Source of the DNA: Mycobacterium sherrisii
Lineage (GTDB): Bacteria > Actinomycetota > Actinomycetes > Mycobacteriales > Mycobacteriaceae
Assembly: GCF_002102355.1 (NCBI RefSeq)
Contig: NZ_LQPT01000045.1
Coordinates: 1-54,633 of the forward strand
Length of the DNA stretch: 54,633 nucleotides
Direction of reading: 5' to 3'
A program made the position numbers and the translations under genes. Below are positions 1-54,633 of this stretch, piece after piece (position 1 is the first letter of the stretch; each line of letters starts with the position of its first letter). The notes below the pieces were generated by a model. It was given only the letters and a program-made list of their open reading frames with translations. It was not told where the DNA came from and did no database searches.

Positions 1-2
1 CC

Positions 3-254
3 CCCAGCCCCTCCCCCACCCCGCCGCAACAACCGCAGACGCCGACTGGCAACCAGCCCCAGTCCACTGCCGAGATTGCTGCTGCCGCCAAAGACGCTGC
101 GGCGCAAGCGAAGTCAACCGTAGAGCGCGCCAACGACCCGGTCCCGGCCGACCTCTCGCGGTCGATCGCCGCGCAGTCGGCGCTCCCGGTGACGGTGGCA
201 GTCGCGCTGAGTCTGCTTGCGATCCTGCTGATCCGCCAACTGAGGCGGCACTGA
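3..254 (+). CDS. Hns/Rv3852-like nucleoid-associated membrane protein (3' part)
   Basis: The open frame runs in from the window edge and ends with TGA overlapping the rraA ATG by one base. The visible 83 residues are a proline/glutamine-rich stretch, an alanine/lysine segment ([16 protein letters not shown]), a short linker and one C-terminal transmembrane helix (about [13 protein letters not shown]) ending in RQLRRH. This matches the C-terminal layout of M. tuberculosis Rv3852, called a histone-like protein because of a basic N-terminal half that would lie outside this window. Tail-anchoring at the membrane is inferred from the helix. The start is not visible, so full length and the basic repeats cannot be confirmed. 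Confidence 0.75.
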
Positions 255-727
255 TGGGCGTCGCATTCACCGCCACTGCCGACCTCGTCGACGACATCGG
301 CGCCGGCGTCCGCAGCTGCGACATTCAGTTCCGCCAGTTCGGCGGACGCACCGAGTTCGCCGGGCCGATCAGCACCGTGCGCTGCTTTCAGGACAATGCC
401 CTACTGAAATCCGTGCTGTCACAACCCAACGAGGGTGGGGTGCTGGTGGTAGACGGCGGCGGCTCGTTACACACCGCGCTGGTGGGCGACCGCATCGCCG
501 AACTCGCCCGTTCCAATGGCTGGGCCGGATTGATCGTCAACGGCGCGGTACGTGACGCGGCCGCGCTGCGCGGCCTAAAGATCGGCATCAAGGCGTTGGG
601 CACCAATCCCCGCAAAAGCACCAAAACCGGTGCCGGCGAACGTGATATCGAGATCAGCCTCGGCGGAGTGACGTTCGTGCCGGGTCAGATCGCCTACAGC
701 GACGACGACGGCATAGTGGTCGTGTAG
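254..727 (+). CDS. rraA: RraA-family regulator of ribonuclease activity (Rv3853 type)
   Basis: The 157-residue protein has the single RraA domain over its whole length, with the conserved patches [17 protein letters not shown] near residue 70 and [17 protein letters not shown] near residue 95. In E. coli RraA binds RNase E and RhlB and inhibits RNA turnover; related proteins act as class II aldolases. Older annotation as MenG (a menaquinone methyltransferase) is not supported because no SAM-binding motif is present. The start overlaps the stop of the upstream gene (TGATG), which suggests translational coupling. Its 3' end converges with ethA 12 bp away. Confidence 0.9.
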
Positions 728-738
728 CGCCTGGCTGA

Positions 739-2208
739 TCAGGCCGCGACGCGCGCCCGTTTCTTCGAGAACCGCAGATTTTCGTCGGCGACCTTGCCGC
801 GTCGGATCATGCGCATGTCGAAGAAGTAATTCTGCTTGAGCCGCCACGGCGCCCGCGATCCCGACTTGGGGAGCAGGTGCATGGACCGCTGGAAGTAACC
901 GGGGTTGAAGTCCATGAACGGTTGCTCGTCGACGTCCTCGCCCGGATGTTGGGGTTCGACAATGTCAAAACCCTTGTCGTCCATGTAATTCAACAGTCGG
1001 CAGACGAACTCGGAGACCAGATCGGCCTTCAGTGTCCAGGATGCGTTGGTGTAACCGAAGGTGATCGCGAAGTTAGGCACCCCGGAGAACATCAGGCCCT
1101 TGTAGGTCATCAACGACGTCAGGTCGAAGGGCTGGCCGTTTCGGGTCGGCTGCACCCCGCCGAGTAATTGCATGTTCAAACCCGTTGCGGTGATGATGAT
1201 GTCGGCCTGCAAATGCGCACCGGAGTCGAGCTCGATCCCGGTCTTGGTGAACCGGTCGATCGTGTCGGTGACGACGTCTGCCTTCCCGTGCCGGATGGTC
1301 CGGAAGAAGTCGCCGTCGGGCGCCAGACATAACCGCTGATCCCACACGTTGTAGCGGGGACCGAAGTGCTTCTCGACGTCGTAGCCCTCCGGCAGCCGTC
1401 GCCTTGCCATCGTCATCAGCAGATTGCGCATGTACGCCGGCCGTTTCCGGGCGAGCTGGTACTGGAAGGTGCTGAACGCGATGGCCTTCCAGCGGTTGGC
1501 CACGTGCGCAAGACGTTCCGGCAGCAGCCGGTTGGTCCGCGCGGCGAACGGATCCACCCCGGGCAGCGATCCAATGTAGGTGGGCGAGCGCTGCAGCATC
1601 GTGACGTGGCCGGAGCCCGAATTCACCAGCGCCGGAATCAAAGTGATCGCGGTGGCTCCGGAGCCGATCACGACGATCTTCTTGCCCGCGTAGTCGAGGT
1701 CCTCGGGCCAGTGCTGCGGATGGACGATGGTGCCCTCGAAGTCGTCGGCGCCGGGGAAGGTAGGCGAGTAGCCCTCGTCGTAGTTGTAGTAGCCGGTGCA
1801 CGCGAACAAGAAGGAGCACGTGATCTCGCGCTGCTGGCCGTCGTGTTCGACGGTGAGGGTCCACCGGCCCTCGGCGTCGGACCAGTCGGCGGCCACCACA
1901 CGGTGGCGGTAACGGATGTGTTGATCGATCTTGTTCTCGACCGCGGTTTCCTTGATGTAAGCCTTGATGTCGGCGCCGTCGGCGATCGATTTCGCCGACT
2001 GCCATGGCTTGAACCGGAAGCCGAGAGTGAACATGTCCGAGTCGGACCGAATGCCGGGGTATTTGAACAAGTCCCAGGTGCCGCCCAGATCATCGCGACG
2101 CTCGAAGATGGCGTAGCTCTTGGACGGGCACCGCTCCTGCAGGTGCCACGCCGCACTCACGCCGGAGATGCCGGCGCCCACGATGACGACGTCGAGGTGC
2201 TCAGTCAT
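739..2208 (-). CDS. ethA: Flavin-containing Baeyer-Villiger monooxygenase EthA
   Basis: This 489-residue protein begins with the FAD Rossmann motif VGAGISGVSAAWHL and carries the Baeyer-Villiger fingerprint FxGxxxHxxxWP (FEGTIVHPQHWP) just before a second NADPH-type Rossmann motif VIGSGATAI. Length and layout match EthA (Rv3854c, 489 aa), an NADPH- and O2-dependent monooxygenase of ketones and thioamides that activates the prodrug ethionamide in M. tuberculosis. It is transcribed divergently from the TetR gene ethR across a 76-bp gap containing an operator-like palindrome, so repression by EthR is expected. No truncation or missing motif is apparent. Confidence 0.95.
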   Translation of the reverse strand: MTEHLDVVIVGAGISGVSAAWHLQERCPSKSYAIFERRDDLGGTWDLFKYPGIRSDSDMFTLGFRFKPWQSAKSIADGADIKAYIKETAVENKIDQHIRYRHRVVAADWSDAEGRWTLTVEHDGQQREITCSFLFACTGYYNYDEGYSPTFPGADDFEGTIVHPQHWPEDLDYAGKKIVVIGSGATAITLIPALVNSGSGHVTMLQRSPTYIGSLPGVDPFAARTNRLLPERLAHVANRWKAIAFSTFQYQLARKRPAYMRNLLMTMARRRLPEGYDVEKHFGPRYNVWDQRLCLAPDGDFFRTIRHGKADVVTDTIDRFTKTGIELDSGAHLQADIIITATGLNMQLLGGVQPTRNGQPFDLTSLMTYKGLMFSGVPNFAITFGYTNASWTLKADLVSEFVCRLLNYMDDKGFDIVEPQHPGEDVDEQPFMDFNPGYFQRSMHLLPKSGSRAPWRLKQNYFFDMRMIRRGKVADENLRFSKKRARVAA

Positions 2209-2218
2209 AGCGCCACGC

Positions 2219-2266
2219 TATCAACGCGATGTCGAGGTAGTCAACACACTGTTGAGGTTCTCAACG
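2219..2266. promoter_or_regulatory. EthR operator between ethA and ethR
   Basis: The ethA-ethR gap contains the palindrome TCAACACACTGTTGA at 2241-2255. Further TCAAC/GTTGA and GTCGAGGT elements flank it on both sides, giving a roughly 48-bp array. M. tuberculosis EthR binds a similar extended operator cooperatively in the same gap, so this is the expected binding site. It would control ethA and probably ethR itself. Confidence 0.8.
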
Positions 2267-2284
2267 ATGTGTAAAGTATCCGGT

Positions 2285-2926
2285 GTGACGACTGCCGGCC
2301 AGACCCGTGCCCTGCGCGGACGGCGTGCCCTGCGCCCGTCCGGTGACGATCGCGAGCAAGCCATCCTGGCGACCGCCGAGCGGCTGCTCCAAGAGCGGTC
2401 GCTCGCCGACATCTCGGTCGATGACCTGGCCAAAGGCGCTGGCCTGTCCCGCCCGACGTTCTACTTCTATTTCAAGTCCAAAGAGGCGGTGCTGCTGTCG
2501 CTGCTCGAGCCGGTGATCGCGCGTGCGGACTCGGAATTCGACGGGGCCATCCAACGGCTGCCGACCGACCCCCGGCGGGTGTGGCGCAACGGCATCAAGG
2601 CATTTTTCACCGCTTTCAGCACGCACCGTGCGCTGGCCCGCGCCGCGACCGAGGCGTTGGCCACCAACGCCGAGCTCCGCACGACGTGGCTGGGATTCAT
2701 GCAGAAGTGGATCGACCAGACGGCCGCGATGATCACCGCGGAACGCGAACGCGGCGCCGCACCGCACACGATCCCGGCCGCGGATCTCGCGACGTCACTC
2801 AATCAGATGAACGAGCGGACGATGATGGCGGCGCTGTCGGCAGAGACGCCGGCCGTCGACCAGCAGCGAGTCGTCGACACCCTCACCCACATCTGGGTCA
2901 GCAGCATCTACGGCGAATCCGGCTAG
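2285..2926 (+). CDS. ethR: TetR-family repressor EthR
   Basis: The start is set at GTG 2285 (VTTAGQTRALRG), which gives 213 residues against 216 in M. tuberculosis EthR; longer readings run back through the operator and are unlikely. The N-terminal helix-turn-helix holds DISVDDLAKGAGLSRPTFYF, nearly identical to EthR, followed by YFKSKEAVLLSLLEP. The C-terminal ligand-binding half retains FMQKWIDQTAAMI and the ending IWVSSIYGESG. EthR represses ethA and is relieved by hydrophobic ligands. The gene is divergent from ethA and is followed after 23 bp by the dinB3-type polymerase, so read-through is possible. Confidence 0.93.
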   Translation: MTTAGQTRALRGRRALRPSGDDREQAILATAERLLQERSLADISVDDLAKGAGLSRPTFYFYFKSKEAVLLSLLEPVIARADSEFDGAIQRLPTDPRRVWRNGIKAFFTAFSTHRALARAATEALATNAELRTTWLGFMQKWIDQTAAMITAERERGAAPHTIPAADLATSLNQMNERTMMAALSAETPAVDQQRVVDTLTHIWVSSIYGESG

Positions 2927-2942
2927 TTGTCGGGCCCGCATG

Positions 2943-2956
2943 CGAACATATGTTCG
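2943..2956. promoter_or_regulatory. LexA/SOS box overlapping the dinB3 start codon
   Basis: CGAACATATGTTCG is a perfect 14-bp palindrome matching the mycobacterial SOS box core (CGAAC, four bases, GTTCG); only the outermost T and A of the 16-bp consensus are absent. It lies in the 23-bp gap after ethR and covers the proposed ATG of the polymerase gene. LexA repression and DNA-damage induction are inferred from the match alone. Confidence 0.8.
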
Positions 2957-4149
2957 TGCGGCATGACGCGTCCATCCTGCATGCCGACCTGGACTCGTTC
3001 TACGCGTCTGTAGAACAACGCGACGACCCGACCCTGCGCGGCCGCCCGGTGATCGTCGGCGGTGGTGTGGTGCTCGCCGCCAGCTACGAGGCGAAGGCGT
3101 ACGGTGTGCGCACCGCGATGGGCGCCCGGCAGGCCCGGCGGCTGTGCCCGGGCGCGGCCGTTGTGCCGCCGCGCATGTCGGCCTACTCGCGCGCCAGCGA
3201 CGCGGTGTTCGAGGTGTTTCGGCAGGCCACTCCGCTGGTCGAGGCGCTGTCGGTGGACGAGGCGTTTCTGGACGTCGGCGGTTTGCGGCGGGTATCGGGC
3301 ACGCCGGTCCAGATCGCGGCGCGGCTGCGCGCCGCGGTGCGTGACCAGGTGGGTCTGCCCATCACGGTTGGAATTGCGCGGACGAAATTCCTGGCCAAGG
3401 TCGCCAGCCAGGAAGCCAAACCCGACGGCCTGCTGCTGGTACCGCCGGATGAAGAGCTGGCCTTTTTGCGGCCGCTCCCGGTCCGCCGGCTTTGGGGCGT
3501 CGGTGCGGTGACCGCCGAAAAGTTGCACGCGTACGGGCTGGCCACGGTCGCCGACATCGCCGAACTCAGCGAGGCGACGCTGGCCTCGCTGGTCGGCGCC
3601 GCGATGGGCAGGCAGCTGTTTGCGCTGTCGCGCAATATCGACCGCCGCCGGGTCGATACCGGCGTGTGCCGCCGGTCGGTCGGCGCCCAGCGGGCGCTCG
3701 GCCGTGCGGGCAACCGAATGTCGCCGAGCGAACTCGACGCCGTGGTGGTCAACCTGGTCGACCGCACCACCGCTCGGCTGCGGGCCGCCGGGCGCACCGG
3801 ACGCACCGTCGTGCTGCGGGTGCGGTTCGACGATTTCACCCGGGCCACCCGGTCGCGCACATTGCCGTGGCCAACGGCGTCGACGCAACCGATCCTGGCC
3901 GTCGCGCGCCAGCTGGTCGCCACCGCCGTCCCGCTGATCGCGCAGCGCGGATTGACGCTGGTGGGGTTTGCGGTATCGGGTATCGATCGCACCGGCGCCC
4001 AACAGCTGATGCTGCCCTTCGACGGCGAGTCGACCAGCGTGGACGCGGCGGTCGATCAGGTACGCCGTCGCTTCGGCAAGTCCGCCCTCACTCGCGGTGT
4101 GTTGATCGGTCGCGACTCGGGTCTAGAAGTGCCGCATCTGCCGGACTGA
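2950..4149 (+). CDS. dinB3: Y-family DNA polymerase IV, DinB3 type
   Basis: The 399-residue reading has the Y-family palm residues HADLDSFYASVEQ (metal ligand near D13, steric-gate aromatic near Y18), the YEAKAYGVRTAMG finger motif, the catalytic SVDEAFLDV at 101-109 and a helix-hairpin-helix segment with RRLWGVGAVTAEKLHAYGL. The C-terminal little-finger region ends with QLMLPFDGES, which resembles a sliding-clamp binding motif. The protein should do error-prone translesion synthesis. M. smegmatis carries its third DinB next to ethA/ethR, and M. tuberculosis lacks one there, so DinB3 is the best name. The start is uncertain: ATG 2950 and GTG 2956 both fall in a LexA box, and the frame stays open further upstream. 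Confidence 0.88.
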   Translation: MFVRHDASILHADLDSFYASVEQRDDPTLRGRPVIVGGGVVLAASYEAKAYGVRTAMGARQARRLCPGAAVVPPRMSAYSRASDAVFEVFRQATPLVEALSVDEAFLDVGGLRRVSGTPVQIAARLRAAVRDQVGLPITVGIARTKFLAKVASQEAKPDGLLLVPPDEELAFLRPLPVRRLWGVGAVTAEKLHAYGLATVADIAELSEATLASLVGAAMGRQLFALSRNIDRRRVDTGVCRRSVGAQRALGRAGNRMSPSELDAVVVNLVDRTTARLRAAGRTGRTVVLRVRFDDFTRATRSRTLPWPTASTQPILAVARQLVATAVPLIAQRGLTLVGFAVSGIDRTGAQQLMLPFDGESTSVDAAVDQVRRRFGKSALTRGVLIGRDSGLEVPHLPD

Positions 4150-4165
4150 ACCCCGCAGTCGGACG

Positions 4166-5173
4166 TCAGTTGGACGCGGTCCACTCCAGCAGTTTGTCGG
4201 CCGGCCAGGTGTTGACGATGCGGTCGACCGGGACGCCGGCGTCGAGTGTGCGCTGCGCGCCGTAGCCCAAGAAGTCCAGCTGACCCGGTGCGTGCGCGTC
4301 GGTGTCGATGCTGAAGACACAGCCGATCTCCAGCGCCAGGTTCAGCAGCCGGGTCGGCGGGTCGCGCCGTTCGGGGCGGGAGTTGATCTCGACCGCGGTG
4401 CCATGGTCCCGGCAGGCGGTGAAGACCGCTTCGGCGTCGAACTGCGACTCCGGGCGAATGCCACGGTTGCCGGCGACCAGCCGCCCCGTGCAGTGCCCGA
4501 GTACATCGGTGTGACCGTTGCAGACCGCGCGCACCATCCGGCGGGTCATCGCCGACGAATCCATTGCCAGCTTGGAGTGCACGCTGGCGACGACGACGTC
4601 GAGGCGTTCCAGCAGTTCGGTTTCCTGATCCAGGCTGCCGTCCTCGAGGATGTCCACCTCGATGCCCGACAGGATGCGCATCGGTGCGAACTCGTCGCGC
4701 AGCCGGTCGATGACGTCGAGTTGTTTGCGCAGCCGCTCCGGTGACAGGCCGTTGGCTATCGTCAAGCGCGGCGAGTGATCGGTCAACGCGCAGTACTCGT
4801 GGCCGAGCTCCGCCGCGGTCGCCATCATCTCTTCGATCGGCGCCGACCCGTCCGACCAGTTGGAGTGCAGATGCAGATCACCGCGCAGCGCCGCGCGCAC
4901 CTCACCACCGCCGAGATCGGTTGCAGCACCCCGTAATTCGATCAGCGCGTCGGGTATGCGGCCCGCCCAGGCTTGGGCGATGACCTTCGCGGTCTTGGGT
5001 CCGATGCCCGGCAAACTCTGCCAGCTGTTGGCTTGGCCGTGCCGCTCACGTTCCGCGTCGTCCAACCCTTCGACGATGTCGGCGGCCTTGCGGTAGGCCA
5101 TGACGCGCTGCGGGTCGTGCCGGCTCCGGTCCTTGTAGTAGGCGATTTGCCGCAGCGCGGTTACCGGATCCAT
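4166..5173 (-). CDS. PHP-domain metal-dependent phosphoesterase with helix-hairpin-helix (Rv3856c type)
   Basis: From ATG 5173 the protein is 335 residues, the same as Rv3856c; a GTG one codon upstream is the alternative. The N-terminal third is a helix-hairpin-helix region (SLPGIGPKTAKVIAQAW), as in PolX-type DNA-binding modules. The rest is a PHP domain with the metal-site motifs RGDLHLHSNWSDGS, EYCALTDHSP, SGIEVDIL, ASVHS, LGHCTGR and IDTDAHAPG, all intact. The combination resembles the C-terminal half of bacterial PolX without the polymerase domain, which suggests a DNA-related phosphoesterase or nuclease; the substrate is unknown. It converges with dinB3 16 bp away, placing two DNA-metabolism genes side by side. 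Confidence 0.85.
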   Translation of the reverse strand: MDPVTALRQIAYYKDRSRHDPQRVMAYRKAADIVEGLDDAERERHGQANSWQSLPGIGPKTAKVIAQAWAGRIPDALIELRGAATDLGGGEVRAALRGDLHLHSNWSDGSAPIEEMMATAAELGHEYCALTDHSPRLTIANGLSPERLRKQLDVIDRLRDEFAPMRILSGIEVDILEDGSLDQETELLERLDVVVASVHSKLAMDSSAMTRRMVRAVCNGHTDVLGHCTGRLVAGNRGIRPESQFDAEAVFTACRDHGTAVEINSRPERRDPPTRLLNLALEIGCVFSIDTDAHAPGQLDFLGYGAQRTLDAGVPVDRIVNTWPADKLLEWTASN

Positions 5174-5220
5174 CACACCAGTGTGCCCGGGTCCCGCAGG
5201 TCAGCGCCAAGCCTGCCCAA

Positions 5221-5652
5221 TCACCACGGCTGGCCCGCGATGAAGCCGGTGAAAACCACCGCGAACCCCCCGCTCTCGCCGACGATAAGCAGGACCATCG
5301 CCACCGCGGTGCCGCGCGCCGGGCTTTCGAATTGATTGACGGTGTCTCGTCGCGCGCCGTGCTCGATGTAGGCGGCGATCGCTCCGACGAAGAAGAACAC
5401 GACGACCATTGCCGCGCTCAGGTTGACCCCCGTCGGCCAGGCGCTCAGTTCGACGAAAACCGCCAGCAACAGGGTCGCGAACGAGTAAAGCAACGCAGCC
5501 CGATGGGCGATATCGACATACGGATGGGCCCGGTGCTCCTGCGACGTCACGATTTGCCGGTACTTCCAGACCCCGAGGACGAGCGCTAGCAAAAAGATCA
5601 GCCCCGCCGCGAGGAGGGTGACTTTGGTGTCGAGTCCCAACGAGTAGCTCAT
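5221..5652 (-). CDS. Four-helix membrane protein, unknown function
   Basis: This 143-residue protein has four hydrophobic segments: VTLLAAGLIFLLALVLGV near residues 11-28, a second around 52-68 (ALLYSFATLLLAVFVEL), a third around 76-94 (NLSAAMVVVFFFVGAIAAY) and a fourth around 113-136 (GTAVAMVLLIVGESGGFAVVF). Loops are short and no catalytic motif is recognised. It lies upstream of, and in line with, the PHP-domain gene with about 47 bp between them, so they may be co-transcribed. It is longer than, and not obviously the same as, M. tuberculosis Rv3857c, which occupies a similar place. Confidence 0.75.
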   Translation of the reverse strand: MSYSLGLDTKVTLLAAGLIFLLALVLGVWKYRQIVTSQEHRAHPYVDIAHRAALLYSFATLLLAVFVELSAWPTGVNLSAAMVVVFFFVGAIAAYIEHGARRDTVNQFESPARGTAVAMVLLIVGESGGFAVVFTGFIAGQPW

Positions 5653-5703
5653 CGCGGGACTGAGTTTAGTTGCGCTTCATAAAGTTCGACTAACGTCGAT
5701 TGC

Positions 5704-6555
5704 ATGCGATTCGCCTTCAAGACTTCCCCACAAAACACCACCTGGGCGGACATGCTCGCCGTGTGGCAGGCCGCCGACGACATCGAACTCTTCGAGTCGG
5801 GATGGACGTTCGACCACTTCTACCCGATCTTCTCCGACAGCACCGGACCGTGCCTGGAGGGTTGGACCACGCTGACGGCGCTGGCCCAGGCCACCAAGCG
5901 GCTGCGGCTGGGCACCCTGGTCACCGGCATCCACTACCGCCACCCCGCCGTCTTGGCCAACATGGCCGCCGCGCTCGACATCATCTCCAACGGCCGGCTC
6001 GAACTGGGCATCGGCGCCGGGTGGAACGAGGAGGAGTCGGGTGCCTATGGCATCGAGCTGGGCAGCATCCGGGAACGCTTCGATCGCTTCGAGGAGGCCT
6101 GCGAGGTGCTGATCAGCCTGCTCACCAAGGACACCACCAACTTTGACGGCAAGTACTACCAACTCAAGGACGCGCGCAACGAGCCCAAGGGCCCGCAACG
6201 TCCGCACCCGCCGATCTGCATCGGGGGCAGCGGCGAGAAGCGCACCCTGCCGCTCACCGCGCGGTACGCCCAACACTGGAATTTCGCCGGCGGGACGCCC
6301 GAAGAGTTCGCCCGCAAGCGCGACGTGCTGGCGGCGCGGTGTGCGGACATCGGCCGCGACCCCAAGGAGATCACCATGTCGGCGCACGTGCGGCTGGGTG
6401 AGGATCTCAACTACCAGCAGGTCATCGAAACGGCGGGCGCGCTCGGCGCCGAGGGCTTGGATCTGAGCATCGTCTACCTGCCGCCGCCGCATACCCCCGC
6501 CGTGCTGGAGCCGCTGGCCGAGGCGATCCGCGATTCGGGGCTCTACGCCGGTTGA
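5704..6555 (+). CDS. LLM-class F420-dependent oxidoreductase
   Basis: The 283-residue protein shows the bacterial luciferase-like (LLM) fold signature: MRFAFKTSP at the N-terminus, ESGWTFDHFYPI near residue 35, the strand LRLGTLVTGIHYRHPAVLA, NGRLELGIGAGWNEEES and the phosphate-binding region HPPICIGGSGEKRTLPLTARYA. Mycobacterial members of this length generally use coenzyme F420, and the G(A)GW and GGSGEKRTL elements fit, although the cofactor cannot be proved from sequence. The substrate is unknown. The gene stands alone on the plus strand, divergent from the preceding membrane protein, with the 400-bp gap before gltD downstream. Confidence 0.85.
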   Translation: MRFAFKTSPQNTTWADMLAVWQAADDIELFESGWTFDHFYPIFSDSTGPCLEGWTTLTALAQATKRLRLGTLVTGIHYRHPAVLANMAAALDIISNGRLELGIGAGWNEEESGAYGIELGSIRERFDRFEEACEVLISLLTKDTTNFDGKYYQLKDARNEPKGPQRPHPPICIGGSGEKRTLPLTARYAQHWNFAGGTPEEFARKRDVLAARCADIGRDPKEITMSAHVRLGEDLNYQQVIETAGALGAEGLDLSIVYLPPPHTPAVLEPLAEAIRDSGLYAG

Positions 6556-6561
6556 CCCGGT

Positions 6562-6649
6562 CGGCGGGGCTGCCGGTGTGGTTGTTGATGCTGCTGTGAC
6601 CTGTTGCCGGGACTGTGCCGAGCCGAGCAAATTCGGCGCAGCCCCGCCG
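6562..6649. terminator. Long-range inverted repeat after the LLM oxidoreductase
   Basis: CGGCGGGGCTGC at 6562-6573 is exactly complementary to GCAGCCCCGCCG at 6638-6649, with 64 bases between that can themselves fold. It starts seven bases after the oxidoreductase stop. It could form a large terminator or RNA-stabilising structure; there is no T-tract, so the assignment is tentative. Confidence 0.4.
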
Positions 6650-6666
6650 GTCGTCGAGTTGAGTAG

Positions 6667-6807
6667 CTAGGCACCGAAGAGGAGCATCTCCTCGGCGGTG
6701 ATCAGACGCTCCCGCTTGGCGGGGAACTCACGGCTCTTGACCGGGTGACGAAGCCAAGACCAGGCCATTCGCCCCACCCGCGAACGAGGTACTGGATTCA
6801 CATGCAC
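6667..6807 (-). CDS. Candidate small basic protein downstream of gltD
   Basis: The reading starts at GTG 6807, chosen because AGGAG lies eight bases upstream on the minus strand. It encodes 46 residues beginning VHVNPVPRSRVGRMAWSWLR, continuing through HPVKSREFPAKRERLI and ending TAEEMLLFGA. It is on the same strand as gltBD, about 150 bp beyond the gltD stop. Composition is protein-like, with aromatic and basic residues in an amphipathic pattern, and no rare-codon bias is evident. No family is recognised. It may be a conserved small mycobacterial gene or a chance frame; confidence rests on the ribosome-binding site and the composition. Confidence 0.5.
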   Translation of the reverse strand: MHVNPVPRSRVGRMAWSWLRHPVKSREFPAKRERLITAEEMLLFGA

Positions 6808-6958
6808 AGTGATCACTCCTGCGATCGATCTGTTCTACCGCGACTCCGCTGTGACGAAGCACACAATTGGCCATTAGACACCTAGCGCCTGGCAAACTGT
6901 CGCAGGCTCGCCGGTCAAAACCAGCGTGTTTCTGGAGGGACTAATGGGACTAGTGGGA

Positions 6959-8434
6959 CTACTGAAGCGGTGCAGCCGTGGGCTTGATCGGCGCCGGAAG
7001 GGCGGTTGACCCCATCAAATACCGGTCCACGCCCGCCGCGGCAGCCCGCCCCTCGGCGATCGCCCATACGATCAGCGACTGACCCCGACCCATGTCGCCG
7101 GCAACGAAAACGCCGGGCACCGACGTCTCGTAATCGGCGCCGCGCGCGACGTTGCCCCGTTCGGTGAGCTTCACGTCGAGCTCGGTGAGCAGGCCCTCCT
7201 TTTCCGGGCCCACGAATCCCATTGCCAACAACACCAGGTCGGCCTCAAGTTCGAAATCGGAGCCGTCGACCTTGACGAACTTGCCGTCCTGCATCCGCAC
7301 TTCGTGCGCCTTGAGCGCGGTCACGCGCCCGTCGGTGCCGACGAACTTTTCGGTGTTGACCGAGAAGACCCGTTCGCCACCTTCTTCGTGCGCCGAGGAG
7401 ACCCGGTACATCAGCGGATAGGTCGGCCACGGCGTGGATTCCGCGCGCGCCTCCGGCGGCCGCGGCATGATCTCGAACTGGTGGATCAACGCAGCGCCTT
7501 GCCGGTGTGCGGTGCCCAGGCAGTCGGCTCCCGTGTCACCGCCGCCGATGATGACGACCTTCTTGTCCTTGGCGGTAATCGGTGGCTGCCCGTCGGGGCC
7601 CAGCACCCCGTCTGCCAAGTCGCCCGATGCCACGCGATTGCCCCACGGCAGGTACTCCATCGCCTGGTGGATGCCATCCAATTCGCGCCCCGGGATCGGC
7701 AGGTCACGCCAGGCGGTCGCGCCGCCGGCCAGCACCACCGCATCGAAATCGGCGAGCAATTGTTCGGCGGTGATGTCAACGCCGACGTTGACACCAGCTT
7801 TGAATTCGGTTCCCTCGGCCCGCATCTGGTCGAGGCGACGGTCCAAGACGCGCTTTTCCATCTTGAATTCCGGAATGCCGTAGCGCAGCAGTCCGCCGAT
7901 CCGGTCGGCACGCTCGAAGACGGTGACGCTGTGTCCCGCGCGGGTGAGTTGTTGGGCCGCGGCCAACCCGGCCGGACCCGAACCGATCACCGCGACGGTC
8001 TTTCCGGTCAGCTTGGTCGGCGGCTTGGGCTCGACGAACCCTTCCTCGAAGGCGTGGTCGATGATTTCCAGCTCGATCTGCTTGATGGTGACCGGATCCT
8101 GGTTGATGCCGAGCACGCACGCCGGTTCGCAGGGCGCCGGACACAGCCGCCCGGTGAAGTCCGGGAAGTTGTTGGTGGCGTGCAACCGCTCGATGGCATC
8201 GCGCCACCGCCCCCTGCGCACCAGGTCATTCCATTCGGGGATCAGGTTGCCCAGCGGACAGCCGTTGTGACAGAACGGAATACCGCAGTCCATGCACCGC
8301 GAGGCCTGCTCGCGCAGCGTGTCGTCGTTGAAGTCCTCGTAGACCTCTTTCCAGTCCTTCAATCGCAGCGGGACCGGCCGCCGTTGCGGCAGCTCCCGGT
8401 GAGTGAACTTCAGGAAGCCAGTTGGATCAGCCAT
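6959..8434 (-). CDS. gltD: Glutamate synthase small subunit GltD
   Basis: Starting at [10 protein letters not shown], whose ATG overlaps the gltB 3' end by eight bases, the protein is 491 residues (Rv3858c is 488). The N-terminal domain holds the iron-sulfur cysteines in [18 protein letters not shown] (about C47, C50, C55, C59) with a second group CPAPCEPAC near residue 100. Two Rossmann motifs follow, [15 protein letters not shown] for FAD and [12 protein letters not shown] for NADPH. GltD passes electrons from NADPH to GltB, which makes glutamate from glutamine and 2-oxoglutarate. Translational coupling to gltB is implied by the overlap. Confidence 0.96.
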
Positions 8435-11400
8435 GCGCGGCCGCCATGATCGCCTTGTCGACATCGACGCCGTCGCGCTCCGCTTGGGCGATCGCCTCCA
8501 ACACCTTCTTGTAGTCGCGCGGCATCACCTTGACAAAGTGCCGCCCCTGTCCCTGCCAGTCGGCAAGAATCCGCTGTCCGACTGCGGAATCGGTGGCGTC
8601 GACGTGCGCCTGGATGATGCCGCGCAGGAACTCGGCATCGTCGGCGTCGAGCGCCTCGAGGTCCACCATTTCGGTGTTCAGGTTCTGCGGCAATTGTTCC
8701 TCGGGGTCGTAGACGTAGGCCACACCGCCGGACATGCCGGCCGCGAAGTTGCGTCCGGTGTGCCCCAGGATCACCACCCGGCCGCCGGTCATGTACTCGC
8801 AACCATGGTCACCGACGCCTTCAACGACGGCATGGGCGCCGGAGTTGCGGACCGCGAACCGTTCGCCGACCACGCCGCGCAAGAAAGCCTCCCCACTGGT
8901 GGCGCCGAACAGAATTACGTTGCCGCCGATGATGTTTTCCTCGGCGACGTAGTCGGCCGGCGCATTGTCGGACGGGCGGACCACGATGCGGCCACCCGAC
9001 AAGCCCTTGCCGACGTAGTCGTTGGCGTCGCCGTACACCCGCAAGGTAATGCCCTTGGGCACGAAGGCGCCGAAACTGTTGCCCGCGGACCCGTCAAAGG
9101 TGATGTCGATCGTTCCATCCGGTAAGCCTTGGCCGCCATAAGCCTTCGTCAACTCGTGGCCGAGCATGGTGCCCACGGTGCGGTTCACGTTGCTGATCGT
9201 GGTGGAGAACCGGACGGGTTTGCCGGAATCCAGTGCCTCCCTGCTCATCACGATCAATTGCTGGTCCAGCGCCTTGTCCAGGCCGTGGTCCTGACGCGAG
9301 CTGCAGTACAGGTCCTGGTTCATGAACGCGGACTCGGGCTCGTGCAGCACCGGGGCCAGATCCAGCTTGTGTGCCTTCCAGTGCGCCCGCGCCAGCGTGG
9401 TGTCCAGCGAGCCCACCTGGCCGACGGCCTCGTTGAACGTGCGGAAACCCAACTGCGCCATGTACTCCCGGACTTCTTCGGCGATGAACATGAAGAAGTT
9501 CTCGACGAATTCCGGCTTCCCGGTGAAACGCTCCCGCAGCAGCGGGTTCTGGGTGGCCACACCGACGGGACAGGTGTCGAGGTGACACACCCGCATCATG
9601 ATGCAGCCCGCGACCACCAAGGGCGCTGTGGCGAAACCGAACTCCTCGGCGCCGAGCAGGGCGCCGATCATCACGTCGCGGCCGGTCTTGAGTTGCCCGT
9701 CCACCTGAACGACGATGCGGTCGCGTAACCCGTTGAGCAGCAAGGTCTGCTGTGTCTCGGCCAGCCCCAGCTCCCAGGGAGCACCGGCGTGCTTCTGCGA
9801 AGTCAGCGGCGTCGCACCGGTGCCGCCGTCGTGGCCGGAAATCAGTACCACGTCGGCGTGGGCCTTGGATACCCCGGCCGCGACCGTGCCGACGCCGTTC
9901 TCCGAAACCAGTTTCACGTGAACCCGCGCCTGCGGGTTGGCGTTCTTCAGATCATGAATCAGCTGCGCCAGATCCTCGATCGAATAGATGTCATGGTGCG
10001 GTGGCGGTGAAATGAGGCCGACGCCGGGTGTCGAGTGCCGGACTTCCGCCACCCACGGGTACACCTTGTGTCCCGGGAGTTGGCCGCCCTCACCGGGTTT
10101 GGCGCCCTGTGCCATCTTGATCTGGATATCCGAACAATTGGTCAGGTAGTGCGAAGTGACGCCGAATCGTGCCGAGGCGACCTGCTTGATCGCGCTGCGA
10201 CGCCAGTCGCCGTTGGGGTCTGGCTCGAAACGGTTGACGTCCTCGCCGCCCTCACCGCTGTTGGACCGGCCACCCAGCCGGTTCATCGCAATAGCGAGCG
10301 TCTCGTGCGCCTCCGCGGAGATCGAGCCGTAGCTCATCGCACCGGTGGAGAAGCGCTTGACGATCTCACTGGCCGGCTCGACCTCATCCAGCGGAACCGG
10401 CGGGCGTACGTCCCCGCGGAACTTGAGCAGCCCGCGCAGCGAGGCCATCCGCTCGCTCTGGTCGTCGACCAGGCGGGTGTACTCCTTGAAGATCTTGTAC
10501 TGCCCGGTGCGGGTGGCGTGCTGCAGCTTGAACACCGTCTCCGGGTTGAACAAGTGGTACTCGCCTTCCCGGCGCCACTGGTAGTCCCCACCCACTTCGA
10601 GTTCGCGGTGCGCACGCTCGTCCGGCCGATCCAGGTAAGCCAGCCGGTGCCGGGCCGCCACGTCGGCGGCGATGTCGTCCAGGGTGATGCCGCCGGTCGG
10701 GCAGGCCAGCCCGGTGAAGTACTCGTCGAGCACGTCCTCCGAAATTCCGATGGCCTGGAACAGTTGGGCACCGGTGTAGGACGCCAGCGTCGAAATGCCC
10801 ATCTTGGACATGACTTTCAGCACGCCCTTACCGGCGGCCTTGACGTAATTGCTCAGCGCCTTGTCGCGGTCGATCCCGTCGATCACGCCACGGTCGAGCA
10901 TGTCCTCGATCGACTCGAAGGCCAGGTACGGGTTGACCGCGGCGGCGCCGCAGCCGATCAGCATCGCCATGTGATGCACCTCGCGGGCATCGCCGGACTC
11001 GACGACCAGACCGACGTGCGTACGGGTCCGATCGCGCACCAGGTGATGGTGCACACCGGCGACGGCGAGCAACGACGGAATCGGCGCCATCCGCTCGTTG
11101 GAATCGCGGTCGGAAAGAATGATCACCCGGGCGCCGTCGGCGATCGCGGCGGACGCCTGCGCGCGCACGTCTTCCAACGCCGCTGCCAGCCCGGCGCCAC
11201 CGTCGGCGACCGGGTACAGACAGTGAATTACCTTGGAGCGCATGCCATGTGGGCGCCCGTTGACTTCGTCGTCAGGGTTCAGGTTGACCAGCTTGGCGAG
11301 CTCGTGGTTGCGCAGAATCGGCTGCCGCAGCACGATTTGATGGCAGGAGAACTCGTCCGGACTGAGCAGGTCGCGCTCGCCGCCGGTGGTGCCCTGCAGG

Positions 11401-13010
11401 CTGGTCACCACCTCTTCGCGGATGGCATCCAGCGGGGGGTTCGTCACCTGCGCGAAGAGCTGGTGGAAGTAGTCGTAGAGCATCCGGGGACGCTGCGACA
11501 GCACCGCCACCGGGGTGTCGGTGCCCATCGATCCGATCGGCTCGGCACCGGTGCGGACCATCGGAGCCACGAGCAGGTTGAGCTCCTCGTAGGTGTAGCC
11601 AAATGCCGACTGCCGCATGACAAGTCGGTCATGGGCCATCCGGATGTAGTCACCCTGCGGGAGCGACTCCAGCGGAACGAGGTTTCGGTCCAGCCACTCC
11701 TGGTAGGGGTGTTCGGCCGCCAACTCGGCCTTGATTTCCTCGTCGGCGACGATGCGGCCCTGGGTGGTGTCCACCAGGAACATCCGGCCCGGCTGCAGTC
11801 GCATGCGCTGCACCACCGTCGAGGGGTCCAGGTCCAAGACACCGGCCTCCGAGGCCATCACCACCAAGCCATCCTTGGTAACCCAAATGCGGGACGGGCG
11901 AAGGCCATTGCGGTCAAGCACGGCGCCGACGATGGTGCCGTCGGTGAACGTCATCGACGCCGGGCCGTCCCACGGCTCCATCAACGATGCGTGGTACTCG
12001 TAAAACGCGCGCCGGGCCGGATCCATCGACTCGTTGCGCTCCCAGGCCTCGGGAATCATCATCAGCACCGCGTGCGGCAGGCTGCGGCCGCCCAGATGCA
12101 ACAATTCCAGCGCCTCGTCGAAGCGGGCGGTGTCCGAAGCGCCCGGGGTGCAGATCGGGAACAACTTCTCCAGATCGTCAACGGATCCGAAGACGTCGGT
12201 CTTCATCAGCGCCTCGCGGGCGCGCATCCAGTTCTCGTTCCCGGTGACCGTGTTGATCTCGCCGTTGTGGGCGATGCGGCGGAACGGGTGCGCCAGCGGC
12301 CACGACGGGAAGGTGTTGGTCGAGAAGCGCGAGTGCACGATGCCCAGCGCGCTGGTCATCCGATCGTCTTGCAGGTCAAGGTAAAACGCCTTGAGCTGCG
12401 GCGTGGTCAGCATGCCCTTGTAGACCATGGTCTGGCCGGACAGGCTGGGGAAGTAAACCGTCTCTCGGCCGGGCCCATCCTGGCCTGGGCCCTTGGTCCC
12501 CAGCTCGTGCTCGGCGCGCTTGCGCACGACGTAGCAGCGGCGCTCCAGCTCCATCTCGGAGGCACCCGCTATGAAGAACTGCCGGAATGTGGGCATGGCG
12601 TCGCGCGAGAGCGCACCCAGCGACGAGTCGTCGGTGGGGACATTGCGCCAGCCCAGGACCGTCAGCCCCTCGGATTCGGTGATCTTTTCCACCGCGGCGC
12701 ACGCGGCGGCGGCGTCCTTGGACGATTGCGGCAGAAAGGCGATGCCGGTGGCATAGCTCCCCGGTGCCGGCAGCTCGAAGTCCACGACCTCGCGCAGGAA
12801 GGCGTCGGGGACGTGAATCAGGATGCCCGCGCCGTCGCCGCTGCGCGGCTCCGCGCCCTGGGCACCACGGTGTTCGAGGTTGAGCAGCGCGGTGATCGCC
12901 TTGTCGACGATGTCGCGGCTGCGGCGGCCGTGCATATCGACGACCATGGCTACCCCGCACGAATCGTGCTCGTACGCGGGGTTGTACAACCCAACGCGCT
13001 CGGGCGTCAT
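8427..13010 (-). CDS. gltB: Glutamate synthase large subunit GltB
   Basis: From ATG 13010 ([20 protein letters not shown]) the protein is 1527 residues, the expected full length. A short propeptide precedes the class II glutaminase nucleophile C18. The central and FMN domains follow, with [49 protein letters not shown] and the 3Fe-4S cysteines in [15 protein letters not shown]. The C-terminal beta-helix domain has glycine-rich repeats such as [20 protein letters not shown]. The frame stays open for 244 codons upstream, but that extension is low-complexity and lacks homology. A nearby GTG at 13016 is an alternative start. It forms an operon with gltD. Confidence 0.97.
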
Positions 13011-13675
13011 ATGCACCTGCCTCTTCACCAGAACTTGCTGCGCGGCCGGTTGCGGCCATTTTCGGTGGCTCCGACGGGGCCGCACCCGGAGGTTGCGGGC
13101 TGGCCCCTTCGGTCTTGTCGATAGGCTGTATCCCAGGCGGAAAAATGATCCGATATGGGAATCGTCCGTGCGGCGCTGAACGGTGGCGTGTACCCGGTCT
13201 CGACAAGTCGTAAAACGATATGACAAAAACCGCCTGACATGCCAACTTCTGCAAGTGTAGCCCGGCAGGTAGCGGCGACGTAAATTCGCTGCGGCCCGCC
13301 CGCGATGACCCGCGCAAATGGGCTTGCGCGGCTCATCAACCCACCCACGACAGCGCACACGGGCGCAACCCGGCCGCCCCGCGGGCCGCCTCATCGGGTT
13401 TGCTGTGACGCGCGTCGTATCCGGGGACCGCCGATGGCCACGATCACAGGCCGGCAGCATCGCGCACTGCGGGACAGGGATACAGCGCGGGGCCAACGTG
13501 TGCGGGTCACCGGTGACCGGCGCGGCGGGACAAGCCCGGCCCGGCGCCGGCTCGGGGTCCGGGCCTGCGGAGTTTGCGCGATACTGAGATGACGCGTGCG
13601 AAGATGCCGGTCGCGTATCACCCCTGCTGTTCGGCCGCGACACGCGACGATCCATCGCCCGGCACCGAGGAGCCC
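13011..13675. other. Intergenic region between gltB and the EspI-like gene
   Basis: About 665 bp separate these divergent genes. No convincing gene is seen. A relatively AT-rich part around 13130-13260 is where the gltB promoter could lie. GGTCACCGGTGACC at 13505-13518 is a perfect 14-bp palindrome and might be an operator. The GAGGAG ribosome-binding site of the downstream gene precedes 13676. Confidence 0.5.
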
Positions 13676-15016
13676 ATGAACGAGCGCGACGAATTCCTGC
13701 GGGACCGTCTGCAGCCCGACCGGCCCAGCGCCCCCGCTGCACCTCCGCCCGGTCCGCCGTCGCGGGGTCCGCAGAACGCCCCGCCTACGCCGCGGCCCAC
13801 ACCGCCCCCCAGCGAGGGGTTCGCACCCGGCCCGCGCCCGGTCGGACCTGTCCCGCCACGCCCGTCCGGACCGGTTCCGACGCCCTCGATGCACCGACCG
13901 CCAGCACCGGCTGGACCGCCACCGCCGCGGCCCGCCGCGCTGCCGTTGCCCCGGCCGTCGGCGCCGGCCGGACCGCCACCACCGCCGCTTCGGCCCGACC
14001 CGCCGCCCTCGCTCGTCACGCATATGGCGACGACCCGGATACCGGTGGCCGACGCCGCCCCCAAACCCGCGCCCGCCGTCCCGCCCGCACCGCTGGAACG
14101 CGGCTGGCGCCGGGTCCTGCGCCTGCTCACCTTCGGTCTCGTCAAGCTGGGACCGTCACCCGCACAACTGCGAGACGCCGAATTCGAGGCGGCCATCCGC
14201 ACCGCGTTCCGGGGCAATCACAAGGTCGGAGTGGTGGGCAAGGGTGGCGTCGGTAAGACGTCCGTCGCGGCCAGCGTTGGGTCGTTGTTCGCCGAACTGC
14301 GCCACCAAGACCACGTCGTGGCGATCGACGCCGATACCGCCTTCGGACGGTTGAGCAGCCGCATCGATCCGCGCTCGACGAGCTCGTTCTGGGAGCTGAC
14401 CGCGGACAAGAACCTGGAGTCGTTCGCCGACGTCGCCGCCCGGGTGGGCCGCAACGCGGTGGGTCTGCATGTGCTCGCGGGCGAGCCGGCGTCCGGACCG
14501 CGGCGGGTGCTCGATCCCGCGATCTACCGGGAAGCCGCCGCCCGGTTGGACCGCCATTTCACGATCTCGGTGATCGACTGCGGTTCGACGATGGATGCAC
14601 CCGTCACCCAGGAAGTGCTGCGCGACCTGGATGCCCTGGTCGTGGTGTCGTCACCGTGGGCGGACGGGGCGTCCGCGGCGGCCCGCACGCTGGAGTGGCT
14701 GTCGGATCAGGGCATGACAACGCTGCTGCAGCACACCCTCGTGGTGCTCAACGACTCCGACGGGCACGCCGACAAACGCACCCGGGCGTTGCTGGTGCGT
14801 GAGTTCGTCGAGCACGGGCGTCCGGTGGTGGAGGTGCCATTCGATCCGCATCTGCGCCCCGGCGGTGTCATCGACGTCAAGCACGAGATGGCCCTCGCCA
14901 CCCGCCGCAAGTTTCTGGAGGCCACTGCGATGATCGCCGGGTTCTTCGCTACTGCCGACGGGGCGCGGGGTGCGCGGCCCGGCACGTCCGGCCCGGAGGA
15001 CAACGCCGGCGGCTGA
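13676..15016 (+). CDS. EspI-like proline-rich MinD/ParA-type ATPase (Rv3860 type)
   Basis: ATG 13676 is chosen because GAGGAG lies just upstream and [17 protein letters not shown] is a typical EspI-family opening; this gives 446 residues. Residues 15-115 are very rich in proline, glycine and alanine. A hydrophobic, basic segment ([17 protein letters not shown]) precedes the ATPase domain, which has the deviant Walker [16 protein letters not shown], an [10 protein letters not shown] segment and [11 protein letters not shown]. Position downstream of gltB matches M. tuberculosis Rv3860. EspI in ESX-1 modulates secretion in response to ATP; a role with a remaining ESX system is inferred only. It converges with the sigma gene 9 bp away. 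Confidence 0.85.
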
Positions 15017-15025
15017 TGCCGTTCC

Positions 15026-15904
15026 TCAGGTGGTCGCGGCTCGCGCCGCCGGGTCGGCAATCGCCTCGATCTTGCCGACCAGCGGGCCCTGCAGGGTCAG
15101 CACGATGGCCGCGAACAGCCGGCGTTCGGCGAACGCCAACAGCACCGGTTGCCCGGCGGGACCGCTGACCAGCGTGACACCCGGGCCCAAGTAGCGCATC
15201 AGGTTTGTCGCGACCGCCGGCGGCCCGTGGTTGATCTGCGGGGGCGGCGGCGGATCCCCCAGCAGGGTGCCCACGCCCCACACCGCCGGATGCAGCACCG
15301 CGGTCAGCGCCGCGATGTCTCCGTTGGCGCAGGCAGTGATGAACGTGTCGGTCACCAGCCGGTGCTCGGCGGGCGTCACCTCGTTCGGGCTCGGTTGCGC
15401 CGCAATGAATTTCGCTCGCGCGCGCCGCGCCAATTGCCGACAGGTGCCGACCGGACGACCGACCGTTTCGGCGATCGAGTCGAACGGAACGCCGAAAACG
15501 TCGTGCAAGACGAACGCGACCCGCTCGCCCGGGTTGAGGCGTTGCAGGACTTCCAGCAACGCGGCCCGCACCTCGTCGTCGAGGGTTGCCTTGTCCGCCG
15601 GGTCGAGCCCGGGTGCCGGCGCTACGTCGAGGTCCTCGAGCGCGCCGCGGCCCAGCCGCTCATGGCGCGCTCGCGCCGAGCGCAGCTGATCGAGGCAAAG
15701 TCGGCTGGTGACCACGGTCAGCCAGCCGCGAACGTCATCGAGTTCACCGTCGTCAACCCGCGACAACCGCAGAAATGCTTCTTGCGCAACGTCTTCGGCG
15801 TCGCCGACGTCTCCGAGTATCTGGTAGCCAAGATTGACCAGATACGGGCGGTGGCGGTACCAGGCGTCGGCGATCCGGTCGGTGGGTGGCGGGAACTGGT
15901 TCAT
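15026..15904 (-). CDS. ECF sigma factor with C-terminal SnoaL-like domain (SigI-like)
   Basis: The 292-residue protein has sigma region 2 (LVNLGYQILGDVGDAEDVAQEAFLRL, shown in part), including the core-binding AEDVAQEAF, and region 4 (RVAFVLHDVFGVPFDSIAETVGR with CRQLARRARAKF). Beyond about residue 185 an extra domain of about 105 residues (VTDTFITACANGDIAALTAVL) resembles the SnoaL-like domain of the ECF41/SigI/SigJ groups, which modulates sigma activity in cis. Length and sequence resemble SigI (290 aa), but this locus is not where M. tuberculosis sigI lies, so a paralogue is possible. A large inverted repeat sits 20 bp upstream of the ATG, and a nitroreductase gene is divergent. Confidence 0.85.
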   Translation of the reverse strand: MNQFPPPTDRIADAWYRHRPYLVNLGYQILGDVGDAEDVAQEAFLRLSRVDDGELDDVRGWLTVVTSRLCLDQLRSARARHERLGRGALEDLDVAPAPGLDPADKATLDDEVRAALLEVLQRLNPGERVAFVLHDVFGVPFDSIAETVGRPVGTCRQLARRARAKFIAAQPSPNEVTPAEHRLVTDTFITACANGDIAALTAVLHPAVWGVGTLLGDPPPPPQINHGPPAVATNLMRYLGPGVTLVSGPAGQPVLLAFAERRLFAAIVLTLQGPLVGKIEAIADPAARAATT

Positions 15905-15924
15905 GAAACATCGACGATCTGGTG

Positions 15925-15962
15925 CCGGGAAAAGTTACGCGCTTTGACTGTAACTTTCCCGG
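15925..15962. promoter_or_regulatory. Large inverted repeat between the sigma gene and the nitroreductase gene
   Basis: CCGGGAAAAGTTAC (15925-15938) and GTAACTTTCCCGG (15950-15962) are complementary except for one extra A, separated by 11 bases. The repeat lies in the divergent promoter region of the sigma factor and the deazaflavin-dependent nitroreductase, 20 bp from the sigma ATG. It could be an operator or two back-to-back copies of one promoter element; the binding protein is unknown. Confidence 0.6.
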
Positions 15963-16024
15963 CCGCGCGCCCGTCGTAGCCGCAGATCTTCGTCGATCGC
16001 CGGGTTTGGCAGATAGGAGTCAAG

Positions 16025-16465
16025 ATGTCCGAACCGCAGCCGCCGCGCTACCTCAAGCCGATGAACAAACTGATGATGGCGGTCCAGCGACTCGGTATAC
16101 CGACCGGACCCGCAATGGTGCTCACGGTGCCGGGTCGCAAGTCGGGTCAACCGCGGAGCACCCCGATGACACCGTTCGAATATCAGGACGGCCTTTACGT
16201 GGTGGCCGGCTACCCCGGGGCCGACTGGGCGGCCAATGCCCGCGCCGCGGGGACCGGCACGCTCAGCCGGGGCCGCCGGTCACGCCGGGTCCGGATCGTC
16301 GAACTCACCGCTGCGCAGGCGCGGCCGGTACTGCGGGTGTTTGCCGTGAAGGTGCCCGTCGGTGTGGCATTCGCGAAACGCGCGGGAATGGTGCGTGATG
16401 GAACGGCTGACGAATTCGAAGCACTGGCGGGCCGGGTCGCGGTCTTCCGGTTCGAACCGGCATGA
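16025..16465 (+). CDS. Deazaflavin-dependent nitroreductase (Ddn/DUF385 family)
   Basis: A clear AGGAG lies six bases before the ATG. The 146-residue protein has the family core MVLTVPGRKSGQPRSTPMTPF near residues 37-57, then the strand GLYVVAGYPGADWAANARAAG near residues 61-81, both typical of F420-binding split-barrel nitroreductases such as Ddn (Rv3547). The family reduces quinones and nitro compounds with F420H2 at the membrane; the substrate here is unknown. A later helix has VKVPVGVAFAKRAGMV. The gene is divergent from the ECF sigma factor with a shared palindromic control region, so it may be part of that regulon. Confidence 0.85.
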   Translation: MSEPQPPRYLKPMNKLMMAVQRLGIPTGPAMVLTVPGRKSGQPRSTPMTPFEYQDGLYVVAGYPGADWAANARAAGTGTLSRGRRSRRVRIVELTAAQARPVLRVFAVKVPVGVAFAKRAGMVRDGTADEFEALAGRVAVFRFEPA

Positions 16466-16557
16466 CGGTCGACGGCCTTGCGCGTGCCGCAGCGGGGGGT
16501 CGTGCACCGCGTCCGGTTGCCGCCGGTCGCTGCCTCAGATTCGCCGGTCATGGGGGA

Positions 16558-16839
16558 TCAGGCCGACTTCATGTGCTGACGCACGGGGTATCCGTTGCGC
16601 TCGGCCAGCGACCGCAATTGGTTGAGCGCGAAGGCCCGCGGCCGACCCGATTGGGGAATCACGACGCCGGCCCACAGTCCTTCGGCACCGGGAATCTCGA
16701 CGGCGTCGCGGGCGCAGCGCCACCGCCGCGGGCACGCACGGCACAGCGCTTTGGCCTCGGCATCCGGCTCCGTCGTCCAGCGATCGGGGTCGTTGGTACA
16801 GGCGCCCAACGGGATGTTGTACACAGCGGTCGCGGTCAT
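16558..16839 (-). CDS. whiB6: Iron-sulfur transcription factor WhiB6
   Basis: The 93-residue protein carries four cysteines at C14, C33, C36 and C42 (CxxC in LCRACPRRWRC), which would bind a 4Fe-4S cluster, followed by the WhiB turn EGLWAGVVIP and a basic C-terminus. The sequence PLGACTNDPDRWTT and AERNGYPVR is close to M. tuberculosis WhiB6 (Rv3862c), which has about 20 further N-terminal residues in its annotation. WhiB6 regulates ESX-1 genes in M. tuberculosis and M. marinum; with ESX-1 absent here its targets must differ or be elsewhere. A perfect 14-bp inverted repeat lies about 65 bp upstream. Confidence 0.92.
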   Translation of the reverse strand: MTATAVYNIPLGACTNDPDRWTTEPDAEAKALCRACPRRWRCARDAVEIPGAEGLWAGVVIPQSGRPRAFALNQLRSLAERNGYPVRQHMKSA

Positions 16840-16903
16840 CCCTACGTTCCTCCAGTCGGTCTTCAGTAAGCGCTGCGGTTCTGCGGGCTATGTTCGTCAG
16901 CGT

Positions 16904-16940
16904 ATCCACATAACCGTCGCAATGCAACGGTTATGTGGAT
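16904..16940. promoter_or_regulatory. Perfect 14-bp inverted repeat upstream of whiB6
   Basis: ATCCACATAACCGT at 16904-16917 and ACGGTTATGTGGAT at 16927-16940 are exactly complementary around a nine-base spacer. The repeat is 64 bp upstream of the whiB6 ATG and on the opposite side faces the Rv3863-like gene. Its outer ends (TATCCACA and TGTGGAT) resemble DnaA boxes, but the length of the symmetry suggests a dimeric regulator or a cruciform. The binding protein is unknown. Confidence 0.65.
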
Positions 16941-17120
16941 GGCTTCGGAGATAGGCGGTGCGTAGGGCTTCCCCGGCAGGCGTGAATGACGAGGTCATGC
17001 CGGGTTGATGCGCGCCCCAGGTTGCTCGACGCAAACTGCAGCGTGTGTACGCTGTTGTCGGCGTGGACCTCGTTCCAAAGTCGCCCGGCCGGGCAAGAAC
17101 TGCGCGCTGCAACCATAGCG

Positions 17121-17978
17121 ATGCGATATGATCGCCGGGTGCAACGGTTCGACCAGGTAAGCCGGGAACGGGCGGAAGTCGTGCCGCTCGGCGTCGTGCG
17201 GTCGCACCAGGCGGTGCAGCATGGCGCCGGCCACCTGGAAGGTGGCGACAGCACGGCACTCGATCCGGGCGTGGTTCGTGCCGGTGCCGCGGCCGCGGCC
17301 CGCCGCCGCGAGCTCGACATCAGTCAACGCAGCCTTGCCGCCGACGGCATCATCAACGCCGGCGCACTGATCGCGTTCGAAAAGGGACGCAGCTGGCCGC
17401 GAAAGCGGACGCGCACCAAGCTCGAGGAGGTACTGCGGTGGCCCGCGGGAACCATCGAGCGGATCCGCCGCGGCGAACCGGTCGCCACCGAGCCTGACGC
17501 CGTCGCCCCACCCGACGATGGCGCCGGCGACGGCACCGACACCGGCGGCGCGGCGTCCCTGGTCGCTCAGGCCGTCGTGGCCGCCGTGGACGGTTGCAGC
17601 CTGGCGATCGCCGCCCTGCCGCCGGCCGATGACGCCGGATTTGTCGAACGCGCCGCGCCCATCCTCGCCGATTTGCGCCAACTCGAAGCGGTCGCGGTCC
17701 GGGCAACCCGGATCAGCCGGATCACCCCCGAATTGATCAAGGCGCTCAGCGCCGTTCGCCGGCATCGTGATGAGTTGATGATGCTCGGAGCGACCGCCCC
17801 GGGCGCACCGTTGGGCCAGCGGCTGTATGCCGCCCGGCGCCGGGCCAACCTGACCCCCGAAGAGACGGCCGTGGCCGCCGGGGTGGCCGAGGGCATGATC
17901 GCGCGTGCCGAGGCCGACGAACCGGTCCCCGCCCATGTCGCGGAGGCCATCGAAACGCTGATCGACCAGATCGGATGA
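17121..17978 (+). CDS. Rv3863-like protein with two XRE-type helix-turn-helix segments
   Basis: From ATG 17121 the protein is 285 residues; GTG 17139 is an alternative. A stretch around residues 55-105 (AAAARRRELDISQRSLAADG, IINAGALIAFEKGRSWPRKR) resembles an XRE helix-turn-helix and is nearly identical to M. tuberculosis Rv3863 as remembered. A similar fold recurs near the C-terminus (LGQRLYAARRRANLTPEET, AVAAGVAEGMIARAE). Between them is an alanine-rich helical region. Rv3863 is about 390 residues, so the N-terminal 100 or so residues are missing or replaced here. It follows whiB6 divergently and converges with eccA2 24 bp away. Function is unknown; DNA binding is inferred. Confidence 0.75.
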   Translation: MRYDRRVQRFDQVSRERAEVVPLGVVRSHQAVQHGAGHLEGGDSTALDPGVVRAGAAAAARRRELDISQRSLAADGIINAGALIAFEKGRSWPRKRTRTKLEEVLRWPAGTIERIRRGEPVATEPDAVAPPDDGAGDGTDTGGAASLVAQAVVAAVDGCSLAIAALPPADDAGFVERAAPILADLRQLEAVAVRATRISRITPELIKALSAVRRHRDELMMLGATAPGAPLGQRLYAARRRANLTPEETAVAAGVAEGMIARAEADEPVPAHVAEAIETLIDQIG

Positions 17979-18002
17979 GCGCTTCCGGCCACGGCCAAGA
18001 CG

Positions 18003-19841
18003 TCAAAGCACTATCGGCACATGCTTTTCCGTGCACGCGTCCTTGACCGCCGCCACGATGTCCTGGGTGCGTAGCGTCTGCAGGTCCGCCACGGTCACCG
18101 AACCCTTGTCCATGCGATGCTGCGCGGCGACCCGCGAGTCGCGCAGCCGTTCCGCGCGTTCAACGACGTTGCGGGCGAAGCGACCGTTGTGCATGACGTC
18201 GATGCCGTGTTCCCCGTTGGGGGCGCGGTAGTCGCGCAAGGTGGCACACGCCGCGCGCAGCGCGTCGGCCGTGGCGGGATCAAGAAGGGTCGCGCGTGGT
18301 TTGCCGTATCGGACGGCGATTTCCACCAGCTCGTCGGGCGTGTAGGACTCAAACCGCAACTTGCGGTTGAACCGGCCCGCCAGACCCGGGTTGACGGTGA
18401 GGAACTCGTCAACTTCCTTCTCGTATCCGGCGCCGATGAAGCAGAAGTCGAAACGGTGCACCTCCAGCGCCACCAAGAGCTGGTTGACGGCCTCCATCCC
18501 GATCATGTCCGGCCGGCCGTCCTGATGCCGCTCCACCAACGAGTAGAACTCGTCCATGAACAGGATGCGGCCCAGCGACCGATTGATCAGCTCGTTGGTC
18601 TTCGGCCCGGAGGCCCCGATGTGTTCAGCGCAGAAGTCGGCGCGCTTCACTTCGATGATCTCCGGGTGGCGCACGATGCCCAGCCCCGCGTAGATCTTCC
18701 CCAACGCCTCGGCGGTGGTGGTCTTACCGGTACCGGGCGGCCCGACAAGCAGCATGTGGTTGGTCTGATTGGCCACCGGCAGGCCCGCGGCCAACCGCAG
18801 GGCGCGCACCTCGATCTGGTCCTCTAGTTCCGCGACCGCCCGCTTGACGTCGGCCAGTCCGACCTGGTTGTCGAGCAGCGCCCGGCCCTCTTGCAGCAGT
18901 TCGCTGCGCCGCTCTTGATGCTCTTCTTCCTCGCGCTGCTGCGCCGACCGCTCGGTGGTCACATCCCATTTGTTGGTGCGCGAACGTATGGACTGCTCGT
19001 CGGTAACCACCAGCTGCAGGGCGGGGTCCGCCAGCGCTTGCTTGGCCGGCTCGAGCAGAGCCCCGTTGATCGTGGCCTTGGACAACCAGATCTGCGCCTT
19101 GGCCTCCTCACCGAGCTGCCGATGCGCCATCCCGCGCACATAGGCAAGGTCGGCCGCGATGAGCGGGAAGTCGTTGGGATCTATTGCGGTGACGGCTGTT
19201 TCGAGCTGCTGGCGCCGCGCCTCGGTCCCGCCGTAGCCGGTGCGCAGCTCGACCCGGTCGGTCCACTCCAGCGCCACCCGTGCCTGTCCAAGATGGGCCG
19301 CGCCGTGCGCCGCCAGCGTGCAGATGGCCGCGGTGACCGCCGACATGATGATCGCCTGCGGCGGCAAGATGGCCGCTGCCACCGAGACGACATCGGGCCA
19401 CCGTTGCGTCGCGAACATCAAGTAGGCCTCGATGTACTGCTTCCACTGATGGTTCTCCCAGGTGTCCAGCAGCGTCGAATCCGCAAGCAACGCTTCGGCT
19501 TTCTCGTACTGGCCAGCGTCGATCAAGGCGCTGGCCAGCGCCAGGCCGGCATGCGAGGCCTCGGTAACCGAAATCGACAGATAGGGGCCGGCCTTGATCG
19601 GTGCCGAGAGGCGTGCGCCGATCCGGTTGGTCTCGCGATGCAGGCGGCTTCCGCAGTTGTACAGCTGCTCGATGGTCGACAACGCCTCGTCTCCCGCGGC
19701 GATCCGGCCCAGCCAGGCGTCGGCCATCGAGGGGTCGACCTCGGTCGCTTCGCGAAATCGCGCCGCGGCGCCGGCAACATCGGTGTCGAGCAACGCCATC
19801 GCCTGGTCGAAGTGCTTGCGTGCGGCGACCGGACTGGTCAT
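18003..19841 (-). CDS. eccA2: ESX-2 AAA+ ATPase EccA2
   Basis: The 612-residue protein has a helical TPR-like N-terminal half (SMADAWLGRIAAGDEALSTI, TQRWPDVVSVAAAILPPQAI) and a CbxX/CfqX-type AAA+ domain with Walker A GPPGTGKTTTAEALGK, Walker B RILFMDEFYS and the sensor/arginine region NPGLAGRFNRKLRFESYTPDE. EccA proteins are cytosolic and act on secreted Esx, Esp and PE/PPE substrates. Closest resemblance is EccA2 (Rv3884c, 619 aa). Its start overlaps the eccE2 stop by four bases, and it is the last gene of the minus-strand ESX-2 operon. Confidence 0.93.
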   Translation of the reverse strand: MTSPVAARKHFDQAMALLDTDVAGAAARFREATEVDPSMADAWLGRIAAGDEALSTIEQLYNCGSRLHRETNRIGARLSAPIKAGPYLSISVTEASHAGLALASALIDAGQYEKAEALLADSTLLDTWENHQWKQYIEAYLMFATQRWPDVVSVAAAILPPQAIIMSAVTAAICTLAAHGAAHLGQARVALEWTDRVELRTGYGGTEARRQQLETAVTAIDPNDFPLIAADLAYVRGMAHRQLGEEAKAQIWLSKATINGALLEPAKQALADPALQLVVTDEQSIRSRTNKWDVTTERSAQQREEEEHQERRSELLQEGRALLDNQVGLADVKRAVAELEDQIEVRALRLAAGLPVANQTNHMLLVGPPGTGKTTTAEALGKIYAGLGIVRHPEIIEVKRADFCAEHIGASGPKTNELINRSLGRILFMDEFYSLVERHQDGRPDMIGMEAVNQLLVALEVHRFDFCFIGAGYEKEVDEFLTVNPGLAGRFNRKLRFESYTPDELVEIAVRYGKPRATLLDPATADALRAACATLRDYRAPNGEHGIDVMHNGRFARNVVERAERLRDSRVAAQHRMDKGSVTVADLQTLRTQDIVAAVKDACTEKHVPIVL

Positions 19842-21388
19842 GGGGTGTCCATCGCTTCGAGCTCAGGAGTTCGCAAGGCCATCGGCTCCGACGATACGTA
19901 CCGATTCTCGGCGCGGAACAGCTCCACCTCCACCGAATGCACATGGTCGGCGGCGGTCACGTCCACTGTGGCCGGTCCCGTCTGGGTGATCAGCACGTTC
20001 GCGGTTCCCCGATAGGGTTCGCCTGGCGTCCCGACGGAGATCAATGTGTTCGGACGCGGCGCCGGCGACATGCTGCCGTCCACCACGCTCACCGTCGTGC
20101 CGGACGCCGGCTTGGGCTGATCGGTTACGGCGATGTCGGGCATGCGAACACTGGCCCAGCGCTGCAGGTTTCGGGTGTGGACGGTGATCCGTTCGCCGGC
20201 ACCGGCGAGCCGGATGACGAACCGCTTGGCCAGCGCGTCCTCCGCGGCGATGTGTACGCGGCTGAATTCGCCGGCGTCGTCGAACGGCAGCAACATCCGG
20301 TTCCCGCCGGCGACCTTGCCGAGCAGCACACCCGACGACCCGATCGGGATGACGAGCGGACCCCGCAGCGGGCCGCGGCGGATGCCGCGCAACGCCGGCA
20401 ACGGGCCGCACAGGTTGGCGGCCACCGCCTGCGCCTGTTCACCGCGCAGAGTGCGCAGCCGCATGCTCAGCGACGCCGTGGGGGGCTGGGCGGTACGCAC
20501 CGTCACGGTGGCGGTGGCGCTGACGGGCCCCGCTTTGGAGCCGAAAAGCGTGATGTTCTGCGCGATCCCGTCGACACGCGCCGACCAGGCCTGTGCCAAC
20601 GTCTCGGTGCTGAGGTCACCGGGCCGGTACCAATAGGTCGTCAGCCACCCGCCGTCACTGCGCACCGACCGCCAGCGCCGGTTCGAAACGTCCAGCGCGG
20701 AGCGCCCCAGCCGACGCTCCATCTCCACGATGTCGGTGGCCGTGGCCACCTTCGCGCGGATCCCGCGCTGGCGCATGGCCGCGCTGATTCGCTGCGCCGC
20801 CGCCAGGGTCGCGGTACCGACGGAGGTTCGGCCACGCAACGCCTCCACGTTGTCCAGCGCCGAAATCCTTACTATCAGCCAGGTTTCGCGCTGTCCCGCA
20901 TACGGCGGCGTGCCGATCAAAGTGTCGTACACCCGCGGGTAATCACCGGTACTGCGTCGGCGGGCGCCCGCGGTGACGATGCTGAGTGAACCCACGGTGA
21001 GGCCCAGGCTTTGGTGCAACAGCGGCACCAGCTCGGCGATATCGAACGCGTTGTCGGTGAACGTCGCGGTCGACCCGGTGAACAATGTCGGCGCGTGCGC
21101 CTTTCCCAGCAGTTGAACCGCGGCCGCGGCGACGCCGTCCTGGTAGCGGATCCCCCCGCCGGCGCGGTCGTTGGCGACCGTGAGGGGCTCGGTCCACCAG
21201 ATCGGGGAACGCCGCCGGCGCCACAGGATCAGCCAGGACCACAACTGCTGGCCCCGCCACCGGATGACACCGACGGCGATCCCGATCACCAAACCCGCTG
21301 CCGCGCCGGGATATCCGCCGATGGCCCACCCGGCCAGAACGGAGATGAAGATCGCGACAATGATCGCCAGCTTGGTTCCGGCTCTCAT
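19838..21388 (-). CDS. eccE2: ESX-2 membrane component EccE2
   Basis: The 516-residue protein starts with two closely spaced membrane helices (LAIIVAIFISVLAGWAIGGY and AAAGLVIGIAVGVIRW) and continues as a large soluble domain with WWTEPLTVANDRAGGGIRYQ, the EccE domain opening. Length is close to EccE2 (Rv3885c, 537 aa). EccE sits at the periphery of the EccBCDE membrane complex and contacts MycP. Start and stop overlap the mycP2 stop and the eccA2 start by four bases each, which indicates a tightly coupled operon. No broken motif is seen, so the gene appears intact although eccB2 and eccC2 are absent. Confidence 0.9.
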   Translation of the reverse strand: MRAGTKLAIIVAIFISVLAGWAIGGYPGAAAGLVIGIAVGVIRWRGQQLWSWLILWRRRRSPIWWTEPLTVANDRAGGGIRYQDGVAAAAVQLLGKAHAPTLFTGSTATFTDNAFDIAELVPLLHQSLGLTVGSLSIVTAGARRRSTGDYPRVYDTLIGTPPYAGQRETWLIVRISALDNVEALRGRTSVGTATLAAAQRISAAMRQRGIRAKVATATDIVEMERRLGRSALDVSNRRWRSVRSDGGWLTTYWYRPGDLSTETLAQAWSARVDGIAQNITLFGSKAGPVSATATVTVRTAQPPTASLSMRLRTLRGEQAQAVAANLCGPLPALRGIRRGPLRGPLVIPIGSSGVLLGKVAGGNRMLLPFDDAGEFSRVHIAAEDALAKRFVIRLAGAGERITVHTRNLQRWASVRMPDIAVTDQPKPASGTTVSVVDGSMSPAPRPNTLISVGTPGEPYRGTANVLITQTGPATVDVTAADHVHSVEVELFRAENRYVSSEPMALRTPELEAMDTP

Positions 21389-23049
21389 CGTTCGCGCCGC
21401 GCTCGGACGATCAGCGACACCACCGCGATCGCGGCTACCACGACCCCGGCGAACACCAGTGCCACGTTGCGGGCGCGGTGATCCGGCGGCGGTGGCGGCG
21501 GCAGCGGGTGCACTACCCGGGTGGCGGCTCCCGGCGGAAGACGCTCGCCCGCAGGCACATCGAACGTCAGCGCCGCCACCGGGTCGACCACGCCGTAACC
21601 GACCTGGTTGTCGACCCCGCGCGGAGGATTGTGCGCCGTCTGCAGAATCCGGTTGATGATCTGGTGAGCGGACAACGCCGGATACTTGGCCCGCACCAAC
21701 GCGGCCACACCGCTGACATACGCGGCGGAAAAGCTGGTGCCCCAGAACGGCATGTTCTTCTCACCCGGACGAATCGGCGGGTAGGCATTGGCCGGTCCCC
21801 CGGTCTCCGGTGACAGCCCCATGATCCCGACGCCCGGTGCCGCCGCCGCCACCCACGGCCCGGCCAGGCTTTTGTTGATCGGCGCGCCGGTGTTGTCGAC
21901 CGCGCCAACCGAGAGGACGTAGTCGGAAAACCACGACGGCGACGACACCGTCTTGACCTGGTGCCAGTCGCGCGGATCGGCGGCGTTGAGCGGGTCGAAG
22001 GTCGGGTTCTGCGCGCACCCGTCCTCGCTGTCGTTACCGGCTGCGGCGACGACGACGGCGTCCTTGACGGTGGCGGCATACCAAACCGCCGCCCCGATCG
22101 CGCCTTGGTCCAGCGGGTCGGCGGCCGAAACGCAGGCCGTCACACTGATATTGATCACTTTGGCGCCCATGTTCGCGGCGTGCACGATGGCGCTCGCCAG
22201 GGTGGCGATAGTGCCGGCCTTTTTACGGCCTTCCGAGTCGCCGGGGCCCGGGTTGACCGGTTCGAAGGCGCGCGATGACTGCCGGATGGAAATGATGGTC
22301 GCGTGCGGCGCGACGCCCGCCACACCGTCGGGCGCACCCGGCGGCGGTGGAGGTACCTCGGGATCGTCGGGCTGGCCCGGCGCCGGGTCGCCAGGTCCGT
22401 TCGACGGCGCGTCGGGCGGCGGCGGTGGCGGCGGCGGTGCGGCCGGGACCGTCTGCGTGATCGTCACCGGTGACGGCGGCGGTGGTGGTGCGGGTGGCGG
22501 CGGGGGCCCCCCGGGCGGCGGAGCGCCGGCGTCGGTCGGCGGCGGACCGGCCGGTGGCGGGAACGCCGGCGCACTTGGCATCGGTGGCGGCATCGGAGTG
22601 CCTTGGGGCGCGGCACCGATTACCGACGCCACGATGGTGCCGTGCGCGTCGCAATCGCTGAGGCCGTCGCCGCCCATGATGTAGTCGCCACCGGCGACCA
22701 CTGGTAACCGCCGGCTGGGGTTGACACCGGTGTCGATGACCGCCACCGCGACGCCATTGCCGGTCGAGTACTGCCATGCCTTGCTGACGTTGAGCATGGT
22801 GAAACCGGGTGCGGGCAACGCCACGTTGGGGTCGGCGACGGTGATCGTCCGCGCGCAGGCGAAACTCTGCCGCATCGGCTGTTCGGCGGCCGGTTTGCCG
22901 TCGGGCGGAACCCGGCCCGGGTCCACCACCGGTGGCGGAATAGCCTGCGCCACCGGAAGACCGGCGATCAACGTCACGAGCACGGTCGTTAGTGCCGCGG
23001 CGCCGACCCGCTGGGCCAATGCGGCAACAGTGAGCGCCCGCCGAGTCAT
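21385..23049 (-). CDS. mycP2: ESX-2 mycosin protease MycP2
   Basis: The start is ATG 23049, which overlaps the eccD2 stop by four bases and gives 554 residues. A signal peptide (about residues 12-36) precedes a subtilisin domain with the triad in AVAVIDTGVN (D106), SDCDAHGTIVAS (H136) and FWGTSFSAAYVSG (about S439). The loop after the histidine, roughly residues 150-250, is a very long proline-rich insertion. A C-terminal membrane helix (NVALVFAGVVVAAIAVVSLIV) ends in basic residues. Mycosins are anchored outside the membrane and are needed for ESX complex stability. All catalytic residues are retained. Confidence 0.92.
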   Translation of the reverse strand: MTRRALTVAALAQRVGAAALTTVLVTLIAGLPVAQAIPPPVVDPGRVPPDGKPAAEQPMRQSFACARTITVADPNVALPAPGFTMLNVSKAWQYSTGNGVAVAVIDTGVNPSRRLPVVAGGDYIMGGDGLSDCDAHGTIVASVIGAAPQGTPMPPPMPSAPAFPPPAGPPPTDAGAPPPGGPPPPPAPPPPPSPVTITQTVPAAPPPPPPPPDAPSNGPGDPAPGQPDDPEVPPPPPGAPDGVAGVAPHATIISIRQSSRAFEPVNPGPGDSEGRKKAGTIATLASAIVHAANMGAKVINISVTACVSAADPLDQGAIGAAVWYAATVKDAVVVAAAGNDSEDGCAQNPTFDPLNAADPRDWHQVKTVSSPSWFSDYVLSVGAVDNTGAPINKSLAGPWVAAAAPGVGIMGLSPETGGPANAYPPIRPGEKNMPFWGTSFSAAYVSGVAALVRAKYPALSAHQIINRILQTAHNPPRGVDNQVGYGVVDPVAALTFDVPAGERLPPGAATRVVHPLPPPPPPDHRARNVALVFAGVVVAAIAVVSLIVRARRER

Positions 23050-24539
23050 CGCATGCGCACCCAGGTGAACAACCCGCCGATCCACGCGGCCAGCGGCAGC
23101 GCCGCGATGATCGCGACGATTTCCACCCACTCAGCGGTCATTCGCACCAGCGGAGTAAACCTCGTGATCGGCACCAGCAACGCGGCCAGCAGGCCCGCAC
23201 CGCCGAAGGCGGCCAGCGCCAGCGCACCCCACAGCAGCGTGGAGCCCGACGAAGCAGGCTCGTGCACAACGTATTTGATCACCGCCACGCACACGGCCGC
23301 CGCCGCTCCGCATACCAGCGCGACGGCCTGACGTTTGTCGGCGAAGGCCCGGCCGCGGCTGATGAAGATCACCACAAACAGTCCGGCCAGCACCGCCGCG
23401 GGCGTGCTGCGGTCATGTCCCGGCATCAGCGTCACCCACACCGCGACCGGCAGTGCCAGTCCGGCTGCGGCGCAGATTCCGGTCAAAACGTTGTTGGCCC
23501 GGACGGCCGCCGCCGCAATCTGGGCGCCGCGGGGCGTGGTGTCGGAGTTTGCTTCCTCGTCGCTGCCTTCGTCGACGGGTGCGACCGCGTCGGCGGGCAG
23601 ACCGGCGCTGCGCCGGAACAGGTCCCGGCCGGTGATCGACCCGAAGTACGGCGGCCGGATCCGGGCGACCCACAACGCGATCGTCGGCGCCATCGTCAAC
23701 AGCAGCAGCAAGGCAACCAGCGTGCACATCCCCAGCCACTGCGCCGGAACCGGCCACCACATCCGCGCCGCGGCAACTAGCCCGGCGAGCCCGAGCACGG
23801 TCACCACGGTGGCCGCCACATTGGCGTGTCGCCTTGTCGCAGCGGCGATCCCGCATGTCAACACCGCACCGGCCAGCGCAGCAATGAACGCGTGCGCGGC
23901 GCCGAGGCGCCCAGGGGCACCGGAGGCGAAGCCTGCGGTGAGCAAGGGCACCGCGATCCAGCCCAGACCGTCGATCATGTCGAGGCGCCCCGGCCACCAC
24001 CGCCACACCGTGGCCGCACCGCCGGCGATCAACAGGCCGACGGCAGCGGTCACGATCGTGGGCAGCAACGCATCGGTGGAAAGCCGTTGCCGCACGGCCA
24101 ATCCCAACACGGTCACGGCGGTCATCGCGACGATGACGAGGGCGGTGCGCGCCGCGGTTTGCAGGGTGACCGGTTCGAACAGGGCCTTGCCGACCCGGGC
24201 TAGACCCGTGGACAGCGACTCGTATTGCGGCTCGAACGACTCTCCGGCTACCGCGGGAACCAGAGTGAGCGTGGCCCCATCCTCGACGCCGAGTTCGTCG
24301 AGGGTCTTGGTTACGTCGAGCCGGACCCCGTTGGCCTTGTGCAGTTCATACCCGACACCGGGCTCGAGTCCGGTGAACCCCCGGCGCTTCAGTTCCTCGT
24401 TGAGCAGCTCGACCACGTTGTCGAGGAAGGCCTCGATCGGCACCGAGGCGGGGTAGACCTGCGAAACCAGATGTTCGCCACATACGACCGCGACCGCGCA
24501 GCGGGCTGGAAAAGAAACCTTACCCACAAACGCGGACAC
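23046..24539 (-). CDS. eccD2: ESX-2 channel component EccD2
   Basis: The 497-residue protein has an N-terminal ubiquitin-like domain of about 95 residues (CAVAVVCGEHLVSQVYPAS, VRLDVTKTLDELGVEDGAT) followed by about 11 hydrophobic segments, the EccD topology. Examples are TALVIVAMTAVTVLGLAV and WIGGLFTWVRMR at the end. EccD dimers form the bulk of the membrane scaffold in the ESX complex. Length is near that of EccD2 (Rv3887c, 509 aa). The start codon shares a base with the stop of the upstream Rv3888c-type gene and the end overlaps mycP2, so the genes are translated together. Confidence 0.92.
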   Translation of the reverse strand: MSAFVGKVSFPARCAVAVVCGEHLVSQVYPASVPIEAFLDNVVELLNEELKRRGFTGLEPGVGYELHKANGVRLDVTKTLDELGVEDGATLTLVPAVAGESFEPQYESLSTGLARVGKALFEPVTLQTAARTALVIVAMTAVTVLGLAVRQRLSTDALLPTIVTAAVGLLIAGGAATVWRWWPGRLDMIDGLGWIAVPLLTAGFASGAPGRLGAAHAFIAALAGAVLTCGIAAATRRHANVAATVVTVLGLAGLVAAARMWWPVPAQWLGMCTLVALLLLLTMAPTIALWVARIRPPYFGSITGRDLFRRSAGLPADAVAPVDEGSDEEANSDTTPRGAQIAAAAVRANNVLTGICAAAGLALPVAVWVTLMPGHDRSTPAAVLAGLFVVIFISRGRAFADKRQAVALVCGAAAAVCVAVIKYVVHEPASSGSTLLWGALALAAFGGAGLLAALLVPITRFTPLVRMTAEWVEIVAIIAALPLAAWIGGLFTWVRMR

Positions 24540-25567
24540 TAGCGCGGCCTGTCGGCATCTGGAATGTATTTGTCAGCCAATGCCGCAGTGATTTCGAATA
24601 GGCGCAGCCGAGTCTTCTTCTTCAACTCGTGCCGCGTATCGATGATCCCGCCTTTGGCAAGGAATGGGTCATGCGGCATGAACTCGACCGTCGCGCCGGA
24701 TTGTGCGAATCGCTCGGTGAGATAAGTACGCGCCTCGGCATCGTATTTGTCGCGACTGTCGTTCAGGATGACCATGCTGCGCGACACGAGTTCGTGATAT
24801 CCCATCGAGCGCAGCAAGTCGATCGCCCGGGTCACCGGTAACGAGGTGTCGGCGGTCAGACCGGAAACGAAGACCAGGGTGTCGCACGCGTCGAGCACCG
24901 CCTTCATCACCGGGTGCTCGAGGTCGTCCGAGGTATCCACCACGATGACGGTGTGGGTGCGACGCAGCCGCGACAGCACCCCGGAGAACATCGAGGCCAC
25001 CAGCGGCCGCGGTTGGTCCGACGCCCGGTTCCCGGCCAGTACGTCAAGACCAAGGCTATTCTGCCCCAAGTGTTCCCGGATGTCGGCGTAGCCCTGGACA
25101 TCGGTGTCGTTGAGGACCGCGGCGTAGTCACCCGGCGGCGACTCGTCGATCCGCCCGGCCAGCGTGCCGAAGCCGGGCGCGGCGTCAATCGCGACAACGT
25201 TCTCGGGGCGACACTCCCGGAAGACCGCGCCGATGCACGCCGTCATCGTGGTCTTGCCGACACCGCCCTTACCCGAAACCACCCCGATCACGTACTGCTT
25301 GCGAATGTGGCGTCGGATTCGCTCTTGCAATTCCCGATAATGTCTTTCGGCGGGTGACTCACCGAAGTTGACGGTATGAAACGTTGCTTGATAAACAAAT
25401 TTTCGCCAGCCGCTACCCGGCGGGATTTTGCGCGGCGCGACCATGTCGGAAATGCGTAATGTTCCGGATACCGAGTCCTGATTCTGGTAACGCGCGGCGG
25501 GGACGTCTCGCCGAGTCGGTCCGCTTTGTTCAGGAGAATTGGATGAGCCCGTCCACGGATTCGTCAC
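24539..25567 (-). CDS. ESX-2-associated MinD/ParA-like ATPase (Rv3888c type)
   Basis: The 342-residue protein has a hydrophilic N-terminus of about 45 residues and then a P-loop ATPase domain with the deviant Walker [35 protein letters not shown] and the switch region VIVVDTSDDLEHPVMKAV. Length and sequence match Rv3888c (341 aa). It belongs to the EspI-like group associated with ESX loci, but it lacks the long proline-rich N-terminus of the other copy at 13676-15016. Its function in secretion is unknown. It is one base from eccD2 and 35 bp after espG2. Confidence 0.9.
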   Translation of the reverse strand: MTNPWTGSSNSPEQSGPTRRDVPAARYQNQDSVSGTLRISDMVAPRKIPPGSGWRKFVYQATFHTVNFGESPAERHYRELQERIRRHIRKQYVIGVVSGKGGVGKTTMTACIGAVFRECRPENVVAIDAAPGFGTLAGRIDESPPGDYAAVLNDTDVQGYADIREHLGQNSLGLDVLAGNRASDQPRPLVASMFSGVLSRLRRTHTVIVVDTSDDLEHPVMKAVLDACDTLVFVSGLTADTSLPVTRAIDLLRSMGYHELVSRSMVILNDSRDKYDAEARTYLTERFAQSGATVEFMPHDPFLAKGGIIDTRHELKKKTRLRLFEITAALADKYIPDADRPR

Positions 25568-25602
25568 GATGCCGATGCTATCATTTTCGCGTTACCTTTC
25601 GA

Positions 25603-26436
25603 CTACACGACTTTTCGGTACGAATACCATTCTTGGTGGGCGGGCAGCCGCCGCATCATGTGGCTGATCGCAGATCCGATGTTGTTCTTTGTGCCCGGGG
25701 CGATGATCATCCACTGCTTACCCGCGGACGGAACATGTTCGGCGACGAGCCGGCCTTCCGGTGTATCGATGATCGTCACCGCGCCCTGATCGATGTGGGT
25801 GCGGGTCGGTCGGCCGTTATCCACCCCCGACTGAATGGCCACAATGGACGCCTGGGCCGACTGGTCGGTGTCGGTGGCCAGTCTCAGCAGGTGCAGCTGG
25901 TCGGGCTCGAGGCCCTGGCCAGCCAGGAATTCCTGCAGACGGTTCTGGTCGGTGGCCGCGACGCGCAGCGCGTCCACGTCCAGCGTCACGGGTCGCAGCG
26001 GCGCGGGATCGCTTGCGCCGCAGAGGCGTTCGATCTGTGCGCTGAGCGCAGCGCCGGCGGCGCTCTCGTTGCTCGCGATGCCCGCCCCGCTGATGCGAAC
26101 CAGGTCTCCCGAGCGCTCGATGGAGACCCACCAATGCGCGAACCGGGCCAGCAGTGCGCGGGTGGGCTCACCGTCGCCGGGCAGTCGGAAGTGGATCATC
26201 AGCCCGATGTCGCGGCGGGACAACACCGTCAGCCATTCGACGATGGTTCCGTCGACGGAGTCTGTCTCGTCGACGACCCCGGCGGCCCGCAGCTCGGGCG
26301 TCACCGGATGTTGCAGCGCCTTGTGCTTCGGCTCGACGCTGGGCAGGTGGGGCCGCAGCCCCATTTCGGGAGCGAGGACCTCGATGCCGGTGAGTACCTG
26401 CAGAACCCACAGGCCGTCCAGGGAGGTGGTTAGCAC
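25603..26436 (-). CDS. espG2: ESX-2 PE/PPE-type chaperone EspG2
   Basis: The 277-residue protein starts at GTG 26436 behind AAGGGAAG. It has the EspG opening LDGLWVLQVLTGIEVLAPEMG and the ending MMRRLPAHQEWYSYRKVV, as in Rv3889c (276 aa). EspG proteins bind the tip of PPE partners in PE-PPE pairs and deliver them to the cognate ESX system. No PE or PPE gene is present in this cluster, so any client would have to be encoded elsewhere. A strong hairpin lies between esxC and this gene and may lower its expression relative to the esx genes. Confidence 0.9.
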   Translation of the reverse strand: MLTTSLDGLWVLQVLTGIEVLAPEMGLRPHLPSVEPKHKALQHPVTPELRAAGVVDETDSVDGTIVEWLTVLSRRDIGLMIHFRLPGDGEPTRALLARFAHWWVSIERSGDLVRISGAGIASNESAAGAALSAQIERLCGASDPAPLRPVTLDVDALRVAATDQNRLQEFLAGQGLEPDQLHLLRLATDTDQSAQASIVAIQSGVDNGRPTRTHIDQGAVTIIDTPEGRLVAEHVPSAGKQWMIIAPGTKNNIGSAISHMMRRLPAHQEWYSYRKVV

Positions 26437-26457
26437 GGTCTTCCCTTAAAGCCAGGC

Positions 26458-26485
26458 GCGGGGCGCACGCTCGCGTGCGCCCCGC
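26458..26485 (-). terminator. Perfect 12-bp hairpin between esxC and espG2
   Basis: GCGGGGCGCACG (26458-26469) and CGTGCGCCCCGC (26474-26485) pair exactly around the loop CTCG. The hairpin begins ten bases after the esxC stop on the minus strand and has no T-tract behind it. Mycobacterial terminators often lack one, so it may end most transcripts after esxDC, attenuate the downstream operon or protect the esx mRNA 3' end. Confidence 0.7.
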
Positions 26486-26495
26486 AAAGCCGGGA

Positions 26496-26786
26496 CTATG
26501 CGAAGAACAGGCTCGTGTTGTGATCGGTGGTTATCGCGTTCTCGTGCACCGTGTTTACGGTGTGCCCGTGCAGGCTGACGGTTTGGATCATGTCCTGCAA
26601 CCCACGCAACATCTGTTGTTGCGCATCGAAGAACGTCGTCGCACCGTGGCCCTGGAAGAACTCGGCCAGCTGTTGGGTGATGTGCAGGACGTCGTCGTGG
26701 ATTTCCATCAACTGTGACGCCTGCGCCGCAATATCGCCCGACAACCCACTGACGGCGGCGTGGTTGTAAACAATTTGATCTGCCAT
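26496..26786 (-). CDS. esxC: ESX-2 secreted WXG100-family protein EsxC
   Basis: The 96-residue helical-hairpin protein starts at ATG behind AAGGA. It retains MADQIVYNHAAVSGL, EFFQGHGATTFFDAQQQML and LQDMIQTVSLHGHTVN, corresponding to EsxC (Rv3890c, 95 aa). The turn has FQGHGA in place of the usual WxG, as the M. tuberculosis protein does. EsxC should pair with EsxD and be exported. The C-terminus reads ITTDHNTSLFFA; a YxxxD-type export signal is not obvious. It lies 66 bp after esxD in the same direction. Confidence 0.9.
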   Translation of the reverse strand: MADQIVYNHAAVSGLSGDIAAQASQLMEIHDDVLHITQQLAEFFQGHGATTFFDAQQQMLRGLQDMIQTVSLHGHTVNTVHENAITTDHNTSLFFA

Positions 26787-26852
26787 GTTCGTTGGTCCTT
26801 AACTAAATAGGTCTGTAAATGTCTCGGGTGACACGTCGAACGACAGGTCAAA

Positions 26853-27179
26853 CTAGGTCGACTGCACACCGCCGCCGAACACGCCATTGAGGCTGTGGGC
26901 GGAATCCGCTTCGTGATGTTCCATCAGCGTTGCCGTCTGGCCAAGGCCATGTGCCAGACGGTTGCCGCCTGTCATGACCTGATGCAGGTCATTGGCGATT
27001 TGGCCGGCCGTGTTCAGCGAGGTCGAGCCGGCTTGGCCGGCCCACCCGGTGGCACTGACAATGTTTTCATGGCCACTCAAATACTGATTGGCAATCGCGG
27101 CTGCCTCTTCCAGTCGCGCTTCGATGCGCTGTTTTGCACTGCGTAATAGTTCCGGAGTGACAACTGTCGTCCCCGCCAT
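26853..27179 (-). CDS. esxD: ESX-2 secreted WXG100-family protein EsxD
   Basis: ATG 27179 sits behind GAGGGAG and gives 108 residues (EsxD, Rv3891c, is 107). The protein is two helices around the WxG-type turn SATGWAGQAGST and begins MAGTTVVTPELLRSAKQRIE, typical of EsxD. It would form a heterodimer with EsxC. The gene is first in the remaining ESX-2 cluster; in M. tuberculosis PPE69, PE36, eccC2 and eccB2 come before it, but here only 158 bp separate it from an Rv3906c-like gene, so its promoter must lie in that gap or beyond. Confidence 0.9.
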   Translation of the reverse strand: MAGTTVVTPELLRSAKQRIEARLEEAAAIANQYLSGHENIVSATGWAGQAGSTSLNTAGQIANDLHQVMTGGNRLAHGLGQTATLMEHHEADSAHSLNGVFGGGVQST

Positions 27180-27337
27180 GTTTCTCCCTCGATTCCTTAA
27201 GCTCCCCGACCTGGGATATGGATAGCAGTCTAGACAGGTATTGCACGTTGTCACTTCAGTTCTCGGCTGCTATACAGGCGTCGAATTACCCCGGGGCGGC
27301 GACCGCAAAACGCCTTGTCAGGCCTTTTCAGGCTTTC
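27180..27337. other. Putative deletion junction and esxD promoter region
   Basis: This 158-bp gap joins esxD to the Rv3906c-like gene on the same strand. In M. tuberculosis the space holds PPE69, PE36, eccC2, eccB2 and Rv3896c to Rv3905c. No inverted repeat, transposase fragment or integrase remnant is visible. The esxD ribosome-binding site is at the left end. Confidence 0.6.
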
Positions 27338-27847
27338 TCAAAGCGTGCCGGCGCCGTCGGCCGCACCGTCGCCGTCGGTATCGGTCAACCGGACGTCCCA
27401 CCGCCCATCGCCGTCGGTGTCCACATAACCGGTCACACCCGTCTCATCTGTACACAGCACCCGGTCGGCCAGGCCGTCGCCGTCGCTGTCCACCAGCCGG
27501 TCGTCGGGGTGGCCCCGTCCGTCGAAGTCGACTAGCGGACCGCCGGTGTGCTCGCTGCCGTCGAGCCCATACCATCGCAGGCCCCCGCCCCGATCCGCGG
27601 CAACGGCCCAGGTCCCCGTACCGTCGTCGGTGAAGTACGCCTCGGGGGTGCCGTCGTTGTCGAGGTCGAGCACGGCGTGGTCGACGACACCGTCGCCGTC
27701 GAAATCGCCCAGGGCGTCGTCGCGCAGCCCGTCATGGTCGAAATCCAGACCGATTGATTCCAGTCGACCGTCGTGGTCGAGGTCGAGGTCGGGTTGTCCG
27801 TGCCAGAATGCCGCGGAGCCGTCGTCCGCTGCCAAGCAGTAATCCAC
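27338..27847 (-). CDS. Aspartate-rich DxDxDG repeat protein (Rv3906c type)
   Basis: The 169-residue protein starts at GTG 27847 (MDYCLAADDGSAAFWHGQPD). At least nine aspartate-rich loops follow, such as DLDHDGRLESIGLDFDHDG, DFDGDGVVDHAVLDLDNDG and DTDGDGRWDVRLTDTDGDG. These look like EF-hand or thrombospondin-type-3 calcium-binding loops. No signal peptide or membrane helix is present. Rv3906c has the same length and place just before pcnA. Calcium binding is inferred; function is unknown. The gene is on the esxD side of a kinase fragment. Confidence 0.8.
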   Translation of the reverse strand: MDYCLAADDGSAAFWHGQPDLDLDHDGRLESIGLDFDHDGLRDDALGDFDGDGVVDHAVLDLDNDGTPEAYFTDDGTGTWAVAADRGGGLRWYGLDGSEHTGGPLVDFDGRGHPDDRLVDSDGDGLADRVLCTDETGVTGYVDTDGDGRWDVRLTDTDGDGAADGAGTL

Positions 27848-27889
27848 AACCTTTCCGACGCGTCTCGATCGCGGCCAGTTCCCAACCGG

Positions 27890-28300
27890 TCTTGTTGGCT
27901 CGCGCTATGCCAGCCAGGCGGGCGAACCACGCCGAGCTGGCGGGCAGTCTGTGGCATCCACATATCGTCGGCGTGCACGACCGCGGCGAATTCGACGGCC
28001 AGCTGTGGATGGCCATGGACTATGCCAACGGCCCTGATATCCGCGCGCTGCTGGATCAGCACTACCCGGGTGGAATGCCCCGGGGGGATGTGGTGGCGAC
28101 TGTGACCGCGGTCGCCGCGGCATTGGACCGCGCGCATCACCGCGGGCTGCTGCACCGCGATGTCAAACCGGGCGGCATCGTGATCAGCCGGCCCGATGAC
28201 GGCGGCGCCCGCGAATCCTGTTGAGCGACTTCGGTATTGCGCGACCCGTGGACGACACCGCAGATCTTGAACGCCTCCAGCCGCGGCAAACGCGGGTGGC
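27890..28300 (+). pseudogene. Frameshifted fragment of a PknF/PknI-like serine/threonine kinase
   Basis: One frame reads ELAGSLWHPHIVGVHDRG, then EFDGQLWMAMDYANG and RGLLHRDVKPGGIVIS, the catalytic-loop HRD motif, and hits a stop near 28224. A second frame then reads RILLSDFGIARPVDDT, the DFG motif region, so a frameshift lies around 28205-28215. The glycine-rich loop and lysine of the N-lobe and everything after the activation segment are missing. The layout matches mycobacterial PknF/PknI-type kinases. It cannot encode an active kinase. It lies between the Rv3906c-like gene and pcnA, where no kinase gene is expected. Confidence 0.8.
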
Positions 28301-28391
28301 GCACCGCGTAGACCACGCCCAACGGCATGGGCAAATCCCAGAACCGATCGGCGGGCCGCACGGGACGCTGGACGGCGAACGGCGGGGCCGG

Positions 28392-29846
28392 TCAGGCGTT
28401 GCCGCGGGCCTGCCACCAGGCCAGCAGCTGCGCGGTCGCCTCTTCTTCGGCAAGCGGCCCGCGGTCCAATCGCAGCTCCTTCAGAAAGCGCCACGCCTCC
28501 CCGACCTGTGGTCCCGCCGGGATGCCGAGCAGCTCCATGATCCGGTTGCCGTCCAGGTCCGGGCGTACCCGGGCCAGGTCCTCCTGCGCGGCCAACTCGG
28601 CGATGCGCGCCTCGAGGCGGTCGTAGTTTGCCTGCAGCCGGGCGGCCCGGCGCTTGTTGCGGGTGGTGCAGTCGGCACGCACCAACTTGTGCAAGCGGGG
28701 CAGCAGCGGCCCGGCGTCGGTGACATAGCGGCGCACCGCCGAGTCGGTCCACTTTCCGTCGCCGTAGCCATGGAACCGCAGGTGCAGATAGACCAGCTGG
28801 GAGACGTCGTCAACCATCTGCTTGGAGTACTTAAGTGCCCGCAGCCGTTTGCGGACCATTTTCGCGCCGACGACCTCGTGGTGGTGGAAGCTGACACCAC
28901 CATCCGGCTCGTGGCGTCGGGTCGCCGGCTTGCCGATGTCATGCAGCAGCGCGGCCCAGCGCAGCACCAGATCTGGGCCCCCTTCTGGGGGTGGGTCTTC
29001 CAGGGCGATGGCCTGACGCAGCACGGTCAGCGAATGTTGGTAGACGTCCTTGTGCTGGTGGTGTTCGTCGATGGCCATCTGCATGCCCCCGACCTCGGGC
29101 AGGACGACGTCACCCATTCCGGTCTGCACGATCAGGTCGATCCCGGCCACCGGGTCGGTTCCCAATAGCAGCTTGTCCAGTTCGACGGCCACCCGTTCGG
29201 CGCTGATCCGGGCCAGCTGCGGCGCCATCTGTTCGATCGCCATCCGTACCCGGGGGGCGATGGTGAATCCGAGTTGCGCGACAAACCGCGCCGCGCGCAG
29301 CATCCGCAACGGGTCGTCGCCGAAGGACACCTCGGGCGCGGCCGGGGTGTCGAGCACCCGGGCGCGCAGCGCGGCCAGACCGCCGAGCGGATCCACGAAG
29401 TCACCCGGGCCGGCTGCCGTGATGCGCACCGCCATCGCGTTGGCCGTGAAATCTCGGCGCACCAAGTCGTCCTCGAGGCGATCACCGAATTGCACCTCAG
29501 GATTCCGCGACACCTGGTCGTAGCTGTCCGCGCGGAAGGTGGTGATCTCCAGCCGGAGCTCGCCCTTGCCGACACCCACGGTGCCGAATGCGATGCCGGT
29601 GTCCCACACCGCATCGGACCACCCGCGAACGATCTGCTGGATCTGCTCCGGTCGGGCGCTGGTGGTGAAATCCAGATCCGGACTCAGCCTGCGTAACAAA
29701 GCATCTCGTACCGATCCGCCGACCAGATACAACTGGTGCCCCGCGGCCTCGAACAACGTGCCCAGCTCGCGCAGCACCTCGGCATGCCGGTTCAGGGTGA
29801 CGGCAGCTGAAGCCAGCAGCTCCACATCTTGGGCGGCGTCGGACAC
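28392..29846 (-). CDS. pcnA: CCA-adding tRNA nucleotidyltransferase / poly(A) polymerase-like PcnA
   Basis: The 484-residue protein begins with the nucleotidyltransferase domain: GGSVRDALLRRLSPDLDFTT with the DxD metal ligands, then RRDFTANAM and DPLGGLAALR. A C-terminal HD domain follows (WAALLHDIGKPATRR, FHHHEVVGAKM). Mycobacterial PcnA (Rv3907c, 480 aa) is regarded as the CCA-adding enzyme that completes tRNA 3' ends. It is divergent from mutT4 across a 192-bp gap with a 33-bp direct repeat. No motif is missing. Confidence 0.93.
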   Translation of the reverse strand: MSDAAQDVELLASAAVTLNRHAEVLRELGTLFEAAGHQLYLVGGSVRDALLRRLSPDLDFTTSARPEQIQQIVRGWSDAVWDTGIAFGTVGVGKGELRLEITTFRADSYDQVSRNPEVQFGDRLEDDLVRRDFTANAMAVRITAAGPGDFVDPLGGLAALRARVLDTPAAPEVSFGDDPLRMLRAARFVAQLGFTIAPRVRMAIEQMAPQLARISAERVAVELDKLLLGTDPVAGIDLIVQTGMGDVVLPEVGGMQMAIDEHHQHKDVYQHSLTVLRQAIALEDPPPEGGPDLVLRWAALLHDIGKPATRRHEPDGGVSFHHHEVVGAKMVRKRLRALKYSKQMVDDVSQLVYLHLRFHGYGDGKWTDSAVRRYVTDAGPLLPRLHKLVRADCTTRNKRRAARLQANYDRLEARIAELAAQEDLARVRPDLDGNRIMELLGIPAGPQVGEAWRFLKELRLDRGPLAEEEATAQLLAWWQARGNA

Positions 29847-29862
29847 GTTCGGTCAGCCTAGT

Positions 29863-29950
29863 CGGGTGACGATGCGGGCCGGGACGGCCCGGTGAGGAAC
29901 CCGACCAACAACCCCCACGGGTGACGATGCGGGCCGGGACGGCCCGGTGA
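29863..29950 (+). repeat. Two exact 33-bp direct repeats in the pcnA-mutT4 gap
   Basis: Identical 33-bp units occupy 29863-29895 and 29918-29950, both beginning CGGGTGACGATGCGGG and ending ACGGCCCGGTGA. Each contains the hairpin GGGCC-GGGAC-GGCCC. Unit spacing is 55 bp. They lie in the divergent promoter region and may be a VNTR-like element or paired regulatory sites. Confidence 0.75.
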
Positions 29951-30038
29951 ACAACCCGAGGGCACGGGCACCGCCGCCGCGCGCCATCGGCGGCGAGTAT
30001 GTCCGGAAGACCCGTTCGTGCCAGCTACTATCGCTTGG

Positions 30039-30782
30039 GTGTCGGATGGCGAACAGGCCAAACCACGTCGGCGCCGCGGGCGCCGTCGGCGTCGTGGCGG
30101 CGCCAAAGCCTCCGACAAGGACTCCGAAACCAAGGTAACCGCCGACCCCCCGGCAAGTAAGACGAGCAACCGGCGCCGGTCTCGCACGCAACGCGGGATG
30201 CCCGAACGGCTGCGCACCGTACACGAGACCTCCGCGGGCGGGCTGGTCATCGACGGCATCGACGGCCCGCGAGACGCGCAGGTGGCGGCCCTGATCGGCC
30301 GGATCGACCGCCGCGGCCGGATGCTGTGGTCGCTACCCAAGGGGCACATCGAACAGGGCGAGACCGCGGAACAGACCGCCATCCGCGAGGTCGCCGAAGA
30401 GACCGGGATCCGGGGCAGCGTGCTGGCGGCGCTGGGCCGTATCGACTATTGGTTCGTCACCGATGGTCGCCGCGTGCACAAGACCGTGCACCATTATCTA
30501 ATGCGTTTCTCCGGCGGCGAGCTGTCCGACGAGGACCTCGAGGTCGCCGAGGTCGCGTGGGTGCCGATGCGGGAGCTGCCGTCGCGGCTGGCCTACGCCG
30601 ACGAGCGCCGCCTGGCCCAGGTTGCCGACGAACTGATCGGCAAGCTGCAAAGCGACGGGCCCGCCGCGCTCCCGCCGCTGCCGCCCAGCACGCCGCGGCG
30701 CAATCCGCAGACCCACTCGCGCACCCGCCATTCCGACAACAAACCCCCCGGCCGCAGCAATGGCCACGGGCCAGGGTCGTGA
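30039..30782 (+). CDS. mutT4: Nudix hydrolase MutT4
   Basis: GTG 30039 ([17 protein letters not shown]) matches the start of Rv3908 and gives 247 residues (248 in M. tuberculosis). A basic, disordered N-terminus of about 60 residues precedes a Nudix domain with a complete Nudix box, [20 protein letters not shown] followed by TGI. The C-terminal tail is rich in proline and basic residues. Nudix enzymes of this group hydrolyse modified or surplus nucleotides; the substrate of MutT4 is uncertain. The stop overlaps the GTG of the next gene, the first of a plus-strand run to cwlM. Confidence 0.92.
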
Positions 30783-33178
30783 CCGCGCCGCGCTCCTGCT
30801 GGACCGGCTGGTTGCGGCTGGCCGCCGTGGTGGCCCTGGTGGCCGGGTTTACGGTGCTGCTCACCGGACCCGCCGGCGTGCCGCACGCCGTCGCCGACGA
30901 ACCCGGGTCGACGCCGTTCATCCGCGTCCGCATCGATCAGGTCACCCCGGACGTGGTCACCACCACCAGTCCGCCGGTCGTCACGGTCAGCGGAATGGTG
31001 GCCAACATCGGCGACCGCCCCGTCCGGGACGTGATGGTGCGGCTCGAACATGCCGCCGCGGTGGACACCTCGGTCGGGCTGCGCACGTCACTGGACGGCG
31101 CCACCGACCAGTACCAGCCGGCGGCCGATTTCCTGACCATCGCGCCCGAACTGCAGCGCGGGCAGGAGGTCGGCTTCACCCTGTCCGCGCCGCTGCGCTC
31201 GTTGAACAAGCCGTCGCTGGGCATCAAACAGCCGGGCATCTATCCGCTGCTGGTCAACGTCAACGGCACACCCGATTACGGGGCGCCCGCCCGGCTCGAC
31301 AACGCGCGGTTCCTGCTGCCGGTGATCGGAGTGCCGCCCGACCGCGCCGACTCCCTGGAATCCGCGGTGGCACCCGACACGTCGAAACCCGTCTGGGTGA
31401 CCATGCTGTGGCCGCTGGCCGACCGCCCCCGGCTGGCCCCGGGGCAACCCGGTGGCACCGTCCCGGTCCGACTGGTCGACGACGACCTGGCCACCTCGCT
31501 GGGCACCGGCGGCCGGCTGGACATCTTGCTATCCGCTGCCGAGGTCGCCGCCAGCCATGACGTCGATCCCGACGGCGCCGTGGGCCGCGCCTTGTGCCTG
31601 GCCGTCGATCCGGATCTGCTGGTCACCGTCAACGCGATGACCGCCGGATACGTGGTGTCCAACTCCCCCGACGGGCCGGCCCAGCAACCGGGCACACCCA
31701 CCCACCCCGGCGGTGGCCAGGGCGCGGCGACGGGCTGGCTGAACCGATTGCGGGCGCTGGCTCACCGCGTCTGCGTGACCCCGCTGCCCTACGCGCAGGC
31801 CGACCTGGACGCCCTGCAGCGGGTCAACGATCCGCGACTCAGTGCCGTCGCCACCACCAGCGTGGGTGACATCGTCGACCGAATCCTTGACGTTTCGTCC
31901 GCCCGCGGCGCCACGCTGCTGCCCGACGGTCCGCTCACCGCCGGTGCGGTCGATCTGCTCAACGCCAACAACAGCACGGTGGCGATCGCCGCGGCCGATT
32001 TGGTCGCCAAGGATTCCCAGTCCTCCGCCGACGGATCGGGCAACGTCGACACCACTCCCCGGCGGCTATCCCCGCAGGTGGTGCTGGCGCCGTTCGATCC
32101 CGCCGTGGGTGCGGCGCTGGCCGGAGCGGGTAATGACCCCAGCGTGCCCACCTATCTGGACCCGTCGCTGACCGTCCGGCTCACGCATGACTCCAACACC
32201 GCGCGCCGCCAGGACGCCCTGGGTTCCATGTTCTGGCATGCCCTGGACCACGACGCCCCGCCACGCACCCAGCTCCTGGTCCCACCGGCAACCTGGAACC
32301 TGCAGGCCGACGATGCGCAGGTCATCCTCACGGCGCTGGCAACCACCATCCGGTCCGGACTCGGCGTGCCCCGCCCGCTCGGCGCCGTGATCGCCGAGGC
32401 CGCCGCGCGGACCGAGCCCGGCGCGCCGCCGATGGCTTCCGGCCCGGGTCGTGGCCGCTTCACCGAGACCGTCACCACCGACATCAACGGTCAGACCGGC
32501 CGGCTGTGGCGGCTGACCGCGGCATTGAGCACCGATGAACGCACCGGATTAACCGGCGTCCAGTACACCGCCCCGCTGCGCGAGGACATGCTGCGCGCGT
32601 TGAGCCAGTCGGATCCGCCCGACGGCCGCAACGAGTTGGCCAGGCAACGGCTGCAGGTGGTCGGCACCACGATCAACGACTTGTTCGGCGCGGTGACGAT
32701 CGTGAACCCGGGCGGCTCCTACACCCTGGCGACCGAGCACAGCCCGTTGCCGCTGGCCCTGCACAACGGCCTCGCCGTCCCGATCAAGGTCCGCCTGCAG
32801 GTCGACGCGCCGCCCGGGATGACCGTGACCGACGTCGGGCAGATCGAGTTGCCCCCTGGCTATCTGCCGTTGCGGGTGCCGATCGAAGTGAACTTCACCC
32901 AGCGCGTCGCCATCGACGTCACGCTGCGCACCCCGGACGGCACCCGACTGGGCGAACCGGTGCGTTTGTCGGTGCACTCCAACGCCTACGGCAAGGTGCT
33001 CTTTGCGATCACCCTGACCGCCGCCGCGGTGCTGTTCGTCCTCGCTGGCCGACGGCTGTGGCACCGGTTCCGGGGTCAACCGGACCGTGCCGACCTGGAC
33101 CGTCCCGACCCACCGCACCAGCAGCCACCCGACCGGCACGGTGTCGGCGCTCGCGTGGACGAAGAGCACCGAGTATGA
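30779..33178 (+). CDS. Exported protein with C-terminal membrane anchor (Rv3909 type)
   Basis: GTG 30779 overlaps the mutT4 stop by four bases and gives 799 residues (Rv3909 is 802). A signal sequence or N-terminal anchor ([20 protein letters not shown]) is followed by a large extracytoplasmic region with beta-rich segments ([20 protein letters not shown]) and a C-terminal membrane helix ([20 protein letters not shown]). No enzymatic motif is recognised. Its place directly before mviN, overlapping its ATG by four bases, suggests a role with lipid II flipping or envelope growth. Confidence 0.88.
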
Positions 33179-36100
33179 ACCCCGCCTACCGGCGGCCCCC
33201 TGCACACCAGCCGCCGCGGCGGCATCAGCCGCCACCGACCGGACCGCTGCCGCCGGTAACCGAACTGCCCACGCGGCGGGTGGAACTGTCCGACTCCGCG
33301 CTGGTCTCCCGGTCGTGGGCGATGGCCTTCGCGACACTGGTCAGCCGGATCACCGGCTTCGGCCGGATCGTGGTGCTGGCCGCCATCCTGGGTGCGGCAC
33401 TGTCGAGCGCCTTCTCGGTGGCCAATCAGTTGCCGAACCTGGTCGCCGCGCTCGTACTGGAGGCGACGTTCACCGCCATCTTCGTGCCGGTGCTGGCCCG
33501 CGCCGAGCAGAGCGACCCCGACGGCGGCGCGGCGTTCGTGCGCCGACTGGTGACGGTGACGACCACGCTGCTGTTGTTCGCGACGGTGGTGTCGGTGGCC
33601 GCCGCGCCGCTGCTGGTTCGGCTGATGCTCGGCCGCGACCCGCAAGTCAACGAGCCGCTCACCACCGCGTTCGCCTATTTGCTGCTCCCCCAGGTGCTGG
33701 CCTACGGCCTTACCTCGGTGTTCATGGCAATCCTGAACACTCGCAACGTCTTTGGGCCCACCGCGTGGGCCCCGGTCGTCAACAATGTCGTCGCGCTGCT
33801 GACGTTGGCAGTGTATTTGGTTGTCCCCGGCCAACTTTCGGTCGACCCTGTCCGGATGGGCAACGCCAAGCTGCTGGTCCTCGGTATCGGCACCACGTTG
33901 GGCGTATTCGCACAGACCGCCGTGCTGCTGGTCGCGCTGCGGCGTGAACGCGTGAGCCTACGGCCGCTGTGGGGCATCGACGAGCGGCTCAAGCGGTTCG
34001 GCACCATGGCCGCGGCCATGGTGCTCTACGTGCTGATCAGTCAGCTCGGCTTGGTGGTGGGCAACCAAATCGCCAGTACCGCAGCGGCTTCCGGCCCGGC
34101 GATCTACAACTACACCTGGCTGGTGTTGATGCTGCCGTTCGGCATGATCGGCGTGACGGTGCTGACCGTGGTGATGCCGCGGTTGAGTCGCAACGCCGCA
34201 GCCAACGACACCGGGGCCGTGTTGGCCGACCTATCGCTGGCCACCCGGCTGACGTTGATCACTCTCATTCCGATCGTGGCGTTCATGACCGTCGGTGGGC
34301 CCGCGATCGGCAGCGCGTTGTTCGCCTACGGGCACTTCGGCGGCACCGACGCCGGCTACCTGGGTGCCGCGATCGCGCTGTCGGCGTTCACGCTGATCCC
34401 CTACGGCCTGGTGCTGTTGCAGCTGCGCGTCTTCTACGCGCGCGAGCAGCCCTGGACGCCGATCGTGATCATCCTCGTCATCACCGCCGTCAAGATCGCC
34501 GGCTCGGTGCTGGCCCCGCACGTCATCGACGACCCACAACTGGTGGCGGGTTTCCTCGGGCTGGCCAACGGCATCGGCTTTCTGGCCGGCGCGATCGTCG
34601 GCTATGTCCTGCTGCGTCACACGCTGTTGCCGGCCGGCGGCCATCTGGTCGGACGGACGGAGGTGCGAACGGTCCTGGTGACCACCGTCGCGTCGATGCT
34701 GGGCGGGCTGATCGCGCATGTCGTCGATCGGCTGCTGGGGCTGGCCGAGTTGACGGCGCACGGCGGTGCGGCCGGCTCGCTGCTGCGGCTGCTGATCCTC
34801 GGGTGCCTCATGTTGCCGATCATGGCGACGGTCATGGTCCGCGCGCAGGTGCCGGAGGCGCTGGCGGTCGTGGCCGCGGTCCGGCGCCGCGTCGGCGGGG
34901 GCTTCCGCACGGCCCCGCCATCCCGCGCGACGGCTACGCCCCGGGCATCGTCTCACCGCCGCCCGGTCACGTACCCTGAGCAGAGGAATTCGTCCCCGCC
35001 GGGGGTCAATGCGGTCCAGGAGCCGATCCGGCGTAGGCCTCCGGAACGAGCAGGGAATGCCCGGCTGATGAAAGGACCGGAGGTGACCGATCGCCCCGTC
35101 GAAAGCGCCGCACCCGGCCCCGGAGCCGGCGGCGACCGGCCGCGCGCCGCTGCCGGTGACTTCCAGCCGGAAATCCCGACCGCCCGGGAGCCGGGCCCGG
35201 CGTTTCCGCAACCGCCTGACCAGCGCAATGGCGGGGCCGTCGGCGACGCGGGCCGCGGCTCGATGCCGGCCGACGCGTCGCGCGATCGCGGTGCAGAGTC
35301 GCCCGGCGACGATGCCCATCTAGTTCCCGGCGCCCGGATCGCCGGCGGCCGGTACCGGTTGCTGGTCTTCCATGGCGGTGCGCCGCCGCTGCAGTTCTGG
35401 CAGGCACTCGACACGGCCCTGGACCGCCAGGTGGCGCTCACCTTCGTCGACCCCGACGGCAGTCTGCCCGGCGACGTGTTGCAGGAGATCCTGTCCCGCA
35501 CGCTGCGGCTCAGCCGGATCGACAAGCCGGGCATTGCCCGGGTGCTCGACGTCGTGCACAGCCAGCAGGGCGGCCTGGTGGTCGCGGAGTGGATTCGCGG
35601 CGGCTCGCTGCAGGAGGTGGCCGACACCGCTCCGTCACCGCTGGGCGCGGTCCGCGCCATGCAGTCACTGGCCGCGGCCGCCGACGCCGCCCACCGTGCC
35701 GGGGTGGCCCTGTCGATCGATCACCCCAGCCGCATCCGGGTCAGCATCGACGGCGACGTCGTGCTGGCCTATCCGGCGACCATGCCGGACGCCAATCCCG
35801 AGGACGACATCCGCGGCATCGGCGCCTCGCTGTACGCGCTGCTGGTCAACCGCTGGCCGCTGCCCGAGTCCGGGGTGCGCAGCGGGCTCGCGCCGGCCGA
35901 GCGGGACGCGTCGGGCCTTCCCGTGGAGCCCAGCACCATCGACCGCGACATTCCTTTCCAGGTCTCCGCGGTAGCCGTCCGGGCAGCGCAGGAAGACGGC
36001 GGAATCCGCAGCGCTTCAACGCTTTTGAATTTGCTGCAGCAGGCTACCGCGGTCGCTGACCGGACCGAGGTGCTGGGTCCGGTCGACGATTCCCCGCCGC

Positions 36101-36789
36101 CGCCGCCCGCTGCACCGGTGGAACGCGACGAGTATGCGACGCTGGCGCGGCGACGGCGCAACCTGCTGATCGGTGGCGCCGCGGCGATCGCCGTGATCGT
36201 GGTCGCGCTGCTGGTGCTGGCCTCGATCGTCAGCAAGATCTTCGGCAACGTCGGCGGCGGCCTGAACAAGGACGAGCTCGGGCTCAATGGACCGACTTCG
36301 TCGAGTGCGTCGTCGTCGGCGAGTGCCGCGCCGTCGGGAAGTGTCGTCAAACCCATCCGGGCCACGGTCTACTCCCCCGACGGGGAGGCCGACAACCCGG
36401 GCCAGGCGGGCATGGCCATCGACGGTAACTCCACCACCGGCTGGCAGACCGACATCTACACCGACGCCGTGCCCTTCCCCAGCTTCAAGAACGGGGTCGG
36501 GTTGATGTTGCAGTTGCCGAGCCCGACGGTGGTCGGCGCGGTGTCCGTCGACACCCCCAGCACCGGCACCAAGGTCGAGATCCGCTCCTCGTCCACCCCG
36601 ACACCGAGCCGGCTGGAAGACACTTCCCTGCTGGTGCCGGCCACCGCGCTCAAGCCGGGGCACAACACCATCCCGGTGCGCGCGGGCGCGAAGACGTCGA
36701 ACGTGTTGGTGTGGATCACCACCCTGGGCAACACCGACGGAAAGAACCGCTCGGAGCTTTCGAACATCACCATCCAGGCGGCCTCCTGA
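33175..36789 (+). CDS. mviN: MviN: MurJ-type lipid II flippase fused to a pseudokinase domain
   Basis: From ATG 33175 the protein is 1204 residues (Rv3910 is 1184). Residues 40-560 are a MurJ-like multi-helix domain ([40 protein letters not shown]). A proline-rich linker leads to a kinase-like domain from about residue 715 ([17 protein letters not shown]), which has no HRD or DFG motif and so should be a pseudokinase. A membrane helix ([20 protein letters not shown]) and an extracytoplasmic C-terminal domain follow. In M. tuberculosis PknB phosphorylates the pseudokinase domain, which then recruits FhaA. Start and stop are intact. Confidence 0.93.
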
Positions 36790-36850
36790 GACTCACAGCT
36801 CCGCGGTCAAGTGAAGTGCTGGCGGATCACCGATTGGTTAGTGTCCGCCC

Positions 36851-37522
36851 GTGGGCATCGGCGAACAGACACGGCAGCACCGCAGCGACGCCGAGCTGCT
36901 CGCGGCCCACGTCGCCGGTGACCGCTACGCCTTCGGCGAGCTTTTCCACCGTCACCGCCGCCAGCTGCACCGCCTGGCCCGGCTGACCAGCCGCACTCCC
37001 GAAGACGCCGAGGACGCCCTGCAGGAGGCCATGCTGTCCGCACACCGGGGTGCCGGTTCGTTTCGCTACGACGCCGCGGTCGGCAGCTGGCTGCACCGGA
37101 TTGTGGTCAACGCCTGCCTGGATCGGCTGCGCCGCACCAGGTCTCACCGCACCGCGCCGCTCGAGGATGTGTACCCGGTGCCGGACCGCACGGGTCAGGT
37201 CGAGACCGCGATGATGGTGCAACGGGCGCTGCTGCGCCTGCCGGTCGAGCAGCGGGCCACCATCGTGGCGGTCGACATGCAGGGCTACTCGATCGCCGAC
37301 ACCGCGGCGCTGCTGGGTGTCGCGGAAGGCACCGTCAAGAGCCGGTGCGCCCGCGGCCGAGTGCGGCTGGCCGAACTGCTCGGTTATCTCGACGCCGGCA
37401 CTCACACCCCGGCGCGCCCCCCGGGTCCGCGGCCAGGGCCGGAGCCCACCCTCGCCCTGGGCATGACGGAGACTGGGGTGGATGGGCGACACGGAAAACC
37501 CCGCGAACCTACCGGAGACTGA
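36851..37522 (+). CDS. sigM: ECF sigma factor SigM
   Basis: The 223-residue reading starts at GTG 36851. Region 2 contains RSDAELLAAHVAGDRYAFGE and TPEDAEDALQEAMLSAHRG, and region 4 contains LPVEQRATIVAVDMQGYSIA followed by DTAALLGVAEGTVKSR. A proline-rich tail of about 45 residues extends beyond region 4. SigM controls a small regulon in M. tuberculosis that includes esx genes. The 3' end overlaps the next gene by 41 bases, the common arrangement for an ECF sigma and its anti-sigma factor. Confidence 0.92.
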   Translation: MGIGEQTRQHRSDAELLAAHVAGDRYAFGELFHRHRRQLHRLARLTSRTPEDAEDALQEAMLSAHRGAGSFRYDAAVGSWLHRIVVNACLDRLRRTRSHRTAPLEDVYPVPDRTGQVETAMMVQRALLRLPVEQRATIVAVDMQGYSIADTAALLGVAEGTVKSRCARGRVRLAELLGYLDAGTHTPARPPGPRPGPEPTLALGMTETGVDGRHGKPREPTGD

Positions 37523-38258
37523 CCAGCCGGACCCGCACGGGTCACCGGGGTCAGAACCGGCGCCGAGCGTGGAGCTGCTCGCCGACCTGCAGGCCGGTCT
37601 GCTGGATGACGACACGGCGGCCCGGGTGCGCCGGCAGGTTCGCGACGACCCGGACGCCCAACGCGTGCTGCAGGCCTTGCACCAGGTGCGCCGCGACGTC
37701 GCCGCGGTCGGCGCGGATCCGCAATCGGCGCCGGAGCCACCCGCCACCATGACCGCCCGGATCGCCGGCGCGCTGCGCGACGACCACGCCGCAACGGCGG
37801 CTCACTCGGCGCGTCCGGGCATCCGTCCGGCCAAAATCTTCGCGGGGCTGGCCGGTATCGGCGCGGCCCTCGCCGCGGTGGCCTTCGGCACGGCCGCCCT
37901 GCTGCACGAGCAGCCCGCGGCGCCAAGCACGCCGACGACCATCGAGCACATCACGGTGTCGACACCACCGATGACGATCCCGCTGTCGGCGGCCGAGATC
38001 AGCGGGCTACTCGGTCGCACTCCCGACTACGGTCCGCTCTCCGACGCATCCCGACGAGCGTCCTGCCTGGCCGGGTTGGGGTATCCCGCCGCCACTCCGG
38101 TGCTCGGGGCGCGGCCGGTCGAGATCAATGCACGCCCCGGTGTACTGCTGGTTCTCCCCGCGGATACACCAACCGACCTGGCGGTCTTCGCGGTGGCCCT
38201 GAACTGCAGCGCCGCCGACACCGGGCTGTTGGCCAGCACCCAGATTCCGCGCCCTTAG
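37482..38258 (+). CDS. rsmA: Anti-sigma-M factor RsmA
   Basis: The 258-residue protein (Rv3912 is 254) has a cytosolic N-terminal anti-sigma region (LADLQAGLLDDDTAARVRRQ), one central membrane helix (KIFAGLAGIGAALAAVAFGT) and an extracytoplasmic C-terminal domain. No zinc-binding HxxxCxxC motif is present, so it is not a ZAS-type factor. It should hold SigM at the membrane until a signal triggers release. It overlaps sigM and is followed by trxB2 after 90 bp containing a SigH-type promoter. Confidence 0.88.
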   Translation: MGDTENPANLPETDQPDPHGSPGSEPAPSVELLADLQAGLLDDDTAARVRRQVRDDPDAQRVLQALHQVRRDVAAVGADPQSAPEPPATMTARIAGALRDDHAATAAHSARPGIRPAKIFAGLAGIGAALAAVAFGTAALLHEQPAAPSTPTTIEHITVSTPPMTIPLSAAEISGLLGRTPDYGPLSDASRRASCLAGLGYPAATPVLGARPVEINARPGVLLVLPADTPTDLAVFAVALNCSAADTGLLASTQIPRP

Positions 38259-38285
38259 AGTGGTGACGTGTTGCGCGACACGGCC

Positions 38286-38312
38286 GGGAACAGCCGCGCC
38301 TACGCTGGCGTT
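38286..38312 (+). promoter_or_regulatory. SigH-type promoter of trxB2-trxC
   Basis: GGGAAC at 38286-38291 and CGTT at 38309-38312 are separated by 17 bases, fitting the SigH consensus (GGAAC and GTT). They lie about 37 bp before the trxB2 ATG. SigH control of trxB2 under oxidative stress is established in M. tuberculosis; here it is inferred from the match. Confidence 0.7.
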
Positions 38313-38348
38313 CGACACGGTTGAAGCATCCGCACCGGAAAGGCACCC

Positions 38349-39353
38349 ATGACCGACACCGCCCATGACAAGATTCACGACGTCATCATCATCGGTTCGG
38401 GTCCGGCCGGGTATACCGCCGCTCTCTACACCGCCCGCGCGCAACTGGCGCCGCTCGTCTTCGAGGGGACGTCCTTCGGCGGGGCGTTGATGACGACGAC
38501 CGAGGTGGAGAACTACCCCGGTTTCCGCGATGGCATCACCGGCCCCGAGCTGATGGACCAGATGCGCGAGCAGGCCCTGCGCTTTGGGGCGGACTTGCGG
38601 ATGGAGGACGTCGAATCGGTGTCGTTGCAGGGCCCGATCAAATCGGTCACCACCGCCGAGGGCGAAACCTTCAAGGCGCGGTCGGTGATCTTGGCGATGG
38701 GTGCCGCCGCGCGGTACCTGCGGGTGCCCGGCGAGCAGGAGTTGCTGGGCCGCGGGGTGAGCGCGTGCGCCACCTGCGACGGGTTTTTCTTCCGCGACCA
38801 GGACATCGCGGTGATCGGTGGCGGCGACTCAGCAATGGAAGAGGCGACGTTCTTGACCCGGTTCGCCCGCAGCGTGACTCTGGTGCACCGGCGCGACGAA
38901 TTCCGAGCCTCCAAGATCATGTTGGACCGTGCGCGCTCCAACGACAAGATCACGTTCAAGACCAACCAGAGCGTGGTCGCGGTGGAAGGCGACACGACGG
39001 TGACCGGATTGCGGTTGCGCGACAACATAACCGGCGAAGAGACCGTGTTGCCGGTGACGGGCGTATTCGTCGCGATCGGTCACGATCCGCGGTCGGCTCT
39101 GGTGCGCGACGTCCTTGACACCGACGCCGACGGCTACGTTCAGGTCAAGGGCCACACCACATACACGACGGTTGAGGGTGTGTTCGCCGCGGGCGACTTG
39201 GTCGACCGCAGCTACCGCCAGGCGATCACGGCGGCCGGAAGCGGTTGCGCCGCAGCGATTGACGCAGAGCGCTGGCTGGCCGAACACGACGAGGCCGGGG
39301 AGCCGGAAGCCGGGAATGCGGACAGTACCAATCTGATTGGAGCACCACGATGA
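38349..39353 (+). CDS. trxB2: Thioredoxin reductase TrxB2
   Basis: The 334-residue protein has the FAD motif [17 protein letters not shown], the redox CATC in [13 protein letters not shown] (C140, C143), the NADPH motif [15 protein letters not shown] and the second FAD segment [21 protein letters not shown] (shown in full as two parts around DLVD). It reduces thioredoxin with NADPH and is essential in M. tuberculosis. Its stop overlaps the trxC start (ATGA). A SigH-type promoter lies just upstream. Confidence 0.97.
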
Positions 39354-39703
39354 GCGATGCCGAAAAAGCCGGAGCCACAAAGGAAGTCTCCGACGCGTCT
39401 TTTTCCAGCGATGTCTTGTCCAGCGACAAGCCTGTGTTGGTTGATTTTTGGGCGACCTGGTGCGGACCGTGCAAGATGGTCGCCCCGGTTCTCGAGGAGA
39501 TCGCTGCCGAGCGCTCGGATCAGCTGACCGTCGCCAAACTCGACGTCGACGCCAACCCGGAGACGGCGCGCGACTTCCAGGTGGTGTCGATCCCGACGAT
39601 GATCCTGTTCAAGGACGGCCAGCCGGTCAAGCGGATCGTCGGGGCCAAGGGTAAGGCTGCGCTGTTGCGTGAGTTGTCGGACGCGGTCCCCAACCTGACC
39701 TGA
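39350..39703 (+). CDS. trxC: Thioredoxin TrxC
   Basis: The 117-residue protein has the thioredoxin active site [15 protein letters not shown] (C38, C41), the buried aspartate in VDFWA and the cis-proline loop [13 protein letters not shown]. It is the electron acceptor of TrxB2 and the two genes overlap by four bases. Length matches Rv3914 (116 aa). The first 17 residues form a short extension before the fold. Confidence 0.97.
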
Positions 39704-39833
39704 CATCGATCCGCCTGAGCGGTGCCCCGCCGTTCGGCCTGGGGTTTTCCGAAAATCAAGAAGTATCTGCGACAATACCGATTAGCTGTAATGCTTTTGT
39801 CAGCCTGTCAGGATGTCCCGGAGGGCCCTTGGT

Positions 39834-41054
39834 ATGTCGAGTCCGCGCCGCGAAAACGGCGACGCGTTGCGCTGTGGTGACCGCAGCGCAGCTGTGACCG
39901 AAATCCGGGCGTCCTTAGCCGCTTTGGGGTTACTGGACAACTCGGGGGACGACTTGAGCACCGGCCGCCAGGTTGCCCCGGACGTCTTCGATTCGCAACT
40001 CGACCAGGCCGTAAGGGCTTTTCAGCAGCACCGCGGATTGCTCGTGGACGGCATCGTCGGCGAGGCCACCTACCGGGCACTCAAAGAAGCCTCCTACCGG
40101 CTCGGCGCGCGCACCCTGTATCACCAGTTCGGGGCACCGCTCTACGGTGATGACGTCGCCACGCTGCAGGCCCGGCTGCAAGATCTCGGTTTCTACACCG
40201 GTCTGGTCGACGGGCATTTCGGTCTGCAAACGCACAACGCATTGATGTCCTATCAGCGTGAGTACGGCCTGTCCGCGGACGGAATCTGCGGCCCGGAGAC
40301 GTTGCGCTCCTTGTACTTTCTGAGTTCACGAGTCAGCGGCGGTTCGCCCCACGCCATCCGGGAAGAAGAGCTGGTCCGGCGGTCGGGTCCGCGCCTGTCC
40401 GGCAAACGGATCATCATCGACCCGGGCCGCGGCGGCGACGACCACGGGCTGATCGCGCAGGGTCCCGGCGGCCCAATTAGCGAAGCAGATATCTTGTGGG
40501 ACTTGGCCAGTCGGCTTGAAGGCCGGATGACGGCCATCGGCATGGAGACATTTTTGTCCCGGCCTACCAACCGCAGCCCGTCGGACGCCGAGCGGGCCGC
40601 GACCGCCAACAACGTGGGCGCGGACCTGATGATCAGCCTGCGCTGCGAGTCGCAGCGCAGCCCCTCGGCCAATGGTGTGGCCTCGTTTCACTTCGGCAAC
40701 TCGCACGGCTCGGTATCGACGATCGGGCGTAACCTTGCCGACTTCATTCAGCGTGAAGTGGTGGCCCGCACCGGATTGCGGGACTGCCGGACCCATGGGC
40801 GCACCTGGGATCTGCTGCGCTTGACCAGGATGCCCACCGTCCAGGTTGACGTCGGTTACATCACCAACCCCGGTGACCGGGAGCGGCTGATCTCGACCCA
40901 AACCCGGGACGCGATTGCCGAGGGGATCCTCGCCGCGGTCAAACGCCTGTACTTGCTCGGCAAAAACGACCGGCCCACCGGCACTTTCACGTTCGCGGAG
41001 TTGCTTGCCCACGAACTGTCCGTGGAACGGACCACCCGCCTCGGCGGATCTTAA
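39834..41054 (+). CDS. cwlM: CwlM, amidase-like regulator of peptidoglycan synthesis
   Basis: ATG 39834 (MSSPRRENGDALRCGDR) gives 406 residues, the same as Rv3915. Two peptidoglycan-binding repeats (AVRAFQQHRGLLVDGIVGEA, DLGFYTGLVDGHFGLQTHNA) are followed by an Amidase_3 domain. The usual zinc-binding DPGHGG is DPGRGG, so a metal ligand is missing. This fits CwlM being a non-hydrolytic regulator that, when phosphorylated by PknB near its C-terminus (threonines in RPTGTFTFAELLAHE), stimulates MurA. No signal peptide is present, which agrees with cytosolic action. It ends four bases into the converging gene. Confidence 0.94.
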   Translation: MSSPRRENGDALRCGDRSAAVTEIRASLAALGLLDNSGDDLSTGRQVAPDVFDSQLDQAVRAFQQHRGLLVDGIVGEATYRALKEASYRLGARTLYHQFGAPLYGDDVATLQARLQDLGFYTGLVDGHFGLQTHNALMSYQREYGLSADGICGPETLRSLYFLSSRVSGGSPHAIREEELVRRSGPRLSGKRIIIDPGRGGDDHGLIAQGPGGPISEADILWDLASRLEGRMTAIGMETFLSRPTNRSPSDAERAATANNVGADLMISLRCESQRSPSANGVASFHFGNSHGSVSTIGRNLADFIQREVVARTGLRDCRTHGRTWDLLRLTRMPTVQVDVGYITNPGDRERLISTQTRDAIAEGILAAVKRLYLLGKNDRPTGTFTFAELLAHELSVERTTRLGGS

Positions 41055-41803
41055 CCATTCTTCTTGTTCTGCAACGTATTTCCCGCAACTGACCCCGCCC
41101 CGACCGGCTGCTGCAGCTGAGCATTCGCCAGCAACCGCTCCAGTGCGGCCTCCACCTCGGCCTTCCAACCCAATCCCTTGTCGAGCTCGAGCCGAAGCCG
41201 CGGGAAGTACGAATGAGGTGCTACCACAACGAAACCGACGTCTTGCAAGAATTCGGCGTCGATGATGCAGCGCTCCACCGAGCAGTCGCACAGCGATTCC
41301 AGCACGGGCCGGGTGGCGGGGTCGGCCAGCCGCGGATCGGATAGCTCCGACACCGCCGGGGTCCGGCCGAAGGCTTCCAAGGCCCGGACACCGCGGCGCA
41401 TCAATTCGTCGATCACCTGGGCAAGCAGGCTGTGCGCCAAATCGTCTGTGTCGTTTCCGAGTTCGATACCCATGGATGTCAGCAACACGGCATCGGCCGA
41501 CACCGGGGCGGTCGGGAACCGACGCGCCCGCGGTACCGCCCCCGGTGGGGCGTACAGGACGTAGCCCAGACACGGTGGCTCGGACTGACTCCGTTCGTCG
41601 GGGATCGCCGTCGCGACCTGGCCGCACGAGCCCCATTCGAGCATTACCATCGACAGCCAGGCTTCCTTTTCAAATTCTGGATCGGCCAGATGGTCCTGGT
41701 CGCCAAGCGTCGCGGGATCCACCTCCCAATACACGCACCGGCGCGCATGTTTGGGAAGCTGCTCGAAGGCCTCGAGCCGCAGTGGCGTGATTCGAGCAGA
41801 CAC
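41051..41803 (-). CDS. GNAT-like protein of unknown function (Rv3916c type)
   Basis: GTG 41803 (MSARITPLRLEAFEQLPKHA) matches the Rv3916c start and gives 250 residues (244 in M. tuberculosis). Segments AWLSMVMLEWGSCGQVATAI, PCLGYVLYAPPGAV and ADAVLLTSMGI followed by SLLAQVIDELMRRGVRALEA fit the strands and helices of a GNAT acetyltransferase fold, but the acetyl-CoA loop (Q/RxxGxG/A) is not clear. It is the 3' neighbour of parB on the same strand, 295 bp away, and converges with cwlM with a four-base overlap. Activity is unknown. Confidence 0.8.
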   Translation of the reverse strand: MSARITPLRLEAFEQLPKHARRCVYWEVDPATLGDQDHLADPEFEKEAWLSMVMLEWGSCGQVATAIPDERSQSEPPCLGYVLYAPPGAVPRARRFPTAPVSADAVLLTSMGIELGNDTDDLAHSLLAQVIDELMRRGVRALEAFGRTPAVSELSDPRLADPATRPVLESLCDCSVERCIIDAEFLQDVGFVVVAPHSYFPRLRLELDKGLGWKAEVEAALERLLANAQLQQPVGAGSVAGNTLQNKKNG

Positions 41804-42023
41804 TAGCCTCCTGGCCTCCGTGCGTACCGCGGCCGATCGCCGCGAACCGGCTGTTTCCAGCCCGATGTGCACCACGAACCTCTCCAGGATAGGAGAGTTT
41901 GTCGGTCCCGGGCCAGTGTTGACCCTGCCACGTCATCCCGGTCGCAAAATCGGCCCGGACCGCGTCGCGGGGCACCGCGATGACGCGAAATCATTTGGTG
42001 CACAATGGATCTCCGTCTGATCG

Positions 42024-42102
42024 CGGGGTTCGGGGCGGGGCGGTATGCCCGCCAACCCCGTGCTGTGTCACAGTGACGTAATTACAGCGGGTGACCGGTC
42101 AC
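42024..42102 (-). terminator. GC-rich dyad region after parB
   Basis: GTGACCGGTCAC at 42091-42102 is a perfect palindrome covering the parB stop codon. About 40 bp further on, GGGGTT near 42024 can pair with AACCCC near 42055 around an inner GGGC/GCCC stem. There is no T-tract. It may end the parAB transcript. Confidence 0.35.
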
Positions 42103-43082
42103 GCCTTGGGCGGGTCCATCGCGTCGATGATTCGCTGCAAATCCTCGACCGAGGCGAATTCGACGACGATCTTTCCCTTGCGCTTGCCGAGGCTGACCGT
42201 CACGCGGGTTTCGAACGCATTCGACAGCCGCTCGGCGACATCTTGTAGGCCCGGCATCTGAATTGGCTTGCGGCGCGGCGCCGTGGACGGCGTCGCGTCG
42301 CCGCGGTTGGCCAGCGTCACCGCCTCCTCGGTGGCGCGCACCGACAGGCCCTCGGCGACGATGCGGGTCGCCAGTTCCTCCTGCGCCTCCGGCCCCGCCT
42401 CCAACGACAACAACGCGCGGGCGTGGCCGGCGGACAGCACCCCTGCCGCCACGCGACGCTGCACCGGAATCGGGAGCTTGAGCAACCGGATCATGTTGGT
42501 GATCAACGGTCGTGATCGGCCGATCCGGGCCGCGAGTTCGTCGTGGGTAACCCCGAACTCGTCGAGCAGCTGCTGGTAGGCCGCCGCCTCTTCCAAGGGG
42601 TTCAACTGGGCCCGGTGGATGTTCTCCAAGAGGGCATCGCGCAACAAATTGTCGTCGGTCGTCTCTCGCACGATCGCGGGCAGGGTGGCCAGGCCGGCGG
42701 CTTGCGCAGCACGCCAACGGCGCTCCCCCATCACCAACTGGTAACGGGCACCGCTGGGCGATCCGGACACGGCCCGCACCACGATGGGTTGCAACAGGCC
42801 GAATTCTCGGATCGAGTGCACCAACTCCGCCAAGGCCTCGTCGTCGAACACCTGGCGCGGCTGGCGCGGGTTGGGCTCGATGTCGGACGGCGCAATCTCC
42901 CGATATACCGCGCCCATTTCGTTCACACTCGGACCGGGCCCGCCGATCAGCACGTCGGCGGCCGCGTCGCCCATTCGCGGGCCCAGGGTCGCGGGACCCG
43001 AGTCCCCCTCGGCGGGGCCGGTGGGGATCAGCGAAGCCAGGCCCCGGCCGAGGCCACCCTTCCTGCGTGACGGCTGCGTCAT
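42099..43082 (-). CDS. parB: Chromosome partitioning protein ParB
   Basis: The 327-residue protein begins [20 protein letters not shown]. It has the ParB N-terminal CTPase motifs [20 protein letters not shown] and [13 protein letters not shown] with [14 protein letters not shown], then a helix-turn-helix ([20 protein letters not shown]) that recognises parS, and a C-terminal dimer domain ([20 protein letters not shown]). It is about 17 residues shorter than Rv3917c at the C-terminus. It loads onto parS, spreads as a sliding clamp and works with ParA, encoded 23 bp upstream on the same strand. Confidence 0.95.
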
Positions 43083-43105
43083 TGTGGTCCCTTCACGAAC
43101 GGAAA

Positions 43106-44835
<1,730 letters not shown>

Positions 44836-44874
44836 CTACAGTGCGGCGAACTACACCGCTGTAATCCCGGGTGG

Positions 44875-45447
44875 TCAGTCGTGCAGGACGACGACGCGAC
44901 GCGACGGCTCCACGCCTTCGCTCTCGCTGTGCACCCCGTCGACGGCGGCGACGGCATCGTGGACGATCTTCCGCTCGAACGGCGTCATCGGCTTCAGTTC
45001 TTCGCGCTCCCCGGTTTCCAGCACCCGTCGGGCCACCTTGTCGCCCAAGGCAGCCAGCTCCTCGCGGCGCCGACGGCGCCAGCTCGCGATGTCCAACATC
45101 AGCCGACTCCGCACCCCGGTCTTCTGATGCACCGCCAGCCGGGTCAGCTCCTGCAGTGCATCGAGCACCTCACCGCCCCGACCGACCAACTTGTTGAGGT
45201 CGTCGCTGCCGTCAATGCTCACGACCGCCCGGTTTCCTTCGACGTCGAGGTCGATGTCGCCGTCGAAGTCCAACAGGTCCAAGAGCTCCTCGAGGTAGTC
45301 GCCGGCGATCTCGCCCTCGGCGACCAACCGCTCTTCGAGGTCGTCGGTCTCGTCGGCGCCGCCGGCCGCCTCGGCCGTGTCGTCGGTTGCATCCTCAACC
45401 GCCGGCTGCGGCTCCACGTCCCGCTCGGTGGTGTCAGCGTCCGTCAT
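44875..45447 (-). CDS. khpB: KH/R3H-domain RNA-binding protein KhpB (Jag)
   Basis: ATG 45447 (MTDADTTERDVEPQPAVEDA) is preferred over an in-frame ATG six codons upstream because GAGGGAG lies five bases before it; it gives 190 residues (Rv3920c is 187). An acidic N-terminus of about 45 residues leads to a KH domain with LVGRGGEVLDALQELTRLAV and an R3H domain with PMTPFERKIVHDAVAAV. In other Gram-positive bacteria KhpB with KhpA regulates cell elongation genes after transcription. It sits between yidC and rsmG in the conserved rpmH-to-parB run. Confidence 0.92.
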   Translation of the reverse strand: MTDADTTERDVEPQPAVEDATDDTAEAAGGADETDDLEERLVAEGEIAGDYLEELLDLLDFDGDIDLDVEGNRAVVSIDGSDDLNKLVGRGGEVLDALQELTRLAVHQKTGVRSRLMLDIASWRRRRREELAALGDKVARRVLETGEREELKPMTPFERKIVHDAVAAVDGVHSESEGVEPSRRVVVLHD

Positions 45448-45524
45448 CTTCTCTCCCTCATCCATGGGTCCGTCCCTGTCTCTTTCGAGTCACTCTTCGG
45501 CGACGGCCCGGTAAAGCTGTGGCG

Positions 45525-46625
45525 TTACCGCTTCCGTTTCTTGGGTCTAGCCCCCGGCCTCGGTGTCTGGCCGGGCGTCCGGTTCGCCGCGCCGTCAGCG
45601 CCGGAAGCATCGGGTCCGGCAGTACTTCCCGTGGATTTACCGTCGCCGCCGGCGTCCGAGCCGGGCGCCTCATCGGGCGGCGCGGCGTTCCCGTTCGCCG
45701 GTGCGCCCTTTCGTTTCGGTTTGGCGCCCGGCTGCGGAGCGTTGGCCGCGCGCCGCTGCAGAGCCTCCTGCTTCCTGGCCTCGTCCTCTTTCTCGATCAT
45801 GCTGAACACGTAATGCTGCTGACCGAACGTCCAGATGTTGTTCGAGAACCAGTACAGGATGATTGCGATCGGAAGGAACGGGCCGCCGACCACCACACCG
45901 AGCGGAAAGACGTACAGCGCAAGCTTGTTCATCATTGCCGTCTGTGGATTTGCCGCGGCCTCCGCGCTCTGCCGCGCAATCGATGCCCGGCTGTTGAAGT
46001 AGGTCGCGATGCCCGCCAAGATCATGACCGGCGCGCCCACCGCGATCACGGCTGGGCGGCTGAAGTCGATGAAGGCGTCCAACCCGGTGCGTTGCGTCAT
46101 CGACGCGCCGATCGGGGCGCCGAACAAATTCGCATCCAGGAACTGCCCGACGTCGACCGGGCTGAACATGTAGTTGCCCGTCGCGCGATTCTGCGCCACC
46201 GACATCTGCGGCTGACCGAACCCGCCCGTGGTCCGATTGAACGAACGCAACACGTGATAGAGCCCCAGGAACACCGGAATTTGGGCGAGCATCGGTAGGC
46301 AGCCGAGGATCGGATTGAACCCGTGCTCGCGTTGCAGCTTCTGCATTTCGAGCGCCATCCGCTGACGGTCCTTGCCGTACTTCTTCTGCAGCGCCTTGAT
46401 CTGGGGCTGCAGTTCCTGCATCTGGCGGGTGGTGCGGATCTGCCGCACGAACGGCTTATACAGCAATGCCCGCAGGGTGAACACCAGGAACATCACCGAC
46501 AGGGCCCAGGCGAAGAAGTTCGAGGGTCCCAGCAACGCCCCGAACAACTTGTACCAAACCCACATGATCCACGACACGGGGTAGTAGACGAAGTCGAGGC
46601 TGAACACGTCAAACAAAAGATCCAC
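45525..46625 (-). CDS. yidC: Membrane protein insertase YidC
   Basis: GTG 46625 ([20 protein letters not shown]) matches the start of the M. tuberculosis protein and gives 366 residues, the same length. Five membrane segments of the YidC/Oxa1/Alb3 core are present, with the conserved region [20 protein letters not shown] followed by [27 protein letters not shown] and [16 protein letters not shown]. The C-terminal tail of about 90 residues is basic and proline-rich, ending RPKKRKR, as in other actinobacteria. The start overlaps the yidD 3' end by 17 bases. Confidence 0.95.
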
Positions 46626-46968
46626 TCTCCCCTCGCGGCGCCGGGGCGTCCCCGACGGCGCTGGTGTCTGCACCGATCACCCGCCCGCCCCGTTCTACCG
46701 GGGCGCGCTCGGGTATTGGATCCCATCCTCCCCGATGCCATGGTCCACACTTGGCCAGCCTGATTACCGCCAGCCAACTTCCCCGAAACAAGCCGTACTC
46801 GGTGAGGGCTTCGACGGCGTACTGACTACAGGTCGGCATGAAACGACATGTTGGCGGGCGCAGCGGCGACACCATGTGCCGGTACAGCTGAATCGCGAAC
46901 ACCAGCCCGCGCACGATGGTCGCGCCCGCTCCGGCTACGCGCTGGCCCGCCGGCGCCGTCACACTCAA
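46609..46968 (-). CDS. yidD: Membrane protein insertion factor YidD
   Basis: The 119-residue protein (Rv3922c is 120) has a membrane-associating N-terminus ([20 protein letters not shown]) and the YidD signature [19 protein letters not shown] followed by [14 protein letters not shown], with three conserved cysteines. TTG 46968 overlaps the rnpA stop; GTG 46962 is an alternative start. YidD assists YidC in inserting inner-membrane proteins and is encoded between rnpA and yidC in most bacteria. Confidence 0.92.
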
Positions 46969-47327
46969 CGGCCCGACCCCGCGTGCTCCAGGACGCGCCG
47001 TAGTCCGCGCCGCAGTTCCTGCTCGAGCCGCGCCGACGACGCCTCCCGGCTAGTCGGCAGCGCCCGGATCACCATTCGGTGGTCCTGCTCCAGATCGGCC
47101 AACATGCCGCGGACCGCGTGCCGGAGCCGCCGCGAGACGCGATGCCGATCCACGGCCGAGCCCACCGATTTGGCCACGATCAGCCCGACGCGGGGCCCAG
47201 AGTCAGTCATGTCTTCGGTATCCCGCCGCATATGCACGACGAGGTCGGGCTGCGCCGCGCGCATCCCGTATTTCACCGTCGCGTCGAACTCCCGTGACCG
47301 CCGCATGCGGTTACGTGCGGGAAGCAC
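46965..47327 (-). CDS. rnpA: Ribonuclease P protein component RnpA
   Basis: GTG 47327 ([20 protein letters not shown]) is chosen by comparison with M. tuberculosis RnpA; a TTG three codons earlier is possible. The 120-residue protein has the RNA-binding signature [20 protein letters not shown] and a C-terminal [13 protein letters not shown] helix. It is the protein subunit that assists RNase P RNA in trimming tRNA 5' leaders. It follows rpmH with the usual close spacing. Confidence 0.93.
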
Positions 47328-47350
47328 CGCCAACAAGCCCGTCGGTCAGA

Positions 47351-47494
47351 TCAGGCAGAGAGCGCGCGGCGACCCTTGCGGCGACGGCCGGACACGATGG
47401 CACGCCCGGCCCTGGTCCGCATCCGCAGGCGAAAGCCATGCACACGCGCGCGGCGCCGGTTGTTCGGCTGGAAAGTCCGTTTGCCCTTGGCCAC
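47351..47494 (-). CDS. rpmH: 50S ribosomal protein L34 RpmH
   Basis: The 47-residue protein starts at GTG 47494 behind GAGGAG. It reads [20 protein letters not shown] followed by [18 protein letters not shown] and RKGRRALSA, the L34 sequence. L34 is a small basic protein of the large ribosomal subunit. It is the first gene of the minus-strand run through rnpA, yidD, yidC, khpB, rsmG, parA and parB, and diverges from dnaA. Confidence 0.97.
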
Positions 47495-48070
47495 GGCGTT
47501 CTCCTCGTTGTGTCTCGCTAGAAGCTTTCCCAGCCCTCCGGCCGGTCACGTTTGGCTCAGCCAGATTGCTTCGTGTCGGTCGGAACGTGGTCCTGCTGCT
47601 GGCCGGCGCGGTCCCCGGGTGACGTAACTCCTGGGTCGCAGCCGTATCGCCGACTTTCGGGCGACTGTATGAGGGTACTGACGCAGATTCGCTGGGTCAA
47701 ACTTGGCCGCTGCCAACAAGACGCGGGCCCAATCCAGCTTCGCCGCCCGGCCGCGCCGCACTTCCCCAGGTTGCCGCCAATCAACGTCATTGGAATGCAA
47801 CAGAACTGTTGGCAGCGCCCCGGAAAACTGTTAGCTTCGGGCAATGCCGTCTCAGACCCGGGACGGCGCGTGACAACGAAGCACGATGGCGGATCTACTG
47901 GCGGTGTAGGCGACCTGGCCCGGGTTGTCTCCGGCCCGAAGGTTGCGAGCTGTCACCGGCAGGTTTCGGCCCGCATCCGTCTATCCTGTCCACACCTGTG
48001 TATAACTATGTGGACAGTCGCTTTGTCGGCAAGTGGTTAGGGTTTGACGTCGGACCAGGGAGATGCGTCG
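47495..48070. promoter_or_regulatory. rpmH-dnaA divergent promoter region
   Basis: This 576-bp gap carries promoters for rpmH on the left and dnaA on the right. No gene is seen. Near dnaA, CTGTCCACA at 47986-47994 and TGTGGACAG at 48009-48017 form an exact inverted pair of DnaA boxes, with the -10-like TATAACTA between them. AGGGAG at 48057-48062 is the dnaA ribosome-binding site. Confidence 0.8.
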
Positions 48071-49600
48071 TTGACCGATGACCCCGGTTCTGGTTTCACG
48101 ACCGTGTGGAACGCGGTCGTCTCCGAACTCAACGGCGATTTCGACGGAGACGGTGCCGCGGGCAACCGCACGACGCTCGTCACCCCGCTCACTCCGCAGC
48201 AGCGCGCGTGGCTCAATCTCGTCCAGCCCCTGACGATTGTCGAAGGCTTCGCACTGCTGTCGGTGCCAAGCAGCTTCGTGCAAAACGAGATCGAACGCCA
48301 TCTACGCACCCCGATCACCGACGCACTCAGTCGTCGACTCGGACAGCAGATCCAACTCGGCGTTCGCATCACACCACCGGCCGACGACGCCGACGAACTC
48401 CCCTACCCCCAGGGCGACACCTTCGCCGATGATCCCGGGCAAGAAACGTCAAGTGACGTTGACGAGGCCTTCGAGAGCAGCGACAATGGCGAAATCTCCG
48501 GGGCCGAGCAGAACTGGCCCAACTACTTCGCCGACCGGCCACTGGCCGCCGACGCCGGCGCCGCGGGCGGCACCAGCCTCAACCGGCGCTACACGTTCGA
48601 GACTTTCGTTATCGGTGCCTCCAACCGGTTCGCCCACGCGGCGGCCCTGGCCATCGCCGAAGCCCCGGCCCGCGCCTACAACCCGCTGTTCATCTGGGGT
48701 GAGTCGGGGCTGGGCAAGACCCACTTACTGCACGCCGCAGGCAATTACGCGCAGCGGTTGTTTCCCGGGATGCGGGTCAAGTACGTCTCGACCGAAGAAT
48801 TCACCAACGACTTCATCAACTCGCTGCGCGACGACCGCAAGGTCGCGTTCAAACGGAGCTACCGCGACGTCGATGTCCTGCTCGTCGATGACATTCAGTT
48901 CATCGAGGGCAAGGAAGGAATCCAGGAAGAGTTCTTCCACACATTCAATACGTTGCACAACGCCAACAAGCAGATCGTGATCTCGTCGGACCGGCCGCCC
49001 AAGCAGCTGGCCACCCTCGAAGATCGGCTGCGGACGCGGTTTGAATGGGGTCTGATCACCGACGTCCAGCCCCCCGAGCTGGAAACCCGCATTGCGATCC
49101 TGCGCAAAAAGGCACAGATGGAACGCCTTGCGGTGCCCGACGACGTCCTCGAACTGATCGCCAGCAGCATCGAGCGCAACATCCGTGAACTCGAGGGCGC
49201 GCTGATCCGGGTCACCGCGTTCGCGTCCCTGAACAAAACGCCGATCGACAAGTCGTTGGCCGAGATCGTGCTGCGGGACCTGATCGCCGACGCCAGCACC
49301 ATGCAGATCAGCGCGGCGACGATCATGGCCGCCACCGCGGAGTACTTCGACACCACCGTCGAAGAGTTGCGCGGCCCGGGCAAGACTCGGGCACTGGCCC
49401 AGTCGCGCCAGATCGCCATGTACCTCTGCCGCGAACTCACCGATCTGTCGTTGCCCAAGATCGGTCAGGCGTTCGGTCGGGACCACACCACGGTCATGTA
49501 CGCGCAGCGAAAAATCTTGTCGGAGATGGCCGAGCGACGTGAAGTCTTCGATCACGTCAAGGAACTCACCACACGGATCCGGCAGCGTTCCAAGCGCTGA
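48071..49600 (+). CDS. dnaA: Replication initiator DnaA
   Basis: TTG 48071 ([20 protein letters not shown]) is chosen because AGGGAG lies eight bases upstream and it matches the M. tuberculosis N-terminus; another TTG lies nine codons earlier. The 509-residue protein has domain I ([19 protein letters not shown]), a variable acidic domain II (residues 102-165), the AAA+ domain with Walker [13 protein letters not shown] (210-217) and Walker [15 protein letters not shown], and domain IV with the DnaA signature [18 protein letters not shown]. It opens oriC and binds DnaA boxes including those in its own promoter. Confidence 0.98.
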
Positions 49601-49602
49601 AC

Positions 49603-49636
49603 CGGCCCGTCTCGCGCCGGGCCGCCGATTTTTTTT
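49603..49636 (+). terminator. Rho-independent terminator of dnaA
   Basis: CGGCCCG (49603-49609) pairs with CGGGCCG (49618-49624) around an eight-base loop, followed after four bases by eight T residues at 49629-49636. It starts three bases after the dnaA stop. Such a canonical T-tract terminator is uncommon in mycobacteria. Confidence 0.85.
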
Positions 49637-50103
49637 GCAAAAACTTCTCGCTCGTTTGTAACTCCAGCCACAGCCCGCAGATGTGCGCAGCGTTGTGCAC
49701 AAACGTGCCAACTGTCGGTGAAGTACTGGGCACCGACGTGCACACATCAGAGCCATCCCCAACGGCCCCACACCGGCTACACAATTACCCGGTCCGTCAT
49801 CCACAGGGCCGCCACCGCGCTAGCTGCGTCAAGTGGCGGCTGTCCCCAGAATGCACAGGCCTTAATACTGGTACTGAGATCTCTTCGTTGTTTCTTCTTT
49901 GAAGAACAGCCCTGGGGACGCACCGTTGCGCGCCGCACGTCTGGTCGTCACCCACTCGGGTTGTCGGCCTTCGCGATTAGCTTTCAAGATGGGCGCGGAA
50001 GCTCTACGGTTGTTGTTCGGCTGCCTTCGACTGCCGAGTGGACGTCGTGGCGCGGCGCACAGGCAAGCCGCCGGTTTCGGATTGGGGTAGGTGAAGGGAC
50101 GCT
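49637..50103. other. Origin of replication (oriC) between dnaA and dnaN
   Basis: In mycobacteria the functional origin is the dnaA-dnaN gap, about 500 bp here. Likely DnaA boxes include TTGTGCACA at 49693-49701 (readable on both strands) and TCATCCACA at 49797-49805, with weaker matches nearby such as CTGTCCCCA at 49850-49858. The part near 49860-49910 (CTTAATACTG, TTGTTTCTTCTTTG) is AT-rich compared with its surroundings and could be the unwinding element or the dnaN promoter. No gene is seen. Confidence 0.85.
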
Positions 50104-51303
50104 ATGGACGTGGCGACGACGAATGCTGGCCTCACCGACCTGAAGTTCCGACTGGTCCGAGATTCTTTCGCCGACGCCGTGTCATGGGTGGCGAAGAACC
50201 TGCCCTCCAGGCCGGCCGTGCCGGTCCTGTCCGGCGTGCTGCTGACCGGCTCGGACGAGGGTCTGACCGTCTCCGGGTTCGACTACGAAGTCTCCGCAGA
50301 GGCGCAAATTGCAGCGGAAATCGCTTCTCCGGGAAGTGTTTTGGTTTCGGGAAGGTTATTGTCCGACATCGTTCGGGCGTTGCCGGACAAGCCGATCGAT
50401 TTCTATGTCGACGGCAACCGGGTGGCATTGACCTGCGGTAGTGCGAAGTTTTCGTTGCCGACGATGGCGGTCGAGGATTACCCGACGTTGCCGACCCTGC
50501 CGGAGGAGACCGGCAGCCTGCCGTCGGATCTGTTCGCCGAGGCGATCAGCCAGGTCGCGATCGCCGCCGGTCGGGATGACACGCTGCCGATGTTGACCGG
50601 CATTCGGGTCGAGATCTCCGGCGAATCCGTCGTTTTGGCGGCGACCGACAGGTTCCGGCTGGCCGTTCGCGAGCTGACCTGGTCGGCGTTGTCTCCCGAC
50701 ATCGAGGCGGCCGTGCTGGTTCCGGCCAAGACGCTGGCGGAGGCCGCGAAAACCGGCACCGACGGCTCCGACGTGCGGTTGTCCCTGGGCAGCGGTTCGG
50801 GGGTCGGCAAAGACGGTTTGCTGGGCATCAGCGGCAACGGCAAGCGGAGCACCACCCGGCTGCTGGACGCCGAATTCCCGAAGTTCCGTCAACTGCTACC
50901 CGCCGAACACACCGCCGTGGCGACCATCAACGTGGCCGAACTGACCGAGGCGATCAAACTGGTCGCGCTGGTCGCGGACCGTGGCGCGCAGGTGCGGATG
51001 GAATTCTCCGAGGGCACGTTGCGGCTATCGGCGGGCGCCGACGACGTCGGTCGCGCCGAAGAAGAAGTTGCCGTCGACTTCGCCGGTGAGCCATTGACCA
51101 TCGCGTTCAACCCGACCTATTTGACCGACGGGCTCGGATCGGTGCACGCCGAGCGGGTGTCGTTCGGCTTTACCACTCCCGGCAAACCGGCATTGCTGCG
51201 CCCGGCGTTCGATGCGGACAGTCATCCCACGGGCACCGGCCCGTTCTCGGCGTTGCCCACGGATTACGTCTACTTGCTGATGCCTGTTCGGTTGCCTGGA
51301 TAG
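50104..51303 (+). CDS. dnaN: DNA polymerase III beta sliding clamp DnaN
   Basis: The 399-residue protein (402 in M. tuberculosis) has the three-domain clamp sequence. Recognisable parts are [60 protein letters not shown] with the conserved RFRLAVREL, and the C-terminal [12 protein letters not shown] that forms part of the ligand-binding cleft. It encircles DNA and tethers replicative and repair polymerases. It lies between oriC and recF, ten bases from recF. Confidence 0.98.
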
Positions 51304-51313
51304 GACCGAATAG

Positions 51314-52477
51314 GTGTACGTCCGGCAGTTAGGGCTGCGCGATTTCCGGTCCTGGGCGCACGCCGACGTCGACCTGGGGCCGGGCCGCACGGTGTTCGTC
51401 GGGCCCAATGGCTACGGAAAGACGAATCTCATTGAGGCGCTGTGGTATTCGACTACTTTGAGTTCTCACCGGGTGGGCGTCGATGCGCCGTTGATCCGTG
51501 CGGGCAGCGGCCGGGCAGTGGTGTCGACGATCGTGGTCAACGACGGTCGGGAATGCGCGATCGATATCGAGATTGCCGCCGGCCGCGCCAACAAGGCGCG
51601 GTTGAATCGATCGCCGGTGCGTAGTACCCGCGAGGTGGTGGGGGTGTTACGTGCGGTGTTATTCGCCCCCGAAGATCTGGCCCTGGTGCGCGGTGACCCG
51701 GCCGACCGTCGCCGATACCTCGACGATTTGGCAACCGTACGGCGCCCGGTGCTCGGCGCGCTGCGCGCGGATTACGACAAGGTGCTGCGGCAGCGTACCG
51801 CGCTGTTGAAGTCACTGGCGGGGGCACGCTATCGCGGCGACCGGGGCGCATTGGACACCCTCGATGTGTGGGATGCGCGGCTCGCCGAGCACGGTGCCGA
51901 ATTGATGGCCGCGCGCACCGATTTGGTGAACCAGTTGGCGCCCGAGGTGGAGAAGGCCTACCAATTGTTGGCCCCGGGTTCGCGACAGGCCGCCGTCGGC
52001 TACAAAACGAGCATCGATCGCATGGGCATCGAGAATCTTGGTGAGGTGGGCGGCGACCGCGAATTCTTGCAAGCCACGCTGCTGTCCGCGCTGGCGGCGC
52101 GGCGGGACGCGGAGCTGGAGCGCGGGGTCTGTCTGGTTGGACCCCATCGCGACGACTTGGAGTTACGGCTCGGCGAGCAGCCGGCGAAAGGCTTTGCGAG
52201 CCACGGAGAATCGTGGTCGTTTGCGTTGGCATTGCGGTTGGCCGCGTACGAATTGCTGCGGGCCGACGGCGGGGAACCGGTGTTGTTACTCGACGACGTT
52301 TTCGCCGAACTTGACGCGGCGCGCCGTCAGGCGTTGGCCACGGTGGCCGAATCTGCGGAGCAAGTGTTGGTTACCGCGGCGGTGCTGGAAGATATTCCCG
52401 CGGGCTGGGACGCTAGGCAGGTGCACATCGATCTGCAAGACGATGACTCGGGCCGGATCTCGGTGATGCAAGCATGA
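51314..52477 (+). CDS. recF: DNA repair protein RecF
   Basis: The 387-residue SMC-like ATPase starts at GTG 51314. It has Walker [18 protein letters not shown] (30-37), the region [20 protein letters not shown], the ABC signature [20 protein letters not shown] and Walker [17 protein letters not shown]. RecF helps load RecA at single-strand gaps. Its stop overlaps the next gene's ATG by four bases. No gnd gene lies between dnaN and recF, the arrangement found in M. tuberculosis. Confidence 0.97.
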
Positions 52478-53037
52478 CCGGCTCAGAGCAGGAGCCCGAC
52501 GCGGGCCCGGCATCGTTATCGAGCGAACTGCGCGGAATCGACCTGGTGCGGCGCGCGCTCGACGAGGCCCGGGCCGCGGCGCGGGCGCAGGGCAAGGACG
52601 CCGGACGTGGCCGCGGCAGCGGCATGACGCCGCGGCGGGTAGCCGGCCGGCGGCGCAGCTGGTCGGGTCCGGGACCCGATATTCGCGACCCGCAGCCGCT
52701 CGGTCGGCTTACCCGGGACCTCGCGAAAAAGCGTGGCTGGTCGGGGCGGGTCGCCGAGGGCACCGTTTTCGGTCATTGGGCGGCGGTAGTGGGCCAGCAG
52801 ATCGCCGATCACGCCACGCCGACCGCGCTGCACGACGGTGTGCTCAGCGTGGCCGCCGAATCGACCGCTTGGGCTACCCAGTTGCGGATGATCCAGGCGC
52901 AGTTGTTGGCCAAGATCGCCGCGGCGGTCGGCAACGGGGTGGTGACCTCGTTGAAAATCACCGGTCCGGCCGCGCCGTCTTGGCGTAAGGGGCCAAGGCA
53001 CATCTCCGGTCGTGGGCCGCGCGACACCTACGGGTGA
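52474..53037 (+). CDS. dciA: Replicative helicase loader/operator DciA
   Basis: The 187-residue protein corresponds to Rv0004 (DUF721). A basic, disordered N-terminal half ([16 protein letters not shown]) is followed by the DciA core, [20 protein letters not shown], then [20 protein letters not shown] and [10 protein letters not shown]. DciA interacts with DnaB and is required for helicase loading in bacteria lacking DnaC. It overlaps recF by four bases and is the last gene before gyrB. Confidence 0.93.
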
Positions 53038-53278
53038 CACGTTTCGGCTTGTCCGCGCACCCGTTGAGGCCGGTCGGGATGGAGAAATGAGCAACGGCTC
53101 AGAGCCGCGAGAACGAAACGGACCCCTACGACGCACGTCCGGACGCACCGTCAATAAAGAAATTGGGCACACGGCGCGTCCAGACAGGCAGAAACGCGCC
53201 CGGAGAATCGGTCCCAGGCCTCAATCACGGTAGAGTGGACTGATGCGACTGCTGCGGTGACTGGAACCGCCCGCATGA

Positions 53279-54633
<1,355 letters not shown>

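What the first reader, a model, noticed from the sequence alone, without database searches (positions are those of the whole stretch)
18003..27179. ESX-2 cluster kept intact but without its motor ATPase, EccB2 and PE/PPE genes
eccA2, eccE2, mycP2, eccD2, the Rv3888c-type ATPase, espG2, esxC and esxD are all full length, with catalytic motifs present and four-base overlaps preserved. No gene for EccC2 (FtsK/SpoIIIE-type motor), EccB2, PE36 or PPE69 lies in the window. ESX secretion needs EccC and EccB, so either this system borrows them from another ESX locus, they are encoded elsewhere, or the set has a secretion-independent role. The absence of pseudogenes argues against simple decay, or else the loss is recent.
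Basis: partly seen in the sequence, partly recalled or inferred. Interest (0 to 1): 0.75.

Follow-up and report, generated by a model that had tools for sequence, protein, structure and literature searches.

The report
Secretion operon split across replication origin
The secretion genes that seemed to be missing are not lost: an old flip of the chromosome around its replication origin most likely moved them to the other side of the origin, and both halves are still kept intact.

Summary
The eight ESX-2 genes at 18003-27179 are real and full length, and the window holds no eccB2, eccC2, PE36 or PPE69. The genome does: they form one intact block on contig C104. C45 (the window) ends inside gyrB and C104 begins near the end of the same gene, so the halves flank oriC, their cut ends about 80 kb apart. 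Of 68 genomes I assigned to this ESX-2 type (296 searched), 20 show the same split on one contig and 27 are contiguous. Gene order indicates that one inversion around oriC cut the locus between PPE69 and esxD. Trees of the halves agree (24 of 28 splits) and dN/dS is low in both. A promoter-like element 5' of esxD also occurs in uncut loci. Most likely one machine assembles from two loci (inferred). The split is published for M. paragordonae (2019), a different one for the M. avium complex (2016). Searches showed no account of the inversion or the element; the data contradict the published lateral-transfer explanation.

The parts
18003..19841 (-). eccA2, AAA ATPase, 612 aa
   Evidence: TIGR03922 656 bits, cut-off 467; Walker A at residue 367
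19838..21388 (-). eccE2, 516 aa
   Evidence: TIGR03923 219 bits, cut-off 108
21385..23049 (-). mycP2, mycosin protease, 554 aa from the ATG that overlaps eccD2 by four bases
   Evidence: TIGR03921 359 bits, cut-off 279, on the longer ORF 21385-23130; start and catalytic motifs
23046..24539 (-). eccD2, membrane channel subunit, 497 aa
   Evidence: TIGR03920 321 bits, cut-off 95
24539..25567 (-). Rv3888c-type MinD/ParA-like ATPase, 342 aa
   Evidence: PF01656 32.2 bits, cut-off 25.4; GKGGVGKT at residue 99
25603..26436 (-). espG2, PE/PPE chaperone, 277 aa
   Evidence: PF14011 126 bits, cut-off 27
26496..26786 (-). esxC, WXG100 family, 96 aa
   Evidence: PF06013 35 bits, cut-off 27.3
26853..27179 (-). 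esxD, WXG100 family, 108 aa; first gene of this half
   Evidence: PF06013 30.7 bits on the longer ORF 26853-27254; start
27227..27258 (-). promoter-like element of the esxD unit: TGAAGTGACA (27258-27249) and TAGACT 16 bases on (27232-27227)
   Evidence: exact 10-mer 700-1100 bases before espG2 in 59 of 68 loci, uncut ones included; alignment; position read
27259..27337 (.). inferred inversion junction, between the promoter-like element and the Asp-rich ORF
   Evidence: gene-order comparison with contiguous genomes
27338..27847 (-). Asp-rich 169-aa ORF (flank, not ESX): one end of the inverted segment
   Evidence: next to MDMPI in uncut G301 and G012, next to esxD here
28392..29846 (-). pcnA, flank inside the inverted segment
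   Evidence: PF01743 and PF12627; synteny
53303..54633 (+). gyrB codons 1-443 by alignment, cut by the contig end; codons 656-677 open C104, then gyrA and, at C104 38.6-51.8 kb, the other ESX-2 half

Best explanation
This is one half of a complete ESX-2-type type VII secretion system whose genes lie in two places. An inversion around oriC, in an ancestor of this clade, cut the locus between PPE69 and esxD. It left esxD-esxC-espG2-ATPase-eccD2-mycP2-eccE2-eccA2 on one side and (WhiB)-NlpC-DUF4226-EspC-like-DUF2694-DUF5631-eccB2-eccC2-PE36-PPE69 on the other, with the cut ends now about 80 kb apart. The esxD unit already had its own promoter-like element just 3' of the cut, so the inversion separated two transcription units instead of beheading one operon. 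EccB2 and EccC2 from the far block are inferred to assemble with EccD2, EccE2 and MycP2 from the near block into one working membrane machine. Shown: presence and integrity of both halves, the gene orders, congruent descent, purifying selection, the conserved element. Inferred: the inversion as the event behind the gene orders, promoter activity, assembly in trans, secretion.
For: EccB and EccC on C104: PF05108 496 bits, TIGR03924 724 bits, TIGR03925 585 bits, all above cut-off. A PE-like 101-aa ORF and a PPE (PF00823) follow. C45 ends at gyrB codon 443; C104 starts at codon 656, then gyrA. Both halves lie 61-82 kb apart on opposite strands of one contig in 20 of the 68 genomes assigned to this type, among them the single-contig G031, G006, G045, G147 and G175. 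Uncut order in G301, G213, G100 and G012; in G301 and G012 the flank leuS-AlgH-MDMPI adjoins the Asp-rich ORF and pcnA, so one inversion converts one order into the other. Trees of EccB+EccC and EccD+MycP+EccE+EccA: split genomes monophyletic, support 1.0 in both; 24 of 28 splits shared, against a mean of 4.3 and a maximum of 6 after shuffling labels within this ESX-2 clade. dN/dS 0.04-0.21 for seven of eight genes in four pairs, mycP2 0.06-0.23. Element 5' of esxD in 59 of 68 loci.
Against: Assembly in trans and secretion are not tested. About 0.6 kb of gyrB is missing between C45 and C104, so the join is inferred from the shared gene. In G104 and G297 the 1.8 and 1.6 kb read beyond PPE69 hold no MDMPI match, so that flank is not the same there. 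EsxC lacks the WXG and YxxxD/E motifs. The element has no counterpart 5' of block 2 here, so shared regulation is not shown. Some genomes with this ESX-2 are decaying: eccD2 interrupted in G115 and G145, remnant loci in M. tilburgii and M. leprae, an eccC2/eccA2 deletion scar in G004, so the system is dispensable in places. In M. gordonae-type genomes the near half persists without EccB2/EccC2, so intactness alone does not prove that the halves work together. G203 has the pair 1.6 Mb apart on one strand, which the single inversion does not explain.
Confidence: 0.86

Rival explanations
1. The near half is an orphan that borrows EccB/EccC from ESX-3, -4 or -5, or works without secretion.
For: This is the genomic state of M. 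gordonae-type genomes: G230 and G155 match eccD2 but not eccB2 at E 1e-140. The EccC hits of G230 fit other ESX types by score and length, and a deletion runs from inside its WhiB gene to inside PPE69. Its near half still shows dN/dS 0.03-0.25 against M. paragordonae over five genes, against 0.04-0.21 for the pair M. paragordonae-G006.
Against: In this genome the cognate EccB2 and EccC2 exist, are intact and co-evolve with the near half.
Confidence: 0.05
2. The eccB2/eccC2 block was acquired later by lateral transfer, as proposed for M. paragordonae.
For: PMC6616192 argues this from low similarity and absence in M. gordonae (section 9 read).
Against: Block trees agree across 31 taxa. Uncut genomes carry both parts in one locus at the matching place. 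G230 shows a deletion scar. The best-ranked plasmid EccC is 47.6% identical and all 228 plasmid records with a match lie below 60%. The low similarity can be explained because M. tuberculosis-like genomes carry a different ESX-2 clade.
Confidence: 0.04
3. Assembly artefact: C45 or C104 is misjoined or a contaminant.
For: The genome is a 128-contig draft, and 0.6 kb of gyrB is missing between the two contigs.
Against: The same two junctions occur in the single-contig genomes G006 and G045 and in M. paragordonae; C45 and C104 end in complementary parts of gyrB.
Confidence: 0.02
4. The locus is relict and decaying; both halves merely have not yet been lost.
For: Interrupted or deleted copies in several relatives.
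Against: Low dN/dS in both halves at dS about 0.4-0.9 between species.
Confidence: 0.08

Closest known systems
ESX-2 of Mycobacterium paragordonae, reported as two distant regions (PMC6616192)
   Same: same two blocks, same junctions, same clade
   Different: that paper ascribes the second block to lateral transfer; here an inversion with common descent
M. avium complex ESX-2 with transposed EccB2/EccC2 (PMC4791881, passages)
   Same: ESX-2 core genes in two places; in G046 on either side of oriC
   Different: different breakpoint (eccC2|PE36, not PPE69|esxD), a different ESX-2 clade, and pcnA stays with the eccB2 side; that G046 and G036 belong to the M. avium complex is my inference
ESX-2 of M. 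tuberculosis (Rv3884c-Rv3895c, one region; PMC6616192)
   Same: same components
   Different: one locus; the M. tuberculosis-like genome G143 carries a clade with EccC2 59% and EccD2 52% identical to this one; no named M. tuberculosis sequence was compared
Contiguous ESX-2 of Ca. M. methanotrophicum, M. fragae, M. shimoidei, M. komossense
   Same: same clade and gene content
   Different: uncut
pMpg-2 plasmid ESX-2-like locus
   Same: similar content, also NlpC, EspC-like, DUF4226 and DUF5631 genes
   Different: EccB 55%, EccC 47.6-49% identical; set as outgroup in the trees

Membership tests
Complete mycobacterial ESX (type VII) system | EccB, EccC, EccD, EccE core and mycosin | tested here: met
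   all above NCBIfam cut-offs, on two contigs
Complete mycobacterial ESX (type VII) system | EccA, EspG, PE/PPE and Esx pair | tested here: met
   EccA, EspG and two WXG100, PPE; the PE is by size and place only, no Pfam or NCBIfam hit
Complete mycobacterial ESX (type VII) system | WXG motif in both Esx proteins | tested here: not met
   EsxD has WAG, EsxC has none; both pass the WXG100 profile. I do not treat the motif in both partners as decisive (recalled)
Complete mycobacterial ESX (type VII) system | secretes its Esx and PE/PPE proteins | not testable with these tools
   -
Split ESX-2 as in M. paragordonae | cut between PPE69 and esxD; near half beside pcnA, far half beside MDMPI/AlgH | tested here: met
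ESX-2 clade of M. tuberculosis- and M. avium-like genomes | groups with their EccB2/C2/D2 in trees | tested here: not met
   falls in a sister clade; support of the clade holding this system 0.94 (block 2) and 0.68 (block 1), five representatives of the other clade, pMpg-2 as outgroup
ESX-2AN (M. tusciae) | orthology with the M. tusciae cluster | not tested
   no named M. tusciae sequence was compared; lead from PMC4791881

The most novel reading that the evidence does not exclude
An inversion around oriC in the ancestor of most slow-growing mycobacteria severed the original ESX-2. Three fates followed: kept in two halves (simiae, szulgai, asiaticum and paragordonae relatives); motor half deleted with the other half retained (M. 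gordonae type); or near half replaced at the same site by a different ESX-2 (M. tuberculosis- and M. avium-like genomes), where the WhiB-NlpC-DUF4226-EspC-DUF2694-DUF5631 cluster right of the origin (whiB5-Rv0023-Rv0024 and, by recall, on to Rv0030) is the stranded remnant. M. tuberculosis ESX-2 would then not be the ortholog of this one.
Probability: 0.5. Interest if true: 0.65.

Novelty: new member of a known kind. Interest (0 to 1): 0.45.

Why it matters
It removes an apparent paradox (a secretion system without a motor) and gives a rule for annotators: in these species look across oriC. It offers a test of whether a multi-subunit membrane machine needs its genes together: by my reading they have stayed apart since the clade's ancestor under purifying selection. 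It also suggests that 'ESX-2' covers two clades, so functions found for M. tuberculosis ESX-2 (phagosome permeabilisation, PMC8593097, abstract) should not be carried over unchecked.

Tried and rejected
Orphan/borrowing reading: dropped for this genome once EccB2/EccC2 were found. Plasmid origin of block 2: rejected, best-ranked plasmid EccC 47.6%. A regulon marked by TGAAGTGACA: rejected, only 2 exact sites in the genome, equal to the reversed-pattern control. The element in block 2 or other ESX loci of this genome: none at up to 1 mismatch in L018-L024. In the other ESX-2 clade (G026, G143, G046, G036, G022, L127) there are single-mismatch hits (L175, L062, L063, L127), none at the esxD position by my reading of the coordinates. 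A one-mismatch window scan expects 1.46 chance hits, so the single site in the window is not significant by itself; the weight lies in 59 of 68 loci. One search selected exact matches, so its invariance is by construction. The 68 loci are related and include two identical copies (L072, L073).

Counting choices: the 68 genomes are those of the 296 that I assigned to this ESX-2 type by score and copied by hand; G161 and G203 entered by their EccD2 although their EccB2 scores are in the range of the other clade. Second copies in G269, second pieces of G145 and G115 and the plasmid copy of G253 were left out. Fifteen have the genes on different contigs (this genome included), 2 have eccD2 only, 3 eccB2 only. 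'Split' totals 21 including G203 (1.6 Mb, same strand), so 20 with the typical pattern (G145, with an interrupted eccD2, among them); 'contiguous' totals 27 including M. montefiorense (G275), which is rejoined in another order. From the trees I left out L108, the four other ESX loci of this genome and, for block 1, G151. G031 EccC2 entered by its first ORF only (785 aa), and some MycP2 entries were fragments. dN/dS is pairwise Nei-Gojobori; the mycP2 value 0.233 (this genome against M. triplex) may reflect a fragmentary entry. In G230 pcnA and the Asp-rich ORF are broken, so that assembly may hold sequence errors.

The labels Rv0025-Rv0030 are recalled. The 'no account seen' statement rests on searches in an open-licence library only. 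Papers: passages of PMC4791881, PMC6616192 (plus its section 9), PMC8115904, PMC10619280, PMC7020754 and PMC4894912; abstract and outline of PMC8593097; all others only as search listings.

Full report
WHAT IS THERE. The window is contig C45 of a 5.56-Mb, 128-contig genome. Its closest named relatives by EccD2 are M. triplex and M. genavense (88%), M. ahvazicum and M. montefiorense (87%), i.e. the M. simiae group (group name recalled). The eight genes at 18003-27179 are open and full length. mycP2 most likely starts at 23049, giving a four-base overlap with eccD2; the longer ORF to 23130 is not needed.

THE MISSING HALF. Five EccB genes and five full-length EccC genes were found in the genome, and six EccD-profile matches. 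C104 has EccB and EccC but no EccD; C45 has EccD but neither. On C104 the order is WhiB(-), NlpC/P60, DUF4226, EspC-like, DUF2694, DUF5631, eccB2 (44564-46060), eccC2 (46067-50146), a PE-like ORF, PPE (50636-51844), then MDMPI-domain and AlgH genes. EccB2 and EccC2 pass all curated cut-offs. None of the four missing genes has a tblastn match in the window. C45 ends at gyrB codon 443, C104 begins at codon 656, followed by gyrA; about 0.6 kb is unassembled between them. dnaA lies at 48.0 kb of C45. So the halves flank oriC: 27.5 kb from esxD to the C45 end, 0.6 kb, and 51.8 kb to the end of PPE69, about 80 kb; the nearest edges (esxD and NlpC) are about 67 kb apart.

HOW IT AROSE. In Ca. M. methanotrophicum (G301) the order on one chromosome is leuS-AlgH-MDMPI-|Asp ORF-pcnA...dnaA...WhiB-NlpC-...-eccB2-eccC2-PE-PPE-|esx genes-espG2-...-eccA2. 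Here it is eccA2...esxD-|Asp ORF-pcnA...dnaA...WhiB-...-eccC2-PE-PPE-|MDMPI-AlgH-leuS. Inverting the segment between the bars turns one into the other. G012 shows the G301 order; G213 and G100 are contiguous too, left flank not fetched. The cut order is found in G031, G006 and G045 with both flanks, and in G253 (M. paragordonae) and G175 at both junctions. In G104 and G297 the near junction is the same, but the 1.8 and 1.6 kb read beyond PPE69 hold no MDMPI match. Among 296 genomes, 68 carry this ESX-2 type by my assignment: 20 split 61-82 kb on opposite strands, one split otherwise, 27 contiguous, 15 on different contigs, 2 with eccD2 only, 3 with eccB2 only.

DO THE HALVES BELONG TOGETHER? 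Trees of EccB2+EccC2 (32 taxa) and EccD2+MycP2+EccE2+EccA2 (31 taxa) both make the split genomes monophyletic with support 1.0; 24 of 28 splits are shared, label shuffles within this ESX-2 clade give 4.3 on average and 6 at most, and pairwise distances correlate at 0.97 within it (25 taxa). dN/dS lies at 0.04-0.23 for all eight genes in four species pairs. This contradicts the lateral-transfer account for M. paragordonae (PMC6616192, section 9 read), though not its observation of the split.

WHY THE CUT IS TOLERATED. Upstream of esxD, TGAAGTGACA is followed here after 16 bases by TAGACT. The exact 10-mer occurs in 59 of the 68 loci, in all 59 at 700-1100 bases before espG2, i.e. 5' of esxD; two of these loci hold a second copy elsewhere. 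Of the nine without it, L102, L114, L119 and L120 hold no sequence 5' of esxD, L127 is the other ESX-2 clade, L135 and L137 are degraded loci, and L091 and L099 have a longer interval between PPE69 and esxC. The flanking bases are poorly conserved. Uncut loci carry it too, so it predates the cut. I read it as a promoter with a -35-like GTGACA; that is inference. It is rare (2 exact sites in the genome) and absent from block 2, so co-regulation of the halves is open. A lead: PMC7020754 (passages) says whiB5 lies beside Rv0023-Rv0024 (NlpC/p60) and, apparently of WhiB5, that it regulates esx-2 genes; the WhiB gene beside block 2 is its probable counterpart.

OTHER FATES. In G230 a deletion runs from inside the WhiB gene to inside PPE69, its EccC hits fit other ESX types by score and length, and its near half is open, with dN/dS much like that of its relatives: 0.124, 0.196, 0.069, 0.027 and 0.245 for eccD2, eccE2, eccA2, the ATPase and espG2 against M. 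paragordonae; 0.137, 0.177, 0.073, 0.040 and 0.205 for M. paragordonae against G006 (mycP2 there was not measured). PMC6616192 had noted the missing genes. This is where a motor-less ESX half really exists. M. tuberculosis-like G143 and G026 and M. avium-like G046 have the post-inversion flanks, keep the WhiB-to-DUF5631 cluster right of the origin without eccB2/eccC2, and carry another ESX-2: whole and left of the origin in G143 and G026, itself cut between eccC2 and PE36 in G046. Their dnaA is 88-90% identical to G031's, against 82-85% for G012 and G301, yet their EccC2 is 58-59% identical to this one, against 78-82%. That discordance is the basis of the replacement reading in the section on the most novel reading; that G143, G026 and G046 belong to those groups is inferred from size and layout.

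KNOWN OR NEW. The split itself is in print: M. paragordonae (PMC6616192) and, for a different cut, the M. avium complex ('transposition of EccB2 and EccC2', PMC4791881, passages). I saw no paper giving the oriC inversion, the element or the M. tuberculosis-side remnant (searches; open-licence papers only).

Noticed in passing
G000 genome; window 13574-17978: None of the five EccC genes of this genome is of the split ESX-1 kind, and eccA2 is followed by an HTH gene, a sigma factor and an EspI-like ATPase, whereas M. triplex and M. ahvazicum have mycosin/EccE genes like those of ESX-1 there.
   Followed up: partly
L019 (G000:C122:24200-44199): A second ESX-4-like locus with eccA, eccE, mycP and an EspI-like ATPase besides ESX-4 on C16; it resembles the published description of ESX-4EVOL.
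   Followed up: partly
L050 12058-16133 (G031): eccC2 is read as two ORFs (785 and 573 aa) overlapping by one base; error or real split not resolved.
   Followed up: no
L075 14690-21491 (M. montefiorense): The eccA2 match ends early and eccB2/eccC2 follow on the same strand: the halves are rejoined in a new order, with eccB2 in more than one piece.
   Followed up: no
L060 8001-9593 (G004): Deletion scar joining the start of eccC2 to the end of eccA2; most of ESX-2 is gone.
   Followed up: no
L072, L073 (M. numidiamassiliense): Two copies of the near half on one contig in opposite orientation with the same match coordinates, both eccB2 copies between them; probably an assembly duplication.
   Followed up: no
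L063, L166 (G022): In a Mycolicibacter-like genome the other ESX-2 clade lies in reverse orientation directly after the WhiB-to-DUF5631 cluster, with MDMPI-AlgH-leuS still left of the origin.
   Followed up: no
L203, L213 (G297, G104): Beyond PPE69 there is at least 1.6-1.8 kb without the MDMPI gene seen in relatives.
   Followed up: no
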